DNA of 64,000 nucleotides from positions 1 to 64,000 of the forward strand of contig JACIXD010000009.1 in the NCBI GenBank assembly GCA_014360645.1, in the 5' to 3' direction. Positions 1-64,000 of the stretch are shown piece by piece (position 1 is the stretch's first letter; the number at the start of each line of letters is the position of its first letter). A program made the position numbers and the translations under genes. The stretch is from Actinomycetota bacterium. GTDB taxonomy: Bacteria > Actinomycetota > Geothermincolia > Geothermincolales > RBG-13-55-18. The notes under the pieces are model-generated. The model worked only from the letters and a program-made list of their open reading frames with translations, ran no database searches and was not told the origin of the DNA.

Positions 1-129
1 ACCGCCTGCCCCTGGTGCGTGCGCGCCTTCCGGGACGCCGCGCAGGAATGCGGCGCCGACCTGCCCGTCTACGACCTCATCGACCTGGTGGCCCTGTCCG
101 CAGGGATCAAGGTGCCGGCGGGGACTTGA
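1..129 (+). CDS. (Fe-S)-binding protein, HdrD/GlcF-like, C-terminal fragment
   Basis: Reading frame 1 is open from the first base to a TGA at 127-129, so only the last 42 residues are in the window. The fragment contains TACPWCVRAFRDA followed by an L-x-D-L-x-x-L segment. This is the usual ending of the second cysteine-rich (CCG) domain in heterodisulfide-reductase-D-like and glycolate-oxidase-F-like iron-sulfur proteins. Such subunits pass electrons between a flavoprotein and a quinone or another carrier. The FAD-binding oxidoreductase starting 14 bases later is the standard partner, which supports the call. The rest of the protein lies upstream of the window, so cluster number and domain order cannot be judged. 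Confidence 0.72.
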   Translation, partial: TACPWCVRAFRDAAQECGADLPVYDLIDLVALSAGIKVPAGT

Positions 130-142
130 GGAGGGATGGGAG

Positions 143-1822
143 ATGAGCGAGACCGGGACCCTTACCTTCAAGACCATAAGCGAGGAGGCCTACCGCGCCC
201 TCGAGGAGGCGGTGGGGCCGGAGAACGTCTCCCGGGAGCCCGGGGTGCTGGACGGCTACGCCTGGCAGCCCACCATCAACGACGACCCCGCCAAATGGGT
301 GAAGCGCCCCGTGGCGGTGGTGCTTCCCGCCTCCACCGAGGAGGTGCAGGCGGTGGTGCGGGCCTGCAACCGGCACGGCCTCAGGTTCAAGGCCTTCTCC
401 ACCGGCTGGGGCGTCTATTCCGGCCCCACCTACGACAACGTGGTGCAGGTGGACCTGCGCCGCATGAACCGCATCCTGGAGATCGACGAGAAGAACATGT
501 ACGCCGTGGTGGAGCCCTACGTGTGCGGCGCCCAGCTCCAGGCCGAGGCCATGAAACTGGGCCTCAACGCCCATATCATCGGGGCGGGGCCCGCCTGCTC
601 CCCCCTGGCCAGCGCCACCTCGGGATGGGGCGTGGGCTGGGACGGGGTCTACATGAGCTACGGCCACCGCAACCTGCTGGGCGCGGAGTGGGTGCTCCCC
701 GACGGCGAGGTGCTGCACGTGGGGTCCATAGACTCCGGCCTGGGATGGTTCAATCCCGACGGCCCCGGTCCCTCTCTGCGGGGGATCATGCGCGGCTCCG
801 CGGGCGCCCTTTCCGGTCTGGGTATCTTTACCAAGTGCGCCCTCAAGCTCTACAACTGGCCGGGGCCGCCGCAGATGAAGAGCGAGGGCGTCCTGCTCGA
901 CAACCAGACGGAACCGCCGGAGATCCTCAGGTTCCATCTCTGTTTCTTCCCCGACCGCGCCAGCCTGGACGACGCGGTCTATGCCATGGGCGAGGAAGAG
1001 CTCCCCTACCTCTTCACCCGCACCGCCGTCGCCGCCTATATCAACACCTTCGCCCCCCACCTCCTGCAGCGCATCGCGAAGACCGTTTCCCTGCGGGCGC
1101 TCATCGGCCGGACCCTGAAATGGAACTGCACCGTGGTGCTGGTGGGGGACTCGGAGGACGAGATCGCCTACAGGGACAGGGTGCTCAAGGAGATCGTCGC
1201 GAAGAACGGGGGGCTCTGCATGGAGGCCACGCAGGCCAGGGTCATCGGGCCCATGATGATCATGAACTTCCTACGGGTGAGCGCCATCCCCATGGTCTTC
1301 CGCGCCGGCGGCCTCTTCAGCACCGCCCTGGCCAGGAACGAGGCGTGGAAGACCCAGATGGACTGGGCGGAGACGGGAGAGGCCATCAAGCAGAAGTGGA
1401 TCGACCGGGGCTGCATCCTGGACGACCTCGCGGACAACCCCTTCATGGCCCTCTACGAGAACAACTGCTGGGGACATTGTGAGGAGATCTTCCAGTACAA
1501 CGCGCGGGACCCCAAGCACCTGGCGGCGCTGGAGCCCATGTTCGTGGAGTTCTCCGTGGCCGCCATGGAGATGTTCATGGAGCCCCTCTCCGTCACCGAC
1601 GCCCGCCTGCGCGAGATCATCAGCCCCATGATGGGACACTACAACGCCTGGCAGAAAAAGATATCCCATACCCTCGACGCCAACCGCGCCGCGGATACCG
1701 GCATGTACTGCGACGAGGTGGATTTCGACCTGAGCAAGGTGGACCCGGAGGTTAGGGAAAGGCTGGAGCGCCTGGTCAGGGAGCTCACCTGGAAGGAGGA
1801 CGGACCGCCCGGGAAGGCTTGA
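143..1822 (+). CDS. FAD-binding oxidoreductase, PCMH type (GlcD / vanillyl-alcohol-oxidase-like)
   Basis: The product is 559 residues long. The N-terminal half has a PCMH-type FAD-binding fold: residues about 60-210 include the VLPASTEEVQAVVRACN strand-helix and the FSTGWG and SATSGWGVGWDG loops that normally hold the flavin pyrophosphate. The C-terminal half has the size of a substrate-capping domain of the 4-cresol dehydrogenase / vanillyl alcohol oxidase class, longer than a plain D-lactate or glycolate dehydrogenase. The start is set by GGAGGGATGGGAG just upstream and the short gap to the preceding (Fe-S) gene. It probably oxidises a hydroxy acid or phenolic or alcoholic substrate and hands electrons to that iron-sulfur subunit. 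The substrate cannot be deduced. No signal peptide is visible, so the location is cytoplasmic. Confidence 0.8.
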   Translation: MSETGTLTFKTISEEAYRALEEAVGPENVSREPGVLDGYAWQPTINDDPAKWVKRPVAVVLPASTEEVQAVVRACNRHGLRFKAFSTGWGVYSGPTYDNVVQVDLRRMNRILEIDEKNMYAVVEPYVCGAQLQAEAMKLGLNAHIIGAGPACSPLASATSGWGVGWDGVYMSYGHRNLLGAEWVLPDGEVLHVGSIDSGLGWFNPDGPGPSLRGIMRGSAGALSGLGIFTKCALKLYNWPGPPQMKSEGVLLDNQTEPPEILRFHLCFFPDRASLDDAVYAMGEEELPYLFTRTAVAAYINTFAPHLLQRIAKTVSLRALIGRTLKWNCTVVLVGDSEDEIAYRDRVLKEIVAKNGGLCMEATQARVIGPMMIMNFLRVSAIPMVFRAGGLFSTALARNEAWKTQMDWAETGEAIKQKWIDRGCILDDLADNPFMALYENNCWGHCEEIFQYNARDPKHLAALEPMFVEFSVAAMEMFMEPLSVTDARLREIISPMMGHYNAWQKKISHTLDANRAADTGMYCDEVDFDLSKVDPEVRERLERLVRELTWKEDGPPGKA

Positions 1823-1944
1823 CCGGGGCAGAACCGGAACCACGCCCGCACAGGGGGAGGCCCCGGCGTGCCACGCGCCGGGGCGAGCGTAAGCAGCGCG
1901 CACAATGAGAGGTGCACGTCTGGCTGGAAAGGGGTGGATGGAAG

Positions 1945-3432
1945 ATGGAGAAATGGGACGTTGTGGTGGTGGGCGGAGGCCCGGGGGGCTCATACGCCGC
2001 CAAGACCGCGGCCGAGGCGGGCCTGAAGACCGTCTTCTTCGAACGCGGGCGCAGGCCGGGAGACAAGAACTCCTCCGGCTGCGGGCTGGGTCAGAGATGG
2101 TGGCGTGACTACCCCGAGCTCATGGAGGAGCTACAGAAACTCCCCTCGGTGCGCAAGGTGGAGATGGTGGTGATCAACCTCATCGACGAGCACGACCGCC
2201 TGCGTTACCGCTGCGGAACCACCGGGTCCGACCTCTGCGCCAACCGCTGGCCCCACGGCATGGACGGCATCAGCATCTACCGCAGGGACCTGGACCCCTT
2301 CCTCGCCGACCTGGCGGTGAAAGCGGGGGCAGAGCTGCGCACTTCCACCCTCGTCTCCGACGTGATCTTGGAGAACGGCCAGGTGCGCGGGGTGAAGACG
2401 GAGAGGGGGGAGCCCATACTGGCGGACGTGGTCATCGCCGCCGACGGGGCCATGTCCACCATGGCCAAGAAGGCGGGGATGCGCAAGCGCTGGGGCGGAG
2501 GCTGCACCCTGGTCCCCCAGCTCGACTTCGGCTGCAACGAGGACAAGATGGACGACATCATCGGCAACGCCGAGTGGTGCTGGTTCGGGCCCCTCTACGG
2601 CACCTACCAGGTGAACTTCCGGGACGGCTTCCATATCGGGGCGGGACAGTGGCTGCGCGACGACTGGGACGAGAAACCCCTGGAGATGATGAAAAAGGTG
2701 GTGAAGATACCCGGCTTCCAGGCCATGTGCCGCGCCATCGAGGCTAAGCCCCGGGAGTACCAGGCACACATGCTGCCCTGGCTGAAGAAGCCGCCCAAGA
2801 CCTACATCGGGGGCATGATGCTTGTGGGAGACGCCGCCGGGTTCCCCTGCCCCCTGGAGGCGGAGGGCATCTGGCACGCCATCACCTCGGGAAAGATAGC
2901 CGCGGAGACCGCCGCCTGGGCCATCTCCAGTGGAGACGCCTCGGAAAAGGCCCTCGCCGAGTACGAGCGGCGCTGGAAGGCCTCCGACCTGGGCAAGGAG
3001 CACGAGTTCGGGCCCGAGTTCGTGGAGCTCTGGAACTCCTCCATCTTCGACCCCAAGCTCATGGCAAGGCAGATCCAGCTTCTACTGGAGTTCTCCATGC
3101 TCCACCCCTTCTCCATCGTCTTCGACTGGGGCGACGCCCATATGGACTGCTTCAACCACCACTTGGAACACCTCCTCGACCTGGCGCCGGAGTTCAGCGA
3201 GTTCGGAAAGACCTACATCGCGCCCCTCGCTCGGGGCATCTGGCCCAAGAACGTCAAGCGCATCCTCCTCTCGATAAAGCCCAGGATACCCGCCCTGCGC
3301 CGTCTCTCGGACGAGAACTTCTTCAAGGTGGTGGCCAGGCTGTCCAGGGGGCTGGCTCCCTACCTGGACCCCAGTATCCGGCAGGACGCGCCGGTTCCCA
3401 GGGAGGTCTTCGAAAAGGGGGTGAGGAGATGA
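1945..3432 (+). CDS. FixC-like / geranylgeranyl-reductase-family FAD-dependent dehydrogenase
   Basis: This 495-residue flavoprotein opens with the Rossmann dinucleotide motif VVVVGGGPGGSYAAKTAAE, followed by an acidic residue at the end of the second strand (VFFERG). A second FAD motif, MMLVGDAAGFPCPLEAEGIWHA, lies near residue 300. Both are characteristic of the FixC / electron-transfer-flavoprotein:quinone oxidoreductase / geranylgeranyl reductase superfamily. The ATG at 1945 is preferred over an upstream ATG because the FAD motif then begins at residue 5, as in the family. Its stop overlaps the start of a small ferredoxin gene by four bases (ATGA), mirroring the fixC-fixX arrangement. The likely role is electron transfer between an acyl-CoA or related oxidation and the quinone pool. 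No fixA/fixB (ETF) genes are in the window. Confidence 0.8.
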   Translation: MEKWDVVVVGGGPGGSYAAKTAAEAGLKTVFFERGRRPGDKNSSGCGLGQRWWRDYPELMEELQKLPSVRKVEMVVINLIDEHDRLRYRCGTTGSDLCANRWPHGMDGISIYRRDLDPFLADLAVKAGAELRTSTLVSDVILENGQVRGVKTERGEPILADVVIAADGAMSTMAKKAGMRKRWGGGCTLVPQLDFGCNEDKMDDIIGNAEWCWFGPLYGTYQVNFRDGFHIGAGQWLRDDWDEKPLEMMKKVVKIPGFQAMCRAIEAKPREYQAHMLPWLKKPPKTYIGGMMLVGDAAGFPCPLEAEGIWHAITSGKIAAETAAWAISSGDASEKALAEYERRWKASDLGKEHEFGPEFVELWNSSIFDPKLMARQIQLLLEFSMLHPFSIVFDWGDAHMDCFNHHLEHLLDLAPEFSEFGKTYIAPLARGIWPKNVKRILLSIKPRIPALRRLSDENFFKVVARLSRGLAPYLDPSIRQDAPVPREVFEKGVRR

Positions 3433-3713
3433 GCCTCGAGGACATCGACTTCTTCGAGCTGGTCAAGCGGGTCGATACCGACAAGATGGGCGACTTCATC
3501 AAATACGACCGCGAGAAATGCAACGGGTGCGGGCTCTGCGCCATGGTGTGTTCCTTCGGCCTCTGGGCCGTGAAGCAGAACAAAGCCAAACTGGCCGTGC
3601 GCTACCAGGAGCTCTGCCTGGAATGCGGCGCCTGCGCCGAGATCTGCGAGCCGGGGGCCATCGATTTCTCCTACCCCGCCGGCGGCACCGGCGTGGTCAT
3701 CGAGTACGGCTAG
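3429..3713 (+). CDS. FixX-like 2[4Fe-4S] ferredoxin
   Basis: This small protein of 94 residues has two cysteine motifs: CNGCGLCAMVC (Cys31, 34, 37, 41) and CLECGACAEIC (Cys63, 66, 69, 73). They can bind two [4Fe-4S] clusters. It overlaps the end of the FixC-like flavoprotein gene by four bases, so the two are almost surely translationally coupled and act as one electron-transfer unit, as FixX does with FixC. It ends in a short beta-rich tail typical of FixX-like ferredoxins. No other electron acceptor gene follows directly. Confidence 0.85.
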   Translation: MSLEDIDFFELVKRVDTDKMGDFIKYDREKCNGCGLCAMVCSFGLWAVKQNKAKLAVRYQELCLECGACAEICEPGAIDFSYPAGGTGVVIEYG

Positions 3714-3818
3714 GCCGCAGGCCTGCACGACGGCAAGCGGCGGGGAGATGGCGGCATCTCGCCGGGTTGGAGCCGTGCTGTGACAGGCGTCGCGCGAGGA
3801 CACGGGCGAGAGGGCAGG

Positions 3819-4772
3819 ATGGGCGAAACGCGGAGTAAGATCGACGTCCACCGCCATGTGGTTTTCCCCCATTACGTGGCGGCCCTGAAAAAGATGGGGA
3901 TCGAGAGCACGGGCGGAAGGCCCTTGCCCTCCTGGGACCCAGAGAGCGAGCTGGCGCTCATGGACAGGTACGGGATCGCCACCTCCCTGCTCTCCGTTTC
4001 CGCTCCCGGCGTCTTCTTCGGGGATGAGGGACATGCAAGGGACCTCGCCCGCGTCTGCAACGAGTCCCTCGCGCAACTGGTGAAGAAGGAGCCGCGCCGT
4101 TTCGGCGCCTTCGCCGTCCTCCCTCTTCCCGACGTCGAGGCATCCCTGGAGGAGCTTGCCCACTCCCTGGACATCCTGGGGCTGGACGGCGTATCCCTGC
4201 TCAGCAGCGTGGACGGGCGCTATATGGGGGACCCCGCATATGACGACCTTTTTGACGAGCTCGATCGCAGGGGCGCGGTGGTCTTCATGCACCCCCATGC
4301 CCCGGACGAGTGCGCGGCGCCCGGGGTGCGCCTTCCCGCATCCCTGTTGGAGTTCGTCTTCGAGACCACGCGGGCGGTGGCCTCGCTGCTCTTCAGCGGC
4401 ACCCTGGAGCGATGCCCGCGGCTGCGCATCATCCTACCCCACGCCGGCGGCACGGTCCCCTACATCGCCTTGAGGCTCTGCCTAGGTCAGTTCTGGCCCG
4501 GACTGCAGGAGAACGTGCCGCGGGGAGTCCTTCACTACCTGCAACGTCTCTACTACGACACCGCCCTCTCGGCGGCGCCCTTCGCGCTGCGTTCCCTGCA
4601 GGAACTCGTGGACGTCTCGCACATCCTCTTCGGGAGCGATTACCCCTTCGCCCCCGAGCTCGCCACCGCGGCCACCATAAGTGGCCTTGAGACATACGAC
4701 GGCTTCGACGCGGAGGCGCTCGAGGCGGTCTTCCGCCGCAACGCCGGGACCCTCTTCCCGCGCCTGCGGTGA
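3819..4772 (+). CDS. Amidohydrolase-2 family metal-dependent hydrolase or decarboxylase
   Basis: The 317-residue protein begins IDVHRHVVFPHYVAALK, the N-terminal HxH metal motif of the amidohydrolase-2 (ACMSD-like) TIM-barrel family. Later landmarks are GAFAVLPLPD, VVFMHPHAP (a second histidine pair), ILPHAGG, and ILFGSDYPF, whose aspartate closes the metal site. Members include 2-amino-3-carboxymuconate semialdehyde decarboxylase, resorcylate decarboxylases and lactone hydrolases, so both hydrolysis and non-oxidative decarboxylation are possible. The ATG at 3819 is chosen over 3780 because a purine-rich GAGAGGGCAGG precedes it and it puts the metal motif near the N terminus. It stands between the FixCX-like pair and the aldehyde oxidoreductase on the same strand, possibly in one operon. 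Confidence 0.75.
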   Translation: MGETRSKIDVHRHVVFPHYVAALKKMGIESTGGRPLPSWDPESELALMDRYGIATSLLSVSAPGVFFGDEGHARDLARVCNESLAQLVKKEPRRFGAFAVLPLPDVEASLEELAHSLDILGLDGVSLLSSVDGRYMGDPAYDDLFDELDRRGAVVFMHPHAPDECAAPGVRLPASLLEFVFETTRAVASLLFSGTLERCPRLRIILPHAGGTVPYIALRLCLGQFWPGLQENVPRGVLHYLQRLYYDTALSAAPFALRSLQELVDVSHILFGSDYPFAPELATAATISGLETYDGFDAEALEAVFRRNAGTLFPRLR

Positions 4773-4906
4773 TGACGATACCGCCTCGCTATCACGGCCA
4801 CGATGGAGGCGGGGGGGAACGTGCCATGGGGCGGCGCGGGCCGGGCCATCCCCCGTCGCGGGGGCGGGGGCTTGTTCCCGATACGCGGCCGGAAGGAGAA
4901 CCGGAC

Positions 4907-6337
4907 ATGCACGGCAACTGGGGCAGACTGCTGGCGGTCGATCTCGACACGGGCGAGACCGCGGACTGGAGCGTGGACGAGAAGCTGTACCGGGATTTCT
5001 TGGGCGGATCCGGACTCGCCGCGCGCCTGTTCTTCGCCCTAGGCGGGCACGCGGCCGATCCCCTCTCCCCCGACAACCCCCTCTTTTTCATGACCGGACC
5101 CCTGTCCGGCGCCGGCCTGCCGGGCGGCTCCCGCCTGGCGGTATGCGCGCGCTCCCCCCTCACGGGGCTGTGGGGGGAATCCAGCATGGGAGGGCGCATC
5201 GCGCCGCAGCTGAAAGGCACGGGATACGACGGTATCGTATTCCGGGGCGCCTCCCGGCGACCGGTCTATCTCTTGCTGACCCATGAGGGGGCCGAGCTGC
5301 GCGACGCCTCCCGCCTCTGGGGCCTGGACACCTTCGAGACCGAGGCGGCCCTGAAGGAAGAGCTGGGAGACGGGAGGGTGGCGGTGGCGAGCATCGGCCC
5401 GGCGGGCGAGAACCTGGTCAGGTTCGCCGGCCTGGTCCACGACCGGGGTAGCCTGGCGGCCCGCTGCGGGCTGGGCGCGGTGATGGGCTCCAAGAAGCTC
5501 AAGGCCGTTGCTCTGCGGGGGAAGCTGAAGTGCCGCCCCGCCGACGGGGACGCCTGCAGAGAAGTGCGCCACCGGGCTCTCGCCAGCATCGCGAGGAGCC
5601 TCTTCGCCGAGGGCCTCCGCCTCTTCGGGACCGCGGGTGGGGTGGACCTCTCCACCGCCATCTGCGACCTCCCGGTCAAGAACTGGCGCAAGGCGCAGTG
5701 GAAGGAGGGGATGGAGAGGCTCTCCGGGGTAAGGATCGCCGACACCATCCTCAGCGCCAGGCATTCCTGCCACGCCTGCCCCATCGCCTGCAAGCGCCGG
5801 GTGGAGATCCGGGAGGGAGAATATGCCATGCGGGAAGTTCCGGGGCCTGAATACGAGGGCGTGGGATCCCTGGGCTTCCTGCTCGGTGTGAGCGACCTTC
5901 ACGCCGTGGCCAAGGCCAACGCCCTCTGCAACTCCTACGGCATGGATGTCATCTCCACCGGGGGCACGCTGGCCTACGCCATAGAGGCCTTCCGAGCCGG
6001 GCTCATAGACGAGGGCGTCACGGGGGGGATATCTCTGAACTGGAACCGTCCGGAACAGCTCATCTCGCTCATCCACGCCACCGCCCGCCGCGAGGGGTTC
6101 GGTGACCGGCTTGCGGAGGGCTGCCGCGCCCTGAGCGAGAGGTACGGTGGACGCGAATACGCCATCCACGTCAAGGGCATGGAATGCCCCATGCATGACC
6201 CCCGCGCCCTGTGGTCCATGGCCTTGAGCTACGCCACTAGCATCCGGGGAGGCTGTCACAACCGGGACACCAACCTCGGCCTGGAGATGGGCATGGACGA
6301 CCTGGAGGAGATCGGCTATCCCCGCACCGAGCCCTAA
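4907..6337 (+). CDS. Aldehyde ferredoxin oxidoreductase, N-terminal part (gene interrupted by in-frame TAA)
   Basis: The start at 4907 follows a strong GGAAGGAGA and gives MHGNWGRLLAVDLDTG, the usual opening of tungsten-containing aldehyde ferredoxin oxidoreductases. The domain-1 sequence (FFMTGPLSGAGLPGGSR, GYDGIVFRGAS) and domain-2 sequence are present. The cluster motif CHACPIACKR supplies Cys288, Cys291 and Cys295. The frame stops at TAA 6335-6337 after 476 residues, whereas family members run to about 600 or more. Sequence in the same frame after the stop continues with the rest of the family (next entry), including the fourth cluster cysteine. As written this piece would lack a full [4Fe-4S] site and the C-terminal domain. 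It may be a pseudogene, a sequencing error or a split gene. Confidence 0.8.
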   Translation: MHGNWGRLLAVDLDTGETADWSVDEKLYRDFLGGSGLAARLFFALGGHAADPLSPDNPLFFMTGPLSGAGLPGGSRLAVCARSPLTGLWGESSMGGRIAPQLKGTGYDGIVFRGASRRPVYLLLTHEGAELRDASRLWGLDTFETEAALKEELGDGRVAVASIGPAGENLVRFAGLVHDRGSLAARCGLGAVMGSKKLKAVALRGKLKCRPADGDACREVRHRALASIARSLFAEGLRLFGTAGGVDLSTAICDLPVKNWRKAQWKEGMERLSGVRIADTILSARHSCHACPIACKRRVEIREGEYAMREVPGPEYEGVGSLGFLLGVSDLHAVAKANALCNSYGMDVISTGGTLAYAIEAFRAGLIDEGVTGGISLNWNRPEQLISLIHATARREGFGDRLAEGCRALSERYGGREYAIHVKGMECPMHDPRALWSMALSYATSIRGGCHNRDTNLGLEMGMDDLEEIGYPRTEP

Positions 6338-6355
6338 CGCCGGGAGGGCAAGGCG

Positions 6356-6982
6356 ATGATGACCATCCATTCCCAGGCCATCGCCTCCATATGCGACGCG
6401 GCGATACTGTGCGTCTTCGCCTGGAAGGGAGCGGGGTCATCCCTGGCCATGATCAGGGACATGATCAACGCCGTAACCGGGTACGGACTGGAGATAGAGG
6501 ACCTCCTGGAGACGGGGAACCGCATCTGGTACATGAAGAGGTCTCTCTGCAACCTGTGCGGGGCGACTCGGGCGGACGACCGGGTACCACGCCGCATCAT
6601 AGAGCCCCACCTGGAGGGCAGCAACTCCGGCTACCTGGGAGCCCTCAACCCCCTGATCAGGGCGAACAACCGGCTCCTGGGCATGGTCAGGAGCAAGAAG
6701 CTGCTGGAGTACATCAAGCTCTTCAACGCCCGGGTCTTGCTGCCGAACACCTACAGGACCGTGAGCGTGGCCGGCAGGCTTCTGCCCCCGCGACTGCGCC
6801 GCGGGCGCGGGGAGGAAGGGGGACATCCATCCACGGCGGGTGTTGACCTCGATTACATGCTCGAGGAGTTCTACCGCCTCCGGGGACTGGACGAGCGCGG
6901 GTTCCCGGGAGCCGGGGTGCTCGAAGCCCTGGGGCTGGAGGAGGTCGCGCGCGCCCTGCACCGCGGGGGGGAGCGCCTCTGA
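6356..6982 (+). CDS. Aldehyde ferredoxin oxidoreductase, C-terminal part (same frame, after the TAA)
   Basis: This frame is the same as that of the upstream fragment; only one TAA plus five sense codons separate them. Its sequence continues the family: a GKA-Q helix just at its start, CDAAILCVFAW (where Cys19, residue 502 of the joined frame, sits where the fourth [4Fe-4S] ligand is expected), MINAVTGYGLEIEDLLETG and, near the end, LDYMLEEFYRLRGLDERG. A GGGAGG lies 12 bases before the ATG at 6356, so re-initiation as a separate polypeptide is conceivable. Independent function is doubtful because the cofactor-binding domains are shared across the break. The family oxidises aldehydes to acids with ferredoxin as acceptor. 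Confidence 0.75.
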   Translation: MMTIHSQAIASICDAAILCVFAWKGAGSSLAMIRDMINAVTGYGLEIEDLLETGNRIWYMKRSLCNLCGATRADDRVPRRIIEPHLEGSNSGYLGALNPLIRANNRLLGMVRSKKLLEYIKLFNARVLLPNTYRTVSVAGRLLPPRLRRGRGEEGGHPSTAGVDLDYMLEEFYRLRGLDERGFPGAGVLEALGLEEVARALHRGGERL

Positions 6983-7474
6983 CCGGGGCGCAGTCCGAAA
7001 GGGATCTCTTCTTTGCGCCACGGGCCTGGCGTCTTTACGCTAAGCCTTTGACCTGCCCGACATCTGCCCCAGAGATAAGGAACGGCGGGGACGCGCATCC
7101 CAGCCACTTGCGCGCCGTTTTCACGGACGATCCTCCACCAACCGAGCTTCGCATGGTAAACTTTGGAAGCTATCATCATACCGCCCCTCCCTTCCGCCAT
7201 GGCACCGCGGGGAGAGCCGGCGGGAGAGGGTCCGTTACCCCAGCACGAGGAGTCACGTCGCAGCCCTATCCCGACACGACAAGCCCTGCCTACGATACCC
7301 CGATGAAGTGACACGCGGCGTCTCCGATGCTAATATACAAGCTGTACCTCTGGTCCCAAGTTCAAGGTATACGGGGGTGGGATCGCTGTTGCGGGATACA
7401 TACAAGACGTGGTTGGGCTTTCCTATCTTTTGCCTGCCGGACATGGGAGAAACTTTGGGAGAACGGAGCGAAGG
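6983..7474. other. Intergenic region, no gene supported
   Basis: These 492 bases separate the broken aldehyde oxidoreductase from the first repeat-protein gene. No open frame has family-like sequence or a good ribosome site. The part from about 7320 is less GC-rich (GCTAATATACAAG) and may carry the promoter of the downstream surface protein, but no convincing -35/-10 pair could be fixed. No riboswitch consensus was recognised. Confidence 0.5.
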
Positions 7475-10400
7475 ATGTCCTTGATGATTCCCGTTTCATG
7501 TTCCAACAGGCCGGGTTGCGCCGGTCGCGCTTCCAGGTTCGCCGCCGCCGCCGCGCTGCTGTCGCTGGCGCTGGTCACGGCGCAGTTTCCCGCCCGGGCT
7601 GAAAACGCCGGGGCCGCGGGGGCAGGATCTCCATCCACCGCTCTGGCGCCGCTACCGCCGGAGGCGTCCTACGGGGAGGCCCAGACCTGGTACCTGGCCG
7701 AGGGATACACCGGGGGCGAGTTCGATACCTGGGTGCTGGTGCAGAACCCGGGCGTCGAGGCCGCCCACGTCACCTTCGACTTCCAGCTCCCGCCGGGTTC
7801 GTCGGCGCCCTCCTTCTCCTTCGACCTTCCCGGACGCTCCCGCCAGTCCTTCCATCTGGACGGCTTCGAAGGCCTTTCGGACACCGACGTCTCCACCCGG
7901 GTGACCAGCAGCGTGCCGGTGATGGTGGAGAGGGCCATGTACTTCAGCTACAACGGCAAGACGGGCGGGCACGACTCCATCGGCGTGAAGTATCCTTCCA
8001 ATATATGGTATTTCGCTGAGGGTTATACCGGGGGCGAGTTCGACACCTGGGTGCTGGTGCAGAACCCGGGCGACGCCAACGCCCACGTCACCCTGGAGTT
8101 CCAGCTCCCGCCGGGGTCCTCGGCTCCCCCCTTCGAGTTCGACCTCCCCGCGGGCACCCGGCGCTCCATCCACCTGGACGAGCTGCCGGGGCTCTCCGAG
8201 ACCGACGTCTCCACCAAGGTGGTGGCCAACATCCCGGTGGTGGCGGAGCGCGCCGTTTACTTCGACTACTTCGGCAAGACGGGCGGGCACGACTCCATAG
8301 GGGTGGTCAGCCCGTCCGAGCGCTGGTTCCTGGCCGAAGGCTATACCGGGGGCGACTTCGACACCTGGGTGCTGGTGCAGAACCCGGGCGACGCCTCCGC
8401 CCATGTGAGGTTCGACTTCCAGCTCCCACCGGGTTCGTCGGCTCCTCCCTTCGAGTTCGACCTCCCCGCACGTTCCCGCCAGTCCTTCCACCTCGACGAC
8501 TTCGACGGGCTTTCCGCGACCGACGTCTCCACCATGGTCACCTCCAACCTGCCCGTGGTCGCCGAGCGCGCCATGTATTTCAACTACTTCGGCAAGACTG
8601 ACGGCCACGACTCCGTCGGCGTCGATTTCCCCTCCGACACCTGGTATCTGGCCGAGGGATACACCGGGGGAGACTTCGACACCTGGGTGCTGGTGCAGAA
8701 CCCGGGCGAGAAGACCAAGCACGTCATCCTGGACTTCCAGCTGCCGCCAGGTTCCTCCGCGCCCTCCATCGAGTTCGACCTCCCCGGCGGCACCCGGCAG
8801 TCAATCCACCTGGACGACCTGCCGGGGCTCTCCGACACCGACGTCTCCACCAAGGTCAGCGCGGACGGGCTGGTGGTGGCGGAGCGGGCCATGTATTTCA
8901 ACTACGGCGGCAAGGACGGCGGGCACTGCTCCGCGGGGGCCCTCTACGAGCCCCCCATCATCCCAGACACAACCAAGGTCCTGGGCGACGCCGAGCTGGG
9001 CCGTCTCGCCGGCGCCGCCAAGAGCGGCGACGGCAAGGAGCTGGTGCTGACCTTCAGCGCCAACGTGGGTGCGCTGCAGGGAATCGAGCCGGGGGACGTC
9101 ATCGTCGGCGGCATCACCGCCAACACCCCCTACGGCATCCTTCAGAAGGTGACCAAGGTGAATCGTGCCGGCGGCCAGGTGATACTCAACACCGTCTCGG
9201 CCTCCTTGGAGGAGGCGGTGTGGAGAGGACACCTCTACCAGCCCCTCGACCTGAGCGCGGCGCGCCTGGTGTCCACCAGGATCCTGGCCGAGGGGGTAGA
9301 GTTCGTGCCCGGCGGCGCGGGAGAAGGGGGCGATTTCCGTGACGCCGCCCACATGGAGCTCCCCTTCACCTACAACTTCAACAACGTGAAGCTGGGAACG
9401 GATCCCGACTACCTCCTCCTCAACGGCAAGGTGGGGCTGACCTTCAAGGCCGATTTCAACGTGGACATAGACGTGGGCTGGCCGTCCCTGGACGAACTCC
9501 TCGGCGGCGGCGTCCTGCCCGACGTGGAACTGAAGAGCGCGGACTTCGGCGTCACCGTCGAGGAGACGGCGGACATCCGGGGCTCCGCTTCCGTGACCAA
9601 GAACATCTCGTACGAGAAGGACATCGTGGAGCACGAGTTTACCCCCATCAACGTCCAGATAGGGCCCGTGCCGGTGATACTGGTGCCCTACGTCAACGTG
9701 CACGTGGGAGTGGACGGCACGGTCTCGGCGGGGATCTCCTTCGGCGCGATGCAGAAGGGGAGTGTCTATGCAGGGGTCGCCTACGACGGCTCGAAGTGGA
9801 CGCCCAAGACGGGCAAGGACTTCAGCTTCGAATGGACCCCGCCCAGCGGGAACATCAATGCCGACGTCAAGGTCTACGCCGGGCCGCAGTTCGGCATCAA
9901 GCTCTACGGCATATGCGGACCCTACCTCAACCTAGAGCCCTTCGTGCGCCTGGTCATCAACACCGCCACCCCGCCCCTGTGGAAGGTCTTTGTGGGCATC
10001 GAGGTGGACATCGGGGTGAAGGCGGGGATCGATCTCGAGTTCGAGGCCGATCTGGGCTGGTTGGGCACCTACGAGTGGAAGTGGTCCCTCGAGCTCTTCG
10101 ACGTGAAATGGGACGGAGCTCTCTCCTGGGAGATGCTGCTGGCCAACGCGGTGAAGATAGACTCGTTGTCGCCGGGCACGGGAGAAGCGGGAACGGAGGT
10201 GACCATCAAGGGCTCGGGGTTCGGAGACACGCGCGAGAACGACTCCTACGTGAAGTTCGGCTCCGTGGCGGCCACCGAGTACACCTCCTGGAATGCCGGC
10301 GAGATAAGATGTAGGGTGCCTGCCGGGGTATCAGGGACGGTGCAGGTCAAGGTGACCCATATCTTCCACCGGTGGGGTCCGGTCACCATCCAGGTGACCT

Positions 10401-11269
10401 CCAACGGCAAGGCCTTCACCGTCGGCGGCGGGGGCGGTGGAACGGGCCCCGGAACCTGGGATGCACAGTCATCGGGGACAACGGAGTATCTGAACGGGGT
10501 GGATGCACTGGACGCCAGCCACGTGTGGGCGGTGGGCTCCAACGGTACCATCCGCTTCTTTAACGGCTCGTCCTGGGGCGGGCAGAGCAGCGGCACCACC
10601 CAGCCCCTCTACGACGTCTCCGCCGCAGCCGCCAACCGCGTGTGGGCAGTGGGATACCAGGGCACCATACGTTACTTCAACGGCTCGTCGTGGTCGGGGC
10701 AGTCGAGCGGCACCTCCAACAACCTCAACAGCGTCTACGCCGCGGACGCCAGCCACGTCTGGGCGGTGGGCGCCAACGGTACCATCCGCTTCTTTAACGG
10801 CTCGTCCTGGGGCGGGCAGTCCAGCGGCACCTCGGAGGACCTGTACAGCGTCGAGGGGCTGGACGCCAGCCACGTGTGGGCGGTGGGCGCCAACGGCACC
10901 ATGCTCTTCTACAACGGCAGCGGCTGGAGCAAGGTATCCGGGGCGCCCGACGATGACCTGGGCGATATCTGGGTCAAGGACGCGAGCAACATCTGGGTCC
11001 TGGGCGTCAACCTGTATTATTACAACGGCTCGGGCTGGGAGACGCATCATTCCGGCTGGACCGAAGGCCTCGTCAGCGTGGCCGGCCTGGCCCCCAACCG
11101 CGTGTGGACGGGAAGATGGTACGGAGTCATCCACTTCTGGAACGGCTCCGACTGGGTGGTCCAGGACGTGGCAGGCTCCAATGTGGACATCATGGACATC
11201 GACATCCTAGACCCCACCCACATGTGGGCGGTGGGCAAGGGCACCATCCTCTTCAACGACGGCACATGA
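7475..11269 (+). CDS. Large secreted repeat protein with IPT/TIG domain and propeller-like C-terminal repeats
   Basis: The product is about 1,264 residues. A signal peptide is visible (basic start, FAAAAALLSLALVTAQ core, cleavage near ARAENA). Four tandem repeats of about 105 residues follow (about 65-490), each reading WYLAEGYTGG-FDTWVLVQNPG ... FQLPPGSSAP ... DVST-V ... ERAMYF-Y ... GGHDSIGV. The middle region (about 500-890) is beta-rich and unrecognised. An IPT/TIG domain (IDSLSPGTGEAGTEVTIKGSG) lies around 905-970, then a glycine linker. After that come seven or so 40-residue repeats with HVWAVGSNGTIRFFNGSSW, resembling a beta-propeller. The start at 7475 has GGAGCGAAGG upstream. It is probably exported to the cell surface for binding or adhesion. 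The same 100-residue repeat occurs in the genes at 11432 and 17139. Confidence 0.8.
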   Translation: MSLMIPVSCSNRPGCAGRASRFAAAAALLSLALVTAQFPARAENAGAAGAGSPSTALAPLPPEASYGEAQTWYLAEGYTGGEFDTWVLVQNPGVEAAHVTFDFQLPPGSSAPSFSFDLPGRSRQSFHLDGFEGLSDTDVSTRVTSSVPVMVERAMYFSYNGKTGGHDSIGVKYPSNIWYFAEGYTGGEFDTWVLVQNPGDANAHVTLEFQLPPGSSAPPFEFDLPAGTRRSIHLDELPGLSETDVSTKVVANIPVVAERAVYFDYFGKTGGHDSIGVVSPSERWFLAEGYTGGDFDTWVLVQNPGDASAHVRFDFQLPPGSSAPPFEFDLPARSRQSFHLDDFDGLSATDVSTMVTSNLPVVAERAMYFNYFGKTDGHDSVGVDFPSDTWYLAEGYTGGDFDTWVLVQNPGEKTKHVILDFQLPPGSSAPSIEFDLPGGTRQSIHLDDLPGLSDTDVSTKVSADGLVVAERAMYFNYGGKDGGHCSAGALYEPPIIPDTTKVLGDAELGRLAGAAKSGDGKELVLTFSANVGALQGIEPGDVIVGGITANTPYGILQKVTKVNRAGGQVILNTVSASLEEAVWRGHLYQPLDLSAARLVSTRILAEGVEFVPGGAGEGGDFRDAAHMELPFTYNFNNVKLGTDPDYLLLNGKVGLTFKADFNVDIDVGWPSLDELLGGGVLPDVELKSADFGVTVEETADIRGSASVTKNISYEKDIVEHEFTPINVQIGPVPVILVPYVNVHVGVDGTVSAGISFGAMQKGSVYAGVAYDGSKWTPKTGKDFSFEWTPPSGNINADVKVYAGPQFGIKLYGICGPYLNLEPFVRLVINTATPPLWKVFVGIEVDIGVKAGIDLEFEADLGWLGTYEWKWSLELFDVKWDGALSWEMLLANAVKIDSLSPGTGEAGTEVTIKGSGFGDTRENDSYVKFGSVAATEYTSWNAGEIRCRVPAGVSGTVQVKVTHIFHRWGPVTIQVTSNGKAFTVGGGGGGTGPGTWDAQSSGTTEYLNGVDALDASHVWAVGSNGTIRFFNGSSWGGQSSGTTQPLYDVSAAAANRVWAVGYQGTIRYFNGSSWSGQSSGTSNNLNSVYAADASHVWAVGANGTIRFFNGSSWGGQSSGTSEDLYSVEGLDASHVWAVGANGTMLFYNGSGWSKVSGAPDDDLGDIWVKDASNIWVLGVNLYYYNGSGWETHHSGWTEGLVSVAGLAPNRVWTGRWYGVIHFWNGSDWVVQDVAGSNVDIMDIDILDPTHMWAVGKGTILFNDGT

Positions 11270-11271
11270 CG

Positions 11272-11408
11272 TGACGGAGGTCGTAGCTTCGATCTTCGAT
11301 GCGAGTTTACTTGAGGAGGTCATAAGTTACCGGGATCGAAGATCTATACGACCCAATAAGTTACCGACCCTATAAGTTACCGGGATCGAAGATCGAAGAT
11401 ACGACCCC
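11272..11408. repeat. Palindromic intergenic repeat, copy 1
   Basis: Starting three bases after the stop of the preceding gene, this stretch has AGCTTCGATCTTCGATGC and, about 40 bases later, ATAAGTTACCGGGATCGAAG, so the CGATCTTCGAT and ATCGAAGATC cores are inverted relative to each other. The second half (ATAAGTTACCGGGATCGAAG) is repeated again at about 11371. A related copy lies directly after the next gene at 13926-14002, so the gene at 11432 is bracketed by the pair. It may act as a transcription terminator or be a REP-like repeat. Confidence 0.65.
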
Positions 11409-11431
11409 ATTGTTTGGAAGGAGGTTTCCTC

Positions 11432-13924
11432 GTGAAGGTCAATAAACGCCCTTTACTCTTTGTGCTGGTCCTGGCCGCGGCTCTCTTGATCCCCCCCTTA
11501 TCCTCCATCGGCCCCGCCCTGGCCCAGGGAGGCTGGAGCCTGGAGGCGACGGGGGGCTTGGGGAGCCCGGCGAACGTGGGCGCCGCTTCCTCGGCCGTCT
11601 ACAACTCCAAGCTTTACGTGGGAACGGAGAACTCCGCCACGGGGTTGCAGATATTCAGTTACGATGGCGAGAACTGGACGCAGGAGGTGGGGGGAGGTCC
11701 GGGTCATGCGGCCGGCGGCTTCGGTGACCCCAACAACCTGAGCGCCGCCTCCATGATCGTCTACCGCGGGCAGCTCTACGTGGGGACGTTCAACGGCACC
11801 ACCGGCTGCGAGATCTGGCGCCACGACGGCACCGCCTGGGAAGCGGTGGTAGGGGGCGGAGCGGCCGTTCCTTCCGGGTTCGGCAGCCCGGGTAACTTGA
11901 GCGCCAGCGCCATGGCCACCTACGGCCTCGACCTCTACGTGGGCACCTATTCCTGGGGCGGCTGCGAGGTGTGGGCCTTCGACGGCGCGAACTGGACCCA
12001 GACGGTGGGCGCCTCTCCCACCGCGCTCATAGGCCCGGGCTTCGGGACGGCGTGCGTGGTGATCGAATCCATGCAGGTCTTCGGAACCGGCCTCTATGCG
12101 GGCACCGGCAGCCCCGGCGGCTGCGAGGTGTGGGCCTTCGACGGTGCCGGGTGGACACCTCAGGTGAGCGCGGATCCTTCCGCTCCCCTGGGAGCGGGCT
12201 TCGGGGACGCCAACAACGCCGACGTCATGGACATGGCCGTCTACGAAGGCTCGCTCTACGCGGGGACGAGCAACTGGAACACCGGCTGCGAGGTGTGGGC
12301 CTTCGACGGCGCGAACTGGTCCCAGGCGGTGGGCGACCAACCCGGCCCGCACCCGCGATCCGGCTTCGGGTATGCCGGCAGCTTCATGGCCACGCAACTC
12401 GAGGTCTATGATTCCCGGTTGTATGTCGGGATACATAACGGCAGCGGATGCATGGTGGCCTATTACGACGGCTTCATCTGGATGCTCGAGGTGGGAGGAG
12501 GGGCGCCGGGCACCTACACGGCGAGAGGATTCGGAGATCCCAACAATATCTATATAGGGTGCGCCTCCATCTTCAACAACCGCCTCTTCCTCGGGACCTC
12601 CAACAACTCCACCGGCTGCGACCTCTTCGCCCTCAAGTCCTCCACCACCTGGTACCTGGCCGAGGGGGCGACGGCGGGGGGCTTCGAGACCTGGGTGCTG
12701 GTGCAGAACCCCAACGCGGTGGCGACCAATGTGACCCTTACCTTCCAGACGGAGAGTGGACCGGTGGCGGGGCCCACGGATGTCGTACCGGCCAACTCCC
12801 GCAGATCCTACCTCCTGAACAACTACGTCACCAGCTTCGACGTCTCCACCAAGGTTGCCGCGCACGTGGACGTAATCTGCGAACGCGCGGTGTACTGGAC
12901 CCCGCCCGGGTCCTCCGTGCGCCGGGTGGGCCACGACTCCATAGGGGTGGTCAACCCCGCCTCCACCTGGTACCTGCCCGAGGGCGTCACCAGAGGAGGC
13001 TGGGAGACCTGGGTGCTCATCCAGAACCCCAACCCCAACCCGGTAAACGTGGACGTGGTCTTCCAGACCGGCACCGGCGAGGTGCAGGGGCCCCAGCAGA
13101 CCCTTGCCGCCAACTCCCGTAAATCCTACAAGGTGGACGACTGGGTGGACACCTATGACGTCTCCACCCAGGTGACCTCGTACATGGGCGATGTGGTCTG
13201 CGAGCGCGCCGTCTATTACACCCCCGAGGGATACGCCACCCGGGAGGTGGGCCACGACTCCATCGGGGTGGTCAGCCCCTCCACCACCTGGTACCTGTCC
13301 GAGGGGGCCACGGCGGGGGGCTTCGAGACCTGGGTGCTGGTGCAGAACCCCAACCTCGACTTCGTGAACATCGACATGAAGTTCCAGACCGGCACGGGCC
13401 AGGTGCAGGGGCCGGTGGAATCCATCCCCGCCCGCTCCCGCAAGTCCTACAGGGTGGACGACTGGGTGGACACCTTCGACGTCTCCACCATGGTGACCTC
13501 GACGGGCGGGGCGGTGGTCTGCGAGCGGGCCATGTACGAATCCCCCGCCTCCCGCGGCGTCCGCCTGGTGGGCCACGACTCCATCGGGGCCACCGTGGGC
13601 GGCCGGGAATGGTACCTCCCCGAGGGGGCCACGGCCAGCGGCTTCGAGACCTGGGTGCTGGTGCAGAACCCCAACCCCCACCCCGTGGACATCGCCATCA
13701 CCTTCCAGACCGGTTCGGGCGAGATGCCCGGCCCGGCGGAGACCATCCCCGCGCGTTCCCGCCGTTCCTACGAGGTGAGCAGGTGGGCGGTCACCAACGA
13801 CGTCTCCACCAAGGTCACCTCCACCGCGGGTGGCTACATCATCTGCGAGCGGGCGGTGTATTGGCGGCCGTTCCCGGGAGCCGTCCGTTACCTGGGCACC
13901 GACTCCATCGGCTACGATCCTTGA
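11432..13924 (+). CDS. Secreted protein with N-terminal propeller-like repeats and four WYLAEG repeats
   Basis: The 830-residue product starts at GTG 11432, six bases after a strong GGAAGGAGG. The first residues are a clear signal peptide (KVNKRPLLFVLVLAAALLIP, cleavage near ALAQGG). Residues about 30-400 hold roughly 55-60-residue repeats with GFGDPNNLSA ... LYVGT-N-TGCEVWAFDGANW, which look like blades of a beta-propeller. From about 405 to the end there are four roughly 105-residue repeats: TWYLAEGATAGGFETWVLVQ, FQTG-G-V-GP, SRKSYKVDDWV, YDVST-VTS, CERAVYY, GHDSIGVV. The domain order is reversed relative to the gene at 7475. It lies between two copies of an intergenic palindromic repeat. 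Its role at the cell surface is unknown. Confidence 0.8.
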   Translation: MKVNKRPLLFVLVLAAALLIPPLSSIGPALAQGGWSLEATGGLGSPANVGAASSAVYNSKLYVGTENSATGLQIFSYDGENWTQEVGGGPGHAAGGFGDPNNLSAASMIVYRGQLYVGTFNGTTGCEIWRHDGTAWEAVVGGGAAVPSGFGSPGNLSASAMATYGLDLYVGTYSWGGCEVWAFDGANWTQTVGASPTALIGPGFGTACVVIESMQVFGTGLYAGTGSPGGCEVWAFDGAGWTPQVSADPSAPLGAGFGDANNADVMDMAVYEGSLYAGTSNWNTGCEVWAFDGANWSQAVGDQPGPHPRSGFGYAGSFMATQLEVYDSRLYVGIHNGSGCMVAYYDGFIWMLEVGGGAPGTYTARGFGDPNNIYIGCASIFNNRLFLGTSNNSTGCDLFALKSSTTWYLAEGATAGGFETWVLVQNPNAVATNVTLTFQTESGPVAGPTDVVPANSRRSYLLNNYVTSFDVSTKVAAHVDVICERAVYWTPPGSSVRRVGHDSIGVVNPASTWYLPEGVTRGGWETWVLIQNPNPNPVNVDVVFQTGTGEVQGPQQTLAANSRKSYKVDDWVDTYDVSTQVTSYMGDVVCERAVYYTPEGYATREVGHDSIGVVSPSTTWYLSEGATAGGFETWVLVQNPNLDFVNIDMKFQTGTGQVQGPVESIPARSRKSYRVDDWVDTFDVSTMVTSTGGAVVCERAMYESPASRGVRLVGHDSIGATVGGREWYLPEGATASGFETWVLVQNPNPHPVDIAITFQTGSGEMPGPAETIPARSRRSYEVSRWAVTNDVSTKVTSTAGGYIICERAVYWRPFPGAVRYLGTDSIGYDP

Positions 13925-13925
13925 C

Positions 13926-14002
13926 GGGGTCGCAGCTTCGATCTTCGATGCCGGTTTACTTAAGCGTGCCATGAGTTACCGGGATCGAAGATCCAAGACC
14001 CC
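13926..14002. repeat. Palindromic intergenic repeat, copy 2
   Basis: The repeat begins two bases after the stop of the surface-protein gene. It carries GGGGTCGCAGCTTCGATCTT at its left end and GGGATCGAAGATCCAAGACC at its right end, giving an imperfect inverted repeat bounded by GGGGTC and GACCCC. It matches copy 1 (11272-11408) along most of its length. Confidence 0.65.
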
Positions 14003-14111
14003 TCAAAGCTGATCCAGGTCATGGTCGATCTGCTTTCCGTCCCGGGAATATTTAGCTTGGCGAGAAGATGGGAATAATATGAGAAAACCCGTTTCCAAGA
14101 GGAGGTAAAGC

Positions 14112-14603
14112 ATGAGCACCATGGACAACCTGAAGGAGGCCTTCGCCGGGGAGTCGCAGGCCAACCGCAAGTACCTGGCCTTCGCCGCCAAGGCGGACGA
14201 GGAGGGCTACGGCCAGGTGGCCCGGCTCTTCCGTGCCGCCGCCGACGCCGAGACGGTGCACGCCCACGCCCACCTGCGGGTGATGGGGGGCATCGGGTCC
14301 ACGGCGGACAACCTCAAGCAGGCCATCGAGGGGGAGACGGCCGAGTTCAAGGCCATGTACCCGAAGATGATGGAGGAGGCCAAGGCGGAGGGGAACGACC
14401 CCGCCTACATCTCCTTCGCCAACGCCAACGCGGTGGAGGAGATCCACGCCGGCCTGTACCAGAAGGCCCTGGACAACCTGGGGAGCAACGAGGAGACCGT
14501 CTACTACGTCTGCCAGGTGTGCGGCAACACCGTGGAGGGCGAGGCCCCCGAGAAGTGCCCCATCTGCGGCGCCCCCAGGAAGATGTTCAAGCTCATCGAC
14601 TGA
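14112..14603 (+). CDS. Rubrerythrin
   Basis: The 163-residue protein has an N-terminal ferritin-like four-helix domain with the diiron ligand motifs EAFAGESQANRKY, AAADAETVHAHAHL (E-x-x-H) and NAVEEIHAG. It ends in a rubredoxin-type domain with CQVCG and CPICG near residues 137 and 154. This is the normal length and order for rubrerythrin, which reduces hydrogen peroxide in the cytoplasm of anaerobes using electrons passed through the rubredoxin centre. AAGAGGAGG lies eight bases before the ATG. A rho-independent terminator follows directly, so the gene is probably monocistronic. Confidence 0.95.
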   Translation: MSTMDNLKEAFAGESQANRKYLAFAAKADEEGYGQVARLFRAAADAETVHAHAHLRVMGGIGSTADNLKQAIEGETAEFKAMYPKMMEEAKAEGNDPAYISFANANAVEEIHAGLYQKALDNLGSNEETVYYVCQVCGNTVEGEAPEKCPICGAPRKMFKLID

Positions 14604-14622
14604 TCGACAGGGTTTACGAACG

Positions 14623-14654
14623 AAAGAGGCCCGGCTCGGCCGGGCCTCTTTTTT
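14623..14654 (+). terminator. Rho-independent terminator after rubrerythrin
   Basis: The hairpin AAAGAGGCCCGG-CTCG-CCGGGCCTCTTT (stem about 12 bp) is followed by a T run. It lies 20 bases after the rubrerythrin stop and just before the end of the convergent gene at 14660. The A run on the left side means it can also terminate transcription from the other strand. Confidence 0.9.
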
Positions 14655-14659
14655 GCACG

Positions 14660-15724
14660 CTATCGCGAGCGGTACCGGAAACCGGGCGGCCAGAGGACGA
14701 AGAGCAAGGCCCAGGGCAGAAAGTCGGGGTCATAGGTGGAGAGGATGGCCCGGGTCACCGGCCTGAGCAGCGTGTGGGGCGCGTATTCCCTTATCTTGCG
14801 GAAGGCGAACTGCGGCCAGTAGAGCGGTGCCAGCCGCCTGAACTCGCGCAGGGCGGCGTCGCGGTCGGTGACCGCCAGGGCCGCGATCTTTCCCGATACC
14901 AGGGCGCCGTTGACCCCGAAGAGGAGCACCGGGCTGACCAGTCCCGCCAGGGTCCCGGCCAGGATCTTGTCCCCCTGCAGGAGGCAGCGGTTGCGCCAGC
15001 TCCCCAGGGGCCAGGCGGCCCAGGCGGCGACGCCGTCGTTCCAGCCCGCGAACTCGATGCCGTCGCCCACGGCCAGCTTGGATTTGAACTCCTCTTTCTC
15101 GCCGTCGGTCAGGGGTCGCTGCACGCTGAAGACCAGGGCCCCGGCGGCCTCGCCGCGCTGGAAGTAATATCCAAATTCCCGGGTGAAGGAGTCGAGGTAG
15201 ATGATCACCGAGGGGCGGGACGGGTCTCCCCTTCCCGTGGCCATGTGGCAGAAAAAGGGACGGCAGGGCAGATCCATGGCCTCGAAGGCCTCCCGGTCCA
15301 GGCCGGTGGCGACGATGGATCCCGGCGGCAGCTCCTTTATCTCCCGCTTGGAGAGCCTGCTGCCCAGGAGGACCTCCACCCCTTCCGCGAGGGCCTGGCG
15401 GTAGAGCACGTTCTCCAGGGAACGCTCTCCCCTGCCCCGCTCCACCGTGAAGCCCTCCACCCCGCGCGGCAGCCCGAACTCGTACTTCTTGCCGTAGGCC
15501 CAGGCGCGGGTGAGGGTCCAGGGCTCCAGGGCCTCCTCCACCTCCACCCCCAGCTCCGCCTGCAGCGCGGGGACGTCCATGATGGTGGAGTCGGCGTAGG
15601 AGAGGTCGCCCCCCATGTATTCCCGGCCCTCGTGGATGCGCACCTCGCATCCCCGCCGGGCCAGGTTGATCCCCGCCACCAGGCCGGCCAGCCCGGCTCC
15701 CACGATCTCGACGCGCTTGCTCAT
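14660..15724 (-). CDS. NAD(P)/FAD-dependent oxidoreductase
   Basis: The protein has 354 residues when started at the ATG at 15724, which has GAGGGTCGG before it and places the FAD motif VEIVGAGLAGLVAGINLARRG at residue 5. An acidic strand end follows (VRIHEGREYMGGD). The rest shows the alternating pattern of geranylgeranyl-reductase/FixC-like or amine-oxidase-like flavoproteins but lacks a motif that fixes a substrate. An upstream in-frame ATG at 15781 would add a non-conserved leader. The gene is convergent with rubrerythrin and shares its terminator. A perfect 12-bp palindrome lies 33 bases upstream of the start. Confidence 0.7.
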   Translation of the reverse strand: MSKRVEIVGAGLAGLVAGINLARRGCEVRIHEGREYMGGDLSYADSTIMDVPALQAELGVEVEEALEPWTLTRAWAYGKKYEFGLPRGVEGFTVERGRGERSLENVLYRQALAEGVEVLLGSRLSKREIKELPPGSIVATGLDREAFEAMDLPCRPFFCHMATGRGDPSRPSVIIYLDSFTREFGYYFQRGEAAGALVFSVQRPLTDGEKEEFKSKLAVGDGIEFAGWNDGVAAWAAWPLGSWRNRCLLQGDKILAGTLAGLVSPVLLFGVNGALVSGKIAALAVTDRDAALREFRRLAPLYWPQFAFRKIREYAPHTLLRPVTRAILSTYDPDFLPWALLFVLWPPGFRYRSR

Positions 15725-15756
15725 CCGACCCTCCTTTGCCTTCGCGACCCCTACTG

Positions 15757-15768
15757 ACAGTATACTGT
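15757..15768. promoter_or_regulatory. 12-bp palindrome between divergent genes
   Basis: ACAGTATACTGT is a perfect palindrome. It lies 33 bases upstream of the FAD oxidoreductase start and contains TATACT, usable as a -10 element on the minus strand. It could be an operator overlapping that promoter. No matching -35 is evident. Confidence 0.35.
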
Positions 15769-15918
15769 TGATGCTCCCCATGCACTCGCACCCTTCGGGG
15801 AAGGGCTACCGCGGCGCTCGCACCCGGAGACCCAAGGCTCCGGCGCCAGCACATACGCTTGTACCTTTGGGGGAATCAGCACTGATGATGCTGTACAATC
15901 GGAGCGGAAGGGGAGGCC

Positions 15919-17079
15919 ATGCGCGATTCGAGGATAGCGCGGCTGCTGCGCGAGCACGAGGAGCTGCGGGCGAGCGGGATCAACCTGGTGGTGTCGGAGA
16001 ACCGCCTCTCCGCGCGCGTCCGCGCCGCCCTGGCCAGCGACCTCGCCGGGAGGTACCAGGACCGGGGATACGGGGGCTCTTCCTGCGCCCGCGCCGTGGT
16101 GGAGGAGACCGAGCGGCTGGCCCGCGAGGTCTTCCGGGCCTCCTGCGCCCTGGTCGGTTCCGTCTCCGGCAACCTCTGCGTCCTCGCCTGCCTCTCCGCT
16201 TTCACCGCCCCCGGCGATACCGTGGCCATGCTCCCCTTCCCCGCCGGCGGCTACCCCTTCGGCCTGGAGAAGTTCCACCGCCGCCGCGTCGCCATCCCTG
16301 CCGACGCGCGCAGCCTGGAGATAGACGTGGAGGCCGCGGTCCGGGCGGTGGTCCGCGGGGGCGCCGGGCTCGTCTTCCTCGGCGGCTCCATCATCCCCTT
16401 TCCCCACCCCGTGAGGGAAGTGCGCGCCGGCCTGGAGGAGGCCGGGCACGAGTGCCTGCTGGTCTACGACGGCTCCCACGTCCTCGGCCTCATCGCCTGC
16501 GGCGAGTTCCAGGATCCCTTGCGGGAGGGCGCGGACATCCTCATCGGCAGTACCCACAAGACCCTCTTCGGTCCCCAGGGAGGGCTGGCGCTCACCGATT
16601 CTCCCGAGACGGCGGCGCGACTGCGCGGGATGCTGGAGCTGGACCTGGAGGAGGGCATCGGCCTGGTGGACAATCCCCACCTCAACCGCATCGCCGCCCT
16701 CGGCCTGGCCCTGGAGGAGGTGCTGGAAGATATTACCTACGGAGCCAGGGTGGTGGATAACGCCCGCGCCCTGGCCGCCGCCCTGGACAGGCTGGGGATG
16801 CCGGTGCGCTTCCGCGAGCGCGGCTACACCGCCTCGCACCAGGTGCTGCTGGACCTGGAGCCGCCCGCGGCGGAGAGGCTCTGTCGCGACCTCGAGGTGG
16901 CGGGCATCTTCATCGACGCCTGGGGGAGGTTGGGCGCGGCCGAGGTCACCCGCCGCGGCATGGGGCCGGACGAGATGGAGGCCGTCGCCGGGCTCATCGC
17001 GGAGGTCCATGCGGGGAGGCCGGCGCCCGGCCTGAGCGGCAGGGTCGCGGAGCTGGCGCGGTCCTTCCCCCCGGTTTAG
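15919..17079 (+). CDS. SHMT-like pyridoxal-phosphate-dependent enzyme
   Basis: The 386-residue protein resembles serine hydroxymethyltransferase throughout. It has INLVVSENRLSARVRAAL near the N terminus (compare the family's LIASEN), GRYQDRGYGGS, VGSVSGNLCVLACLSAF, LVYDGSHVLGLIACGEFQDP (aspartate and histidine over the PLP ring), and GSTHKTLFGPQGG with the Schiff-base lysine. It is shorter than GlyA (about 415 residues), and the C-terminal folate-binding part is reduced. A side reaction such as aldol cleavage or transfer on another amino acid is therefore possible. GGAAGGGGAGG precedes the ATG. Neighbours do not suggest a pathway. Confidence 0.75.
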   Translation: MRDSRIARLLREHEELRASGINLVVSENRLSARVRAALASDLAGRYQDRGYGGSSCARAVVEETERLAREVFRASCALVGSVSGNLCVLACLSAFTAPGDTVAMLPFPAGGYPFGLEKFHRRRVAIPADARSLEIDVEAAVRAVVRGGAGLVFLGGSIIPFPHPVREVRAGLEEAGHECLLVYDGSHVLGLIACGEFQDPLREGADILIGSTHKTLFGPQGGLALTDSPETAARLRGMLELDLEEGIGLVDNPHLNRIAALGLALEEVLEDITYGARVVDNARALAAALDRLGMPVRFRERGYTASHQVLLDLEPPAAERLCRDLEVAGIFIDAWGRLGAAEVTRRGMGPDEMEAVAGLIAEVHAGRPAPGLSGRVAELARSFPPV

Positions 17080-17138
17080 AATTGACCGCGGGCGAACAAG
17101 GACAGCGGTCGTAGGGCCGGATAGGAGGGCTGCGCGCC

Positions 17139-19445
17139 ATGGGTTACCGACGGATGTCTCCGACGAAAAGGGTTTTTCTCTGCCTGCTGGTGACGCTCTT
17201 CGCCTGCGCGGCCTTCGCCCCCGGCGCCCCCGCGGACTGGGGCGGCGGTCATGCCGGGACCGCCCTGCAGGAGACCTCCACGCGCTGGTTCTTCGCCGAG
17301 GGCACCACCCGCCGAGGCTTCGACGAGTGGGTCTGTGTCCTCAACCCAGGAGACTTCCCCTGCGAACTCACCTTCCGCTTTCTCCTCCCCGGGGGAGAGG
17401 CGGAGCCTTTCAAGACCTCCCTGGAGCCCCGCAGCCGCTTCACCCTCAACGTCAACGAAGCGGCGGGACCCGACCTGGACGTCTCGGTGCTCCTGGAGGC
17501 GGGCGCCCCCGCGGCCGCGGAGCGCGCCATGTATTTCCGCTACGGCGCCGGAGGCTGGGCGGGAGGACACTGCGAGCACGGGGTAACCTCCCCCTCGACG
17601 GAATGGCTTTTCGCCGAGGGGACCTCGCGCGCCGGCTTCGATACCTGGATCTGCATATCCAACCCGCAGCACGAGGCCGTCAGGGTGGGGGTGGATTACC
17701 TCCTCGGGGTGGGCCAGGGAGAAAACCTCGCCGACTCCTTCACCCTTCCCCCGCGCAGCCGCTTCACCCTGCGCGTAAACGACGTCGTGCCCCCGGGATG
17801 CGACGTCTCCCTGCGGGTCGCGGCGGAGGCGCCGGTGGTGGCGGAGCGGCCGGTGTACTTCGACTACCGCGGCGGTCGGGACGGCGGGCACGACGCCCTG
17901 GGCTCGACGTGCCCTTCCAGAAAATGGTATTTTGCCGAGGGGACCACCCGCTCCGGTTTCGAGGAGTGGCTCTGCCTGCTCAACCCCGGCACGGAGGATG
18001 CCGCGGCCGAGGTCTCCTTCATGTCCGGCGGCGGCGAGCTGCGTCGCGTGGAGGTATGGGTGCCGGCGCAGCGCCGCCAGACGCTTTACGTAAACGATGC
18101 GGTGGGCCCGGAGGTGGACGTCTCGTGCCAGGTCGATTCATCTCACCCCCTGGTGGCGGAGCGCGCCATGTATTTCTCATACCAGGGGCGCCTGCGCGGC
18201 GGCCACATCTGCGCTGGCTCGACGGAGCCGTCCACGACCGCCCTGCTTGCGGAGGGCACCACCCGCACGGGGTTCGACGAATACCTTTGCGTGCTCAACC
18301 CCAACCACGCACGGGCGGAGTTGAAGGTCTCTCTCATGGACGCCTCCGGTCAGACCACCCGTCTCGCCCATGCCGTGGAAGCTCGCAGCCGCCTTACCCT
18401 CAACCTGCAAGACCTCGCCGGACCGGACAGGGACATCTCTATAGAGCTCTTCTCCAGCCTGCCGCTGGTGGCGGAGCGCGCCATGTACTTCTCATACCGC
18501 AGCGCGGCCCGGGTGACCATCGCGGCGGCGGGCGACGTCAACCTGGACCTGGACCAGCTACGCCAGGGATACGGTTACTCCTACCCCTGGACGGAGGTGG
18601 CGGGGCTGTTGCAGTCAGCGGACCTAGCCTTCTGTAACCTGGAGTGCGCCGTCTCCCACCGCGGCAGCCCGGTGCCGGGCAAGGGGTTCACCTTCCGTGG
18701 CAGCCCGGACGCCCTTCCCGCCATGCGCGAGGCGGGCATAGACGTGGTCTCCCACGCCAACAACCACGCCCGGGACTGGGGCACCGAGGCCTTCCTCGAT
18801 TCTCTGCATTTCCTCGACGCCAGCGGCATAGCCCGCTGCGGCTCGGGGGCCGACTATCAGGCGGCCCACGCGCCCGCCTACCTGACCGCCGGCGGGCTGC
18901 GCGTGGCTTTCCTGGCCTACAGCGACATCAACTGGCCGGGATGGCCGGCGGGGGCGGGATATCCCGGCGTGGCCGATGCGGCGGACGCCGCCGGCATGGC
19001 CCGGGACATCGCGGCCGCGAGGGAGAGGGCGGACGTGGTGGCGGTCTCCTTCCACTGGGGCATCGAGCGCGAGTACACGCCCAACGCGCGCCAGCGCCAG
19101 CTGGCCCGCTTCGCCGTGGACTGCGGCGCCGACCTGGTGCTGGGGCACCACCCCCACGTGGCGCAGGGGTTCGAGGTCTACCGGGGGAGACTCATCTGCT
19201 ATTCCCTGGGCAACTTCGTCTTCAACCCGGGCAGCCAGGAATGCAACTACACCATGCTCCCGGTCATCGCCATGGACAGCGGGGGCTTCGTTGAAGCGAC
19301 CATCTACCCCGTGCTCATCTCCAGCGGCCGGCCCCAGGTGATGACGGGGACGGCGGCCACGGTCTGGCTGCAGCAGATCGCCGCCCTCGCCGCCGCCTGC
19401 GGCACCCCCGTCACCGTGCACGGCGACACCGCCACCATCCCCTGA
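17139..19445 (+). CDS. Secreted protein: four WYLAEG-type repeats fused to a CapA-family domain
   Basis: The product is 768 residues. An N-terminal signal peptide (KRVFLCLLVTLFACAAFAPG) precedes four repeats of about 105 residues (about 45-460) of the same family as in the proteins at 7475 and 11432, here with WFFAEGTTRRGFDEWVCVLN, RSRFTLNVN, DVSVLLEAG and AERAMYF. From about residue 465 to the end is a CapA / poly-gamma-glutamate-synthesis-type metallophosphoesterase domain: VTIAAAGDVNLD, DLAFCNLECAV, SHANNHARDWG, VSFHWGIE and LGHHPHVAQGFEVYRG. These carry the metal-binding Asp, Asn and His residues. GGAGG lies 11 bases before the start. It probably acts outside the membrane on a cell-wall or capsule polymer, with the repeats as a surface-anchoring or binding part. 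Confidence 0.8.
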   Translation: MGYRRMSPTKRVFLCLLVTLFACAAFAPGAPADWGGGHAGTALQETSTRWFFAEGTTRRGFDEWVCVLNPGDFPCELTFRFLLPGGEAEPFKTSLEPRSRFTLNVNEAAGPDLDVSVLLEAGAPAAAERAMYFRYGAGGWAGGHCEHGVTSPSTEWLFAEGTSRAGFDTWICISNPQHEAVRVGVDYLLGVGQGENLADSFTLPPRSRFTLRVNDVVPPGCDVSLRVAAEAPVVAERPVYFDYRGGRDGGHDALGSTCPSRKWYFAEGTTRSGFEEWLCLLNPGTEDAAAEVSFMSGGGELRRVEVWVPAQRRQTLYVNDAVGPEVDVSCQVDSSHPLVAERAMYFSYQGRLRGGHICAGSTEPSTTALLAEGTTRTGFDEYLCVLNPNHARAELKVSLMDASGQTTRLAHAVEARSRLTLNLQDLAGPDRDISIELFSSLPLVAERAMYFSYRSAARVTIAAAGDVNLDLDQLRQGYGYSYPWTEVAGLLQSADLAFCNLECAVSHRGSPVPGKGFTFRGSPDALPAMREAGIDVVSHANNHARDWGTEAFLDSLHFLDASGIARCGSGADYQAAHAPAYLTAGGLRVAFLAYSDINWPGWPAGAGYPGVADAADAAGMARDIAAARERADVVAVSFHWGIEREYTPNARQRQLARFAVDCGADLVLGHHPHVAQGFEVYRGRLICYSLGNFVFNPGSQECNYTMLPVIAMDSGGFVEATIYPVLISSGRPQVMTGTAATVWLQQIAALAAACGTPVTVHGDTATIP

Positions 19446-19814
19446 TGGGGTCAGCCCCGGACATGGGACATCTCGCGATCGGTTCTATCGGCCACAAAGG
19501 CATCTTGCCCAAGCAGAAACTAGAATCGTCGCTCACAACCGCTCTATCCTGGCAATTGGATCGGCACCGGACACGGGACGATCCTCCATGGATATTCTCT
19601 GAGGCGAGCCGCGAACCCGACCGGGAAAAGATCTTCGATTCCGTCGAGAATTCATATGGCATTCCCGGTTTCAGCCAAAGACCGGGCTATCCCGCCAGCC
19701 CGTAACCCCACAAGACCTACTCGCAGTCATCCTTGGAGGCAGTCCGCATTGCAGATCCGTGTCTTAACCCGCAATTCGAAGCAGGAAGATGTCCCATGTC
19801 CGGGGCTGATCCCA
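19446..19814. mobile_element. MITE-like element 1 with 28-bp terminal inverted repeats
   Basis: The left end (19446-19473) and the inverted right end (19787-19814) match at 27 of 28 positions; each starts TGGG-TCAGCCCCGGACAT. The 369-bp element has no coding capacity for a transposase. It fits exactly between the stop codons of two convergent genes: the left repeat begins right after TGA 19443-19445 and the right repeat ends right before the stop at 19815-19817. A degenerate third copy of the terminal sequence occurs inside near 19561-19583. Related ends occur at 25672-25940 and at 48300. Confidence 0.65.
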
Positions 19815-20591
19815 CTAGAAGCGGCCGTGCTTGCCCTGGCCCTGTGTGAAGCGTCCCGCTCCCTGCACCGCCTCCCCGCTCTCCAGGGTCTTCATGCCCA
19901 GGCAGTATTCCAGCTCCAAGCCCTCCTCGAAGGGCCGCCCCATGCCGCGGTACAGCGCCTCGCGGTCGTTGCGCATGCATGTCTGCGGGAACTCCGCGAG
20001 CTGAGCCGCCAGTTCCTCCGCGGCTTCCCTCGCCTTTCCCTTTTCCACCAAGCGGTTGACCAGGCCTATCTCAAGAGCCTCCCGCGCCGATACAGGGCGG
20101 CCGGTGAGGATGAGATCGAGGGCTCGGCTCATCCCGATGAGGCGGGGCAGACGCTGTGTGCCGCCATCGATGAGGGGCACCCCGAAGCGGCGCTCGAAGA
20201 TGCCCAGGACGGCATCCTCCTCCGCCACCCTGAGGTCGCACCAGACGGCCAGCTCCAGACCGCCCGCCACGCAGTACCCGGAGATGGCGGCGATCACCGG
20301 CTTGGAGAGGAGCATGCGGGTGGGGCCGAGGGGGCCGTCCTCGGACATGTCCTCGTGCAGCCGCAGCGCCTCCTGCAGCGGGTTCGACGCTAGAGCCTTC
20401 AGGTCTGCTCCGGCGCAGAAGGTGCCGTGGGCTCCCCAGAGCACCGCCACGCAGGCCTCAGCGTCCGCCTCGAAGGCGCGGAAGGCGTCGGCGAGCTGGC
20501 GCGAGGTCTCGTAATCGATGGCGTTCCTGACCTCGGGCCGGTTGATGATCACCGTGTAGACCTTGCCGGTCCTCTCTACCTCTACCTGCAT
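19815..20591 (-). CDS. Enoyl-CoA hydratase/isomerase family protein
   Basis: The 258-residue product is the usual length for the crotonase family. It has VIINRPEVRNAID, the first oxyanion-hole segment GTFCAGADLKAL, and the second, SGYCVAGGLELAVWCDLRVA, then FGVPLIDGGTQRLPRLIGMSRA and LTGRPVSAREALEIGLVNRLV. The position equivalent to the first hydratase glutamate is not obviously conserved, so isomerase, hydratase or another crotonase reaction is possible. The start at 20591 has an excellent GGAGGAGGGG. Its stop codon abuts the inverted-repeat element at 19446-19814. It may serve beta-oxidation with the acyl-CoA genes elsewhere in the window. Confidence 0.85.
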   Translation of the reverse strand: MQVEVERTGKVYTVIINRPEVRNAIDYETSRQLADAFRAFEADAEACVAVLWGAHGTFCAGADLKALASNPLQEALRLHEDMSEDGPLGPTRMLLSKPVIAAISGYCVAGGLELAVWCDLRVAEEDAVLGIFERRFGVPLIDGGTQRLPRLIGMSRALDLILTGRPVSAREALEIGLVNRLVEKGKAREAAEELAAQLAEFPQTCMRNDREALYRGMGRPFEEGLELEYCLGMKTLESGEAVQGAGRFTQGQGKHGRF

Positions 20592-20641
20592 TGCCCCTCC
20601 TCCGTTCAATGGTCCCAGCCCGTCATCCATAAACAACTCCG

Positions 20642-21448
20642 TTATACCACCGTATGCGGCAGCAGGGCCCCTGCGCAGAAGAGCATGCATATCAACGATA
20701 CCTTCGCGAACAGCGAGAAGATAGTGTCGGGGCGCTTTTCGTAATGCCCTCCTACCTCTACCGTGGCCTCGTGCATATAGATCTCGTCCGGGGCAACGCC
20801 GAAGATATCCAGCTTGCTCACGAGGTCTATGCTGCCATCGCTGGCATGATGATATGCCGCCCATATCAGTTCGCTGCAGTACCAACTGTCCCCATCCAAC
20901 TGCTTGGAGAGCCAGTTGATATCATAGGGCTGGCCGACCTTTTCGCGCGCGAATTCAACCGCCCTTCTCTTCGTGGCCTTATCGGCACCCTGTACGCGCA
21001 CATAACATACCCATGTCATCTCCGGGAACATCCATGATTCAAGCCGCCTTTCGACCACGCCGGTTTCGGGATTGCCGGCCACGATGATTGTCTCATCCCC
21101 TGCATACATGGCCGCGTGCGTCCAGCTCATAAAGGGATTGAGGGAGGGGACGGGGCTCAACCTGCACCTTCCGAGGAGGATGTCGCCGGCCTCGAGCACT
21201 TCCGCGTCTCCGGGCGTCCCGGGCTCAGGGATCGCGAGGTTCCGACTTTCTCCCTCGGTCTGAGCCTCTGGGTTTCGCAGCCCGATGGCGGATAAACCAT
21301 CGGTCCCGACATCCACTCCGTCACGCGGGATATACGAGAAACGCGGAGGTGCAAACGCCTCCATCATGAGCCATACGAAAGCGGAGGCGATGAGCATGCC
21401 GAGAAAATAATGCTTAAGCAGACTGAGCGCCCTTCCCTGGTTCTCCAC
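20642..21448 (-). CDS. Membrane-anchored permuted papain-fold (YiiX/NlpC-P60-like) protein
   Basis: The 268-residue protein starts at GTG 21448. A hydrophobic helix near residues 11-32 (YFLGMLIASAFVWLMMEAF) anchors the N terminus, and a second one lies at the C terminus (TIFSLFAKVSLICMLFCAGA). Between them is a domain with AGDILLGR, SWTHAAMYAGDE, VGQPYDINWLSKQ and DSWYCSELIWAAY. This His-then-Cys order is that of the circularly permuted NlpC/P60-like family (YiiX/YebB type), which act as amidases or thioesterases on peptidoglycan or lipids. The catalytic pair would be His in WTHAAM and Cys in YCSELIW. It is upstream of, and on the same strand as, the enoyl-CoA hydratase (51-base gap), but a functional link is not evident. 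Confidence 0.7.
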   Translation of the reverse strand: MENQGRALSLLKHYFLGMLIASAFVWLMMEAFAPPRFSYIPRDGVDVGTDGLSAIGLRNPEAQTEGESRNLAIPEPGTPGDAEVLEAGDILLGRCRLSPVPSLNPFMSWTHAAMYAGDETIIVAGNPETGVVERRLESWMFPEMTWVCYVRVQGADKATKRRAVEFAREKVGQPYDINWLSKQLDGDSWYCSELIWAAYHHASDGSIDLVSKLDIFGVAPDEIYMHEATVEVGGHYEKRPDTIFSLFAKVSLICMLFCAGALLPHTVV

Positions 21449-22065
21449 GATTCCACCAACCTGGGAAACGGTCCATACGGTTCATCACCCGCCGACAGCT
21501 TCCTGGATTTCCGCTCATGATCTGGCGCGCCTACGTCTTCGGCCCCTCTCCCTTCGTTTCCCAGTGTACCCATATCAACGCCGTCCTGAACATCGCACCC
21601 CACCCTGCCGCTCACGAACCCCGACTCCGGCAACGACCCTCCCGTCTGAGCCTGCGGCTGATCGAGATTCAGGACATGTGAATTACCGCCGCCGTATGCA
21701 CGCTCGCTCCAGTCTCGATGGCGCAAGGCCACGTCCTGCAATACCGCCGCGGGACCATGGTTTACAAACCCGGCCTTGCGCTAGAAGCATGAAGATATGT
21801 GCTGGGTACCTTGCGGATAGCGACGCAGACGGAGCTATGCCCGGGAAAGGGCCGTCAGAAAGGCCATGCGGACATCCTCCGTCTCGAAAGGAAAGCGCAC
21901 CTGCCACAGAAGTGAATGGGGTTCGGACCAAACGGTTACGCGGCCTCCCCCGGCCCGAGTACAGGGGTTTAGTTGCTGACCCTGGCGCTGCCCCCACAGG
22001 GGACGGGGGCGGCCAGGCCGCCCCCGTTTCGAGCTCGCTCGCGCGAGCGGGTGCTCCGTGTGTCT
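21449..22065. other. Intergenic region, no gene supported
   Basis: About 600 bases with no credible coding frame. A minus-strand frame (21741-21364) contains short stretches resembling the N-terminal part of the neighbouring papain-fold protein (DGVDMGT, PQAQTGG), which may be a decayed remnant, but it has no ribosome site and is out of frame with that gene. A GC-rich hairpin lies at its right end. Confidence 0.45.
22004..22026 (-). terminator. GC-rich hairpin downstream of the membrane-protein gene
   Basis: CGGGGGCGGCC-A-GGCCGCCCCCG is a perfect 11-bp inverted repeat about 40 bases past the stop of the minus-strand gene ending at 22066. It lacks a clear U run in the minus direction, so termination is likely but not certain. 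Confidence 0.45.
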
Positions 22066-23184
22066 TCAGGCGCTCGCCGGCGCCAGCTCCCGCAGGGCCT
22101 CGATCTCCCTTTTAACCAGCTCCTCCACGGGCACGTCGTTGAGATCCTCGACCCTCATCACCTTCTTGCAGAGCGCTGGGCCGAAGCCGATCTTGCTCAG
22201 GTTGATCCCCATCAGCGCCGCCCAGGCGGCCATGCCCTTGACCCACCCCAAGCGTCGCACCAACACCGTGGCCAGTATCGCTCCGCCTAGGGCGCCCCCG
22301 AAGACGGCGGCGTTGACGGCCCCGAACTCCTTGAGCGCCTCCGGCAGGCGGTCCAGCAGCTCCTTCTCTTCCACACCCTTCTCCAGGTCCTCGCCCTTGA
22401 GCACCCAGTCGATGATCCAGTAATACATGAGGGGAAGGAACATGGTCCCGTAGGCGAGCAGGATCATGGCCACGTCGGAAAAAGCCCACGGCACCACGTT
22501 CTTCCAGCTCCAGTTCTCGAAGGACTCGCGGTTCTTGGAGAAGAAGCGCTGGTAGCCCTTGTTGTCCCAGCCGTTGGCGAGGATGAAGAAGAAACCCAGA
22601 TAGGAGAGGAAGGTGTGCATGGCTGCCTGGTAATACTTGCCTTTCATGAGCGAACGCCAGGTTAGGTAGAAGCCGAGGATACCCTGGGTGACGTTGGTGG
22701 TGGTGAAGACCCCCACCAGCCACTGCGGTATGGTCTCGTACTTCCCCACCTGCATGGTCTCCCAGCTCGGGTTGGACCACAGCAGCACCGATCCCGAGGG
22801 CACGAAGAGCAGAGAGAGGAAAAGCAGGTTCTTGAGGAAGTACTGGTTGTTGAAGGCGTCCTCGTTCTCCTTGAACCACGCCTTCACCGCCTTCTGCAGG
22901 CCCTTGAGGTTCTGGAGGTCCATCTTACCGGGCTTGAAGCCGCTCTCCTTGAGCTGCTTTACCAGCTCCTGGAAAGCACGGCCGTTGCTCTCGCTCAGGC
23001 CGGCCGGGATCGCCTCCATCTCGCTCCCGGCTTCCTCCGCCACCAGCAGACCGCTCTCCGCCTTCCACCCGAGCTTCCACCTCCGGGCCTCGTTCTCGGC
23101 CCTCAGCCTGCGCAGCTGCCGGAACGCCGCCAGCGCGAAGCTGGAGCCGATACCGTAGGACCAGAACACGTCCACCTGGACCAT
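22066..23184 (-). CDS. Uncharacterised polytopic membrane protein
   Basis: The 372-residue protein was not recognised. The first 20 residues are hydrophobic (VDVFWSYGIGSSFALAAF). A charged, helical segment of about 110 residues follows (LRRLRAENEARRWKLGWKAE and KQLKESGFKPG). The second half has at least five membrane segments: FLSLLFVPSGSVLLW, WLVGVFTTTNVTQGILGFYL, AAMHTFLSYLGFFFILANG, VAMILLAYGTMFLPLMYYWI, and AAVFGGALGGAILATVLV. GGGAGGTGAG precedes the start. A TetR-type regulator gene lies 190 bases upstream on the same strand, so this protein may be under its control; TetR regulators often govern transport or lipid-membrane genes. Function unknown. Confidence 0.6.
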   Translation of the reverse strand: MVQVDVFWSYGIGSSFALAAFRQLRRLRAENEARRWKLGWKAESGLLVAEEAGSEMEAIPAGLSESNGRAFQELVKQLKESGFKPGKMDLQNLKGLQKAVKAWFKENEDAFNNQYFLKNLLFLSLLFVPSGSVLLWSNPSWETMQVGKYETIPQWLVGVFTTTNVTQGILGFYLTWRSLMKGKYYQAAMHTFLSYLGFFFILANGWDNKGYQRFFSKNRESFENWSWKNVVPWAFSDVAMILLAYGTMFLPLMYYWIIDWVLKGEDLEKGVEEKELLDRLPEALKEFGAVNAAVFGGALGGAILATVLVRRLGWVKGMAAWAALMGINLSKIGFGPALCKKVMRVEDLNDVPVEELVKREIEALRELAPASA

Positions 23185-23374
23185 CCCGACTCACCTCCCG
23201 TCACCGACACGGCATCTTCACCGTCGCCACTCCCGGCCGCCCGCGGCGGCCGTCCCTTTCCTTTAACCCTCCCGCGCATGCAAGGTGGGAGGGGTGCAAG
23301 CCTCTTTGCCCCCGTGCCTCCCTTCCTGAACTCCGCCAGCCGCGCACCAAGTCCCTCGCCTGGCCGGCGCTCCC

Positions 23375-23998
23375 CTATCTCGCGCCGTCTCCCTCTCCGG
23401 ACAATCCCCCCAGCAACAGGGAGATGATGGTCTCCTTCCAGATCTCGAGGGCGCGGTCGGGGTCATCGGAGAGCACCACCCTCTTGCAGGCCTCGAAGAG
23501 GGCGGCGTTCACGGCCAGGGCGGTCTCCTTCACGTGCATCCCCTCGCGCAGGTAGCCCTTCTCGACGCCGTTCTTCAGGTACAGCTCCGTGTAGCTCCCG
23601 AAGAGGTCGAAGACCTCCCGTATCCTCTTCCTCAGCTCGGGATCGCTTATCCCGAAGGCCTCGTAGAAGAGGATGCGCGAGAACTCGGGGCGTGCCTTGA
23701 AGAGCCCGAAGAGCCGGTCGCCGATCTCCTCCAGCTGCCGCCTGTACTCCTCTCGGTCCCGGGGCTGGAAGGGATCGACGTCCTGAACGAGCTCCGCGGC
23801 CATGGAGATTATCTCCTCTAACACCCGGTTGAAGATGTCCAGCTTGTTCTTGAAATAGCGGTAGAAAGTCCCGTGTCCTATGTTGAGTTCCGCCGCGATG
23901 TCCTCGATCTTGGCGCCGTGATACCCCTTCCGCGAGAAGACCTTGATCGCCGCCCCGAGGATCTCGTCTCGCCGCCGTTCCGCAAGCGTCTGTTCCAT
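23375..23998 (-). CDS. TetR-family transcriptional regulator
   Basis: The 207-residue product has the N-terminal TetR helix-turn-helix: RRDEILGAAIKVFSRKGYHG, then IEDIAAELNIGHGTFYRYFKNK. The ligand-binding part has the helical character and length of the family, reminiscent of regulators of fatty-acid or acyl-CoA metabolism, but the ligand cannot be named. The start at 23998 is preferred over 24040 because it leaves the usual short leader before the HTH. A perfect 16-bp palindrome lies 54 bases upstream and is a good candidate autoregulatory operator. The next gene on the same strand is the membrane protein at 22066. Confidence 0.9.
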   Translation of the reverse strand: MEQTLAERRRDEILGAAIKVFSRKGYHGAKIEDIAAELNIGHGTFYRYFKNKLDIFNRVLEEIISMAAELVQDVDPFQPRDREEYRRQLEEIGDRLFGLFKARPEFSRILFYEAFGISDPELRKRIREVFDLFGSYTELYLKNGVEKGYLREGMHVKETALAVNAALFEACKRVVLSDDPDRALEIWKETIISLLLGGLSGEGDGAR

Positions 23999-24051
23999 CC
24001 CGCGCCCTAAGGATCTTGAGTAAACACAACCCGGTCGCATCCCAGAATGCT

Positions 24052-24067
24052 GAATGACGCGTCATTC
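24052..24067. promoter_or_regulatory. Perfect 16-bp palindrome, candidate TetR operator
   Basis: GAATGACGCGTCATTC reads the same on both strands. It lies between the putative promoter of the TetR gene and its start, at the expected size and position for binding by a TetR dimer. AATGA/TCATT half-sites are common in TetR operators. Confidence 0.65.
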
Positions 24068-24079
24068 CGTTTATACCCG

Positions 24080-24108
24080 ATGGTAACCTCTTCCCAGTCC
24101 CCTGTCAA
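24080..24108 (-). promoter_or_regulatory. Sigma-70-type promoter of the TetR gene
   Basis: On the minus strand TTGACA (24108-24103) is followed after exactly 17 bases by TACCAT (24085-24080). The palindromic operator candidate begins 12 bases further downstream, so a bound repressor would block the transcription start. Confidence 0.5.
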
Positions 24109-24578
24109 TCCTCGTGCCAGGCCGGCGTTTCGCGCTTCATAAAGCAAGATGACAACCATTGGAGGGGCAAATACTAACCGGGCGAGGGATGCCTCGCACA
24201 TATTTGTTGCCCACAATCTGCTTACTATGTTCCCCGGGCGAGCTCGGGGACGACCCGGGCATGTCCCGGGGCGAGAGCGGACGTCGGACAAGGCTGGGCT
24301 GCCGACACCGAACGGGCGCTTGTGTTCGACATTTCCGGTCGCCGGGTAGAACGCGGTCACCGAGCGACCAGATGAACACGACGCCCGAGCGGAGTTCCTG
24401 TCCCCGGCCAGGGCCGCGGCACGTACGGTCGGCGCGGTCAGCTCGTCGGCGGCGTGGGTTATCGGGAGGGCTGTGTCACGACGTCGCGGGGTTCGGGAGA
24501 GAGCCCGGTGTTCCCACGTCGCAAACTTCACAAGATAAAGAAAGGTCAGGTCAAGGGAGCTCAAGGAGGAGTGCGGGG
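24109..24578. other. Intergenic region upstream of phosphofructokinase
   Basis: Divergent spacer with no supported gene. A weak plus-strand promoter may be TTCCCA (24511-24516), 17 bases, GATAAA (24534-24539), just upstream of the phosphofructokinase ribosome site. Nothing else is recognised. Confidence 0.35.
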
Positions 24579-25664
24579 TTGAGAACGAGGATGAGGCGCA
24601 TAGGGGTGCTAACGGGAGGCGGTGACTGCCCGGGCCTGAACGCGGTGATACGCGCCGTTACCAAGGCCGCCATCCATCATTACGGACTGGAGGTTGTGGG
24701 GATCAGAGACGGCTTCGGGGGGCTCATCAACGGCAACGCCTGCCGGCTGGACGAAGGAGGGGTCTCCGGCATCCTGCACCGGGGAGGCACCATCCTGGGT
24801 ACCACCAACCGCGATAATCCCTTCCACTACCTGCTGCGCGAGAACGGCGATGAGCGTTACGTGGACCTCTCATATGTGGTCCTGGAGAACATCGACATGC
24901 TCGGCCTCGACGCCCTGGTGGTCATCGGCGGCGACGGCAGTATGCGCATCGCTAAGGAGCTCTACAACCGCGGCGCCCCCATCGTGGGCATCCCCAAGAC
25001 CATCGACAACGACCTCATGGCCACGGATATAACCTTCGGTTTCGACACCGCCCTGCACACCGCCACCGAGGCCATCGACAAGCTGCACACCACGGCGGAG
25101 TCTCACCACCGCGCCATGATCGTGGAGGTGATGGGCCGCAATTCGGGATGGATAGCTCTGGAAGCGGGCATCGCCGGGGGCGGGGACGTCATCCTCATCC
25201 CGGAGATACCCTTCACCATCGACGGTATATGCGCCAAGCTGTTGCAGCGGCACGACGCGGGCAAGAGCTTCAGCATCATCGTGGTTGCGGAGGGAGCTCC
25301 CCACCCGCAGCTGGGGGTGATCGAGAAGAGCTGCGGCAACGGGCGCAAGGTGCTGGGCGGGATCGGCGACCTGGTGGGCGTGGAGATAGAGAGCTATACC
25401 GGCATCGAGACGCGGGTTACCGTCCTTGGTCACCTCCAGCGGGGAGGTGCTCCATCTCCCTTCGACCGCATCCTCGCGACCCGTTTCGGGGTTAAGGCGG
25501 TGGAGATGGCGGTGAACGGCGAATTCGGGAAGATGGCCTGCCTGCGCACCCCGGAGATCAAAGCCGTGCCCCTGGAGGAGGCGGTGGCCGAGCAGCGCAA
25601 GGTCCCTCCCGACGGCGAGCTGGTGCGTTACGCGCGCTCGGTCGGCACCTCCTTCGGAGACTGA
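24579..25664 (+). CDS. pfkA: 6-phosphofructokinase
   Basis: This cytoplasmic glycolytic enzyme of about 361 residues phosphorylates fructose 6-phosphate. Motifs seen: IGVLTGGGDCPGLNAVIRAV (nucleotide/phosphate loop), VVIGGDGSM, GIPKTIDNDL (catalytic Asp), EVMGRNSGWIAL and LGHLQRGG. The glycine in GGDGS favours ATP, since PPi-dependent enzymes usually carry Asp there, while the lysine in PKTIDND is typical of the group that includes both donors. ATP use is therefore likely but not proved. The start is taken as TTG 24579, seven bases after AAGGAGGAG; the in-frame ATG at 24591 is 19 bases from it. An inverted-repeat element follows the stop by seven bases. Confidence 0.92.
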   Translation: MRTRMRRIGVLTGGGDCPGLNAVIRAVTKAAIHHYGLEVVGIRDGFGGLINGNACRLDEGGVSGILHRGGTILGTTNRDNPFHYLLRENGDERYVDLSYVVLENIDMLGLDALVVIGGDGSMRIAKELYNRGAPIVGIPKTIDNDLMATDITFGFDTALHTATEAIDKLHTTAESHHRAMIVEVMGRNSGWIALEAGIAGGGDVILIPEIPFTIDGICAKLLQRHDAGKSFSIIVVAEGAPHPQLGVIEKSCGNGRKVLGGIGDLVGVEIESYTGIETRVTVLGHLQRGGAPSPFDRILATRFGVKAVEMAVNGEFGKMACLRTPEIKAVPLEEAVAEQRKVPPDGELVRYARSVGTSFGD

Positions 25665-25671
25665 CCAACAA

Positions 25672-25940
25672 TGGGGTCAGCCCCGGACATGAGACATTTC
25701 CCGGATTTCCCCTGAGGTTCGCTAAGGGTTCGGCCTGAAACAACTCCGGAAAGTTGACGGTGCGGCTTCGGTTCTCGAAACGGGAACCCTAGAGTTTAGA
25801 CATCGAAGATCGACGGCAGGCTCCCTCTGGTAGAGGACTGAAGGTAAAAGCGTACCGCCAGGTACCCCTTTTGGTGGCTTGAGAGATGGGTCTGGCATCT
25901 TGCGCGCCGCGAAGGTGTCCCATGTCCGGGGCTGACCCCA
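25672..25940. mobile_element. MITE-like element 2 with 25-26-bp terminal inverted repeats
   Basis: The left end (25672-25697) reads TGGGGTCAGCCCCGGACAT and the inverted right end (25916-25940) matches it with one difference. The ends are almost identical to those of element 1 at 19446-19814, but the 269-bp interior is not. Like element 1, it sits between the stops of two convergent genes (25664 and 25946). The interior contains ATCGAAGATC, also found in the repeats around 11272 and 13926. No transposase is encoded. Confidence 0.65.
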
Positions 25941-25945
25941 TATTA

Positions 25946-26857
25946 TTAAAATAAGTGGCGGGAGAAGAAGTCAGCCTGCATGCACGAGACCTTGTCGAAC
26001 CACTCTCCCGTGTACACGTCGAAGTGCCCCACCGGCAGGTGCACGAGGGTGACCTCCCGCATGCGCGACGCCGCCCTCTCCACTGCCCGCGGGTTGATGA
26101 GGCTGTCTTTTTCTCCCAGGATGACCAGGGCGGGGCAGGTAACCCTGCGCGTCCGCCTGACAGGGCGGTAGAGGAGCAGTTCCAGCACCGCGCGCGCCGG
26201 GCATTCGTTCCTCCATGCCGTGCCCTCGGGCACGATGGACATGTAACCGGGCTCGGACTCGGGGGTGTTCATGATCCCGAAGGTGCCTGGATCGGAGACG
26301 ATGGGCACGCGGTAGGGCTCCCGGAAGGTGAGCGCCCGCCCCAGGTCCCTGAGCCCGGCCACCGTGGCCTGCCAGGCGTGCCTGAACCCCGTGTACAGGG
26401 CGGATGAGACCCCGTCCACGAAGGGCACCTGGGCCGAGATCGCCGCCACCCCCTCGTCGCGGGAAGCGGTGACTATGACGTGCCCGCCGCTGTACGAGGA
26501 ACCCCAGAGACCCACGCGCGACCCGTCCACCTCCTCGAGGGACCTCACGTAGGAGAGCGCCGCCCTCCAGTCCCTCAGATGCCGCCAGGGATTTACCAGG
26601 TTGCGGGGTCTTCCCTCGCTGGCGCCGAAGTTGCGGTAGTCGAAAAGGAAGACGGCCAAACCGCGCCGCGCGAACACCTCCGCATACGCAGGGAGACCGA
26701 AATCGCGCTGCGCACCGAAACCGTGCGCCATCACCACCACCGGAGGCCTCGCCGCCCCTTCCGGTCGGTACAGCCATCCCGCGCACTTTTTCATGCGGGA
26801 GCGGAACTCGTGGTCCTCGCGAGTAAAACCTTCTCCCCTCATGACCTTCCTCGCCAT
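25946..26857 (-). CDS. Alpha/beta hydrolase (dienelactone-hydrolase/peptidase-S15-like)
   Basis: The 303-residue protein has the alpha/beta hydrolase landmarks: VVVMAHGFGAQRDFGLPAYA (oxyanion HGF), VFLFDYRNFGASEGRPRN, nucleophile elbow GLWGSSYSGGH (Ser), an acidic loop LVILGEKDSLINP (Asp) and VHLPVGHFDVY (His). It is related to YcjY/FrsA-like and S15-like hydrolases; the substrate is unknown. Of two close ATGs, 26857 has GAGGGG at eight bases. A TATAAT on the minus strand (26918-26913) about 55 bases upstream may be its -10, though no good -35 is present. Confidence 0.8.
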   Translation of the reverse strand: MARKVMRGEGFTREDHEFRSRMKKCAGWLYRPEGAARPPVVVMAHGFGAQRDFGLPAYAEVFARRGLAVFLFDYRNFGASEGRPRNLVNPWRHLRDWRAALSYVRSLEEVDGSRVGLWGSSYSGGHVIVTASRDEGVAAISAQVPFVDGVSSALYTGFRHAWQATVAGLRDLGRALTFREPYRVPIVSDPGTFGIMNTPESEPGYMSIVPEGTAWRNECPARAVLELLLYRPVRRTRRVTCPALVILGEKDSLINPRAVERAASRMREVTLVHLPVGHFDVYTGEWFDKVSCMQADFFSRHLF

Positions 26858-27017
26858 CTCCATACCCCCTCGGTTCAAGACTGAAAAGCCGCTAATTCGC
26901 CGTGTGTCCCCTATTATAGCCCCTGGCCCGGATGGCCTAGCCAGATGTTTTACTCGCTTTTCCAAAGGTCGGCCGTGGCGGCTGTTTCCCGTCCAGACCC
27001 GCATCTCCGGCCATGAA

Positions 27018-27150
27018 GAAGCCACTCCAACATGAGGTCGGGTCGAGGGTCAGCCGTTCATGGCGCGCGGACGCGACACCACCGAGGATGAAAATCGCCC
27101 TTCGCCACCATGACGCTATACATGGTGCATTGAAAGCTATTTTCAGAGCA
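27018..27150. repeat. 133-bp tandem direct repeat, copy 1
   Basis: This copy begins GAAGCCACTCCAACATGAGG and ends TATTTTCAGAGCA. The second copy follows without a gap. The copies differ at only a handful of positions. Confidence 0.8.
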
Positions 27151-27283
27151 GAAGCCACTCCAACATGAGGTCGGGTCGAGGGTCAGCCGTTCATGTCGCG
27201 CGGACGCGACACCACCGAGGATGAAAATCGCCCTTCGGCACCATGACGCTATACATGGTGTATTGGAAGCTATTTTCAGGGCA
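27151..27283. repeat. 133-bp tandem direct repeat, copy 2
   Basis: This copy begins with the same GAAGCCACTCCAACATGAGG and ends TATTTTCAGGGCA. It contains the internal inverted sequence CGCGCGGACGCG. Function is unknown; it may be a duplicated structured element or remnant. Confidence 0.8.
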
Positions 27284-27545
27284 GTCCCCGGTATGCCCGG
27301 ATATCGCGCCCTCCCGGTGGGGACACACCCGTTCAGCCGCGTCCTCGCCCGCCTTCGGGACTGCCGGCGACCTCCGGCGGCATGTGGCAAGACCTCGGAT
27401 CCATGGCGAAACCCGCGTACGAGATCGGTACGGGCAGAAAGCTCTCGACCCTAATACCTGTCCTCCGTTTCTGGTAAAATGATCCCGGATTCCCGATCTT
27501 ATGGGGGGTCCCCGGCACAGAGGCGCGGCGGCGACGGGAGGGACC

Positions 27546-27983
27546 GTGAGGCTGTTTTCCGACCGCTACCTGCGGCAGCTGATGGAGGCGTATATAGGGG
27601 AGCCGGAAGGCCTCCCGCCCGTCGATCCGGAAGCCCAGTGCGCCTTCATCGAGGAGTACTTCGAGGCGGGAGCCCCCGAGTTCAGGGCGGTGTTCCTCGC
27701 CTGCAGCGCGGCCTTGCGCGCCCTCGCCCTCCTCCTCAAAGGTCGGCCCTTCTCCCGCCTGACGCCTCCCGAGAGAGAGCAACTGCTGAACCGCCTCATG
27801 TCTTCGCGCAACCCCCTGCTGCGGGGCACGGCGGTGCTGCCGGGCCTCCCGCTGCTCATGTCCTATTACCGGCGTCCCGAGGTGGCGGTGCCCCTGGGAT
27901 TCGACGCCCGGGCACTGAAGGAGGAATCCGCCCTTCGGGTGGTGAGGCGGGACCGCAACCTCCCGCCGAAGGAGGAGAGATGA
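27546..27983 (+). CDS. Small helical partner of GMC oxidoreductase (fatty-alcohol-oxidase N-terminal-like)
   Basis: The product is about 145 residues when started at GTG 27546, just after GGGAGGGACC; an upstream ATG at 27501 is possible. It is helical and has a core ALRALALLLKGRPFSRLTPPEREQLLNRLMSSRNPLLRG with a later SYYRRPEVAVPLGFD. In long-chain alcohol oxidases of the GMC family a similar segment (G-R-P-F...L-P...ER...L..W..S..P..R) forms the N-terminal extension, and it can also be a separate subunit. The GMC oxidoreductase gene starts about 120 bases downstream on the same strand. It probably associates with that flavoprotein; direct catalysis is not expected. Confidence 0.6.
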   Translation: MRLFSDRYLRQLMEAYIGEPEGLPPVDPEAQCAFIEEYFEAGAPEFRAVFLACSAALRALALLLKGRPFSRLTPPEREQLLNRLMSSRNPLLRGTAVLPGLPLLMSYYRRPEVAVPLGFDARALKEESALRVVRRDRNLPPKEER

Positions 27984-28104
27984 CGCTGCCGGGGGTGATG
28001 GCGGAAGGCGCGCATCGGCCCCGGGCGGAGCGTTCCGGACCGCCGGTCGCAGCGACGCCTTTCTTGTCATACTCACGGACCCCCGCTAATGGAGGGAGCA
28101 GGCG

Positions 28105-29631
28105 ATGATCCTCACCCCCACGGACGTCAAGGGCGACGTCACCCGCTCCGTGGACGTGGCCGTGATCGGCTCGGGAGCGGGCGGCGGCCCCGTGGCCAAG
28201 GAGCTGGCGGAGGCGGGCTACGGTGTGGTGGTCCTGGAAGAGGGAGGATACTTCACCCGCGAGGATTTCAACCTCGACCCCGCCGATTCCTACATGAAGA
28301 TGTACCGCGATGCGGGACAGACGGTGACCCTGGGCCTTCCCTTCATCCTGCTCCCTATGGGTAAGACGGTGGGGGGAACCACCACCGTCAACTCCGGCAC
28401 CGCCCTGCGCATGCACCGCCCGGTGCTCAAGAAGTGGCACCTCACCCACGGGCTCACGGACATCGGCGAGGAGGAGCTCAACCTCATCTACGCCCACCTG
28501 GAGGAGTACCTCTTCGTGAAGCGCGCCGATCCCGAGGTGGCAGGAAAGGTGGCCACCACCTTCCTCTCCGGGGCGGAGAAGCTGGGCCTGTCTTGCGGGT
28601 GGCTGCCCCGCAACGCCAAGGAATGCGAGGGCTTCGGGGCTTGCGCCTTCGGCTGCCCATCGGGCTCCAAACAGAGCGTGGACGTGTCCTTCATCCCCGA
28701 TGCCGTGAGGGCGGGGGTAGACGTCTACACCCGCTGCCGCGCCGAGGAGCTGAGGGTGAGCGGGGGGCGGGTGACCGGGGTACGGGGCGTCTTCCTCGAT
28801 CCCGCCACCGGGCGCCCCAACGGCAGGCGCATCGACCTCGAGGCGCGGGTCACGGTGCTGGCCGCGGGCGCGGTATTCACGCCCTATTTCCTGCTCCGAC
28901 AGGGCCTGGCGAACTCCAGCGGGCAGGTGGGAAGGAACCTCCAGATACACCCTGCCACCCAGACCATCGCCCTCTTCGACCAGCCCTTGGGCCCGCCCAA
29001 GGGCATCCCGCAGTGCTGTTTCGTGGACGAGTTCAAGGGCGAGGGCATCATGCTGGAGGGAGGGACGGTGCCGCCTGAGGTCCACGCCCTGGCCCTGCCC
29101 TTCGCCGGGCGCCGCAATGCCGCCCTCATGACCTCTTACCCGAACATGGGGATCTTCGGGGGCATGGTCTCCGAGAGCGACTCCCACGGCCGAGTGCTGG
29201 ACCTGCGGCGACCCGGATACCGACCCGCCATCCTCTACAACCTCCGGGGTCGGGACGTGGCCAAGGCCAGGGCGGCTACGGTGCTCATGGCGGAGATATG
29301 GTTCGCCGCTGGCGCCCGAAAGGTGTACACGCCCTTCGCCGGGCATTACGAGCTCACGGGCCCGCGTGACCTCAGGCGCCTGGAGCGCTCGCGCGTGCGC
29401 GCCGGGGACATCCTGGGCATGAGCGCCTACCATCCCCTGGGCACCTGCCGCATGGGCAGCGACCCGGAATGGTCGGTGGTCAGGCACACCTGCGAGAGCT
29501 GGGACCTGGAAAACCTGTACATATGCGACGGGAGCGTCCTCCCCTCCTCTCCGGGGGTGAACCCGCAGCTGACCATCATGGCCATGGCCTTGCGGTGCGC
29601 CGGTTTCATCGACGAGCGCCTTTCACCATGA
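28105..29631 (+). CDS. GMC-family FAD-dependent oxidoreductase (alcohol/cholesterol-oxidase-like)
   Basis: The 508-residue flavoprotein has the FAD motif VDVAVIGSGAGGGPVAKELAE near residue 15, LEEGGYFTREDF, and the GMC signature region PMGKTVGGTTTVNSGTALRM. Its C-terminal catalytic segment is MSAYHPLGTCRMGSDPEW plus YICDGSVLPSSPGVNPQLTI, which carries the active-site His/Asn pair. A cysteine-rich CEGFGACAFGCPSG (four cysteines with C-x5-C-x3-C-like spacing) resembles long-chain alcohol dehydrogenase members rather than glucose or choline oxidases. GGAGGGAG precedes the ATG. With the small gene upstream it may oxidise a hydrophobic alcohol in the cytoplasm or at the inner membrane. The acceptor is unknown. 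Confidence 0.82.
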   Translation: MILTPTDVKGDVTRSVDVAVIGSGAGGGPVAKELAEAGYGVVVLEEGGYFTREDFNLDPADSYMKMYRDAGQTVTLGLPFILLPMGKTVGGTTTVNSGTALRMHRPVLKKWHLTHGLTDIGEEELNLIYAHLEEYLFVKRADPEVAGKVATTFLSGAEKLGLSCGWLPRNAKECEGFGACAFGCPSGSKQSVDVSFIPDAVRAGVDVYTRCRAEELRVSGGRVTGVRGVFLDPATGRPNGRRIDLEARVTVLAAGAVFTPYFLLRQGLANSSGQVGRNLQIHPATQTIALFDQPLGPPKGIPQCCFVDEFKGEGIMLEGGTVPPEVHALALPFAGRRNAALMTSYPNMGIFGGMVSESDSHGRVLDLRRPGYRPAILYNLRGRDVAKARAATVLMAEIWFAAGARKVYTPFAGHYELTGPRDLRRLERSRVRAGDILGMSAYHPLGTCRMGSDPEWSVVRHTCESWDLENLYICDGSVLPSSPGVNPQLTIMAMALRCAGFIDERLSP

Positions 29632-29714
29632 CGGGATGCAAATGGTGACCGGGGATCAGGGGGATGGCCGTCTCCGTCCCACGACGGGTCAGCCAGCACA
29701 GAGGAGGTCCTAAC

Positions 29715-30569
29715 ATGGCCATGGCCTGGGAGGAAGCGGAGGCTCGGAGGGTCGGGGAAGCTTTCGACCGCCTGGTGGGGAAGGCGCCGCGACGCAACAT
29801 CCGTGACCTAAACCACCTGGATGAAAAAACCAGAGAGCGCGTCTACGCCCTGCTCATCCCCGGTCGCCTGTTCGAGATGTTTGCCATCGACCCTCAAACC
29901 TTCACCAACCGCCTGGGAGAGAGGGTGGTGAGCGTGAACGCTCCGCAGGGCGCCACCTTCGCGGTCATCGAGGTCAGGGAGCACCCCCATGACCAGGATG
30001 CCATCTTCTTCCTGGAGATCGAGGACACCGCCTTCTTCAAGATCGACATCAACTTCCTGGTCATCAACGACCCCCGCTCCCCGCGCTTCGACACCGACGT
30101 GGACACCGCGGGGCGTCGCACCAAGTTCGCCACCGTCAGGCGCAACATCCCGGAGGAGATAAGGGCCATGGAGGCGGGGTTGGCGCCGGGCCAGGTGCGG
30201 CGCGGCCTGCGCCTCTTCCGCCACTTCGCGCCCCTGGCCCTCGGGTTCATCGAAGCCATGGGGCAGGACATGGTCATCGCAGAGCCCCTGGCCTATAACA
30301 ACGCCATCATCTTCGAGAGCTACGGCTTCAACTACATCCGTGGACGCCGCAAGATGGAGGAGATAAACGCCGGCTTCCAGCCCGGAGGGGAGCTCTTCGA
30401 GAGACTGGACGGCAGCACCCCCTTCCGGCGTCCGGGGATGGAGAAAACGGTGCGCGGGCGCGCCTGGGCCATTCACGACGGCATCCTGGGCGAACCCTGG
30501 CGGGGTATCGAGATGTACCGCACCATGCAGCCCGCCGGCATCTGCACCTTTCCCGGCTGGCGCTACTGA
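29715..30569 (+). CDS. Conserved-looking protein of unknown function next to GMC oxidoreductase
   Basis: The 284-residue product was not recognised. The start at 29715 follows AGAGGAGG. It has no signal peptide or membrane helix. Its sequence is evenly mixed alpha/beta: LLIPGRLFEMFAIDPQTF, ATFAVIEVREHPHDQDAIFF, FFKIDINFLVINDPRSPRFD, FRHFAPLALGFIEAMGQDM and a C-terminal PAGICTFPGWRY. Codon use and GC content match the neighbours. It is 83 bases downstream of the GMC gene on the same strand and so probably belongs to that transcription unit. Confidence 0.65.
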   Translation: MAMAWEEAEARRVGEAFDRLVGKAPRRNIRDLNHLDEKTRERVYALLIPGRLFEMFAIDPQTFTNRLGERVVSVNAPQGATFAVIEVREHPHDQDAIFFLEIEDTAFFKIDINFLVINDPRSPRFDTDVDTAGRRTKFATVRRNIPEEIRAMEAGLAPGQVRRGLRLFRHFAPLALGFIEAMGQDMVIAEPLAYNNAIIFESYGFNYIRGRRKMEEINAGFQPGGELFERLDGSTPFRRPGMEKTVRGRAWAIHDGILGEPWRGIEMYRTMQPAGICTFPGWRY

Positions 30570-30590
30570 CCTTCCGGAAACCAAGGTCAG
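30566..30590. terminator. Small hairpin spanning two convergent stop codons
   Basis: CTGACCTT-CCGGAAACC-AAGGTCAG is an 8-bp stem with a 9-base loop. It includes the stop codons of both convergent genes (30569 and 30587). It lacks a T run, so bidirectional termination is only a possibility. Confidence 0.3.
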
Positions 30591-31237
30591 TCCGTGGTGC
30601 TCCCCTCCAAGATCTTCTCCGGCACTATCCTCAGCCTCACCTCGACATCCCCGATGCTGTCGCGCATCTCCGCCAGGAGTCTCTTGAAAGGCGGTGGTTC
30701 CCCCTCACCTAAGAGCACCAGGCTGATATTTTTCCCGTCCACGTCCACCGAGTAGATCTCGAAGTCGGTTCCCTCGAGCCATTTCTCCACTCGATCACGC
30801 GACCGCTGCTGCAGGATCTGCTCCATGACCACGCGGTAGCTTGCAAACCCGAGCGCGACGATGAGGACCACCGAAGCGACGCATATCACCACCACCCCCA
30901 AACGCCTCGCCCTCTTTCCCTCGTGGGAAAGCGCGGACCCTCCGTACCCCATGACAGCGAAAAGGGCGAGGGCCGCTACCACGATGGCCAGGAGATTTGT
31001 GAGGAACAGGACAAAGGCCCCAAGGGCCATGGTGAAGGCCCTCGCGGAAAGGCAGATCCCCACCACCGCAAGGGGAGGCACCAGGGAAACCGCGATAGCG
31101 ACTCCCGGAAGCGCGTCGGACACGTCCTCGCGCGAGGTAGCAAAGGCCCCGGCCGCGCCCGATGCGAGGGCAATTATGAGATCGATGAGGGTGGGGGAGG
31201 TGCGCGATAATATCTGGGAATTCCTGGTGACCTCCAC
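30587..31237 (-). CDS. DUF389-family membrane protein, N-terminally truncated
   Basis: The frame gives 216 residues from GTG 31237. It begins inside a recognisable DUF389 domain: EVTRNSQILSRTSPTLIDLI, ALASGAAGAFATSREDVSDA, LPGVAIAVSLVPPLAVVGI. Then come two or three more membrane helices and a soluble C-terminal tail (VDVDGKNISLVLLGEG). Full-length family members carry a further N-terminal domain and membrane helices. Reading upstream in the same frame gives a TAG about seven codons before the GTG, and no ribosome site is present. This is therefore probably a 5-prime-truncated remnant. The 700 bases upstream contain no gene. Confidence 0.65.
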   Translation of the reverse strand: MEVTRNSQILSRTSPTLIDLIIALASGAAGAFATSREDVSDALPGVAIAVSLVPPLAVVGICLSARAFTMALGAFVLFLTNLLAIVVAALALFAVMGYGGSALSHEGKRARRLGVVVICVASVVLIVALGFASYRVVMEQILQQRSRDRVEKWLEGTDFEIYSVDVDGKNISLVLLGEGEPPPFKRLLAEMRDSIGDVEVRLRIVPEKILEGSTTD

Positions 31238-31935
31238 TGCCTGCAGGAACCCCTATCCTCGACATCTTCTACCCCCTGACCTTTCGTAAACCGCCTCCGG
31301 ATCAGGGGGCGGTCTGACCGCTGACGTGATCGGCGCTCCTTGAACAAGACCGTGGTCGCGAGTATCTCTCAGCTTCTCCTATCATCCGGCTCCCCGTCAA
31401 CGCACCTTCCAGGAGCGCCATGCCCTCGATCGGATGTTGACAGTATAGGTCGGTTGATGACGGCCGGCAACCGCGCATGCTGATTGAGCATATCATGAAC
31501 GTCCGCACCCCATCCTCGCATTCATCGTTCCACCCGACCGGGAACCCCATCGGTATGAAATGGCATGTGCGCAGGTCGAGCCCCTGGCAGTTTATAAGGG
31601 CAACTCCACTCGTCCGGTATCACCTTCGGACCCTGCGCCGTATTCCCCTCCCGGAAGGCTTGTTGCTCTCACTCGTTCAGCTGGACATTACCCTCCACGA
31701 GGCGCTCTGCTCCGGACAGCGGGAACAGGAGAAAACAGATGGGAGCTCCTCCTCCGCGACCCGGTCGAGCCCTTGATGAACTCACGGCAGTTGTGGCTCT
31801 CAGCGACCAGAACAGTAAAAGACAGGCAGGCCTCGAGCCCGGACGTCAAACCCGGATGCCATCGGTCCCATCCAGGAGAGCAGCGGGCACCGGCGCAATG
31901 CATGCCAGGAGAAAGGTCTCACGGGGGCACTTGAT
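31238..31935. other. Intergenic region, no gene supported
   Basis: Nearly 700 bases between the truncated DUF389 gene and the pentapeptide-repeat gene. No frame has a ribosome site or family resemblance, and base composition is less biased than in the coding regions. It may hold decayed coding sequence belonging to the DUF389 gene's lost 5-prime end, but no homologous stretch could be read in any frame. Confidence 0.4.
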
Positions 31936-32442
31936 TCAAGTACTTTTTGGGAAGCGGTAACCCCTGACCCCCTCGGTTATGATCCCCCTTAGGTTGGCGT
32001 CGGTGAGGTCCACGTCGGTCATGTTGGCCCCGGTGAAATCGGAGTTCTCGAGATTGGTCCCCAGCATCATCACCGCCTCCATGTCGCAGCCGCTGAAGTC
32101 CACCCCCACCGCCAGGGCCTTGTTGAGCACCGCTCCCGCCATCTTCGCGCCCCTGAGCCTCGCCTCCGAGAGATGGCATCCCCGCATGTCCGCGCCCTCC
32201 AGCACCGCTTCCTCGAGGTTGGCCCCGTGCAGGTAGGCGCCCACCATGAAGGCCTTGCGCAGTATGGCTCCGGAGAGGTCGGCCCCCCCGAGGTTGGTGC
32301 GCATGAAATGCACGTAGGTGAGATCCAGGCCGCGCAGGTCCGCCCCGTAGAGATCGGGCATCTCGTAGATGTTGTCGCGCCGCCAGGCGTTCCAGGCCTT
32401 GACTCCCTCTCTCAGGATCTTCAGATGCTCCTCGTTGGCCAT
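31936..32442 (-). CDS. Pentapeptide-repeat protein
   Basis: The 168-residue protein consists, from about residue 30, of tandem A(D/N)LXX pentapeptides: DLYGADLRGLDLTYVHFMRT, GGADLSGAILRKAFM, GANLEEAVLEGADMRG, LENSDFTGANMTDVDLTDAN. These fold as a right-handed quadrilateral beta-helix. The N-terminal 30 residues are helical. Such proteins can mimic DNA, bind gyrase or act as scaffolds; no specific role can be given. GGAGGGA precedes the ATG. It lies alone on the minus strand. Confidence 0.85.
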   Translation of the reverse strand: MANEEHLKILREGVKAWNAWRRDNIYEMPDLYGADLRGLDLTYVHFMRTNLGGADLSGAILRKAFMVGAYLHGANLEEAVLEGADMRGCHLSEARLRGAKMAGAVLNKALAVGVDFSGCDMEAVMMLGTNLENSDFTGANMTDVDLTDANLRGIITEGVRGYRFPKST

Positions 32443-32786
32443 GAATCGTCCCTCCCTGCTCTACTGTTTCCCGCCGTATTATCGCACCGTAAGGTCCTGC
32501 GGTGAAGCGCCAGGGCAAGGGTACAGACCGGAGTGGGGAAATGGACACCGACGCGGTGCCGCGGAGGCAGCGCGGAAGGGAGACCGGACGACGCCCGCGG
32601 CAAGATCCCGTACACACCGGTCTACCGAGGTTTCCCGGCACGGCGTAAAGGCCCTCCCACCCTCCCCCACACAGTCGCCGCGGGAGGGCAACGGCTCGGT
32701 GGTCCTCATGCACTTCGGTAAGGCCGCGGGTGCGGATCTCGTTACCCGTTTCTTTTCCGTCCCCTTTGCCTCGAGGAGAGAGCTTC

Positions 32787-32876
32787 ATGGAGCGCAAGAT
32801 CCAGACCTCGGAGTATGAGCTCCGGTGCTTCCGTGAGGGGTACACCGCAGAGGAGCTCAAGCGGGATGCTCTATGA
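32787..32876 (+). CDS. Possible 29-residue peptide
   Basis: ATG 32787 follows GAGGAGAG at a suitable distance and opens a short frame of 29 codons beginning MERKIQTSEYELRCF and ending ELKRDAL. The peptide has balanced charged and hydrophobic residues and one cysteine. It matches nothing I recognise. It could be a genuine small protein, a leader peptide, or chance. Confidence 0.25.
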   Translation: MERKIQTSEYELRCFREGYTAEELKRDAL

Positions 32877-33023
32877 GTGGAACCGGCCGTAAAATCACCT
32901 GAGGCCCCGCGGGCACACGGGCAACTCAACCCTAAGGCAACCCCAAGGAGTCCATGGTCCGCCGGATGGAGAAAAGCGAGGACAGGGCTTCATATCAGCC
33001 ATGTAGCGAATCGGCACGGGCCC

Positions 33024-33052
33024 TTGCCTCTCAGCGCGCTTTGGGTTAACTT
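33024..33052 (+). promoter_or_regulatory. Putative promoter of the mutase gene
   Basis: TTGCCT (33024-33029), 17 bases, TAACTT (33047-33052). It is in a relatively AT-rich stretch 187 bases upstream of the mutase start. A GTGAACG heptamer follows at 33061-33067, near the expected transcription start. Confidence 0.4.
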
Positions 33053-33238
33053 TAGTGAAAGTGAACGCATGAAGGGACGTTCGGAAAGGCTGGCTCGGCA
33101 TATCAGGCTCGGCACCCATGCTGTCTCGCGGTCCCCGTGACCGTACCCGTGAGGACTCCGCCCTCCGGGGCCACCGCGGGATGCCGGTGCCCGACGCCTC
33201 TGCGCCGGTGCGATGCGTCCGAGAGCAAAGGGGGGAAG

Positions 33239-34999
33239 ATGAGCGAGGACCTGGAGAGGATAAAGGAGGCGCGCAAGGCCTGGGAGGAGGGGCCGCTGGC
33301 CAAGACCCTTAAGAAGTTCCCCTACCTCAACGCGGAGAGCGCCCGCTTCTATGGGCCCGACGACCTTGAGGGCTTCGACTTCCTGGAGAAGGTGGGCTTC
33401 CCCGGCACCTACCCCTACACCGCCGGGACCTTTCCCGTCGAGCCCATGGCCGGGCTGGCGAGGCTGGCCTCCATGGCCGGCAAGGGGGAGATACCCGGGG
33501 CTGGCGGCCAGACCCGCGCCGCCATCTACTCCGGCTACGGCACTCCCGAGGACACCCGCGACTATTACAGGGGCCTGCTGGAGCAGGGGGGAAGAGGCGG
33601 CCCCAACCTCGCCTTCGACCTCCCCACGCAGTGCGGGTACGACTCCGACGACCCCCTGGCGGAGGGCGAGGTGGGCAAGGTGGGGGTGTGCGTGGACACC
33701 CTGGCGGATCTCGAGATCATCTACGAGCCCTACCGCGGGGACCTCGACCTCGACAACATCGCCTCCAACTTCACCATCAACGCCCCCGCCAACATCATCA
33801 TCGCCATGTACGCCGCCTTGGCGGAGAAGCGCGGCATCCCCCTGGAAAAGCTGCGCGCCACGCCTCAGAACGACATCCTCAAGGAATACATCGCCCGCGG
33901 CACCTACATCTTCCCGCCCAAACACGCCCTGCGCATGTTCCGCGACAGCCTGGTGTTCCTCACCCGCAACATGCCCAACGTCAATATCACCTCCATAGGC
34001 GGATATCACATCCGGGAGGCGGGGGCCACCCGCGAGCAGGACCTGGCCTTCAGCATGGCCAACGCCATCGCCTATCTGCAGGTAGGCGTGGACGCAGGCT
34101 TGCACGTGGACGAGTTCGCCCCCCGCTTCACCTTCAATGCCTTCGGCGGGAGCATGGAGCTGCTCAAGGAGGTGGCCTTCCAGCGCGCGGCGCGCCGTAT
34201 GTACGCGCGCATCCTCAAGGAGAGGTTCGGGGCCAGGGACCCCCGCAGCATGCGCATACGCCAGGCCATCGGCGCGCACATCGGGCCCTCTTCCACCACC
34301 CTGCAGCGCCCCCTCAACAACCTCACCCGCGCAGTCATCGGCGCGGTGGCCAGCGTGCTCTCCGGCGGCCGTCCCCTCCCCTTCCCGCCCTACGACGAGC
34401 CCCTGGGGCTGGGCTGGAGCATGGAGGCCCTGCAGCTGGCCCAGGACGCGGGAAGGATCATCGCCTGTGAGGCGCGGCTGCTGGAATACACCGACCCCTT
34501 CGCCGGCTCCTACTGCATGGAGTCTCTCACCGACGACATCGAGAACGCCGCCTGGGAGGAACTGGAAAAGATCGAGAAGATGGGCGGGGCGGTGGCGGCC
34601 ATCGAGAACGGCTACATGCAGCGCGAGGTCTCGCGCAGCGCCTACGAGCGCCAGCGTGCCGTGGAGAGAGGAGAGCGCCTGGTGGTGGGGGTGAACTGCT
34701 TCACGGGAGAGCACGAGCTGGAGGTCACCACCAACCGCCTGGTGGCCAACCCCTACGACCCCGAGAAGCGAGAGTGGGCTGAGGAGAAGCAGAAGGCGCG
34801 CCTGGCGGAGATCAAGCGGCAGCGCGACGGCCGCGAGGTGGCCCGCCTGTTGAAGGAGCTGGAGTCTCTCGCACGAAAGGAAGAGGAGAACCTCCTGCCC
34901 CACCTGGTGGAATGCGTAAAGGCATACGTCACCGAGGGGGAGATCTGCGGGGTGCTGCGCCAGGTCTTCGGGGAATACAAGGCGGTCTCTCCCTTCTGA
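33239..34999 (+). CDS. B12-dependent acyl-CoA mutase, large (substrate-binding) subunit
   Basis: The 586-residue protein matches the N-terminal TIM-barrel part of methylmalonyl-CoA mutase: FDFLEKVGFPGTYPYTAG, NLAFDLPTQCGYDSDDPLAE, TINAPANIIIAMYAALAE, QNDILKEYIARGTYIFPP, and GYHIREAGAT containing His257, equivalent to the base-proximal His of the family. The usual substrate loop (TMYRGRxWTxRQYAGF) is replaced and lengthened: residues about 64-98 read differently and only the Y-S-G-Y-G-T end aligns. That suggests an unusual acyl-CoA, plausibly a branched alkylsuccinyl-CoA in the context of the fumarate-addition genes. The cobalamin-binding subunit is a separate gene at 37247. The start at 33239 follows GGGGGGAAG. 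Canonical methylmalonyl-CoA mutase activity is the alternative. Confidence 0.85.
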   Translation: MSEDLERIKEARKAWEEGPLAKTLKKFPYLNAESARFYGPDDLEGFDFLEKVGFPGTYPYTAGTFPVEPMAGLARLASMAGKGEIPGAGGQTRAAIYSGYGTPEDTRDYYRGLLEQGGRGGPNLAFDLPTQCGYDSDDPLAEGEVGKVGVCVDTLADLEIIYEPYRGDLDLDNIASNFTINAPANIIIAMYAALAEKRGIPLEKLRATPQNDILKEYIARGTYIFPPKHALRMFRDSLVFLTRNMPNVNITSIGGYHIREAGATREQDLAFSMANAIAYLQVGVDAGLHVDEFAPRFTFNAFGGSMELLKEVAFQRAARRMYARILKERFGARDPRSMRIRQAIGAHIGPSSTTLQRPLNNLTRAVIGAVASVLSGGRPLPFPPYDEPLGLGWSMEALQLAQDAGRIIACEARLLEYTDPFAGSYCMESLTDDIENAAWEELEKIEKMGGAVAAIENGYMQREVSRSAYERQRAVERGERLVVGVNCFTGEHELEVTTNRLVANPYDPEKREWAEEKQKARLAEIKRQRDGREVARLLKELESLARKEEENLLPHLVECVKAYVTEGEICGVLRQVFGEYKAVSPF

Positions 35000-35034
35000 T
35001 AGGGAGCGGGGAGGTAGCGCGAGGGGTGAATGCC

Positions 35035-37095
35035 ATGGCCGGTAGCCTCCGCGCCGGCGGGCGCCGGGAGCAGGAGGAGGGCTGCGTGTTCCGCTACCGC
35101 CTCTCGGAGGCGCCGCGGCGCGAGCCGCTGCACGCCGACCGCCTGGCGGAATTGATCCGGCAGCAGCTCTGCAACCTCCTGGACATCGCCGTGCCGCAGA
35201 AAAACGGGGAGGACGTCGCCGTGGACTCCTTCCGCTTCTTGGCGGAGAGCAAGCCGCGTGCGCTGTTTCCTCGGGAAGCGGCGGAGAATACCCGCCACGC
35301 GCGTGACGCTGCGGAGGAAGAGCCCGGGTCAGGTGCGTCACGCCGCGAGGTCCCGCGAGACGGTTCCCCGGAAACGGCATCCATCGTGGAGAAGTGCGAA
35401 GGCGGCGTCCGGGAAAAGACTGCCTTCGTGGAGGGGCGTGAAGGCGCCTCCCGAGGCGAGGACTCGCCAAACGGGCGCGGCGGGCGAGAGGCGCCGGGAA
35501 GACCCGCCTACCGCAGCCTCGCTAACGCCGCCCTCTACGAGCCACGCGTGGAGTTCATCGCCAGGCAGCTCGCCAGCCTTCTCTCCGTGGTGGAGCTGGA
35601 GTGGGAGGGAAAGACGGCGAAGGTGGACGGCTTCCGCCTCCGCGACCTCGACGACTGGACGGGACCGCACGCCTCGGCGACGGCCGACCTCTTCCAGCAT
35701 GCCGCCACGCGCTGTCAGTTCGACTGCGTGTTCTGCTACAACCGGGGCGGGCCCCCTTCTCTCGCGTCGGACGCAGCTGACGCAGAGGAGGAGTGGCGGG
35801 AGCTCTCGGACAGGCTCGCGCGTTACGAGCCCCGGTCGGGCACGGGCCTCTTCCCCACCTTCGGAGGTCCCCGCGAGGTGCTGGCCCACCCCCACGCCCT
35901 GCGGCTGCTGCGGGAGGTCCGCGAGCGCACCGACGAACCTATCCGGCTCTCTACCAACGGTGGGGCCCTGGACCGCAGGTGCATCGCCGCCCTGGCGGAG
36001 TTGCGCCCGCTCTTCCTGGACCTCTCGCTCCACAGCTCCTCCCCTTCCCGCCGCGCCATGCTCATGAGGGACCCCCATCCCGAGAAGGCGGTGGCGGCGC
36101 TTCCCGCGCTGTCGGAAGCGGGGATACCTTACGCGGTCACCATCGTGGCGTGGCCCCTCCCTTCCCTGGAGGAGATGCTGAGTGACCTGCGCGCCACGGT
36201 GCTCTACGCCGCGGCTTCGGGGGCGCGCATGGTGCAGGTCAACCTGCCGGGTTTCTCGCGCTTCTTCTCGCCCACCCCGCCCTTCGACACCGCGAAGGTG
36301 TGGCCGGAGATCGTGCGTGAGGTGGGGAAGTTGCGCGAACTTTCTGACTGCCCGGTCTTCCTCAGCCCCGCCATGTACGAGGAAAACCTTACCAGGCGGG
36401 ACAAGAACCGCGCCGAGGTCGTCGGGGTGGTGCGCGGCTCTCCCGCCGCGCGCGCGGGGCTGGCGGCGGGAGACCTGTTGACTGCGGTGAACGGCACGGG
36501 GGCGAGGAACAGGCCCCAGGCCAGGGACCTCCTCGCCCTGGTTCAGGCCGCGGACGCCGGGGAGTTCACGCTCACGGTGCGGCGCGGCGGCGGGGACATC
36601 GAGCTCACCGGCGACACCCGCGACTTCTCCTACCCCTACGACCCCCAGACGGCCGCGCACCTGGGGGCGGTGTTCATGGGATCAGGGTTCAGGGCGAGCC
36701 ATCTGGACGAGGTCCAGGCGGCCGTCCACGCGCGGGGGGCGCGGCGGCCGCTGCTGCTCACCTCGGCGCTGGTGAGGCCGACCCTGGAGCAGCTCCTCCG
36801 GGAGCGTCCCCTCTCGCTCCCCGGCGGATGCAAGCTCGCCCTGGGGGTGCCGGAGAACCGTTATTTCGGAGGCAACATCATCCTGGGCGACCTCCTGGTG
36901 GTGGACGATTTCGTGGCCTTCATCCGGGAGTACGCGGCGCGCGGCGGGGAGGGGCCGGACCTGGTCCTCATCCCCTCCTCTCCCTTCCGGCTCGGCGGCT
37001 GGGGGAGGGACCTCACCGGGAGGCCTTACCTCGATATCGAGAGGAGGACGGGGATAGCGGTGGAGCTCTTGCGCTGCGAGACGATATGGGAATGA
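35035..37095 (+). CDS. Radical SAM protein with PDZ and DUF512-like C-terminal domains
   Basis: The protein has about 686 residues. The radical SAM motif is CQFDCVFC (Cys227, 231, 234; C-x3-C-x2-C), followed by barrel segments such as PIRLSTNGGAL and LFLDLSLHSSSPSRRAML. Residues about 462-520 form a PDZ-like domain (VVGVVRGSPAARAGLAAGDL). The end carries ENRYFGGNIILGDLLVVDDF, as in DUF512 proteins. Before the SAM motif two related segments of about 45 residues (IRQQLCNLLDI ... VDSFRF and IARQLASLLSV ... VDGFRL) flank a charged, low-complexity linker of about 110 residues. It sits between the two mutase subunit genes, 35 bases after the first, so a role in mutase maturation or in the same pathway is likely. 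The exact reaction is unknown. Confidence 0.7.
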   Translation: MAGSLRAGGRREQEEGCVFRYRLSEAPRREPLHADRLAELIRQQLCNLLDIAVPQKNGEDVAVDSFRFLAESKPRALFPREAAENTRHARDAAEEEPGSGASRREVPRDGSPETASIVEKCEGGVREKTAFVEGREGASRGEDSPNGRGGREAPGRPAYRSLANAALYEPRVEFIARQLASLLSVVELEWEGKTAKVDGFRLRDLDDWTGPHASATADLFQHAATRCQFDCVFCYNRGGPPSLASDAADAEEEWRELSDRLARYEPRSGTGLFPTFGGPREVLAHPHALRLLREVRERTDEPIRLSTNGGALDRRCIAALAELRPLFLDLSLHSSSPSRRAMLMRDPHPEKAVAALPALSEAGIPYAVTIVAWPLPSLEEMLSDLRATVLYAAASGARMVQVNLPGFSRFFSPTPPFDTAKVWPEIVREVGKLRELSDCPVFLSPAMYEENLTRRDKNRAEVVGVVRGSPAARAGLAAGDLLTAVNGTGARNRPQARDLLALVQAADAGEFTLTVRRGGGDIELTGDTRDFSYPYDPQTAAHLGAVFMGSGFRASHLDEVQAAVHARGARRPLLLTSALVRPTLEQLLRERPLSLPGGCKLALGVPENRYFGGNIILGDLLVVDDFVAFIREYAARGGEGPDLVLIPSSPFRLGGWGRDLTGRPYLDIERRTGIAVELLRCETIWE

Positions 37096-37246
37096 GCGGC
37101 ATGCGGACGCGGCTCCCACGTTCCCGCGGCGGTCGCGTCGCAGGTGAGCCGACCGCTTTCCTGTGGACGGATATGGAAACGAGTCCCGCACGACCGCCAC
37201 TTCCCGAGGGGCGAGACGGGACAGCGGCCTAGGAGGGAGGATCTTC

Positions 37247-37672
37247 ATGGAGAGCAAGGAAAAGGCAAAGGTAAGGGTGCTCATCGCCAAGCCGGGGCTG
37301 GACGGCCACGACCAGGGGGCCAAGGTCATCGCCTACGGCCTCAAGGACGCGGGTTTCGAGGTCATCTACACGGGGCTCCGCCGCACCCCCGAGGACATCG
37401 CCAACGCCGCCCTGGACGAGGACGTGGACGTCATCGGCCTCTCCATCCTCTCCGGAGCGCACCTGAGCATCGTCAGGAGACTCATGTCCCTGCTGGAGGA
37501 GAAGGGGATCGGGGACAAGCTGGTGTTGGTGGGAGGGATCATCCCTCAGGAAGACATACCCAGGCTCAAGGAGATGGGGGTCGCGGAGGTCTTCGTCTCC
37601 GGTACCTATATCTCTCAGGTAGCCGACTTCATCCGGGATAAGCTTGGTCTGGCTGCCGAAGCCGCCGGTTAG
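37247..37672 (+). CDS. Acyl-CoA mutase small subunit, cobalamin-binding
   Basis: The 141-residue protein is a stand-alone B12-binding domain of the methylmalonyl-CoA mutase C-terminal type. It contains VLIAKPGLDGHDQGAKVIA with the D-x-H-x-x-G motif; His21 is the lower axial cobalt ligand. It continues with VIGLSILSGAH and VGGIIPQEDIPRLKEMGVAEVF. AGGAGGGAGG precedes the ATG at 37247. It completes the large subunit at 33239 to form a heteromeric adenosylcobalamin-dependent mutase, as in archaeal and other split mutases. No MeaB-type G-protein chaperone gene is nearby. Confidence 0.92.
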   Translation: MESKEKAKVRVLIAKPGLDGHDQGAKVIAYGLKDAGFEVIYTGLRRTPEDIANAALDEDVDVIGLSILSGAHLSIVRRLMSLLEEKGIGDKLVLVGGIIPQEDIPRLKEMGVAEVFVSGTYISQVADFIRDKLGLAAEAAG

Positions 37673-37776
37673 GCTCGCCCTCGGCCGCGGGTGGCGGCAA
37701 GCGGTGACATGCCCGGCGGCATATCGCGGCCTTTTCCCTCCCGCGTCGCCGGAGGCAGCGCGGCCTTCGCTCCCCT

Positions 37777-39138
37777 TCAGTCCCCGTAGGCGCGCACCAG
37801 CTCGTTGATGTCCTCCAGGCTCTCCAGCCCCTTGAGCATCTCCAGGGTCCTGGCGGCCACCCCGGGGCCGATGATGCTCCCCACGCATTCCAGATACTTG
37901 TCGTGTATCTGCGCCTCGCTCATGGGGTTCCCCGGCTCGCCCAGCGGCTTCTCCGCCTTCCCCACCGCCGTGCGCCCTCCCCGGAAGTGCACCGCCACCT
38001 CGGCGGCGAAGGGGCTGGTGATATCGCCTTCCAGGTCCTGCCAGTCAAAGCGGGAGATGGTCCGCACCACCGGCGCGGAGGTCACCACCTCGTCCCTGAA
38101 CTGCCCGACCCCCACCTTGCCCTCCAGGAGGGCGGCGGTGACGCAGAACTCGAGGCTGAACTTGCCCTCCAGGCCGGACTTGGGCTCGTGGTAGGTGAGC
38201 ACCGAGCGCAGCCACCCCGGTACCCTGCATTCCACCTTCTCGATCTCTTCCGCCTCGATGCCCCCCGTATCCAACGCTTCCTGACGGGCCATCAGGGCTG
38301 CGTCTATGGCGCCCTGGGGACCGCGGCAGCAGGGATAGGGCTTGTAGGAAAGCCCCGGCTCCAGGAGCTCGTAGGGCTCGCCGAGGGTGTCGAGCAGCTC
38401 CTGCGCCCTGTCGGGGTCGTCGGAGAAGGCGCGCGCGAACCCGTTCTCCCCGTAGAGCGCGTCGGGGTTGGCGGTGAAGCCCCGGCTCGCGAGCTGCGCG
38501 GCGATGATGCCGTTCATGGCCGCCATCCCGGCATGCAGGGGCTTGGTCATGGTCCCGAAGTTGGCACGGATGCCGTTGGACAGCGAGCAGGAGATACCCA
38601 GGGCATGGGTGGTCTGCTCCTCGTCCAGCCCCATGAGCCGGGCGCAGGAAGCCGCAGCTCCCAGGGCTCCCATGGTGCTGGTGCGGTGCCATCCCAGCAT
38701 GTAGGAATTGCCGCCGAGCGCCGCCCCCACCTTGGCCGCCACCTCCAGCCCCGCCACGTAGGCGGTGATGCAGTCCCTTCCCGGAGACGAGAGCAGCTCG
38801 CCGAGGGCGACGATGGCCGGCACCAAGGCCACGGAGGGATGCCCCATCATGCGGAAGCTCACGTCGTCATAGTCCAGGGCATGAGCTGCGGTGCCGTTGG
38901 CGAGCGCAGCCCAGGGCGCGGCGGTGCGCCTGAAGCCGTGGAAGACGGTGGCCTGCTCCTTGCCTCCCAGTGACTCCACCCACTCGGCGGTGATGCGGGA
39001 GCAGTCGTCCTCCAGTCCCGCCACCGTCACCCCCAGGCAGTCTATGATGGGAATCTTGGCCGCCTCCACCACCTGCGGTGAAAAGCCCTCGTAACGCAGG
39101 CCGCATACGAATTTCGCCACCTCCGCGAGCTCGTTCAT
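37777..39138 (-). CDS. MmgE/PrpD family protein
   Basis: The 453-residue protein has the features of the MmgE/PrpD (2-methylcitrate dehydratase-like) family: IDCLGVTVAGLEDD, WAALANGTAAHALDYDD, HPSVALVPAIVALGE, NFGTMTKPLHAGMAA and LSYKPYPCCRG. The last two hold the catalytic basic residues. Members dehydrate or isomerise tricarboxylic and related acids, and several act on substituted itaconate or citrate. GAGGGGGAAAG precedes the ATG. It is transcribed opposite to the mutase and acyl-CoA ligase genes, yet lies between them, so it may handle an alkyl-substituted succinate/citrate intermediate of propionyl-CoA disposal. The substrate is not determined. Confidence 0.88.
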   Translation of the reverse strand: MNELAEVAKFVCGLRYEGFSPQVVEAAKIPIIDCLGVTVAGLEDDCSRITAEWVESLGGKEQATVFHGFRRTAAPWAALANGTAAHALDYDDVSFRMMGHPSVALVPAIVALGELLSSPGRDCITAYVAGLEVAAKVGAALGGNSYMLGWHRTSTMGALGAAASCARLMGLDEEQTTHALGISCSLSNGIRANFGTMTKPLHAGMAAMNGIIAAQLASRGFTANPDALYGENGFARAFSDDPDRAQELLDTLGEPYELLEPGLSYKPYPCCRGPQGAIDAALMARQEALDTGGIEAEEIEKVECRVPGWLRSVLTYHEPKSGLEGKFSLEFCVTAALLEGKVGVGQFRDEVVTSAPVVRTISRFDWQDLEGDITSPFAAEVAVHFRGGRTAVGKAEKPLGEPGNPMSEAQIHDKYLECVGSIIGPGVAARTLEMLKGLESLEDINELVRAYGD

Positions 39139-40239
39139 CTTTCCCCCTCCTCATTCACTCATTCCCCCGTGGCCGTGCCGCACGGCGCGGAGCACCCGCG
39201 ATCGCGAGTACAGGCGGAGACGGCGGGCTGGGGGATGGTGCGGGTATGCTCCTGCCGCCGTCCACGGCGCCGCCGCGTTCTCGTCCTCGCCGCCGTTCAT
39301 GCCCGCCGGAGGCGCCGTCTTCAGAGATCGCCCGAAGCTAAGCCCCCCATGCCGACACCGGGCCGTTCCCCGCGCTCCCCGGGAAAACGCGCAACACGGC
39401 GGCGCCATGCGTCCGGCGTGGTGCGATAGGACTCCCCTGGATCTCCCGCTTCTCCGCCGCCGCCCGCCCCCGGGCCGCGGCGGCCTCGACAGCCGTTCCC
39501 GAACAAGCAAGATACTAGCAGAGCCGGAAGGGGGTGTAAAGGCTGGCCTTGCGCGCAGATATCCAGTATTGATGCGGTATTTCACAGGTATTGCCCCGAG
39601 CGCACATAATTTATATCTTTAAGATTGGTGTACGTCTTTACTTTACACTTGGTGAACGATATTGCATAATGCATCGCAAGGGCTTCGTGATGGTGACGGA
39701 AAGCGGCCGACCGCAAGGTCCGGTCCGCGATGCGAGAGAAGGGAAAAAGCGGCGCGACACGCCCAGGTCCACCGCTCCTTCCGGAAGAGCGCGCGTCCGG
39801 GCTGCGGAAGGAGGGGGGAGCGAGCGGCGGGGGGCACGGTCTGCCGGGAGCCGGTAACCGGGTCCCGGGTCTCGAAGGTTCCGGCGGCAAACAGGGGAGC
39901 AACCGGCCCCGGGCATGGCTAAGGGCCGCTGCGAGGCGGCGTCAACGGCCACCGGAATCCCCTGGCTTCCCATCCGGCGGAACTCCCGGTGAGCGGGAGG
40001 ACGGGAAAGGTTCCCGACAAAGGCGGGCCGGCCGCGGGCACAGGAGCAGCCCCGGCCAGGGGCCCTCGTCCCGCTCCGGGGTGACGGGATGTGCCACCCC
40101 GATCCCCCGACACCATCAACAGCCAGATCATGGAAGGCGAATACGGCGACGGCCGGTTCCCGAGGCGCGAGGAGCGGGAAATGAGTCCCGGCCCTCTCGC
40201 GTCCCGGCAGCCGGCCCCGAAAAAAGGGGGTGTATCGAG
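39139..40239. other. Long intergenic region with an AT-rich promoter patch
   Basis: About 1.1 kb between the divergent MmgE/PrpD and acyl-CoA ligase genes. Bases 39590-39680 are markedly AT-rich and hold a near-consensus promoter (39642-39670). The remaining GC-rich parts have long open frames on both strands, none with a family match or ribosome site, which is expected at this GC content. If the promoter serves the ligase gene, the leader is about 560 bases. Confidence 0.5.
39642..39670 (+). promoter_or_regulatory. Sigma-70-type promoter upstream of the acyl-CoA ligase
   Basis: TTTACA (39642-39647), exactly 17 bases, CATAAT (39665-39670), in the most AT-rich part of the spacer. A GTGAACG heptamer (39652-39658) lies inside the spacer, the position expected for a repressor site. 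Confidence 0.6.
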
Positions 40240-41772
40240 ATGAACGTCGGCAACTGGGCGACGAAACGGGCGCTGTTCCCCCTCACCGGGGACAAGACGG
40301 CCTTCATCTACGGGGAGCGCAGCCTCACCTACAAAGAGTTCAACCGCCGGGTAAACCAGGTGGCCGACGGCCTGCTGGCGGCGGGGCTGAAGCGGCAGGA
40401 GCGGGTGGCGGGGATGTTCTTCAACTGCCCCGAGTTCATGGAGATCTACTTCGCGTGCGCCAAGCTGGGGCTCATCTTCATCCCCCTCAACTTCCGCCTC
40501 ACCCCTGCCGAGCTCAAGGACATCTTCGAGGACACCGATACCCGCGCCCTCTTCTTCCACTCCGAGTTCACGGGGACCATGGGTGAGCTGCTCGATCTCT
40601 ACAAGAGCCCCATGCCGGTGGTGGCCGCGGTGGGCGACGCGGTGCCCGACTTCGCCCAGCCATACGAGGAATGGCTGCAGGGCCGCAGCGAGGACGAGCC
40701 CTTCGTCCCCGAGCCTCCCGACATGGAGGACCCGCAGCTCATCATGTACACCTCAGGCACCACCGGGAGGGCCAAGGGAGCCGTGTTGCCCCATCGCAAG
40801 ACCTTCTGGAACACCTTCAACGACGCCCTGGAGCTCCTCTTCGACCTGAGCGCCGTCTCCTTGGTGTCCATCCCCCTCTTCCACTCCGGGGGGCTCAACA
40901 TCATCACCATGCCCACTTTCTACACCGGCGGCACCATCATCCTGCAGAAGTTCTGGAATCCCGAGGAGGCGCTGCGCATCATCTCCGAGCACCGGGTCAC
41001 CCATTTCGGCGCCGTGCCCACCATGCTGCAGATGATGCTGGAAGTGCCCGACTTCGACCGCTACGACCTCCGCTCCCTCAAGGGAGTGGGCATCGGCGGC
41101 GCGCCGGCGTCCAGGGAACTTCTGGACCGCATCGTGGAGAAGATGAAAGTGCCCCTCCTCATCCAGGTATTCGGGTGCACCGAGACCTCCATCGTGCTCT
41201 CCTGTTCCAACATGGAGAAGGTGGGCAGCGCGGGCATCCCCATGTTCCACTCCGAGGTCAAGGTGCTCAAGGAGGACGGGAGCGAGGTGATGCCGGGCTC
41301 GGGCGAGGTGGGGGAGATCTGCTCCCGGGGCCCGTACGTCATGCTGGGATACTGGAACATGCCCGAGGAGACGGCGGAGGCCATGAAGGACGGCTGGTTC
41401 CACTACGGCGACCTGGCCACGGTGGACGAGGACGGCTACATCTACGTGGTGGACCGCAAGAAGGACATGATCATCAGCGGCGGCGAGAACATCTACCCCG
41501 CCGAGGTGGAGAAGGTGCTCATGGAGCACCCCAAGATAAAGGACGTGGCGGTCATCGGCATGGCGGACGAGAAGTGGGGCGAGGTGGGCCACGCCCTGGT
41601 CCTGCCGGAGAACCCCGAGGACCCCGTGACCCTGCAGGAGATAGAGTCCTTCTGCGAGGGAAAGCTGGCGCGCTACAAGATCCCCAAGAAGGTCACCCTG
41701 GTGGAGGCCATACCTAGGACGCTCACGGGGAAGATACTCAAGAAGGAGCTGCGCAAGCTGTACGCGGTTTGA
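40240..41772 (+). CDS. Acyl-CoA synthetase / CoA ligase (AMP-forming)
   Basis: The 510-residue enzyme belongs to the ANL superfamily. Motifs in order: IMYTSGTTGRAKGAVLPHRK (P-loop), QVFGCTETSIVLSC, GWFHYGDLATVDEDGYIYVV, DRKKDMIISGGENIYPAEVE and, at the end, PRTLTGKILKKELRK with the catalytic lysine. It activates a carboxylic acid as acyl-AMP and transfers it to CoA. In alkane degradation by fumarate addition an enzyme of this kind (AssK-like) activates the alkylsuccinate. Its position between the mutase and the glycyl-radical synthase fits that role, though fatty-acid activation is equally possible from sequence alone. The start at 40240 follows AAAAAAGGGGG. Confidence 0.85.
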   Translation: MNVGNWATKRALFPLTGDKTAFIYGERSLTYKEFNRRVNQVADGLLAAGLKRQERVAGMFFNCPEFMEIYFACAKLGLIFIPLNFRLTPAELKDIFEDTDTRALFFHSEFTGTMGELLDLYKSPMPVVAAVGDAVPDFAQPYEEWLQGRSEDEPFVPEPPDMEDPQLIMYTSGTTGRAKGAVLPHRKTFWNTFNDALELLFDLSAVSLVSIPLFHSGGLNIITMPTFYTGGTIILQKFWNPEEALRIISEHRVTHFGAVPTMLQMMLEVPDFDRYDLRSLKGVGIGGAPASRELLDRIVEKMKVPLLIQVFGCTETSIVLSCSNMEKVGSAGIPMFHSEVKVLKEDGSEVMPGSGEVGEICSRGPYVMLGYWNMPEETAEAMKDGWFHYGDLATVDEDGYIYVVDRKKDMIISGGENIYPAEVEKVLMEHPKIKDVAVIGMADEKWGEVGHALVLPENPEDPVTLQEIESFCEGKLARYKIPKKVTLVEAIPRTLTGKILKKELRKLYAV

Positions 41773-42044
41773 GCCCGGCCTATCCTCGCCCGCCAGCGGC
41801 GCGGACCAGCGGACCGTGCGGGAGGCCGCGGGAGCCTGAGCGTCCGCCCGGCAGGACATGGCAGGGCATGGAAAAAAGGGACAGGAGTAGTTTTAGAATA
41901 TCTAACGGGCGCTGCCGGCTCGACGGAGGCCGAGCGACCATCGGGACGGCCGTTGACGCCGCGTGCCCGGCGGAGAGACGATGAAGGGGTCATGTACGGG
42001 CGGTCGGCTTGACGGATCGAAGGTTCACGGGCAAGGAGGGCGGC

Positions 42045-42845
42045 ATGAACGAGGAAGCGGAGCTCCTGGTCGAGCGGAAGGGAGAGCTGGCGGTGCTCAC
42101 CATCAACCGCCCTCAACGCCGCAACGCCCTCTCCTCCACCCTGCTGGTCTCGCTGGCCGGCGCGCTGGAGGAACTCGCGGGCGAGGGAGAGGTGCGCTGT
42201 GCCATCCTGCGGGGCGCGGGCGACAGGGCTTTCTCCGCGGGCATGGACCTCTCGGCCTTGCCGGAGGGCATCCCGGAGGACGTGCAGCGACAGATCGAGA
42301 GCAAGGGGCCGCTGCAGTTCGGCCTCGACGCCATCGAGGACTGCCCCTTCCCGGTCATCGCCATGATCCGGGGATACTGCGTGGGCGCGGGATGCGAGAC
42401 GAGCATGGCCTGCGACCTGCGGGTGGGGGCGGAGGGATGCCGCATGGGCATGCCCCCCGCGAAACTGGGCATCGTCTATCCTCCCGAGGGCCTGCACCGG
42501 TTCATCCGCAACCTCGGCATGCCCGTCACCAGGCGGGTCTTCTTCACCGCCCGGCTCTTCGAGGGACCGGAGGCCCTGGCCATGGGGATGCTGGACTACC
42601 TGGTGCCGGAGGAAGAGCTGGAGGGTTTCACGGAGGGGCTGGCGCGGGAGATCGCCGCCAACGCCCCCCTCTCGGTGTCCGGACACAAGCGGGTGCTGCG
42701 CATCATGGACAGGCGGGCCGTCCTCTCCGAGGAGGAGAGAAACGAGGTCAACGCGATCATGGGCCGCGCCCTGGCGAGCGAGGACGCGCGCGAGGGGCTC
42801 GCCGCCTTCCGCGAGAAGCGCGACCCCGTTTTCAGGGGTAAGTAG
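42045..42845 (+). CDS. Enoyl-CoA hydratase/isomerase family protein
   Basis: The 266-residue crotonase-family protein has LTINRPQRRNALSSTL, the oxyanion segment DRAFSAGMDLSAL, the second segment RGYCVGAGCETSMACDLRVG, then GMPPAKLGIVYPPEGLHRFI and FFTARLFEGPEALAMGMLDYLV. AAGGAGGGCGGC precedes the ATG at 42045. It is placed after the acyl-CoA ligase and before the glycyl-radical synthase on the same strand. It most likely serves beta-oxidation of the rearranged acyl-CoA. Since the family also includes decarboxylases such as methylmalonyl-CoA decarboxylase, a decarboxylating role on the mutase product should be kept in mind. Confidence 0.85.
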   Translation: MNEEAELLVERKGELAVLTINRPQRRNALSSTLLVSLAGALEELAGEGEVRCAILRGAGDRAFSAGMDLSALPEGIPEDVQRQIESKGPLQFGLDAIEDCPFPVIAMIRGYCVGAGCETSMACDLRVGAEGCRMGMPPAKLGIVYPPEGLHRFIRNLGMPVTRRVFFTARLFEGPEALAMGMLDYLVPEEELEGFTEGLAREIAANAPLSVSGHKRVLRIMDRRAVLSEEERNEVNAIMGRALASEDAREGLAAFREKRDPVFRGK

Positions 42846-42935
42846 CGGGAAGCGGTGGTCCCCGCGCCGGGAAAGAAGGCGCCCGCCTCCGTGAACGTTT
42901 GCCTTCCATGTATACGAAATCTTTTTCAAAACCCC

Positions 42936-42964
42936 TTGCATTTTGCGTTCACCTTTTCTAAAAT
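42936..42964 (+). promoter_or_regulatory. Promoter upstream of the glycyl-radical synthase, with flanking inverted repeat
   Basis: TTGCAT (42936-42941), exactly 17 bases, TAAAAT (42959-42964), in an AT-rich island. GTGAACG (42891-42897) and its inverse CGTTCAC (42946-42952, inside the spacer) form an inverted repeat around the -35. The same heptamer occurs in the ligase and mutase promoter regions. Confidence 0.6.
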
Positions 42965-43479
42965 AAGATTCAACATATCCGGCAATCATACAGGCATTAC
43001 ATAGCAATACAAAGACCAGGTTACTATGTAGATAGTGAAAAAAGTAAAGTCTGGAAGGCAGATAAGCACCAACACCTGAAGAACGAACGCGATCCGCAAG
43101 CCTCGCATCCTCCTCGCAGCCGGGCTCGTACCAGGGAAGACCGCAAGGACCGCGACACACTCCCGGAAGGACCAGACTTTTCACATATCTGCCGTGCCGG
43201 CAGGGCATCCCTGCCCGCATGCCACCGCAAGGTACGGGGCGGCGGGCGGTAAAGAAGCCGGGCGCGGCGGCCGGATCGAGTGCCGGCAAACATGGGTGGT
43301 GAGAAGAGGTGACCGTTCGTAGCCGGGATCGCGCGGAGCTTCCGCCGGCCGGAGGGAAGAGAGTAAAGGGGGTTGGTCGCGAGGGGGATGTCGTTCAGAT
43401 GCTTCTGGTCACCGAGTCGTGGTGTAACTGGAGACAAGATCCCGGAGACTGCGGAACAAGTACGAGAAGGGGGTAGGTG
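42965..43479 (+). other. Long 5-prime leader of the glycyl-radical synthase operon
   Basis: If the promoter at 42936-42964 is used, the transcript has a leader of about 500 bases. AAAGTCTGG (43046-43054) can pair with CCAGACTTT (43172-43180), and GGCAGATA (43057-43064) with TATCTGCC (43186-43193). The two pairings cross, so they would be a pseudoknot or mutually exclusive. No known riboswitch was recognised. A minus-strand frame here has no support as a gene. Confidence 0.35.
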
Positions 43480-45969
43480 ATGTCAGCGGTAGAGACGAGG
43501 ACCATCGAGGAGATCGAGAAGAGCGGGCAATGGTGGTGGTGGGCCGAGCACAAGCGTTCCAAGAGGCTCGACTACCTGCGCAAGGCGGTGTGGAAGAAGG
43601 GGGCCAAGGGCTCGGGCTACAACCCCGGGGTGAAGGTGGACCTGGAGAGGGCCGTTCTCTTCACCGAGGCCTTCAAGGCCAACGAGGCGGACAGCCTGCG
43701 CATGCGCTACGCCAAGGCCCTGGCCAACGTATTCGACAACATTACCATCTTCATCCAGGACAACGCCCAGATCATGGGTTACCTGGGGTCACGCCCTCAC
43801 ACCATAGTGTGGCACCCGGAGATCCTCTTCCTGCTCAACGAGGACCTCTACAACGACCGCACGGTGATCCCGGAGCCTGAGGCCGAGAACCTGGCCCTTA
43901 TCCGGGAGCTATGCGACTACTGGAATCCCATCTGCACCGGGGCCAAGGTCTTCAACCTGGTGCCGCCGGAGGAGATCGTCAAGCTCCTCACCGGGGTCAT
44001 CGGCTGGGGGCTCCCCATCTCCCGCATCGGGTACGCCACCAAGCAGTGGGACTACATGTTCAGGCTCGGACTGGAGGGCATCCTGGCCGAGATCGACGCC
44101 AGGATAGCCGAGGCCGAGGAGCACATATACAAAAAGGTGCCCGACCCGGACGAGCTCCCCTACTACGAGAAGCTGGACGTCTGGAAGTCCATGAAGGTGG
44201 TGCTGGAGGCGGTGATCCGCTGGGCACGCCGCTACAGCCGCCTGGCGAGGATCGTCGCCGAGAACTTCGAGACCGACCCCAAGCGCAAGGAGGAGCTGCT
44301 GCGCATAGCCGAGGTGTGCGAGAAGGTGCCCGCGCGCCCGCCAGAGCACCTGCACGAGTCGCTGCAGTTCGACCATTTCATCCAGATCGCCTGCCGCTAC
44401 GAGGCCTGCGAGGGCGCCTGGCCAGCCCGACCCGACTACTGGCACGGCCCCTTCTACGAGAAGGACGTGAACCAGGATAAGATCCTCACCCGCGAGGAGG
44501 CCTTGGACCTCACGGGCGAATTCCTCATCCGCTGTTACGAGGTGGGGTGGTTCTGGCTCATGCTGGCGCGCGACACCCTGCAGGGGATCACCGGCACCTG
44601 GGTATGGACCATCGGGGGCGTGAACGAGGACGGCACCGACGCCTGCAACGACATGACTGACTGCCTGCTGGAGGCGGCCCGTCTGGTAAGGGTTGCCAAC
44701 CCCACCTTCGCCTTCCGCTACCACCCCAACGTCAGGATGTCCACCCTGCGGCAGGTCTTCGAGTGCATCCGCCAGGGACTGGGTTATCCGTCCATGCGCA
44801 ACGACCCCGTGCTCATCACCAACGCCATGCACTGGCACAAGCACCCGCTGCGGGAGGCGCGCCGCTGGGTGCACCAGGCCTGCATGTCGCCCTGCCCGGA
44901 CACCAAGCTGGGTTGCCAGCCCTTCCGCATGGCCAACGCCACCATCATCGCCGCCAAAGCCGTCGAGTACGCGCTCTTCGACGGCTATGACAACACCCTC
45001 CAGATGCAGTTCGGCCCCCATACCGGGGACGCCTCCAAGTTCGAGTCCTTCGAGGAGCTCTATCAGGCCTGGTACACCCAGATCAAGTGGATGATGGACA
45101 CCTTGGTAAAACTTACCAACGGCGGCCGTTACATGGCGCAGTACCTCGACCCCAGGCCGCTGCTCTCCGGGCTCTACGAGCGCTGCGTGGAGCTGGGCGT
45201 GGACTCCTCGCACCCCAGCGAGCGCGGCAACTCCTGGATCACCTTCTTCGCCTGGATGGAGACCGGAGACAGCCTGGCTGCGGTCAAGAAGCTGGTCTTC
45301 GACGAGAAGAAATACACCATGGCCCAGCTCGTCGAGGCCCTGCGCGCCAACTGGGAGGGCTACGAGGAGATGCGCATGGACTTCGTGCGCGCGCCCAAGT
45401 GGGGTAACGACGACGACTACGTGGACCAGATCCACGTGCGCTGCCACCAGGACGTGGCCAAACACTCTTGGGAGATCAAGGATCCCACCGGCAACCCCTG
45501 GCCTCCCCTGCCGGAGAACATCGCCGCCTACGTGACCAACGCCACCAAGGTGTGGGCGCTGCCCAACGGGCGCCGGCTGGGGGACACCCTCTACGACGGC
45601 GGCTGCTCTCCAGGGGCGGGACTGGACAAGAAGGGGCCCACGGCGGTGCTGCGCTCGGTGGCCAAGATCGACCACATCGGGGACGTGCGCGCCACCCTGC
45701 TCAACCAGAGGCTGTCGCCCCAGCAGCTCGCGGGCGAGAAGGGGTTCCAGATCTGGTACTCCTACATCAAGACCTGGGCGGAGCTGGGCATCGACCACGT
45801 GCAGTTCAACATGGTGGACAACGAGACCCTCAAGGCGGCCCAGAAGGAGCCGGAGAAGTACCCCGAGCTCATCGTGCGCATAGCCGGTTACAGCGCCCAC
45901 TTCGTGGACCTGAACAAGAAGACCCAGGATACCATCATCGCCCGCAGCGTGCAGGAGCTGGGCACCTGA
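43480..45969 (+). CDS. assA: X-succinate synthase alpha subunit (alkylsuccinate/benzylsuccinate synthase family glycyl radical enzyme)
   Basis: The 829-residue protein is a glycyl radical enzyme of the fumarate-adding family. The active-site cysteine is Cys468 in WVHQACMSPCPDTK. The radical glycine is Gly803 in IVRIAGYSAHFVDLNKKTQD, 27 residues from the C terminus. Other family stretches are LTGEFLIRCYEVGWFWLMLA, GPHTGDASKFESFEELY, SPGAGLDKKGPTAVLRSVAK and GIDHVQFNMVDNETL. These distinguish it from pyruvate formate-lyase and diol dehydratases, and to my reading resemble alkylsuccinate synthase (AssA/MasD) more than benzylsuccinate synthase. It would add a hydrocarbon C-H across fumarate. GAAGGGGG precedes the ATG at 43480. 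Small subunits and activase follow. The substrate (n-alkane, alkylbenzene or cresol) is inferred only. Confidence 0.88.
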   Translation: MSAVETRTIEEIEKSGQWWWWAEHKRSKRLDYLRKAVWKKGAKGSGYNPGVKVDLERAVLFTEAFKANEADSLRMRYAKALANVFDNITIFIQDNAQIMGYLGSRPHTIVWHPEILFLLNEDLYNDRTVIPEPEAENLALIRELCDYWNPICTGAKVFNLVPPEEIVKLLTGVIGWGLPISRIGYATKQWDYMFRLGLEGILAEIDARIAEAEEHIYKKVPDPDELPYYEKLDVWKSMKVVLEAVIRWARRYSRLARIVAENFETDPKRKEELLRIAEVCEKVPARPPEHLHESLQFDHFIQIACRYEACEGAWPARPDYWHGPFYEKDVNQDKILTREEALDLTGEFLIRCYEVGWFWLMLARDTLQGITGTWVWTIGGVNEDGTDACNDMTDCLLEAARLVRVANPTFAFRYHPNVRMSTLRQVFECIRQGLGYPSMRNDPVLITNAMHWHKHPLREARRWVHQACMSPCPDTKLGCQPFRMANATIIAAKAVEYALFDGYDNTLQMQFGPHTGDASKFESFEELYQAWYTQIKWMMDTLVKLTNGGRYMAQYLDPRPLLSGLYERCVELGVDSSHPSERGNSWITFFAWMETGDSLAAVKKLVFDEKKYTMAQLVEALRANWEGYEEMRMDFVRAPKWGNDDDYVDQIHVRCHQDVAKHSWEIKDPTGNPWPPLPENIAAYVTNATKVWALPNGRRLGDTLYDGGCSPGAGLDKKGPTAVLRSVAKIDHIGDVRATLLNQRLSPQQLAGEKGFQIWYSYIKTWAELGIDHVQFNMVDNETLKAAQKEPEKYPELIVRIAGYSAHFVDLNKKTQDTIIARSVQELGT

Positions 45970-46023
45970 TGGCGCGGGGGCGGTTCCGTTCCGGCCCGGC
46001 GAGCTCGAGAAGGGGGTAGAGCG

Positions 46024-46323
46024 ATGACCGATTGGGAACAGATGCGCCAGCAGTGGATCCAGGGCGCCATAACCAAGGGGCGCAGGGAGATGCCGGAGAA
46101 GGCCTGTGCCATGTGCAGGAACTTCCGGCAGAACTCGGCCTCCGCGGCGGGGGACGGCTTTTGCACGGCCATAAAGGACGGGGAGAAGAACAAGGTGGTC
46201 TTCGACAACACCGACGCGGCGGGATGTCCCCACTTCGCCGAGATCGAACGCATACGTACAGACACCAGCGAGTTCATGTGGGACCCCGAGTTCCGGCCCC
46301 AGAGGCAACTGCGAGAGAAATAA
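46024..46323 (+). CDS. X-succinate synthase small subunit, beta-like (four-cysteine Fe-S)
   Basis: The 99-residue protein has four cysteines, Cys28, 31, 47 and 68 (C-x2-C-x15-C-x20-C), in EKACAMCRNF, GDGFCTA and AAGCPHF. This layout is that of the small HiPIP-like [4Fe-4S] subunits of benzylsuccinate synthase (BssB/BssC). The N terminus is helical (WEQMRQQWIQGA). It starts 54 bases after the alpha subunit with AGAAGGGGG before the ATG. In the known enzyme these subunits bind and stabilise the alpha subunit and affect radical formation. Assignment as beta rather than gamma is by length and by the presence of a second, shorter candidate at 47927. Confidence 0.75.
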   Translation: MTDWEQMRQQWIQGAITKGRREMPEKACAMCRNFRQNSASAAGDGFCTAIKDGEKNKVVFDNTDAAGCPHFAEIERIRTDTSEFMWDPEFRPQRQLREK

Positions 46324-46350
46324 GGCGGCGCGGGAGGATCGAGGGCGCAG

Positions 46351-46578
46351 ATGATCACCTGCGGATACTGCGGATGCCGGGGATGCCTGGGGGAGTTCGC
46401 CTACGTGGCCCAGGCCGGCGGCACTGGTCCCGCCACCCTGAGGCGATGCCCCTCCTGCGGCGAACTGGTAATCGTGGAGGGGGTGGAGGCGCGGCATCCG
46501 CCTCCATCCCCCACCGGCCTGCGCGCCGCGGCGGCGCGATCCGGAACCCGCTCGGAGAAGAACGGCAAGGAGGTATGA
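46351..46578 (+). CDS. Zinc-ribbon-like small protein 1 in the synthase operon
   Basis: The 75-residue protein begins MITCGYCGCRGCLGEF and then has RRCPSCGELVIVEG. The first two and last two cysteines form a probable zinc ribbon or rubredoxin-like knuckle. The C-terminal 25 residues are basic and probably disordered. The protein resembles the next gene (46582) and the gene at 48341 in the order C-x2-C ... E-F ... R-x-C-P-x-C ... V. It lies 27 bases after the beta-like subunit. Its role is unknown; it may be an accessory or extra subunit of the synthase. Confidence 0.65.
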   Translation: MITCGYCGCRGCLGEFAYVAQAGGTGPATLRRCPSCGELVIVEGVEARHPPPSPTGLRAAAARSGTRSEKNGKEV

Positions 46579-46581
46579 GGA

Positions 46582-46761
46582 ATGGTCAAATGCGAGAACT
46601 GCGGCTACGAAGGCGTCAAGTCCGAGTTCCGCTACCTTTACAACACCACCCTGGACGCCGAGACCGCCTACCGGGAGTGCCCGAAATGCTACGGGTGGGT
46701 GGTGGTCAACGAACTCCAGGAGGAACGGGCCGAGAAGTCCCTGGAGAACGCCCAGGCCTGA
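46582..46761 (+). CDS. Zinc-ribbon-like small protein 2 in the synthase operon
   Basis: A short gene of 59 codons, beginning three bases after the preceding stop with AAGGAGG ten bases upstream. The product starts MVKCENCGYEGVKSEFRY and continues with YRECPKCYGWVVVNEL, so two C-x2-C pairs separated by about 28 residues form a likely metal site. A helical tail of about 15 residues ends the protein. It is clearly related to the proteins at 46351 and 48341. The tight spacing implies translational coupling within the synthase operon. No catalytic function is expected; binding to the alpha subunit or metal delivery is possible. Confidence 0.75.
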   Translation: MVKCENCGYEGVKSEFRYLYNTTLDAETAYRECPKCYGWVVVNELQEERAEKSLENAQA

Positions 46762-46941
46762 AGGTGAGAAGCACGGTGCGACGCATCCGGCTTGACGGCG
46801 GTCGGCAGGTGGATCGCAGCAGCTTGATGGGGGTGCTTTTCCCGCCGAGGGTCGCGGGCATGCCCCGGGTGTGCGGGTCCGAGCGCCCCGCCCGCGGTCT
46901 GCATCCCGCCGCGCCGGGAGGCGGAAAGGGGAGGTACGGAG

Positions 46942-47895
46942 ATGGGAGCTGAGGGTATAGGACCTGAAGCCTTGGTCACCAACATCCAGCGCTATTCCAT
47001 CAACGACGGTCCGGGCATCCGCACCACCGTCTTCCTCAAGGGTTGCCGTCTGAACTGCGCCTGGTGCCATAACCCGGAGTGCATCAACTTCGGCCCCGAG
47101 ATCTACTGGAAGCAGTCGCTGTGCACGCAGTGCGGGAGGTGCTTCTCCGTCTGCGAGAGAGGAGCTGTGCAGCCTCCCATCTACCTGGAAGCCGAGGGCG
47201 AGAACGCTCACTATCACAAGATCGACCACTCGCGCTGCGACCTCTGCATGGCCTGCGTCGAGGCCTGCATCTACGGCGCCCTTACCAGGGTCGGGGAGCC
47301 AAGGAGCGTGGAGGAGGTCCTGGAAGAGGTGGAGAGGGACATGCCCTTTTACCTCAATTCCGGGGGTGGGATGACGGTGACCGGCGGCGAGCCCACCGCC
47401 TTCCCGGAATTCACCCTGGCGCTGCTGAAGGGGGCCAAGGAGCGTGGCATACACACTTGCCTCGACACCAGCGGGTTCTGCGAATGGGAGGTGCTGGACG
47501 CGCTGCGTCCGTACGTGGACATCTTCCTCTACGACATCAAGTGCCTGAGCAGCAAGCAGCACCTCCTGCGCACGGGGGTGAGCAACTCCCCCATCCTCGC
47601 TAACCTCACTCGGCTGGCGGAGGCGGGCGAGAGCATCATCGTGCGCATCCCGGTCATACCGGGATTCAACGATTCCGTGGAACACATGGAGAAGGTGGCG
47701 GAGTTCCTGGCGGGGCTGGGGCCGTCCCTGATCCGAGTGGACCTGCTCCCCTTCCACAACTGGTGCCAGGACAAGTACCGCTGGCTGGGCCGCGAATGGC
47801 CTTATCGGGACGTCGAGAGCCTCGCCGTGAGCGAGGTGGACGACCTCTTGGACGTCATGGAAGAAAAAGGCATTGTCGTCACCATCGGAGGATGA
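46942..47895 (+). CDS. assD: Glycyl-radical enzyme activating enzyme (radical SAM)
   Basis: The 317-residue activase has the radical SAM motif FLKGCRLNCAWCHNPE (C-x3-C-x2-C) and an inserted ferredoxin-like part with two cysteine clusters, CTQCGRCFSVC and CDLCMACVEAC. It continues with MTVTGGEPTAFPEF (SAM-binding GGE) and the typical IDIFLYDIKCLSSKQH and RIPVIPGFNDS segments. This is the architecture of activases for benzylsuccinate and alkylsuccinate synthases and glycerol dehydratase, with two extra [4Fe-4S] clusters, rather than the short pyruvate formate-lyase activase. It uses S-adenosylmethionine to generate the radical on Gly803 of the alpha subunit. GGGGAGG precedes the ATG. It stands in the synthase operon between the small proteins. 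Confidence 0.92.
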   Translation: MGAEGIGPEALVTNIQRYSINDGPGIRTTVFLKGCRLNCAWCHNPECINFGPEIYWKQSLCTQCGRCFSVCERGAVQPPIYLEAEGENAHYHKIDHSRCDLCMACVEACIYGALTRVGEPRSVEEVLEEVERDMPFYLNSGGGMTVTGGEPTAFPEFTLALLKGAKERGIHTCLDTSGFCEWEVLDALRPYVDIFLYDIKCLSSKQHLLRTGVSNSPILANLTRLAEAGESIIVRIPVIPGFNDSVEHMEKVAEFLAGLGPSLIRVDLLPFHNWCQDKYRWLGREWPYRDVESLAVSEVDDLLDVMEEKGIVVTIGG

Positions 47896-47926
47896 GCCCC
47901 CTGCGGGCCGGTAAGGAGGTAATAGG

Positions 47927-48082
47927 ATGAGCTGTGGAGACTGCAAGTGGTTCTTCCCCCTGGAGGAAGATCCCAGCCGCGGGGACTGCGTGCAGCGCGA
48001 GTCGGACGGCAAGAGCGAATACTACACCGCCAAACCGCACAGCGCCGACGACGCCGCGTGCGAGAAATACGAGGCCAGGTAG
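47927..48082 (+). CDS. X-succinate synthase small subunit, gamma-like (four-cysteine Fe-S)
   Basis: A 51-residue protein starting at ATG 47927 after TAAGGAGG. It reads MSCGDCKWFFPLEED, then GDCVQRE, then YYTAKPHSADDAACEKYEAR, giving cysteines at 3, 6, 21 and 45 (C-x2-C-x14-C-x23-C). This matches the small gamma subunit pattern of benzylsuccinate synthase (BssC-like: C-x2-C-x-F-F-P, G-D-C-V, Y-x-x-K-P, C-E-x-F/Y), which carries a [4Fe-4S] cluster and blocks or shapes the alpha active-site entrance. It begins 31 bases after the activase. Its small size makes it easy to miss. Together with the alpha and beta-like subunits it completes the synthase. Confidence 0.8.
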   Translation: MSCGDCKWFFPLEEDPSRGDCVQRESDGKSEYYTAKPHSADDAACEKYEAR

Positions 48083-48146
48083 CGCCGGGCAGCCGGGCAA
48101 ATCGGTCCCGTGAGACGGGTATGAACGGCTGCCCGAAAGAAGGGGC

Positions 48147-48184
48147 GGCCCCCGCCGCGAGAACCCTCCCGCACGGCGGGGGCC
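48147..48184 (+). terminator. GC-rich hairpin after the gamma-like subunit gene
   Basis: GGCCCCCGCCG (48147-48157) can pair with CGGCGGGGGCC (48174-48184), an 11-bp stem with a 16-base loop. There is no T run, so it may be an attenuator or RNA-stability element rather than a classic terminator. Confidence 0.4.
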
Positions 48185-48299
48185 CTTCCCGCCCCCGCGC
48201 GAGCTCGGGACCGCGACCGGAGCGGGCATCCGGGGGGTTACGGCGCGGAGGTAAGGGCGGCGGGAGGACGCCGGAGAAGAGGTGAGAAGCGAGCTGTTT

Positions 48300-48324
48300 T
48301 GTCCCATGTCCGGGGCTGACCCCA
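48300..48324. repeat. Solo copy of the MITE-like terminal repeat
   Basis: This 25-base stretch (ending GTCCGGGGCTGACCCCA) is identical to the right terminal repeat of element 2 (25916-25940). No inverted partner is found within several hundred bases on either side. It lies four bases before the ribosome site of the zinc-ribbon gene at 48341, so it may be a residual end or part of that gene's leader. Confidence 0.7.
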
Positions 48325-48340
48325 AACGGAGGTGGTGTGG

Positions 48341-48688
48341 ATGGTGATCGTGTGCGACCGCTGCGGCTACGAGGGGGAGGGTGAGGAGTTCCGCCTCATC
48401 GGGAACGTGATGTGCTGCGGCCCCCTCATCTTCCGCGAGTGCCCCGGCTGCGGCAACCCCGTCATCTGCGACCGCCAGGAGATGCGCGAGGAGGTGGAGA
48501 ACGCGGCGCGCGACATCTCGCGCAGGATAGAGGCGGCGATACACTGCGGGGACACGGCGCAGGCGCGGGAGCTGCTGAAGGACCTCTCCTTCCTCAACCA
48601 GTGCCTCAACCTCGACGCCATCAACGATTACGTGCGGGAGAAGAAGCGCGAGGTCAACCGCCTGGAGAGGGCCGCGTCCTCCCTCTGA
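48341..48688 (+). CDS. Zinc-ribbon-like protein 3 with helical extension
   Basis: The 115-residue protein starts at ATG 48341, eight bases after GGAGG. Its N-terminal 45 residues, MVIVCDRCGYEGEGEEFRLI and FRECPGCGNPVICD, repeat the two C-x2-C plan of the small proteins at 46351 and 46582, with an extra CC (MCCG) between them. The remainder is a helical segment (EVENAARDISRRIEAAI, ELLKDLSFLNQCLNLDAI, REVNRLERAA), probably a coiled coil. It is the last gene on this strand before the convergent biotin ligase. Relationship to the two operon proteins suggests that it belongs to the synthase system, although a hairpin and a solo inverted-repeat copy separate it from the gamma-like subunit. Confidence 0.7.
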   Translation: MVIVCDRCGYEGEGEEFRLIGNVMCCGPLIFRECPGCGNPVICDRQEMREEVENAARDISRRIEAAIHCGDTAQARELLKDLSFLNQCLNLDAINDYVREKKREVNRLERAASSL

Positions 48689-48710
48689 AGGCGGCCAGGC
48701 CGCGGTGCAC

Positions 48711-49484
48711 TCAGCCTCCGGCCACGTCCCCGGAGGCCACGCGCAGCAGCTCGCCCCCGGCCTCCAGCAGGAGGTTGCCCTCCTCGTCCACCCCGCGCAG
48801 GAGGCCGCGTACCTCCTCCTCCCTCCTCCCCGAGCTCCCCGCCAGGGCGTAGGGCGGGTTCACCGTCACCTCGCGCCCCAGGAAGGCCAGGTGCGCGCGG
48901 TATTCCTCCATACAGGCATCCCATGCCGCACCCCACCGGTCCCGCAGGCCGCTCAGCGCGGCGCGCAGCAGCTCCATGCGGTCCCAAGTCCTCCCCTCCT
49001 CGATGAGCAGGGAGGTGGGGGGTAAGCGGGCTTCGATATCCAGTTCGCCGGGGAGATAGCCCACGTTCAGGCCGAGGCCCACGATGACCAGCTCCCCCGT
49101 CTCCCGGGCGAAGGATTCCGAGAGCACGCCCCCCACCTTCCTCTCGCCGTAGACGAGGTCATTGGGCCACTTGAGGTCGGGCCCCCTTCCCCCGAGCTCT
49201 ACCACGGCGGCGCGCACGGCTAGGGCGACCCTCACTGAGGCGCGGAAGCCGCTCGATTCCCTCAAGGCCACGCTGAACATGAGGCTCTTGCCGGGGAGGT
49301 CGAGCCACTGGCGGCCCATCCTTCCCCGTCCCCCCGTCTGGTGACGCGCGACCACCACCAGCCCCTCGGGAACGCCCCCCTCCAGCAGCCTTCTCGCCTC
49401 CAGGTTGGTGGAGTCCAGGGTGTCGTATTCCCTTATCTCCCAGGAGGGCAGCTCTCTCTCCCGCTCACCGAAGCCCGACCTCAA
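48711..49484 (-). CDS. birA: Biotin--[biotin carboxyl carrier protein] ligase
   Basis: The 257-residue enzyme has the biotin ligase core without the N-terminal DNA-binding domain: YDTLDSTNLEARRL, VVVARHQTGGRGRMGRQWL (the biotinyl-AMP GRGRxGRxW loop), LKWPNDLVYGERKVGGVL and IVGLGLNVGYLP, then a small C-terminal SH3-like part (LRGVDEEGNLLLEAGGELLRV). It attaches biotin to carrier lysines and, lacking the HTH, does not act as a repressor. The start is TTG 49484 with GGAAGGGG upstream. It is divergent from the biotin transporter gene and a kilobase from the biotin-dependent carboxyltransferase, its probable substrate. Confidence 0.92.
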   Translation of the reverse strand: MRSGFGERERELPSWEIREYDTLDSTNLEARRLLEGGVPEGLVVVARHQTGGRGRMGRQWLDLPGKSLMFSVALRESSGFRASVRVALAVRAAVVELGGRGPDLKWPNDLVYGERKVGGVLSESFARETGELVIVGLGLNVGYLPGELDIEARLPPTSLLIEEGRTWDRMELLRAALSGLRDRWGAAWDACMEEYRAHLAFLGREVTVNPPYALAGSSGRREEEVRGLLRGVDEEGNLLLEAGGELLRVASGDVAGG

Positions 49485-49656
49485 CGCACCACCCCTTCCG
49501 CCGTCCGCTCACGGGGCCTGAACGCCGCACGCGTCCCAAAACCGCGGGCCGATTCCCTCCTCCCGCTCCGGACCCGCTCTTCCCTCGACCCCGCCGCCTC
49601 CACGGCACCTCCGTAAAATAGTTCACTCTTACTAAAGTTTTATCGTCATTTCCGCC

Positions 49657-49685
49657 TTGACACCGGGGCCCTTTTCCATTACAAA
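49657..49685 (+). promoter_or_regulatory. Sigma-70-type promoter of bioY
   Basis: TTGACA (49657-49662), exactly 17 bases, TACAAA (49680-49685), 30 bases upstream of the bioY start, in a locally AT-rich spacer. Confidence 0.6.
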
Positions 49686-49715
49686 TATAGCAAACTCCAG
49701 TAGGGGGAAAGGCCG

Positions 49716-50318
49716 ATGACAACAAGGATGAGCATGCGCATATCGGGAAAAGCCGTCCCGGAAACGGGGGCCATGGCGGTCGCCGCGCTGCTCTTCGCGG
49801 CCCTCACGGGGATCGGAGCCATCATCAGGATCCCTCTTTCCCCCGTGCCGGTGACCATGCAGGTCCTTTTCGTGCTCCTCTCCGGTCTCGTCCTGGGACC
49901 GGTATGGGGACCGGTCTCCCAGGCCATGTACCTGACCATGGGAGCCTGCGGCGCCCCCTTCTTCGCCGCTCCCCCGCATGCCGGGCCGGCGGTCCTCTTC
50001 GGGCCCACCGCAGGATACCTATGGGGTTTCCTCCTCGCCTCGGCGGCCGCGGGATGGATAGCCGGCCGGGATGGTCAGGCGGACGGACGGGACATGCGGC
50101 GCGCTCTTATCCTGGCCCTCGCCTGCGCCGCCGGGATCGCGGCCGTCTACCTGGCGGGAACCTCCTGGCTGGGGGCATGGCTGGGAGCGAGCGGCAAGAG
50201 CCCTCTGCTTGCCTACCGCCTAGGGGTCAGGCCGTTCATTCTCATCGATATAATGAAAGCGGTGACGGCGGCCGCCCTGGCGTGGACCTTTCCGCGCCGC
50301 TGGTTCGGCCTGGAGTAA
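49716..50318 (+). CDS. bioY: BioY biotin uptake protein
   Basis: The 200-residue membrane protein has about six hydrophobic helices and the BioY signature: IPLSPVPVTMQVLFVLLSGLVLGP near the N terminus, MYLTMGACGAPFF, and FGPTAGYLWGFLLASAAAGW. It is the substrate-binding (S) component of an energy-coupling-factor transporter for biotin in the cytoplasmic membrane. No ATPase or T-component genes are adjacent, so it would use shared ECF modules or work alone. A good promoter lies immediately upstream. Its location beside biotin ligase and before the biotin carboxylase genes indicates a biotin supply unit for the carboxyltransferase. Confidence 0.93.
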   Translation: MTTRMSMRISGKAVPETGAMAVAALLFAALTGIGAIIRIPLSPVPVTMQVLFVLLSGLVLGPVWGPVSQAMYLTMGACGAPFFAAPPHAGPAVLFGPTAGYLWGFLLASAAAGWIAGRDGQADGRDMRRALILALACAAGIAAVYLAGTSWLGAWLGASGKSPLLAYRLGVRPFILIDIMKAVTAAALAWTFPRRWFGLE

Positions 50319-50417
50319 CCGAACGCGCGCGCACCGCCCGCTCGATCATTGCCGGAACCAAGGCCATATGAGGCATCGGGCTCAAGAGACCCCGCAGGCA
50401 GGGACAAAGGGGTGAAG

Positions 50418-52256
50418 ATGGAAGAGAGAAAACACCGGGTCGGGATCACCGACACCACCTTGAGGGACGCGCACCAGTCCCTGTGGGCCACGCGCATGCG
50501 CCTCACCGATATCCTTCCCATCGCCGAGCGCATCGACGAGGTGGGGTACTATTCCGTGGAGGTGTGGGGAGGGGCCACCTTCGACGTTTGCATGCGCTAC
50601 CTCAACGAGGACCCCTGGGACCGCCTCTACCGCATCCGGGAGAAGTTCAAGCGCACCAAGATACAGATGCTCCTGCGCGGGCAGAACATCGTGGCCTACC
50701 GCAACTTCGCCGACGACGTGCTGGAGGAGTTCATCAAGCACGCGGTGGCGGGAGGGATGGACATCATCCGCATCTTCGACGCCCTCAACGACACCCGCAA
50801 CATGCAGAAGGCCATCGAGTTCACCAAGCGCGAGGGAGCCCACGCCCAGGGGACCATCTGTTACACCATCAGCCCCGTGCACGACATCGAGCACTTCGTG
50901 CAGACGGCCAAAGAACTGGTGGAGATGGGCTCCGACTCCATCTGCATCAAAGACATGTCGGGGATCCTCGCCCCCTACGTGGCCTTCGAGCTGGTGAGCA
51001 GGCTCAAGGAAGCGGTGGAGGTCCCCATCCAGCTCCACTCCCATGCCTCCACGGGCATGGCCTCGCTCTCCTACATCAAAGCCATCGAGGCGGGAGCGGA
51101 CGTGGTGGACTGCGCCGCCGCCCCTCTCTCCCTCTACACCAGCCAGCCGGCGGTGGAGTCCATGATCGCCTCGTTGAAGGGCACTCCCTACGAGCCGGAC
51201 CTGGACTTCGAGGCCATCCGCGACGTATCGGAATATTTCGAGGTGGTGTCCAAGAACCGCAAGCTCATGGGTGTGGAGCAGCCGCTCATCGACGTCACCG
51301 TCATCTCCCACCAGATCCCCGGGGGCATGGCCACCAACCTCATCGCCCAGCTCGAGCAGCAGAACGCCCTCGACCGCCTGGAGGAGGTGCTGGAGGAGAT
51401 CCCCGTGGTGAGGAAGGACATGGGCTATCCCCCCCTGGTCACACCTACCAGCCAGCTGGTGGGAACCCAGGCGGTCTTCAACGTGCTGCTGGGAGAGCGC
51501 TACAAGATCATCCCGCGCGAGATCGAGAACTACGTCAAGGGTTATTACGGACGCCCCGCCGGGCCCATCGGCGAGGAGCTCAAGCGCAAGGCCCTCAAAG
51601 GCGAGGAGCCCATCACCTGCCGCCCCGCAGACCTCCTGGAGCCGGAGCTGCCCAAGGCCAAGCGGGAGCTGGACCCGGAGCTGGTGGAGAAGGAGGAGGA
51701 TTACATCTCCTACGCCATCTTCCCGGACGTGGCCCTGAAGTTCTTCCAGTGGAGGAAGAACCCGGTGATCGAGGAAGAGGCGCCGCAGAAGGCCATGGAG
51801 CGGCGAGAGCGCATGTTCCTGGACGGCACCTCCCTGGAGGACCTCGCCGACCGCCTGGCGACGGTGGTTAGCGAGGGGGTGAGCCAGGCGCTGCAGAACC
51901 TCTCCGTGACCGTAAGCCTGGGAGGGAGCCCCGTCCACGCGGAGACGGCCGGCGCGGCCGCCCCCGCCGCCCGCCGCGCGGCCACCGCCGTGGAGCGCGA
52001 GGAGCTGGGCCTGGTGATGGTGCGCTCCCCCATGGTGGGCACCTTCTACTCCACCCCCTCGCCGGGCGCCGACCCCTACGTCAGGGAGGGCGACGAGGTG
52101 GAGGAAGGTCAGACCCTTTGCCTCATAGAGGTGATGAAGCTCTTCAACGAGATCCCCTCTCCCGTCGCGGGACGGGTGAAGCGCATCCTGGCCGAGCACG
52201 GCGCGGGGGTGGAATACGACCAGGTGATCATGGAGATCGAACCCCTGGGAGGATAG
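50418..52256 (+). CDS. Carboxyltransferase fused to biotin carrier domain (pyruvate carboxylase subunit B / oxaloacetate decarboxylase alpha type)
   Basis: The 612-residue protein has an HMG-CoA-lyase-like TIM barrel: VGITDTTLRDAHQSL, MLLRGQNIVAYRNFADDV, DIIRIFDALNDTRN, CIKDMSG and QLHSHASTGMASLSY (metal ligands). A conserved carboxyltransferase C-terminal domain follows, then a linker rich in Ala. Last comes a biotin carrier domain with VRSPMVGTFYSTPSPGADPY and IEVMKLFNEI, in which Lys574 is the biotin site. The biotin carboxylase gene starts four bases later. Together they would form a two-subunit pyruvate carboxylase; without beta and gamma membrane subunits a sodium pump is unlikely. In the alkane pathway such enzymes can take up or transfer the carboxyl group released after mutase action. 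AAAGGGGTGAAG precedes the ATG. Confidence 0.87.
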   Translation: MEERKHRVGITDTTLRDAHQSLWATRMRLTDILPIAERIDEVGYYSVEVWGGATFDVCMRYLNEDPWDRLYRIREKFKRTKIQMLLRGQNIVAYRNFADDVLEEFIKHAVAGGMDIIRIFDALNDTRNMQKAIEFTKREGAHAQGTICYTISPVHDIEHFVQTAKELVEMGSDSICIKDMSGILAPYVAFELVSRLKEAVEVPIQLHSHASTGMASLSYIKAIEAGADVVDCAAAPLSLYTSQPAVESMIASLKGTPYEPDLDFEAIRDVSEYFEVVSKNRKLMGVEQPLIDVTVISHQIPGGMATNLIAQLEQQNALDRLEEVLEEIPVVRKDMGYPPLVTPTSQLVGTQAVFNVLLGERYKIIPREIENYVKGYYGRPAGPIGEELKRKALKGEEPITCRPADLLEPELPKAKRELDPELVEKEEDYISYAIFPDVALKFFQWRKNPVIEEEAPQKAMERRERMFLDGTSLEDLADRLATVVSEGVSQALQNLSVTVSLGGSPVHAETAGAAAPAARRAATAVEREELGLVMVRSPMVGTFYSTPSPGADPYVREGDEVEEGQTLCLIEVMKLFNEIPSPVAGRVKRILAEHGAGVEYDQVIMEIEPLGG

Positions 52257-52259
52257 GCC

Positions 52260-53600
<1,341 letters not shown>

Positions 53601-53679
53601 TGTTGCCTCCCATTCCCCGCTTGATATAGCCTTGACTACGGACCAAGCGAGTGCCCGCGCGGGGAAAGGAGCGAGCCAG

Positions 53680-54582
53680 GTGGATTCCAGCAGCAGGGCA
53701 GATTACCTGCTAATCGCGGGCGCGGCGGTACTATGGGGATCGGTGGGGGTGTTCCTGCGCTGGGTGGATCTTCCAGGCAGGGAGTATTTCGTGGTCTTCA
53801 TGCGCTCCGTCATCAGCCTCTGCTTCCTCACCGCGGTGATCCTGGCGAGCGGGAAGCGGGAGCAGCTCCATCCCGGCAGGCATCCCCTCCTCCTCCTCGC
53901 CAGCGGCGCCCTCCTCACCTTCCACTGGGTGATCTTCCTGAAGGCGCTGAACAACCTGTCCATCGGCGACGCGGAGTTCATCACCTACCTGGCCCCCGTG
54001 TTCGTGGCCATCCTGGCCCCCCTGCTGTTGAGGGAAAGGCTGGAGGCCACCACCGTGCTGGCCCTGGCCCTCGCCGTGGGGGGGATGTTCCTCGTCGCCC
54101 TCACGGGCCAGGAGGAAGGCGCCGCCCTCAGCGGCCCCGGCATCGCCTACGCCCTCACCGCGGCGGCGAGCTACGCCTTCCTCCTCATCATCCTGAAGAA
54201 GCTGCGCCGGGACACCCCCTCTCTCACCATCACCTTCTACCAAACGGGGGTGAACGCCCTGCTCCTCCTGCCCTTCTGCGCCTTCCGGGATTTCCAGGTC
54301 ACCGCGGGCGGCTGGGTCTCCCTCATGGTGCTGGGGACGGTGCACACGGCGTTCGCCGGGCTGGTCTACGTGCACGCGGTCAAGAGGGTGAAGGCACAGC
54401 ACGTGGGGATCATCGCCTATCTCGAGCCTCTGAGCGCGGTGCTCTTCGGGCTCGCCTTCCTGGGTGAACGGCCGGGGTGGCAGGACCTGGCGGGGGGCGC
54501 GCTGATCATCGCCGCCGGCGCACTGGTCATGCACCGCGCCTGGTCCGGTAACGGCCCCGCCCCCGAGGGCCCTCAGGCATAG
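53680..54582 (+). CDS. EamA/DMT-family transporter
   Basis: The 300-residue integral membrane protein has ten predicted hydrophobic helices in two EamA repeats: YLLIAGAAVLWGSVGVFLRW at the start, FITYLAPVFVAILAPLLLRERL ending the first, IAYALTAAASYAFLLIILKK starting the second, and HVGIIAYLEPLSAVLFGLAFLGERP near the end. The family exports metabolites and amino acids. The start is GTG 53680 with AAGGAG eight bases upstream. Its last ten bases overlap the end of the convergent gene at 54573. The substrate cannot be inferred. Confidence 0.85.
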   Translation: MDSSSRADYLLIAGAAVLWGSVGVFLRWVDLPGREYFVVFMRSVISLCFLTAVILASGKREQLHPGRHPLLLLASGALLTFHWVIFLKALNNLSIGDAEFITYLAPVFVAILAPLLLRERLEATTVLALALAVGGMFLVALTGQEEGAALSGPGIAYALTAAASYAFLLIILKKLRRDTPSLTITFYQTGVNALLLLPFCAFRDFQVTAGGWVSLMVLGTVHTAFAGLVYVHAVKRVKAQHVGIIAYLEPLSAVLFGLAFLGERPGWQDLAGGALIIAAGALVMHRAWSGNGPAPEGPQA

Positions 54583-55700
54583 ATGGCCAGGTTCAGGTCT
54601 CCGTCCGGGAGCGCCTCCCACTGGTGCCGGGATGACTCGAGCCCCGCGAGCAGCTCGTAAAGGCCCTTGGCCATGCCCACCAGCATGTAGGGCATGCACG
54701 CGTTGCGGATGGAAAGCTCCAGCTTCCCCCTGCCGCCCTCCACGCGCGCCACATAACCCAGGCCGCGCAGGGCGGTGAGGGCGGGAAGGGAGGGCGCGAT
54801 GCGCGACACCGCCTCCCTGTCCACCCGGGACTTCACGTAGCGCCGCTGGGCCTCGATGGACGTCTCGAAGACCCGCGGCCCGAACTCCTCCTCCAGGTCC
54901 CCGAAAACGGCGTCGATGGCCTGCGAGCCCAGGACGGCCACCCGGCGCGAGGTATCGGCGGCGATGATCGTCCCCTTCCGGAGATCCCAGCGGTAGCGCG
55001 CCACGTCCTCGGGTACCCCGCATTCCGGACAGCGCTCGTAGGCGAGGTCGCCGGGCTTGAAGTCATACCTCCTGCGCCGCAGCTTGCCGCTCAGCTCGAG
55101 CTCGTGGGCTCCGGGCCGTACCTCCACCAGGTATTCGTCCTCGCCCGTCTCCCTGCTCTCCACGCGCATGTCCATGCCCTCGAAGGCCTCCACCGTGCCC
55201 AGCACGTCGGCCATCCACAGGGGGAGCGAGTAGGGGTGGCGCACCACGAAGCTGCGCCAGGGGTACTCGTAACCCCTCTCCCAGCCCTCGCCGAGGACGA
55301 TGTCTCCGTAACCGAAGACCTTCCCCATGTTGACCACCCTCTGGCTCAACTCCCTGCGCAGCCTGTGCAGGGCTTTCGCCATCACCTTCGTGAACGGCGA
55401 ACCGCCGCGAATGGGGTCGGCGTCGCCTATGAGGAGGGTGTTCCTCACCTCGAAAGGGAAGCTCCTCTCGATGAAGCGCCTGGTCTCCCTCCTGCGGCTC
55501 TCGATGACCATGGGCTCCACGGGCTTCCCGAGCATCTCCCGCATGCCCGCGAAGATGTTGTCGATGACGTTGGATTCGAAGAAGACCATGCGGTTGCGGG
55601 GGGAGTCCGCAAGGGTGATCACGCCGTTGTCTCCCCAGCGCAGTTCGCGCCCGATCAGCGTGGGCACCCCGCACCGCGCACAGAGCTCGATCTCCTCCAC
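54573..55700 (-). CDS. CxxC-containing family protein, member A
   Basis: The 375-residue protein was not assigned to a known family. It begins MEEIELCARCGVPTLIGREL and has a second similar segment in the middle, YERCPECGVPEDVARYRW, each followed about 20 residues later by a strand, an R-M/V-x-F/L-x-S turn, a helix with ID-x-x-F and an I-E-x-x-R-R motif. The protein therefore looks internally duplicated, with one C-x2-C per half. The C-terminal 50 residues (NACMPYMLVGMAKGLYELLA ... LPDGDLNLAIYA) recall the end of V4R-type ligand-binding domains, but only weakly. The GTG start at 55700 follows GGGAGGAGAG. It is the last of five tandem paralogues transcribed leftward. Function unknown. Confidence 0.7.
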   Translation of the reverse strand: MEEIELCARCGVPTLIGRELRWGDNGVITLADSPRNRMVFFESNVIDNIFAGMREMLGKPVEPMVIESRRRETRRFIERSFPFEVRNTLLIGDADPIRGGSPFTKVMAKALHRLRRELSQRVVNMGKVFGYGDIVLGEGWERGYEYPWRSFVVRHPYSLPLWMADVLGTVEAFEGMDMRVESRETGEDEYLVEVRPGAHELELSGKLRRRRYDFKPGDLAYERCPECGVPEDVARYRWDLRKGTIIAADTSRRVAVLGSQAIDAVFGDLEEEFGPRVFETSIEAQRRYVKSRVDREAVSRIAPSLPALTALRGLGYVARVEGGRGKLELSIRNACMPYMLVGMAKGLYELLAGLESSRHQWEALPDGDLNLAIYA

Positions 55701-55779
55701 GCTCTCCTCCCTATCCCTTGCCTCAAACTCCCCTCATGGTTCCCCCGGCCTGCGGAGCCCGGGGTGAGGAGCGGCGGCG

Positions 55780-56910
55780 TCAATCCACCCTCACCTCGAT
55801 GGAGAGGTCGCCGTCGTCGGCGAAATGGTATTCATATCTCGAGCTCTCCCTGTTGAGGGCCAGCTCGTAGATGGCCTGGGCCATGCCCACCATGAGCAGC
55901 GGCAGGCAGGCGTTCTCGATGGTGAGGGAGAGATGCTTTTCGTCCGCCTCGAAGCGGGTGACGTTTCCCATGCCCCGGAGCGCCGAGAGGCGGTTGAAGG
56001 TGGTCCTGCCCCTCCTCCAGTCACGCCGGCGCGCTCTTTCCTTCACGAACCTCCTCTCCGCCTCGATCACCGCGGCGGGGACCTCCTCCCCCAGCTCGGC
56101 CTGCAGGTCTTCCAGCACCACCTCCAGGGCCGAAGGCCCGTAGATGGCCATCCTCCACCCGTAATCGGGGTCGTTGATGATGCCCTGCTCGGGTTTCCAC
56201 TCGTAGCGCGCCAGCTCGGCCGGCAGGCCGCATCCCTCGCAGCGCTCAAAGACGATCTCCCCAGGCTTGAAGGAATAGCGCCTTCGCTTCAACCTCTCCT
56301 TCAGCTCCAGGGGATGCCCGGCGGGATAGGTCACGAAGAGATAGGTGTCTTCGTCGAGCCGCTCGTAGCGCACCCACTGGTCTATCCCTTCGACGGCCTC
56401 GTTGGATCCCAGGGCGTCCGCGGCCCAGAAGGGTACGGAATAGGGATTGCGCACCACGTTCGACCGCCAGGGGAAGGGATCTCCCATCTCCCAGGTGTCT
56501 CCGGGCCGGGAGTCCCCGTAGCCGTATATCCTGCCGATCTCTATGATCTCCCGGGTGATCGTCCTGGTGATCTCTCGCAGGACCTTCTCGCCGGCGGGGT
56601 CTCTTCCGGTTATCCCCTCCTTGTAGGCGTCCCGGGCGCTCGCGATCATCTCCCTCACCTCCGGGGGCAGGGAGCGCTGGATGTACTTCTTCACCTCGCG
56701 CCTGCGGCTCTCGATGACGATGTGCTCGATGGGCAGCCCGATGAGCTCCTCGATGCCGCGGAAGAGGTTGTCTATGACCCGCGACTCGTACAGGATCATG
56801 CGGTTGGCGGGAGACCTCTTGAGGGTGATGACCCCGTTGTTCCCCCATTCCAGCTCCCGGGAGATCATGAGGGGCACTCCGCACCGCGCACAACGCTCCA
56901 CGTCCGCCAT
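55780..56910 (-). CDS. CxxC-containing family protein, member B (copy 1)
   Basis: The 376-residue paralogue starts MADVERCARCGVPLMISREL at ATG 56910 with GGAGGTAGCC upstream. An upstream frame extension has no support. The middle CxxC is FERCEGCGLPAELARYEW, and the end is YHFADDGDLSIEVRVD. It has the same internal duplication as members A and C, with a distinctive SLPPEVREMIASARDAYKEG segment after the first half. It is about 80 bases upstream of member A. Its product is identical to that of the gene at 58566. No membrane segment or signal peptide is visible. Confidence 0.72.
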   Translation of the reverse strand: MADVERCARCGVPLMISRELEWGNNGVITLKRSPANRMILYESRVIDNLFRGIEELIGLPIEHIVIESRRREVKKYIQRSLPPEVREMIASARDAYKEGITGRDPAGEKVLREITRTITREIIEIGRIYGYGDSRPGDTWEMGDPFPWRSNVVRNPYSVPFWAADALGSNEAVEGIDQWVRYERLDEDTYLFVTYPAGHPLELKERLKRRRYSFKPGEIVFERCEGCGLPAELARYEWKPEQGIINDPDYGWRMAIYGPSALEVVLEDLQAELGEEVPAAVIEAERRFVKERARRRDWRRGRTTFNRLSALRGMGNVTRFEADEKHLSLTIENACLPLLMVGMAQAIYELALNRESSRYEYHFADDGDLSIEVRVD

Positions 56911-57355
56911 GGCTACCTCCATCGATCGCGATCTCTGCACTTGATATTTTCGCCTTGCGGCGCGGCGGACTTGAGCGCGGGGAAGGATCGGGCCCCGGGA
57001 CCCTTGTCCCACCCCGTGCCGGCGTGGCCCCGAGATGAGCGCCGCGGAAAGCGCAGGTACGCGGTCCTGGAAGATGGGGTTGGAAGGAGAAAGATATAGT
57101 GCGATATCCAGAATCTCCGTGCGGCGAGATCTCCCCGGGGAGATGGTGGTTTGCGGTCATCTGGGCGGACCGACGCCCGCCGCGCGGTGGGAAGAAGGAG
57201 GGGTCAGGCCTCAGGCCGGCGGCGTGAGTTCGCCGGAGTCGCCTGCCGCCGCGAGGAGAGGAGGAAGCGCTTTTCCGGACCCGGAGAGAGGGTTCGCTTG
57301 GGCACTCCTTTCTGCCTGCGCCGCGGGCAGCGCGGAAGGCCCTCCGCTCCCAAGC
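56911..57355. other. Spacer between tandem paralogues B and C
   Basis: 445 bases without a supported gene, duplicated exactly at 59697-60141. It has a less GC-rich patch before gene B (TGATATTTTCG at about 56942) and a GATAT-N6-ATATC inverted repeat at 57092-57107. These may carry a promoter for B, but no clear -35/-10 pair was found. Confidence 0.4.
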
Positions 57356-58486
57356 CTATGCTATCCGAACCGCGATGGAGAGGTCGCCGTCGTCCGCGAG
57401 CTCCCACTCGCAGGTGGAGCTCTCCACGCGGTAGGCCATCTCCACCAGGGCCTGAACCGTCCCCACCATGGGGAGGTGCAGACACGCGTTCTGGACCAGC
57501 ATCTCCAGGCCGTGCCGGTCTCCCTCGAAGCGCGCGAGGTACCCCAGGCCGCGCACGGCGATCATCTGCTGGAAGGTGAGACCGTCGAGGTTCCAGTTCT
57601 CCGTGTTCCAGGCGGAACGGATATAGCGCCGCGTGGCCTCGATCACCGTCTCGGGTATGGCCTCCCCCAACTCGTACTCCAGGTCGTCGAAAACCGCGTC
57701 GGCGGAAAAGGGGCCGAAGATGGCCGTCCTCCTCCCCGTATCGGGGTCGGTGATGGTGCCGGCCTCGACGTCCCACCTCTGCCTGGCCACCGCCAGGGGG
57801 ATTCCGCACTGCGGGCAGCGCTTATAATCCACATCGCCCGGCTTGAAGTCATAGCGCCTGCGCTTAAGGCGTTCCCTCAGCTCCAGCGCGTGTTCTCCCG
57901 GAAAGACCTCCGTGCGGTAGGTGTCCTCGCCCGTCTTCTCGTACCTCACCTGCATCTCGATGCCCTCGAAGGCCTCCACCGATCCCAGGTTGTCCGCGGC
58001 GAGGAAGAGGATGGAGTAGGGGTTCCGCACCTTCTGCACCCGCCAGGGGAAATCCGCCCCCTCCTCCCAGAGCTCGCTCATCATCTGCTCGCCGTAACCG
58101 TAGTTCTTCGCGATGTCCATGATGTTCCGGGTGATGACCCTCATGGTGGCCAGGAGGGTCTCCCGCTCCTCGGGGGTCATGCGCGCCATGCGCTCCTCCA
58201 AGCCCGAATCCGATCCGTCGATGATCCCGCGCACCTCCGGGGGAAAGGCCCTCTCGATGTAGCGCCGGGTCTCGCGGCTCCTGCTCTCTATGACCATGCG
58301 CTCGACGGGCACGCCGATGAGCTCCTCGATGCCCCTGATGACGCGGTCGATGGTCTCGGACTCGAAAAAGACCATGCGGTTGCGGGGGGAGTCCGCAAGG
58401 GTGATCACGCCGTTGTCTCCCCAGCGCAGTTCGCGCCCGATCAGCGTGGGCACCCCGCACCGCGCACAGAGCTCGATCTCCTCCAC
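57356..58486 (-). CDS. CxxC-containing family protein, chimeric member (A N-terminus, C-prime body)
   Basis: The 376-residue product begins with the same 43 residues as member A (MEEIELCARCGVPTLIGREL ... RNRMVFFES) and then switches to the sequence of the gene at 60142 (ETIDRVIRGIEELIGVPVER ... DDGDLSIAVRIA), which it follows to the end. The switch coincides with the 20-bp junction of the tandem duplication, so the gene is a fusion formed by that event. The frame is intact and the GTG start with its GGGAGGAGAG is inherited from A. Both CxxC sites (CARC, CPQC) are kept. Function unknown, as for the other members. Confidence 0.75.
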   Translation of the reverse strand: MEEIELCARCGVPTLIGRELRWGDNGVITLADSPRNRMVFFESETIDRVIRGIEELIGVPVERMVIESRSRETRRYIERAFPPEVRGIIDGSDSGLEERMARMTPEERETLLATMRVITRNIMDIAKNYGYGEQMMSELWEEGADFPWRVQKVRNPYSILFLAADNLGSVEAFEGIEMQVRYEKTGEDTYRTEVFPGEHALELRERLKRRRYDFKPGDVDYKRCPQCGIPLAVARQRWDVEAGTITDPDTGRRTAIFGPFSADAVFDDLEYELGEAIPETVIEATRRYIRSAWNTENWNLDGLTFQQMIAVRGLGYLARFEGDRHGLEMLVQNACLHLPMVGTVQALVEMAYRVESSTCEWELADDGDLSIAVRIA

Positions 58487-58565
58487 GCTCTCCTCCCTAT
58501 CCCTTGCCTCAAACTCCCCTCATGGTTCCCCCGGCCTGCGGAGCCCGGGGTGAGGAGCGGCGGCG

Positions 58566-59696
58566 TCAATCCACCCTCACCTCGATGGAGAGGTCGCCGT
58601 CGTCGGCGAAATGGTATTCATATCTCGAGCTCTCCCTGTTGAGGGCCAGCTCGTAGATGGCCTGGGCCATGCCCACCATGAGCAGCGGCAGGCAGGCGTT
58701 CTCGATGGTGAGGGAGAGATGCTTTTCGTCCGCCTCGAAGCGGGTGACGTTTCCCATGCCCCGGAGCGCCGAGAGGCGGTTGAAGGTGGTCCTGCCCCTC
58801 CTCCAGTCACGCCGGCGCGCTCTTTCCTTCACGAACCTCCTCTCCGCCTCGATCACCGCGGCGGGGACCTCCTCCCCCAGCTCGGCCTGCAGGTCTTCCA
58901 GCACCACCTCCAGGGCCGAAGGCCCGTAGATGGCCATCCTCCACCCGTAATCGGGGTCGTTGATGATGCCCTGCTCGGGTTTCCACTCGTAGCGCGCCAG
59001 CTCGGCCGGCAGGCCGCATCCCTCGCAGCGCTCAAAGACGATCTCCCCAGGCTTGAAGGAATAGCGCCTTCGCTTCAACCTCTCCTTCAGCTCCAGGGGA
59101 TGCCCGGCGGGATAGGTCACGAAGAGATAGGTGTCTTCGTCGAGCCGCTCGTAGCGCACCCACTGGTCTATCCCTTCGACGGCCTCGTTGGATCCCAGGG
59201 CGTCCGCGGCCCAGAAGGGTACGGAATAGGGATTGCGCACCACGTTCGACCGCCAGGGGAAGGGATCTCCCATCTCCCAGGTGTCTCCGGGCCGGGAGTC
59301 CCCGTAGCCGTATATCCTGCCGATCTCTATGATCTCCCGGGTGATCGTCCTGGTGATCTCTCGCAGGACCTTCTCGCCGGCGGGGTCTCTTCCGGTTATC
59401 CCCTCCTTGTAGGCGTCCCGGGCGCTCGCGATCATCTCCCTCACCTCCGGGGGCAGGGAGCGCTGGATGTACTTCTTCACCTCGCGCCTGCGGCTCTCGA
59501 TGACGATGTGCTCGATGGGCAGCCCGATGAGCTCCTCGATGCCGCGGAAGAGGTTGTCTATGACCCGCGACTCGTACAGGATCATGCGGTTGGCGGGAGA
59601 CCTCTTGAGGGTGATGACCCCGTTGTTCCCCCATTCCAGCTCCCGGGAGATCATGAGGGGCACTCCGCACCGCGCACAACGCTCCACGTCCGCCAT
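58566..59696 (-). CDS. CxxC-containing family protein, member B (copy 2)
   Basis: This gene is the duplicate of the gene at 55780, with the same ATG, ribosome site and 376-residue product; I saw no differing residue. It is the copy that was next to gene C-prime before duplication, or its descendant. The two identical copies with a single synonymous difference in the whole unit imply a very recent event and doubled dosage of this member. Confidence 0.72.
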   Translation of the reverse strand: MADVERCARCGVPLMISRELEWGNNGVITLKRSPANRMILYESRVIDNLFRGIEELIGLPIEHIVIESRRREVKKYIQRSLPPEVREMIASARDAYKEGITGRDPAGEKVLREITRTITREIIEIGRIYGYGDSRPGDTWEMGDPFPWRSNVVRNPYSVPFWAADALGSNEAVEGIDQWVRYERLDEDTYLFVTYPAGHPLELKERLKRRRYSFKPGEIVFERCEGCGLPAELARYEWKPEQGIINDPDYGWRMAIYGPSALEVVLEDLQAELGEEVPAAVIEAERRFVKERARRRDWRRGRTTFNRLSALRGMGNVTRFEADEKHLSLTIENACLPLLMVGMAQAIYELALNRESSRYEYHFADDGDLSIEVRVD

Positions 59697-60141
59697 GGCT
59701 ACCTCCATCGATCGCGATCTCTGCACTTGATATTTTCGCCTTGCGGCGCGGCGGACTTGAGCGCGGGGAAGGATCGGGCCCCGGGACCCTTGTCCCACCC
59801 CGTGCCGGCGTGGCCCCGAGATGAGCGCCGCGGAAAGCGCAGGTACGCGGTCCTGGAAGATGGGGTTGGAAGGAGAAAGATATAGTGCGATATCCAGAAT
59901 CTCCGTGCGGCGAGATCTCCCCGGGGAGATGGTGGTTTGCGGTCATCTGGGCGGACCGACGCCCGCCGCGCGGTGGGAAGAAGGAGGGGTCAGGCCTCAG
60001 GCCGGCGGCGTGAGTTCGCCGGAGTCGCCTGCCGCCGCGAGGAGAGGAGGAAGCGCTTTTCCGGACCCGGAGAGAGGGTTCGCTTGGGCACTCCTTTCTG
60101 CCTGCGCCGCGGGCAGCGCGGAAGGCCCTCCGCTCCCAAGC
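59697..60141. other. Spacer between tandem paralogues B-prime and C-prime
   Basis: Exact copy of the 56911-57355 spacer with the same AT-rich patch and GATAT-N6-ATATC inverted repeat (59878-59893). No gene is supported. Confidence 0.4.
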
Positions 60142-61266
60142 CTATGCTATCCGAACCGCGATGGAGAGGTCGCCGTCGTCCGCGAGCTCCCACTCGCAGG
60201 TGGAGCTCTCCACGCGGTAGGCCATCTCCACCAGGGCCTGAACCGTCCCCACCATGGGGAGGTGCAGACACGCGTTCTGGACCAGCATCTCCAGGCCGTG
60301 CCGGTCTCCCTCGAAGCGCGCGAGGTACCCCAGGCCGCGCACGGCGATCATCTGCTGGAAGGTGAGACCGTCGAGGTTCCAGTTCTCCGTGTTCCAGGCG
60401 GAACGGATATAGCGCCGCGTGGCCTCGATCACCGTCTCGGGTATGGCCTCCCCCAACTCGTACTCCAGGTCGTCGAAAACCGCGTCGGCGGAAAAGGGGC
60501 CGAAGATGGCCGTCCTCCTCCCCGTATCGGGGTCGGTGATGGTGCCGGCCTCGACGTCCCACCTCTGCCTGGCCACCGCCAGGGGGATTCCGCACTGCGG
60601 GCAGCGCTTATAATCCACATCGCCCGGCTTGAAGTCATAGCGCCTGCGCTTAAGGCGTTCCCTCAGCTCCAGCGCGTGTTCTCCCGGAAAGACCTCCGTG
60701 CGGTAGGTGTCCTCGCCCGTCTTCTCGTACCTCACCTGCATCTCGATGCCCTCGAAGGCCTCCACCGATCCCAGGTTGTCCGCGGCGAGGAAGAGGATGG
60801 AGTAGGGGTTCCGCACCTTCTGCACCCGCCAGGGGAAATCCGCCCCCTCCTCCCAGAGCTCGCTCATCATCTGCTCGCCGTAACCGTAGTTCTTCGCGAT
60901 GTCCATGATGTTCCGGGTGATGACCCTCATGGTGGCCAGGAGGGTCTCCCGCTCCTCGGGGGTCATGCGCGCCATGCGCTCCTCCAAGCCCGAATCCGAT
61001 CCGTCGATGATCCCGCGCACCTCCGGGGGAAAGGCCCTCTCGATGTAGCGCCGGGTCTCGCGGCTCCTGCTCTCTATGACCATGCGCTCGACGGGCACGC
61101 CAATGAGCTCCTCGATGCCCCTGATGACGCGGTCGATGGTCTCGGACTCGAAAAAGACCATGCGGTTGCGGGGAGAAGCGGCAAGGGAGATGACGCCGTT
61201 GCTCTCCCAGTTGAGTTCCCTGCTCACCATGAGGGGAACCACGCATTCGGCACAGGTCTCTATCAT
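60142..61266 (-). CDS. CxxC-containing family protein, member C-prime (parental form)
   Basis: The 374-residue protein starts at ATG 61266 after GGAGGAGGG, reading MIETCAECVVPLMVSRELNW. An upstream extension of this frame to 61716 has no start signal and no family sequence. From ETIDRVIRG on it is identical to the chimeric gene at 57356; only the first 43 residues differ. It keeps one C-x2-C (CAEC) at the start and CPQC in the middle. It is the first gene of the leftward five-gene array and probably carries the array's promoter in the 500 bases upstream. Function unknown. Confidence 0.73.
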   Translation of the reverse strand: MIETCAECVVPLMVSRELNWESNGVISLAASPRNRMVFFESETIDRVIRGIEELIGVPVERMVIESRSRETRRYIERAFPPEVRGIIDGSDSGLEERMARMTPEERETLLATMRVITRNIMDIAKNYGYGEQMMSELWEEGADFPWRVQKVRNPYSILFLAADNLGSVEAFEGIEMQVRYEKTGEDTYRTEVFPGEHALELRERLKRRRYDFKPGDVDYKRCPQCGIPLAVARQRWDVEAGTITDPDTGRRTAIFGPFSADAVFDDLEYELGEAIPETVIEATRRYIRSAWNTENWNLDGLTFQQMIAVRGLGYLARFEGDRHGLEMLVQNACLHLPMVGTVQALVEMAYRVESSTCEWELADDGDLSIAVRIA

Positions 61267-61780
61267 GCGCCATCCCTCCTCCGGTCGCCTCTTTGTCCCG
61301 GTCGGAAGGCAGGCCTCGACATCCTCTCCACTCCTATTATTCTTATTCTCGGAAAGGACGAGGCCGTCCTTCAGCGACACCCGGACCCGTGCCTGGCTCC
61401 GCGCGGAAACAATCGGCGTCCTCCCCCGCCTCCGCGCGCAGTGACGCCGGCGCTGCGGGGGCGCCCGCCCGGCCGTTTCCTTGTGGTAGAATAGCCCCCA
61501 GGAGGGGTTTGGCAGGGAGGGCGAGGCATCCGATGGCGTCCCCGGAAAACAGGTCAAGAACGCTGCGGCTTCGTCCATCTTCCTCTTCCTGCCATGACAG
61601 GGCGCGTTGCGGGGAGATGCCTCCTGCCGAAAGGGAAGACCCGGCGCGAGGTGGGGGGTACGGTAAAGTCGCCGAGACCTACCGTTCTCCCCTCCTTTCC
61701 GATAGCTCGGTGACACACGGCACCCGGGCCGGATGGGTCAGCGGGCGGGGACCATCCCGCCACGACAGGGGGGAGGGAAG
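61267..61780. other. Divergent intergenic region
   Basis: 514 bases between the paralogue array and the acyl-CoA dehydrogenase. A short AT-rich stretch (CTATTATTCTTATTCTCGG, near 61330) may contain the leftward promoter. No gene or recognised RNA is supported. Confidence 0.4.
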
Positions 61781-63241
61781 ATGAGCGACGAACGCCTGAG
61801 CGAGACGGGCAGCAGGCTGCTGCGCGAGGTCCCGGTCCTGATGAGCCTGCGCAGGCACGATCCACGAGGGGTGGACGAGATCCTGCGTATCGTGGAGAGC
61901 TGCGCGGAGTTCAACCGCCTGCACGCGGAGCCCGTGGCGCTGGAGCTCGACTCCCGCATGGAAAAAGACCCCGAATACTTCGACTGGGACCTAGCCCGCG
62001 CCGCATGCCGGTACCGTCTCTTCAGCCTGGTCATTCCCGCCGTTATGGGAGGCCTGGCGGGAAGGTACATGCTCACCGCGGGCTCATTGGCCTTCGAGGA
62101 GTTGTGCTCGACCTGCGCCGGGATCGGGAACATGATCGCCGCCTCCAGCCTGGGCGCCTCCCCCATGCTCACCCCCGGCGGCATGCCGCACTGGGACACG
62201 GTGCTGCACGAGATGCTGGAGGGGGAGAAGAGGGGCGAGCCGGTGCTCATGGCCTACGCCATTACCGAGCCCTCTGCCGGGACCGACGTGGAGGAGCCGC
62301 GTTTTCTCGCCCGGGCGAGGATCGGCATGGAGGCGAGGAAGGTCCGGGGCGGTTACCTGCTCAACGGCCGCAAGTGCTTCATCTCCGGGGGGAAGGAGGC
62401 GAAGTACCTCACCGTGTGCGCGGCCACGGACCGCGAGCGTCCCCTCGAGACCTGGACTGTCTTCCTGGTTCACCGGGACATGGAGGGTTTCTCGGTGCCC
62501 AGGGTGGAGCCCAAGATGGGCCAGCGCGCCTGTCACGCCGCGGAGATACTCTTCGAGGACGTCTTCGTCCCGGACACCCACGTCATGGGCTACGAGGGCG
62601 ACGGTATGTCCACCGGCATCCTCACCATCATGGCCGCCTCCCGCGGACCGGTGGGCGCGGTGGGGACGGGCATAGCGCGCGGCGTCTGCCGGCACTTCCT
62701 CGCCTGGGCCAGGGAGCGGAGGAACGGCTCCAGGCCCCTTGACGAACAGCACATCCGCATGGCCGCGGCCGACATGGTGGCGGCGGTCCAGGAATCCCGG
62801 GGGCTGGTGCTCAACCACAGCCTGACCGGTGACGCCGTCTTCGGCAGGCTCCTGGTCAACCCGCTGATGAAGGCCATCTTCGCGCTCCCCAGGGAGGTGC
62901 GGATTTCCAGGCCTTACCAGGCCTACCTCCATTCCCGCCACGGCAAGGCCACGGCCGCGCGCCTGCTGCGCATGCTGGTGAGCGAGGACGAGATGACCAG
63001 GCTCCTCGCCCTGGCCTCGCTGGCGAAGTTCGCCTGCACCGACAACGCGGTGGCGGTGGCCTCGAGAGCCCTGGAACTCATGGGGGCGGACGGGAGCGAG
63101 GAGAGACGCTGGGTGGAGAAGTGCTACCGCGACGCCAAGGTTACCCAGATCTACGAGGGCACCAACCAGTTGAACCGGCTCACCTATCACGACATCGAGA
63201 TCGGCGGCGACCTCAGGGTGGAGCTGCCGCGACCGCGGTGA
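61781..63241 (+). CDS. Acyl-CoA dehydrogenase family protein
   Basis: The 486-residue flavoprotein shows the acyl-CoA dehydrogenase pattern: a helical N-terminal domain, YAITEPSAGTDVEEP (FAD/substrate strand), GRKCFISGGKEAKYLTVCA, VPDTHVMGYEGDGM, and a C-terminal helical domain ending ELMGADGSEERRWVEKCYRD and VTQIYEGTNQLNRL. The last motif carries the glutamate that acts as catalytic base in many members. It is longer than the usual 380-400 residues, with insertions before and within the C-terminal domain. GGGGGGAGGGAAG precedes the ATG at 61781. It could oxidise the acyl-CoA formed downstream of the mutase. An Old-Yellow-Enzyme-type reductase gene follows on the same strand. Confidence 0.87.
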   Translation: MSDERLSETGSRLLREVPVLMSLRRHDPRGVDEILRIVESCAEFNRLHAEPVALELDSRMEKDPEYFDWDLARAACRYRLFSLVIPAVMGGLAGRYMLTAGSLAFEELCSTCAGIGNMIAASSLGASPMLTPGGMPHWDTVLHEMLEGEKRGEPVLMAYAITEPSAGTDVEEPRFLARARIGMEARKVRGGYLLNGRKCFISGGKEAKYLTVCAATDRERPLETWTVFLVHRDMEGFSVPRVEPKMGQRACHAAEILFEDVFVPDTHVMGYEGDGMSTGILTIMAASRGPVGAVGTGIARGVCRHFLAWARERRNGSRPLDEQHIRMAAADMVAAVQESRGLVLNHSLTGDAVFGRLLVNPLMKAIFALPREVRISRPYQAYLHSRHGKATAARLLRMLVSEDEMTRLLALASLAKFACTDNAVAVASRALELMGADGSEERRWVEKCYRDAKVTQIYEGTNQLNRLTYHDIEIGGDLRVELPRPR

Positions 63242-63564
63242 GGGAGGTGACGTGATGAGGACCTGGGGTTCAGGTCGCCCGGGCACCGCCTCCGCCCTCC
63301 GCATCGCGAGCGCCGGAAAGCGACCCTTCCGCCGCTGGACAGCAGATGGGGTGCCGGCCAGAGCATGGGACGGATCGCCGGCAACGGCCCACGGGGCGCG
63401 CGGCCCCTCTTCCCTAGCGCCGGAGCCGGTATGCATGGAGACGCGCGGGTATTCGCCCCGCGCCCGCAAGGCGGAGGGCGAGAGGAGCACCGTGAGCCCG
63501 TACGCATGCTCGGGATCGCGCGGGCTTTCCAGCCGCCCACGGCGTCCGGACAAGGAGGTGTGAA
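63242..63564. other. Intergenic region, no gene supported
   Basis: About 320 bases between the acyl-CoA dehydrogenase and the flavin reductase genes. Open frames are the chance frames of GC-rich DNA. AAGGAGG at its right end is the ribosome site of the next gene. Confidence 0.45.
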
Positions 63565-64000
63565 ATGTCGGTGCTCTTTACCCCCGGCAGGATAGGAGAG
63601 GTGGAGATCAGGAACCGCTTTGTGCACGCCGCCACCTACGAGAGCATGGCGGAAGAGGACGGCAGGGTGTCCGAGATGCTGCTGCGCCGCTACGCGCGCC
63701 TGGCCCGCGAGGAACTGGGGTTGATCATCCCCGGCATCATGATCGTGCATCCCCTGGGCGACGTGCCGGGTCGCGCCATCGGCATCCACGACGACGCCAT
63801 GGTTCCCGGCCTGAAAAAGCTGGTCGACACGGTCCACGACGGGGGGGCGAAGATCTTTTTCCAGCTCCTGCACGCAGGCGCTCAGACCAACCGCCAGGCC
63901 ATCGGGCGCCCTCCCCTGGCCCCGTCGCGCACCGGCATCAACCCCATGTACCTCAACCGCGCCAGGGCCATGAGCGAGGACGAGATACGAGAGGCGGTAA
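63565..64000 (+). CDS. NADH:flavin oxidoreductase / Old Yellow Enzyme family, N-terminal part
   Basis: The gene starts at ATG 63565 after CAAGGAGGTGTGAA and runs off the window; 145 codons are seen. The sequence MSVLFTPGRIGEVEIRNRFV followed by HAATYESMAEEDGRVSE, LGLIIPGIMIVHPLGDVPGR, and KIFFQLLHAGAQTNR is the FMN-binding TIM-barrel start of the Old Yellow Enzyme family, including the QLxHAGRQ-type FMN/substrate strand. Members with an additional C-terminal iron-sulfur and FAD/NAD domain (2,4-dienoyl-CoA reductase type) are common beside acyl-CoA dehydrogenases. Which type this is cannot be told from the part seen. Confidence 0.88.
   Translation, partial: MSVLFTPGRIGEVEIRNRFVHAATYESMAEEDGRVSEMLLRRYARLAREELGLIIPGIMIVHPLGDVPGRAIGIHDDAMVPGLKKLVDTVHDGGAKIFFQLLHAGAQTNRQAIGRPPLAPSRTGINPMYLNRARAMSEDEIREAV

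Follow-up and report, generated by a model that had tools for sequence, protein, structure and literature searches.

Why does a radical SAM gene lie between the genes for the two subunits of a mutase? This is the question raised by the window, which is the whole stretch of 64,000 nucleotides that was analysed. A sequence-only reading of this DNA offered two guesses: a maturation factor for the mutase, or an unrecognised catalytic step.

Literature offers little guidance here. Titles and abstract openings on DUF512 proteins, cobalamin-dependent radical SAM enzymes and alkane mutases, mostly from non-subscription papers, contain no link between a DUF512-type radical SAM protein and a mutase. In the excerpts available, a 2024 structure paper counts about 6000 DUF512 sequences, with substrates yet to be identified (PMC11659888), and a 2025 review of cobalamin-dependent radical SAM enzymes calls the DUF512 reactions an open question (PMC13331322). 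Within the accessible text of the cited papers, Mmp10 is the sole DUF512/Mmp10 family member with a known reaction (PMC8828468, PMC11659888, PMC13331322). The locus described here gives one branch of the DUF512 proteins a likely and directly testable client.

The mutase genes and the surrounding cluster

The genes in question, and those of the wider cluster that are kept in related genomes, are as follows.

33239 to 34999, + strand: MUT-L, mutase large subunit (TIGR00641, 482.7 bits; MM_CoA_mutase, 459 bits)
35035 to 37095, + strand: radical SAM protein, ORF of 686 aa, ATG at 35035 and TGA at 37093-37095 (Pfam, Foldseek)
37247 to 37672, + strand: MUT-S, mutase small B12-binding subunit (TIGR00640, 170 bits)
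37777 to 39138, - strand: MmgE/PrpD family protein (family match, kept in related clusters)
39730 to 41772, + strand: acyl-CoA ligase ORF, start probably later than 39730 (homology across related clusters)
42009 to 42845, + strand: enoyl-CoA hydratase-like protein (homology across clusters)
43477 to 45969, + strand: MasD-type glycyl radical enzyme, (1-methylalkyl)succinate synthase catalytic subunit (match to PDB 9o8u)
46942 to 47895, + strand: glycyl radical enzyme activase (kept beside MasD in related clusters)

ORF coordinates and subunit profile matches agree with the earlier statement that a 686-residue radical SAM protein is sandwiched by two mutase subunit genes. The spacing of 35 bases after the first of these is also right, with the MUT-L stop at 34999 and the next ATG at 35035. 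MUT-L has 586 amino acids from the Met at 33239, but its ORF opens at 33137, and residue numbers below follow this 620-aa ORF. The MUT-S ORF opens at 37163, where the ATG at 37247 is the likely start. The two proteins match the N- and C-terminal families of methylmalonyl-CoA mutase, respectively (Pfam, NCBIfam). The earlier identification of two mutase subunits stands, and can be refined to a split methylmalonyl-CoA-mutase-type enzyme within a MasD cluster.

The glycyl radical enzyme scores 1117.6 bits with MasD (PDB 9o8u) versus 565.5 with benzylsuccinate synthase. Because it matches MasD, we infer from sequence that 28105-48700 is a cluster for anaerobic alkane use by fumarate addition. It belongs to an Actinomycetota lineage close to Candidatus Solincola, which among the loci found is the nearest relative with a name. 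The components by which a (1-methylalkyl)succinate synthase cluster is recognised are all present: a MasD-type enzyme, an activase, a split mutase and a CoA ligase.

Similar clusters are found in Desulfobacterota. In the part of the source available, that of Desulfoglaeba alkanexedens has MasD/AssA, a split mutase and PrpD, and also a transport-system gene (PMC7180275), which is presumably MeaB. Unlike in the window, the Desulfobacterota mutase subunits are adjacent, with no radical SAM-PDZ gene between them in the stretches that contain both.

Other parts of the window deserve a brief mention. Near the MasD activase, the small ORF at 48332-48688 (118 aa) contains Cys pairs and may encode a small subunit of the synthase; its homologues lie beside MasD in Desulfobacterota clusters. 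At 29664-30569 there is a 301-aa protein with no Pfam/NCBIfam match that many related clusters conserve next to a GMC oxidoreductase. The neighbouring gene pairs at 54573-57012 and 57356-59798 have identical start sequences and lengths of 375/410 aa and 376/410 aa; these are either a tandem duplication or an assembly artefact.

Domains and cofactor site of the radical SAM protein

Along the protein, the domains are arranged in this order.

35089 to 35250, + strand: repeat unit 1, about residues 19-72 (profiles, models)
35260 to 35514, + strand: charged unconserved linker, about residues 76-160 (alignment; predicted disordered)
35530 to 35664, + strand: repeat unit 2, about residues 166-210 (profiles)
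35707 to 36174, + strand: radical SAM domain, residues 225-380, with the CX3CX2C motif C227, C231, C234 (Pfam)
36418 to 36585, + strand: PDZ domain, residues 462-517, between the radical SAM and B12-binding domains (PDZ_6, 1.6e-11)
36622 to 37092, + strand: predicted C-terminal DUF512-like cobalamin-binding domain, residues 530-686 (Foldseek, VIA-align, profile)

Pfam bears out the radical SAM, PDZ-like and DUF512-like architecture that had been read from the letters, with DUF512 below threshold here and above it in three homologues. The radical SAM domain scores 57.8 bits against a PF04055 cut-off of 29.5, which places it in the radical SAM superfamily, and its three cysteines are invariant over 29 aligned rows. 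The DUF512 match (PF04459) spans residues 552-652 and misses the cut-off of 25, with 14.1 bits for the whole protein and 18.2 for the domain alone; the homologues that exceed it are L042 (25.8), L044 (29.7) and L045 (27.0). Because of this score, the window's protein is called a relative of Pfam DUF512 and not a formal member. A PDZ domain between the radical SAM and B12 domains also occurs in L045, a distant Clostridia protein.

The highly charged linker noted earlier is present, although at about 90 residues instead of about 110. It is unconserved, and nearly gone in L019 and L043. In the predicted structure, residues 71-170 have a pLDDT below 50.

Prediction of the protein on its own, as had been proposed, yields a class-2 B12-dependent radical SAM fold (mean pLDDT 71). 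In a Foldseek search of the PDB, the nine best matches are all chains of pfDUF512 (1.7e-10), csDUF512 (1.1e-8) and Mmp10 (best 5.0e-8). Over residues 213..686, VIA-align gives Z 17.4-17.8 for Mmp10 and pfDUF512 (305-316 aligned residues) and Z 15.7 for csDUF512 (319 aligned residues). The RiPP maturase SkfB reaches an equal Z (17.9), but with just 211 residues aligned. When a profile of the C-terminal domain is compared with 177,635 PDB sequences, pfDUF512 and csDUF512 are the top two, weakly (E 0.1 and 0.26).

The residues around the cofactor can be compared one by one with those that excerpts of the structure paper describe for this class (PMC11659888). A Leu lies under the cobalt there: L366 in csDUF512, L286 in pfDUF512 and L322 in Mmp10. 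In the window's protein, L620 is invariant over 29 rows and aligns with csDUF512 L366 in a weak HMMER alignment (E 0.26); its match to the pfDUF512 Leu presupposes a one-residue numbering offset. An aromatic residue after the third Cys sits between cluster and cobalamin (Y23, F95, Y47), and Y235 follows C234 in 14/14 alignment rows, with Phe in L070. A Thr hydrogen-bonds the cobalamin base (T323, T252, T291). T576 follows the expected strand, yet the same weak alignment places it one residue away from csDUF512 T323.

Judged by predicted structure and by the CX3CX2C motif, the aromatic residue and L620, the protein is a member of the class-2 (Mmp10/DUF512) cobalamin-dependent radical SAM family. 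Cobalamin binding by DUF512 was demonstrated in 2024, and the excerpts report four DUF512 proteins that turn cobalamin into methylcobalamin with SAM and produce 5'-deoxyadenosine (PMC11659888). B12 binding by the window's protein seems to be expected from this family membership.

The nearest known proteins differ in layout. csDUF512 (Clostridium sporogenes, PDB 9CG1) likewise combines radical SAM, PDZ and a DUF512 cobalamin domain in a single protein, and shares the CX3CX2C motif, an aromatic residue that follows the third Cys, and a Leu below the cobalt to which L620 aligns. Its order is PDZ, radical SAM, B12, whereas the window's PDZ sits between the other two, and it has no N-terminal repeat units. 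The DDD motif of csDUF512 is absent from the aligned region after the cysteines in the window's protein. pfDUF512 (Pyrococcus furiosus, PDB 9CG2) is the best Foldseek match, and its NEFFGGNI...LL...D aligns with NRYFGGNI...LL...D, but it has 358 residues and neither PDZ nor repeat units. Mmp10 (PDB 7QBS), the arginine C-methylase of methyl-coenzyme M reductase, shares the radical SAM domain and a C-terminal four-stranded B12 domain (Z 17.4 over 316 residues), again without PDZ or repeat units. It has an iron loop with four Cys (PMC8828468, excerpt). The domain arrangement of the window's protein is different from that of the crystallised PDZ-bearing relative, and the partner is conserved.

Linkage to one type of mutase

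Family members were defined by E<=1e-40, which gives 34: 11 in the window's order, L043, L042, L044, L045, G424, G429, and 17 more in the SM23_61 phylum. Matches to the radical SAM domain only (G218, G341, G392) are not counted. The gene is present in 18 of 395 genomes of the SM23_61 phylum, SM23_61 included, and in Actinosynnema only among 298 genomes of its order.

The radical SAM gene adjoins a mutase subunit in 23 of the 34 members (11/11 in the window's order, L043, G424, and 10/17 of the SM23_61 phylum). In L201 the mutase is about 7.6 kb away. Seven members have no mutase in view, six of which are on contigs of at most 6.3 kb, and SM23_61 on one of 8.6 kb. The gene order thus recurs outside this contig, in answer to the search that the sequence-only reading had called for. 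Widespread homologues without mutase genes, named there as a refuting case, did not turn up: 3/34 are in genomes without this mutase type, these being Actinosynnema (best match 38%), G429 (43%) and the genome of L045, which has no mutase match at E<=1e-50.

Of 59 relatives of the window's genome, 11 have the mutase (E<=1e-150), and exactly these 11 have the radical SAM gene. MasD is found in 10 of the 59, nine of which also have the radical SAM gene. G010 and G011 have the gene and no MasD match; both are draft assemblies, with roughly 210 and 310 contigs. Conversely, G017 has a MasD that is 87% identical and an otherwise matching cluster, with another mutase (44%) and no radical SAM gene. At L133:14664-16805, a different mutase pair replaces the usual mutase and radical SAM gene in this genome, a natural swap. 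In the class of L043, MasD occurs in 29 of 389 genomes, and 27 of these 29 lack the radical SAM gene. SM23_61 has the radical SAM protein and linked-type mutase pieces (65-66%), but only a 33% glycyl radical enzyme. Across phyla, the radical SAM gene tracks one mutase type, and not MasD.

This distribution speaks against the earlier guess of an unrecognised catalytic step in alkane breakdown, given the 27 MasD genomes without the gene and SM23_61 without a MasD-like enzyme. It bears in the same way on modification of some other cluster protein, of which MasD would be an example. The operon context would suit such a client, but the same 27 genomes, G017 with MasD and no radical SAM gene, and SM23_61 with the reverse make it highly improbable.

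Could the gene simply be trapped beside the mutase, unrelated to it and co-inherited? Many linked loci are closely related, and the radical SAM protein diverges fast, with 50-67% identity where MUT-L has 81-97% (10 related genomes). Such inertia is nevertheless improbable. The linkage is kept in two gene orders (L-rSAM-S and rSAM-S-L) and in more than one phylum, the cysteines and B12-site residues are invariant, and in the radical SAM tree, from which the fragments L212-L215 were left out, the mutase-linked proteins fall into a single group (99/99) that excludes the three from genomes lacking such a mutase. At L203:5462-9120 and L204:11580-15076, two tandem R127-type MUT-L genes lie beside one radical SAM gene and one small subunit.

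The linked mutases can also be told apart by their own residues. A comparison of 23 full-length linked with 13 unlinked mutases finds nine columns that are near-invariant in the former (at least 22/23) and absent in the latter (0/13): R127, Y134, Y144, I208, A403, W427, P539, R545 and E574. Position 127 is Arg in 23/23 linked and Gly in 13/13 unlinked enzymes, and S, Q or T in 8/8 other mutases.

33515 to 33517, + strand: codon of Arg127 in the 620-aa numbering (Arg93 from the Met at 33239), candidate target residue

Arg127 is four residues before Y131. Since the matched stretch of 1REQ begins at Y131, this residue corresponds to Tyr89 of the Propionibacterium enzyme, with one residue allowed for numbering. 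We take Tyr89 of methylmalonyl-CoA mutase to be the catalytic tyrosine.

R127-type mutases were surveyed in the 59 relatives and seven further genomes. In G424, the R127-type mutase adjoins the radical SAM gene, and a second related mutase has Gly at 127 and no such gene in the stretch examined. One of the SM23_61 mutase pieces agrees with the linked type at R127, Y134, Y144 and W427, but not over the whole set of signature positions.

In a tree of 26 mutases, the linked ones are on one side of a branch (95/84). A tree of 44 does not fix the order of the two linked clades and the unlinked clade, so that the radical SAM gene and the residue may equally well have been lost in the unlinked clade or gained twice. 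L133 sits on a long branch, and its placement is unsure. With the tree not fully settled, shared ancestry accounts for part of the residue pattern. The MUT-L fragment L121 and the wrong-frame L074 ORF were excluded from all mutase trees, and the fragments of L201, L206, L208 and SM23_61 from the larger one.

These residues may have another meaning. The radical SAM protein could be a pathway enzyme that alters, for example by methylation, the small acyl-CoA or acid used by the mutase, in which case the two would share a metabolite without direct contact and the peculiar residues would bind substrate. Linked and unlinked mutases do differ around the active-site tyrosine. Where no glycyl radical enzyme is in view, the clusters include enoyl-CoA hydratases, nitronate-monooxygenase-like proteins, PrpD and ligases, and because of these other enzymes the mutase substrates may differ. 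However, in the window's order the gene is in a MasD cluster whose other steps match those of clusters without it, G017 has a cluster that matches in all else but lacks it, and a PDZ domain and peptide-like partner ORFs suit a protein client better. A pathway enzyme is therefore unlikely. Epimerisation before the mutase step has been proposed for alkane degradation (PMC3653055, excerpt), and a radical SAM epimerase is conceivable, but it would leave the B12 domain unexplained.

Proposed maturation of the mutase and the repeat units

Because both genes travel together across bacteria, the radical SAM protein probably finishes or tunes the mutase. The preferred reading, to which we give roughly even chances, builds on the computed fold, cofactor-site residues, domain order and conserved linkage to one mutase type. 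It holds that the protein is a class-2 (Mmp10/DUF512-type) enzyme dedicated to maturing the mutase that surrounds it. The [4Fe-4S] cluster bound by C227, C231 and C234 would cleave SAM to a 5'-deoxyadenosyl radical, while the C-terminal domain would hold methylcobalamin base-off above L620. A MUT-L residue near the active site would then be C-methylated, Arg127 being the best candidate, with the PDZ domain and the N-terminal repeat units presumably holding the client.

Protein maturation is favoured because of the fold and the protein-modifying relative Mmp10, the PDZ domain and the mutase linkage. According to the excerpts seen, Mmp10 C-methylates arginine R285 of methyl-coenzyme M reductase (PMC8828468), and MgmA, another B12-dependent radical SAM enzyme, is reported to methylate a glutamine in that archaeal protein (PMC11796369), which also supports this reading. 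The clients differ: that of Mmp10 is an archaeal nickel enzyme, and the candidate here is a B12 mutase. Two more distant relatives outside mutase loci adjoin small peptide-like ORFs, which we count for maturation. Of the two original guesses, the maturation factor is the one favoured by mutase linkage, two gene orders and the class-2 fold, with methylation as the supposed reaction.

Several observations pull the other way. In the class of L043, the MasD clusters that lack the radical SAM gene run a comparable mutase, so the pathway can in general do without any such modification. The fast divergence of the protein is also not what one would expect if its client were a fixed protein. Both points count against an indispensable role. 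The sub-threshold DUF512 score is a further point against the preferred reading. It is doubtful that the mutase bears a C-methylated active-site Arg127, installed by a second B12 enzyme from the same operon. Eight further columns show the same pattern as R127, and the linked mutases are close relatives, so this residue may be substrate-binding; the Mmp10 peptide (EMLPARRARGPNE) is unlike the R127 region.

The protein might instead care for the cofactor, either by handing cobalamin to the mutase or by making or restoring AdoCbl from SAM and cob(II)alamin. Both would be B12 proteins, with binding by the radical SAM protein predicted. Excerpts of the structure paper report that some of the cobalamin in DUF512 proteins was AdoCbl, and that 5'-deoxyadenosine lies over the cobalt in pfDUF512 (PMC11659888). 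The AdoCbl of csDUF512 appeared after co-expression with B12-uptake genes (PMC11659888), so it need not be a product. Comparable mutases manage without the radical SAM protein, and the residues peculiar to linked mutases are left unexplained. The genome of the window, G000, encodes the mutase GTPase MeaB elsewhere, and MeaB coexists with the radical SAM gene in L043 and L210. These points make cofactor care distinctly unlikely. The more specific idea of a MeaB replacement, suggested by a cluster without MeaB, was dropped: MeaB is encoded elsewhere in G000 (E 1.5e-96) and in most relatives.

If the mutase does carry a C-methylated Arg127 installed by its neighbour, a DUF512/PDZ radical SAM enzyme gains a known client, and in anaerobic hydrocarbon metabolism the two proteins would be for bacteria what Mmp10 and methyl-coenzyme M reductase are for archaea. 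Maturation of the mutase would further bring a layer of protein modification into anaerobic alkane degradation and among B12 mutases. Handles on client choice are provided by the domain order, which is unlike the crystallised one, and by stand-alone copies of the repeat beside distant relatives.

An S/T-x-hydrophobic C-terminus is the pattern of a PDZ ligand. Linked MUT-L tails mostly end this way (SPF, SFL, SIL, TFV, SIF). Docking of the PDZ domain on this tail was nonetheless rejected, since unlinked tails also finish with a hydrophobic residue, some having S or T at -2 (TKL, SKL), and an unrelated mutase ends in SIF, which makes the tail unspecific.

The internal repeat at the N-terminus, spotted by eye before, is confirmed by profiles: that of unit 1 recovers unit 2 in the same protein (i-E 5.5e-6), and the profiles of the two units align with 98.7% probability (E 1.6e-16). 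Unit 1 is modelled as a strand, a helix and two strands. For the repeats predicted on their own (mean pLDDT 75), Foldseek is empty at E<=0.001 and VIA-align gives no Z>=2 among 114 chains, which does not prove a new fold. PDB sequences hold no convincing match either.

Mutase-linked proteins have two units fused in. Stand-alone units also exist: ORFs of 78 and 61 aa beside or near the radical SAM gene in Actinosynnema (L044), and one of 81 aa directly 3' of it in G429 (L070). The thought that the repeat is a RiPP-like peptide substrate of the window's protein was set aside, as it is fused and conserved in mutase-linked proteins. For that reason it is kept as a client- or partner-binding unit, and the units may have been fused once the enzyme acquired a fixed client.

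The Actinosynnema locus (L044:9236-16254) is of interest in itself. It holds a radical SAM-PDZ protein, the two small repeat-unit ORFs, a second radical SAM protein, an FGE-like (sulfatase-modifying-factor-like) protein, a transporter and peptidases, and is a possible uncharacterised peptide natural-product cluster.

Follow-up and report, generated by a model that had tools for sequence, protein, structure and literature searches.

In the esaG/tipC arrays of T7SS immunity genes, tandem paralogues recombine at conserved blocks, whereby genes are duplicated or lost and mosaics arise; long reads have confirmed such expansions and deletions (Garrett et al., PMC9484751). For the csa1 lipoprotein genes of Staphylococcus aureus a "gene accordion" was described, in which the copy number of a tandem array shifts through homologous segments (PMC7360770). 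The array reported here resembles the first system in that exchange between tandem paralogues duplicates a gene and makes a mosaic, but it belongs to an unrelated protein family and phylum and represents one event, read from assembled sequence. With csa1 it shares the change in copy number of a tandem paralogue array via homologous segments; csa1, however, varies between isolates and was followed experimentally, whereas the present array is seen in one genome. The process is already known from other bacteria, and this array is a further case. We consider it probable (about 0.86) that the locus carries a real and recent tandem duplication, which arose from an array C'-B-A by exchange between A and C' and yielded an in-frame chimeric gene C.

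The source genome (G000), from an uncultured actinobacterium, is a 3.38-Mb assembly in 34 contigs with a completeness of 98%. Self-comparison of the window, the whole 64-kb stretch of DNA that was analysed, revealed one near-identical tandem pair (Table 1). The two copies lie head-to-tail with a length of 2,786 bp each, and an ungapped comparison at an offset of 2786 gave a single mismatch, corresponding to 99.96% identity. Exact identity extends from 55582 to 58387 with the sole exception of G at 58316 versus A at 61102, and ends sharply: mismatches set in at 55581 at the low end and at 58388/61174 at the high end. Since the same genes are only about 77–90% identical between species, 99.96% over 2.8 kb is not a matter of chance. 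On the minus strand the differing codons read ATC and ATT, both encoding Ile. The boundaries are marked by the 20-mer AAGACCATGCGGTTGCGGGG, which occurs at exactly three sites in the window (55582, 58368 and 61154). Thus the sequence-only reading, which had proposed two tandem copies of this length differing at one synonymous base and sharing one sequence at their boundaries, was right on all three points, coordinates included.

Table 1. Genes, tandem copies and exchange-point sequences of the array (positions in the window).
Feature	Position	Strand	Remarks
C'	60142..61266	-	374 aa; parental, first of array; ORF; orthologues in both sister species
B2	58566..59708	-	380 aa; identical duplicate of B1
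C (chimeric)	57356..58486	-	376 aa; A codons 1–33 (up to 40), then C'
B1	55780..56922	-	380 aa
A	54573..55700	-	375 aa; parental, last of array; orthologue in G002
Tandem copy 1	55582..58367		2,786 bp; 5' part and upstream of A, B1, spacer, C body
Tandem copy 2	58368..61153		2,786 bp; 5' part and upstream of C, B2, spacer, C' body
20-bp identity in A	55582..55601		AAGACCATGCGGTTGCGGGG; parental site
20-bp identity in C	58368..58387		Recombinant junction; low side C' body, high side A 5' part
20-bp identity in C'	61154..61173		Parental site
Sole difference, copy in C	58316		G; minus-strand ATC; ancestral state
Sole difference, copy in C'	61102		A; minus-strand ATT; derived state

Other repeats are present elsewhere in the window. 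At 7685–8936 and 12633–13830 there are diverged direct repeats (period about 320 bp, identity 72–82%), which are apparently related to each other, and a 135-bp tandem unit with 96% identity is found at 27017–27284.

All genes of the array lie on the minus strand and are read in the order C', B2, C, B1, A. Judged by the appearance of their sequences, the flanking genes are a divergent acyl-CoA-dehydrogenase-like gene and a convergent gene for an EamA-type transporter. Promoter and terminator scans added no information. The composition of C can be followed closely. Upstream it keeps the 79-bp spacer of A including the ribosome-binding-like sequence GGGAGGAG; within the first 120 nt its identity profile passes from 1.00 to A to 0.99–1.00 to C', and the 13 residues in which C and C' differ are all located among the first 32. 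At the DNA level 33 codons are certainly derived from A, the shared 20-mer lies in codons 34–40, and sequence of the C' type sets in with the third base of codon 40 (TTT) and with codon 42 (GAG) and continues from there. The sequence-only reading had assigned the first 43 residues of C to A. This holds for the protein identity, which reaches residue 43 because A and C' both have FES there, but not for the DNA, which allows 33 certain and at most 40 codons. Its further statements that gene B was duplicated and that the reading frame is intact agree with the identity of B1 and B2 and with the uninterrupted in-frame ORF of C. Gene C is a "new gene" in the sense of a new intact coding sequence, the product of which may be expressed and fold.

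The nearest relatives of the source genome are two metagenome-assembled genomes, Ch49 and Candidatus Solincola daggyaiensis. In Ch49 the locus consists of C', B and a relic of A, out of frame and stripped of most of its length. In this relic (L043:6141-6305) the first few codons are joined out of frame to the last 53 codons. Ca. Solincola daggyaiensis shows C'-A without B, so that the array differs in gene content between sister species; within this one genus, each of three species has its own content. G006 and G010, two genomes from a different genus, both retain C-B-A, and G010 has an additional C. The tandem C-type paralogues of G010 (L050:9247-11947) match exactly over one run of 47 bp against a background identity of 76%, which hints at exchange between them. 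In a protein tree A, B and C' each cluster with the corresponding orthologues; the C body is placed on C' at zero distance. Based on the orders in the relatives and on this grouping, the ancestral order is read as C'-B-A. A search of the relatives for one- and two-copy versions returned single-copy orders, in accordance with the predicted one-copy ancestor (order C'-B-A in G006 and G010, single copies in Ch49 and Ca. Solincola daggyaiensis), and the chimera junction was absent from all 28 related genomes, leaving the source genome as the sole carrier among the 29 searched.

The three tandem paralogues C'-B-A on the minus strand are the proposed starting point of the event. In the course of replication or later, A would pair through its 5' part with the corresponding part of C' on the sister chromosome at the 20-bp identity, and exchange at this site would give C'-B-[A/C']-B-A. 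As the outcome B would be doubled, and C would start with the upstream region and the first 33–40 codons of A and continue as C'. That the partners were sister chromosomes is our inference. Of the exact matches that A and C' share, the longest measures 22 bp and the next 20 bp; the latter is the exchange point. It lies within a region of about 60–70% identity and in register in both genes, in codons 34–40 of A and 32–38 of C'; the paralogues are about 60% identical. The sequence-only reading had placed this sequence in a conserved coding segment of A and C', and the unequal recombination between paralogues proposed there is supported by the order in the relatives, the exchange point and the unique junction. 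The length of the identity does, however, raise the question of mechanism. RecA-type recombination usually needs longer identity, and 20 bp is near or below this length. Template switching of replication at the same 20 bp, which would give the same product without homologous recombination, is for this reason a serious alternative with a somewhat less than even chance. Exact identity is confined to the 20 bp, and the adjoining 100-bp stretches contain 70 and 60 matches between A and C', as this mechanism would permit; the in-register position, at an exact match that only one other exceeds in length, is, on the other hand, what a homology-driven exchange would produce.

A second question concerns the number of copies. 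Several contigs of the source genome end inside insertion-sequence copies; both ends of contig C16 (L091, L092), for example, lie in insertion-sequence-like copies that form a 1,099-bp inverted pair with 98.6% identity. Contig ends in repeats suggest a typical short-read assembly, and an assembly of this kind infers rather than reads the copy number of a 2.8-kb repeat. The single difference is located 72 bp from the first flank base that distinguishes the copies and 52 bp from the junction, so that a single short read can link this base to each junction. Since the base in the junction copy differs from that in C', the junction was not simply copied from C' by the software. We regard the junction between C' body and A 5' part as very probably real; that there are exactly two copies is less sure, since the assembler probably deduced this number. 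A mixture of cells that differ in copy number (one, two or more), in the manner of a gene accordion, or excised circles could have been drawn as two copies around a real junction. Arrays made by tandem duplication are not stable and can grow or shrink again, as in csa1 of S. aureus (PMC7360770), excision between the two sites gives the same junction, and the copy number is not readable from the assembly. Such a mixed state nevertheless appears rather unlikely, as the array is situated inside a 158-kb contig and its single substitution has been assigned to one of the copies, in keeping with a duplicated state that predominates.

Compared with the sister species, dS amounts to about 0.45–0.83 for C' and B and to 0.40 for A, versus one difference in 2,786 bp between the copies. 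The duplication appears to be recent, with the reservation that conversion may have homogenised the copies and so hide a greater age. On the coding strand the differing site carries C in the chimera, in the C' genes of both sister species and in A and B, and T in C' of the source genome; the B gene of Ch49 carries T at this site independently. As both sister species share the base of the chimera, the derived base sits in C', and by this comparison the first substitution after the duplication is placed in the parental C'. Local gene conversion from A was considered as another origin of the single difference, because C has the base of A. A mutation in C' is simpler, since the 18 differences between A and C from the site to the junction all remain of the C' type and the sister species share the base. 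An old duplication held identical by gene conversion is very improbable: exchange between tandem paralogues does occur in the family, as the C-type pair of G010 indicates, but the duplication is present in neither sister species, and conversion would have had to act on coding and spacer DNA alike and to reach exactly to the boundaries. The words used by assemblers are as a rule 21 or longer, so that sequences should not be joined through 20 shared bases alone. An assembly artefact, in which C' body and A 5' part of a single-copy C'-B-A genome were joined via the shared 20-bp word, would suit an assembly that resembles a short-read MAG with contigs ending in repeats, but it is likewise very improbable, as this overlap is shorter than the usual word and the distinct, ancestral base 52 bp from the junction points to the existence of two versions of the C body.

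The proteins A, B, C and C' matched no Pfam, NCBIfam or PHROGs family above the cut-off. A recurring match to zf-Mss51 remained below the cut-off and covered the second CxxC segment only, and rubrerythrin, the sole sequence-profile match in the PDB (E 0.002), was taken as a chance hit via the zinc motif. Each protein consists of two homologous halves (hhalign probability 99.7%), and each half starts with CxxCGxP and a Trp-Gly-Ile hairpin. About 24 members of this unnamed two-repeat CxxC family, dispersed as well as in tandem, are encoded in the source genome (e.g., at C8:15280-17866, C9:78999-80051 and C4:221428-222480), a number derived from 34 matched stretches of which several are halves of one gene. 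Each of the 25 genomes sampled from the class has the family; the 271 others of the phylum sample (Actinomycetota) yielded no member.

The structure model of the full-length protein was poor (pLDDT 55), and one of the C-terminal repeat (pLDDT 75) was used in its place. With Foldseek this predicted repeat matched BcsD, the phenol sensors MopR and PoxR, H-NOX and TRAPP subunits (E 5e-4 to 0.03, TM 0.41–0.49), with the XylR_N-V4R phenol sensors and the H-NOX/TRAPP/BcsD group as the best structural matches. BcsD, MopR, PoxR, H-NOX and TRAPP subunits share one fold. A comparison of the C-terminal repeat with V4R proteins of the same phylum gave an hhalign probability of 65%, a weak value from a single comparison, and the Pfam gathering score of V4R (PF02830) was reached by none of 71 family members; true V4R proteins are encoded separately in the source genome. 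In contrast to V4R proteins, those of the family are without a C-terminal Cys motif, and they differ from V4R sensors in having two repeats with N-terminal CxxC knuckles and no attached output domain. A V4R/H-NOX/TRAPP-like fold is tentatively suggested by the model and, given TM-scores below 0.5 and the weak V4R profile match, is a lead rather than a membership. That the proteins bind ligands or act as sensors is a guess, if a conceivable one. Directly after the first CxxC, 62 of 71 aligned members have Gly, and only C' of the source genome has Val; the chimera regains Gly from A (CxxCGVP). Both the Val in C' and the regained Gly may be coincidence. It seems improbable that the exchange was favoured for giving the C' body a working first metal knuckle and that the array is a set of ligand-binding modules with N-terminal parts swapped by recombination.

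The array is a clean case, in which not only the parents and the product but also the exchange point, the gene order before the event and the direction of the first subsequent substitution are readable. It comes from a lineage without a cultured model and points towards an unnamed, class-wide multigene family with a fast turnover of its arrays.
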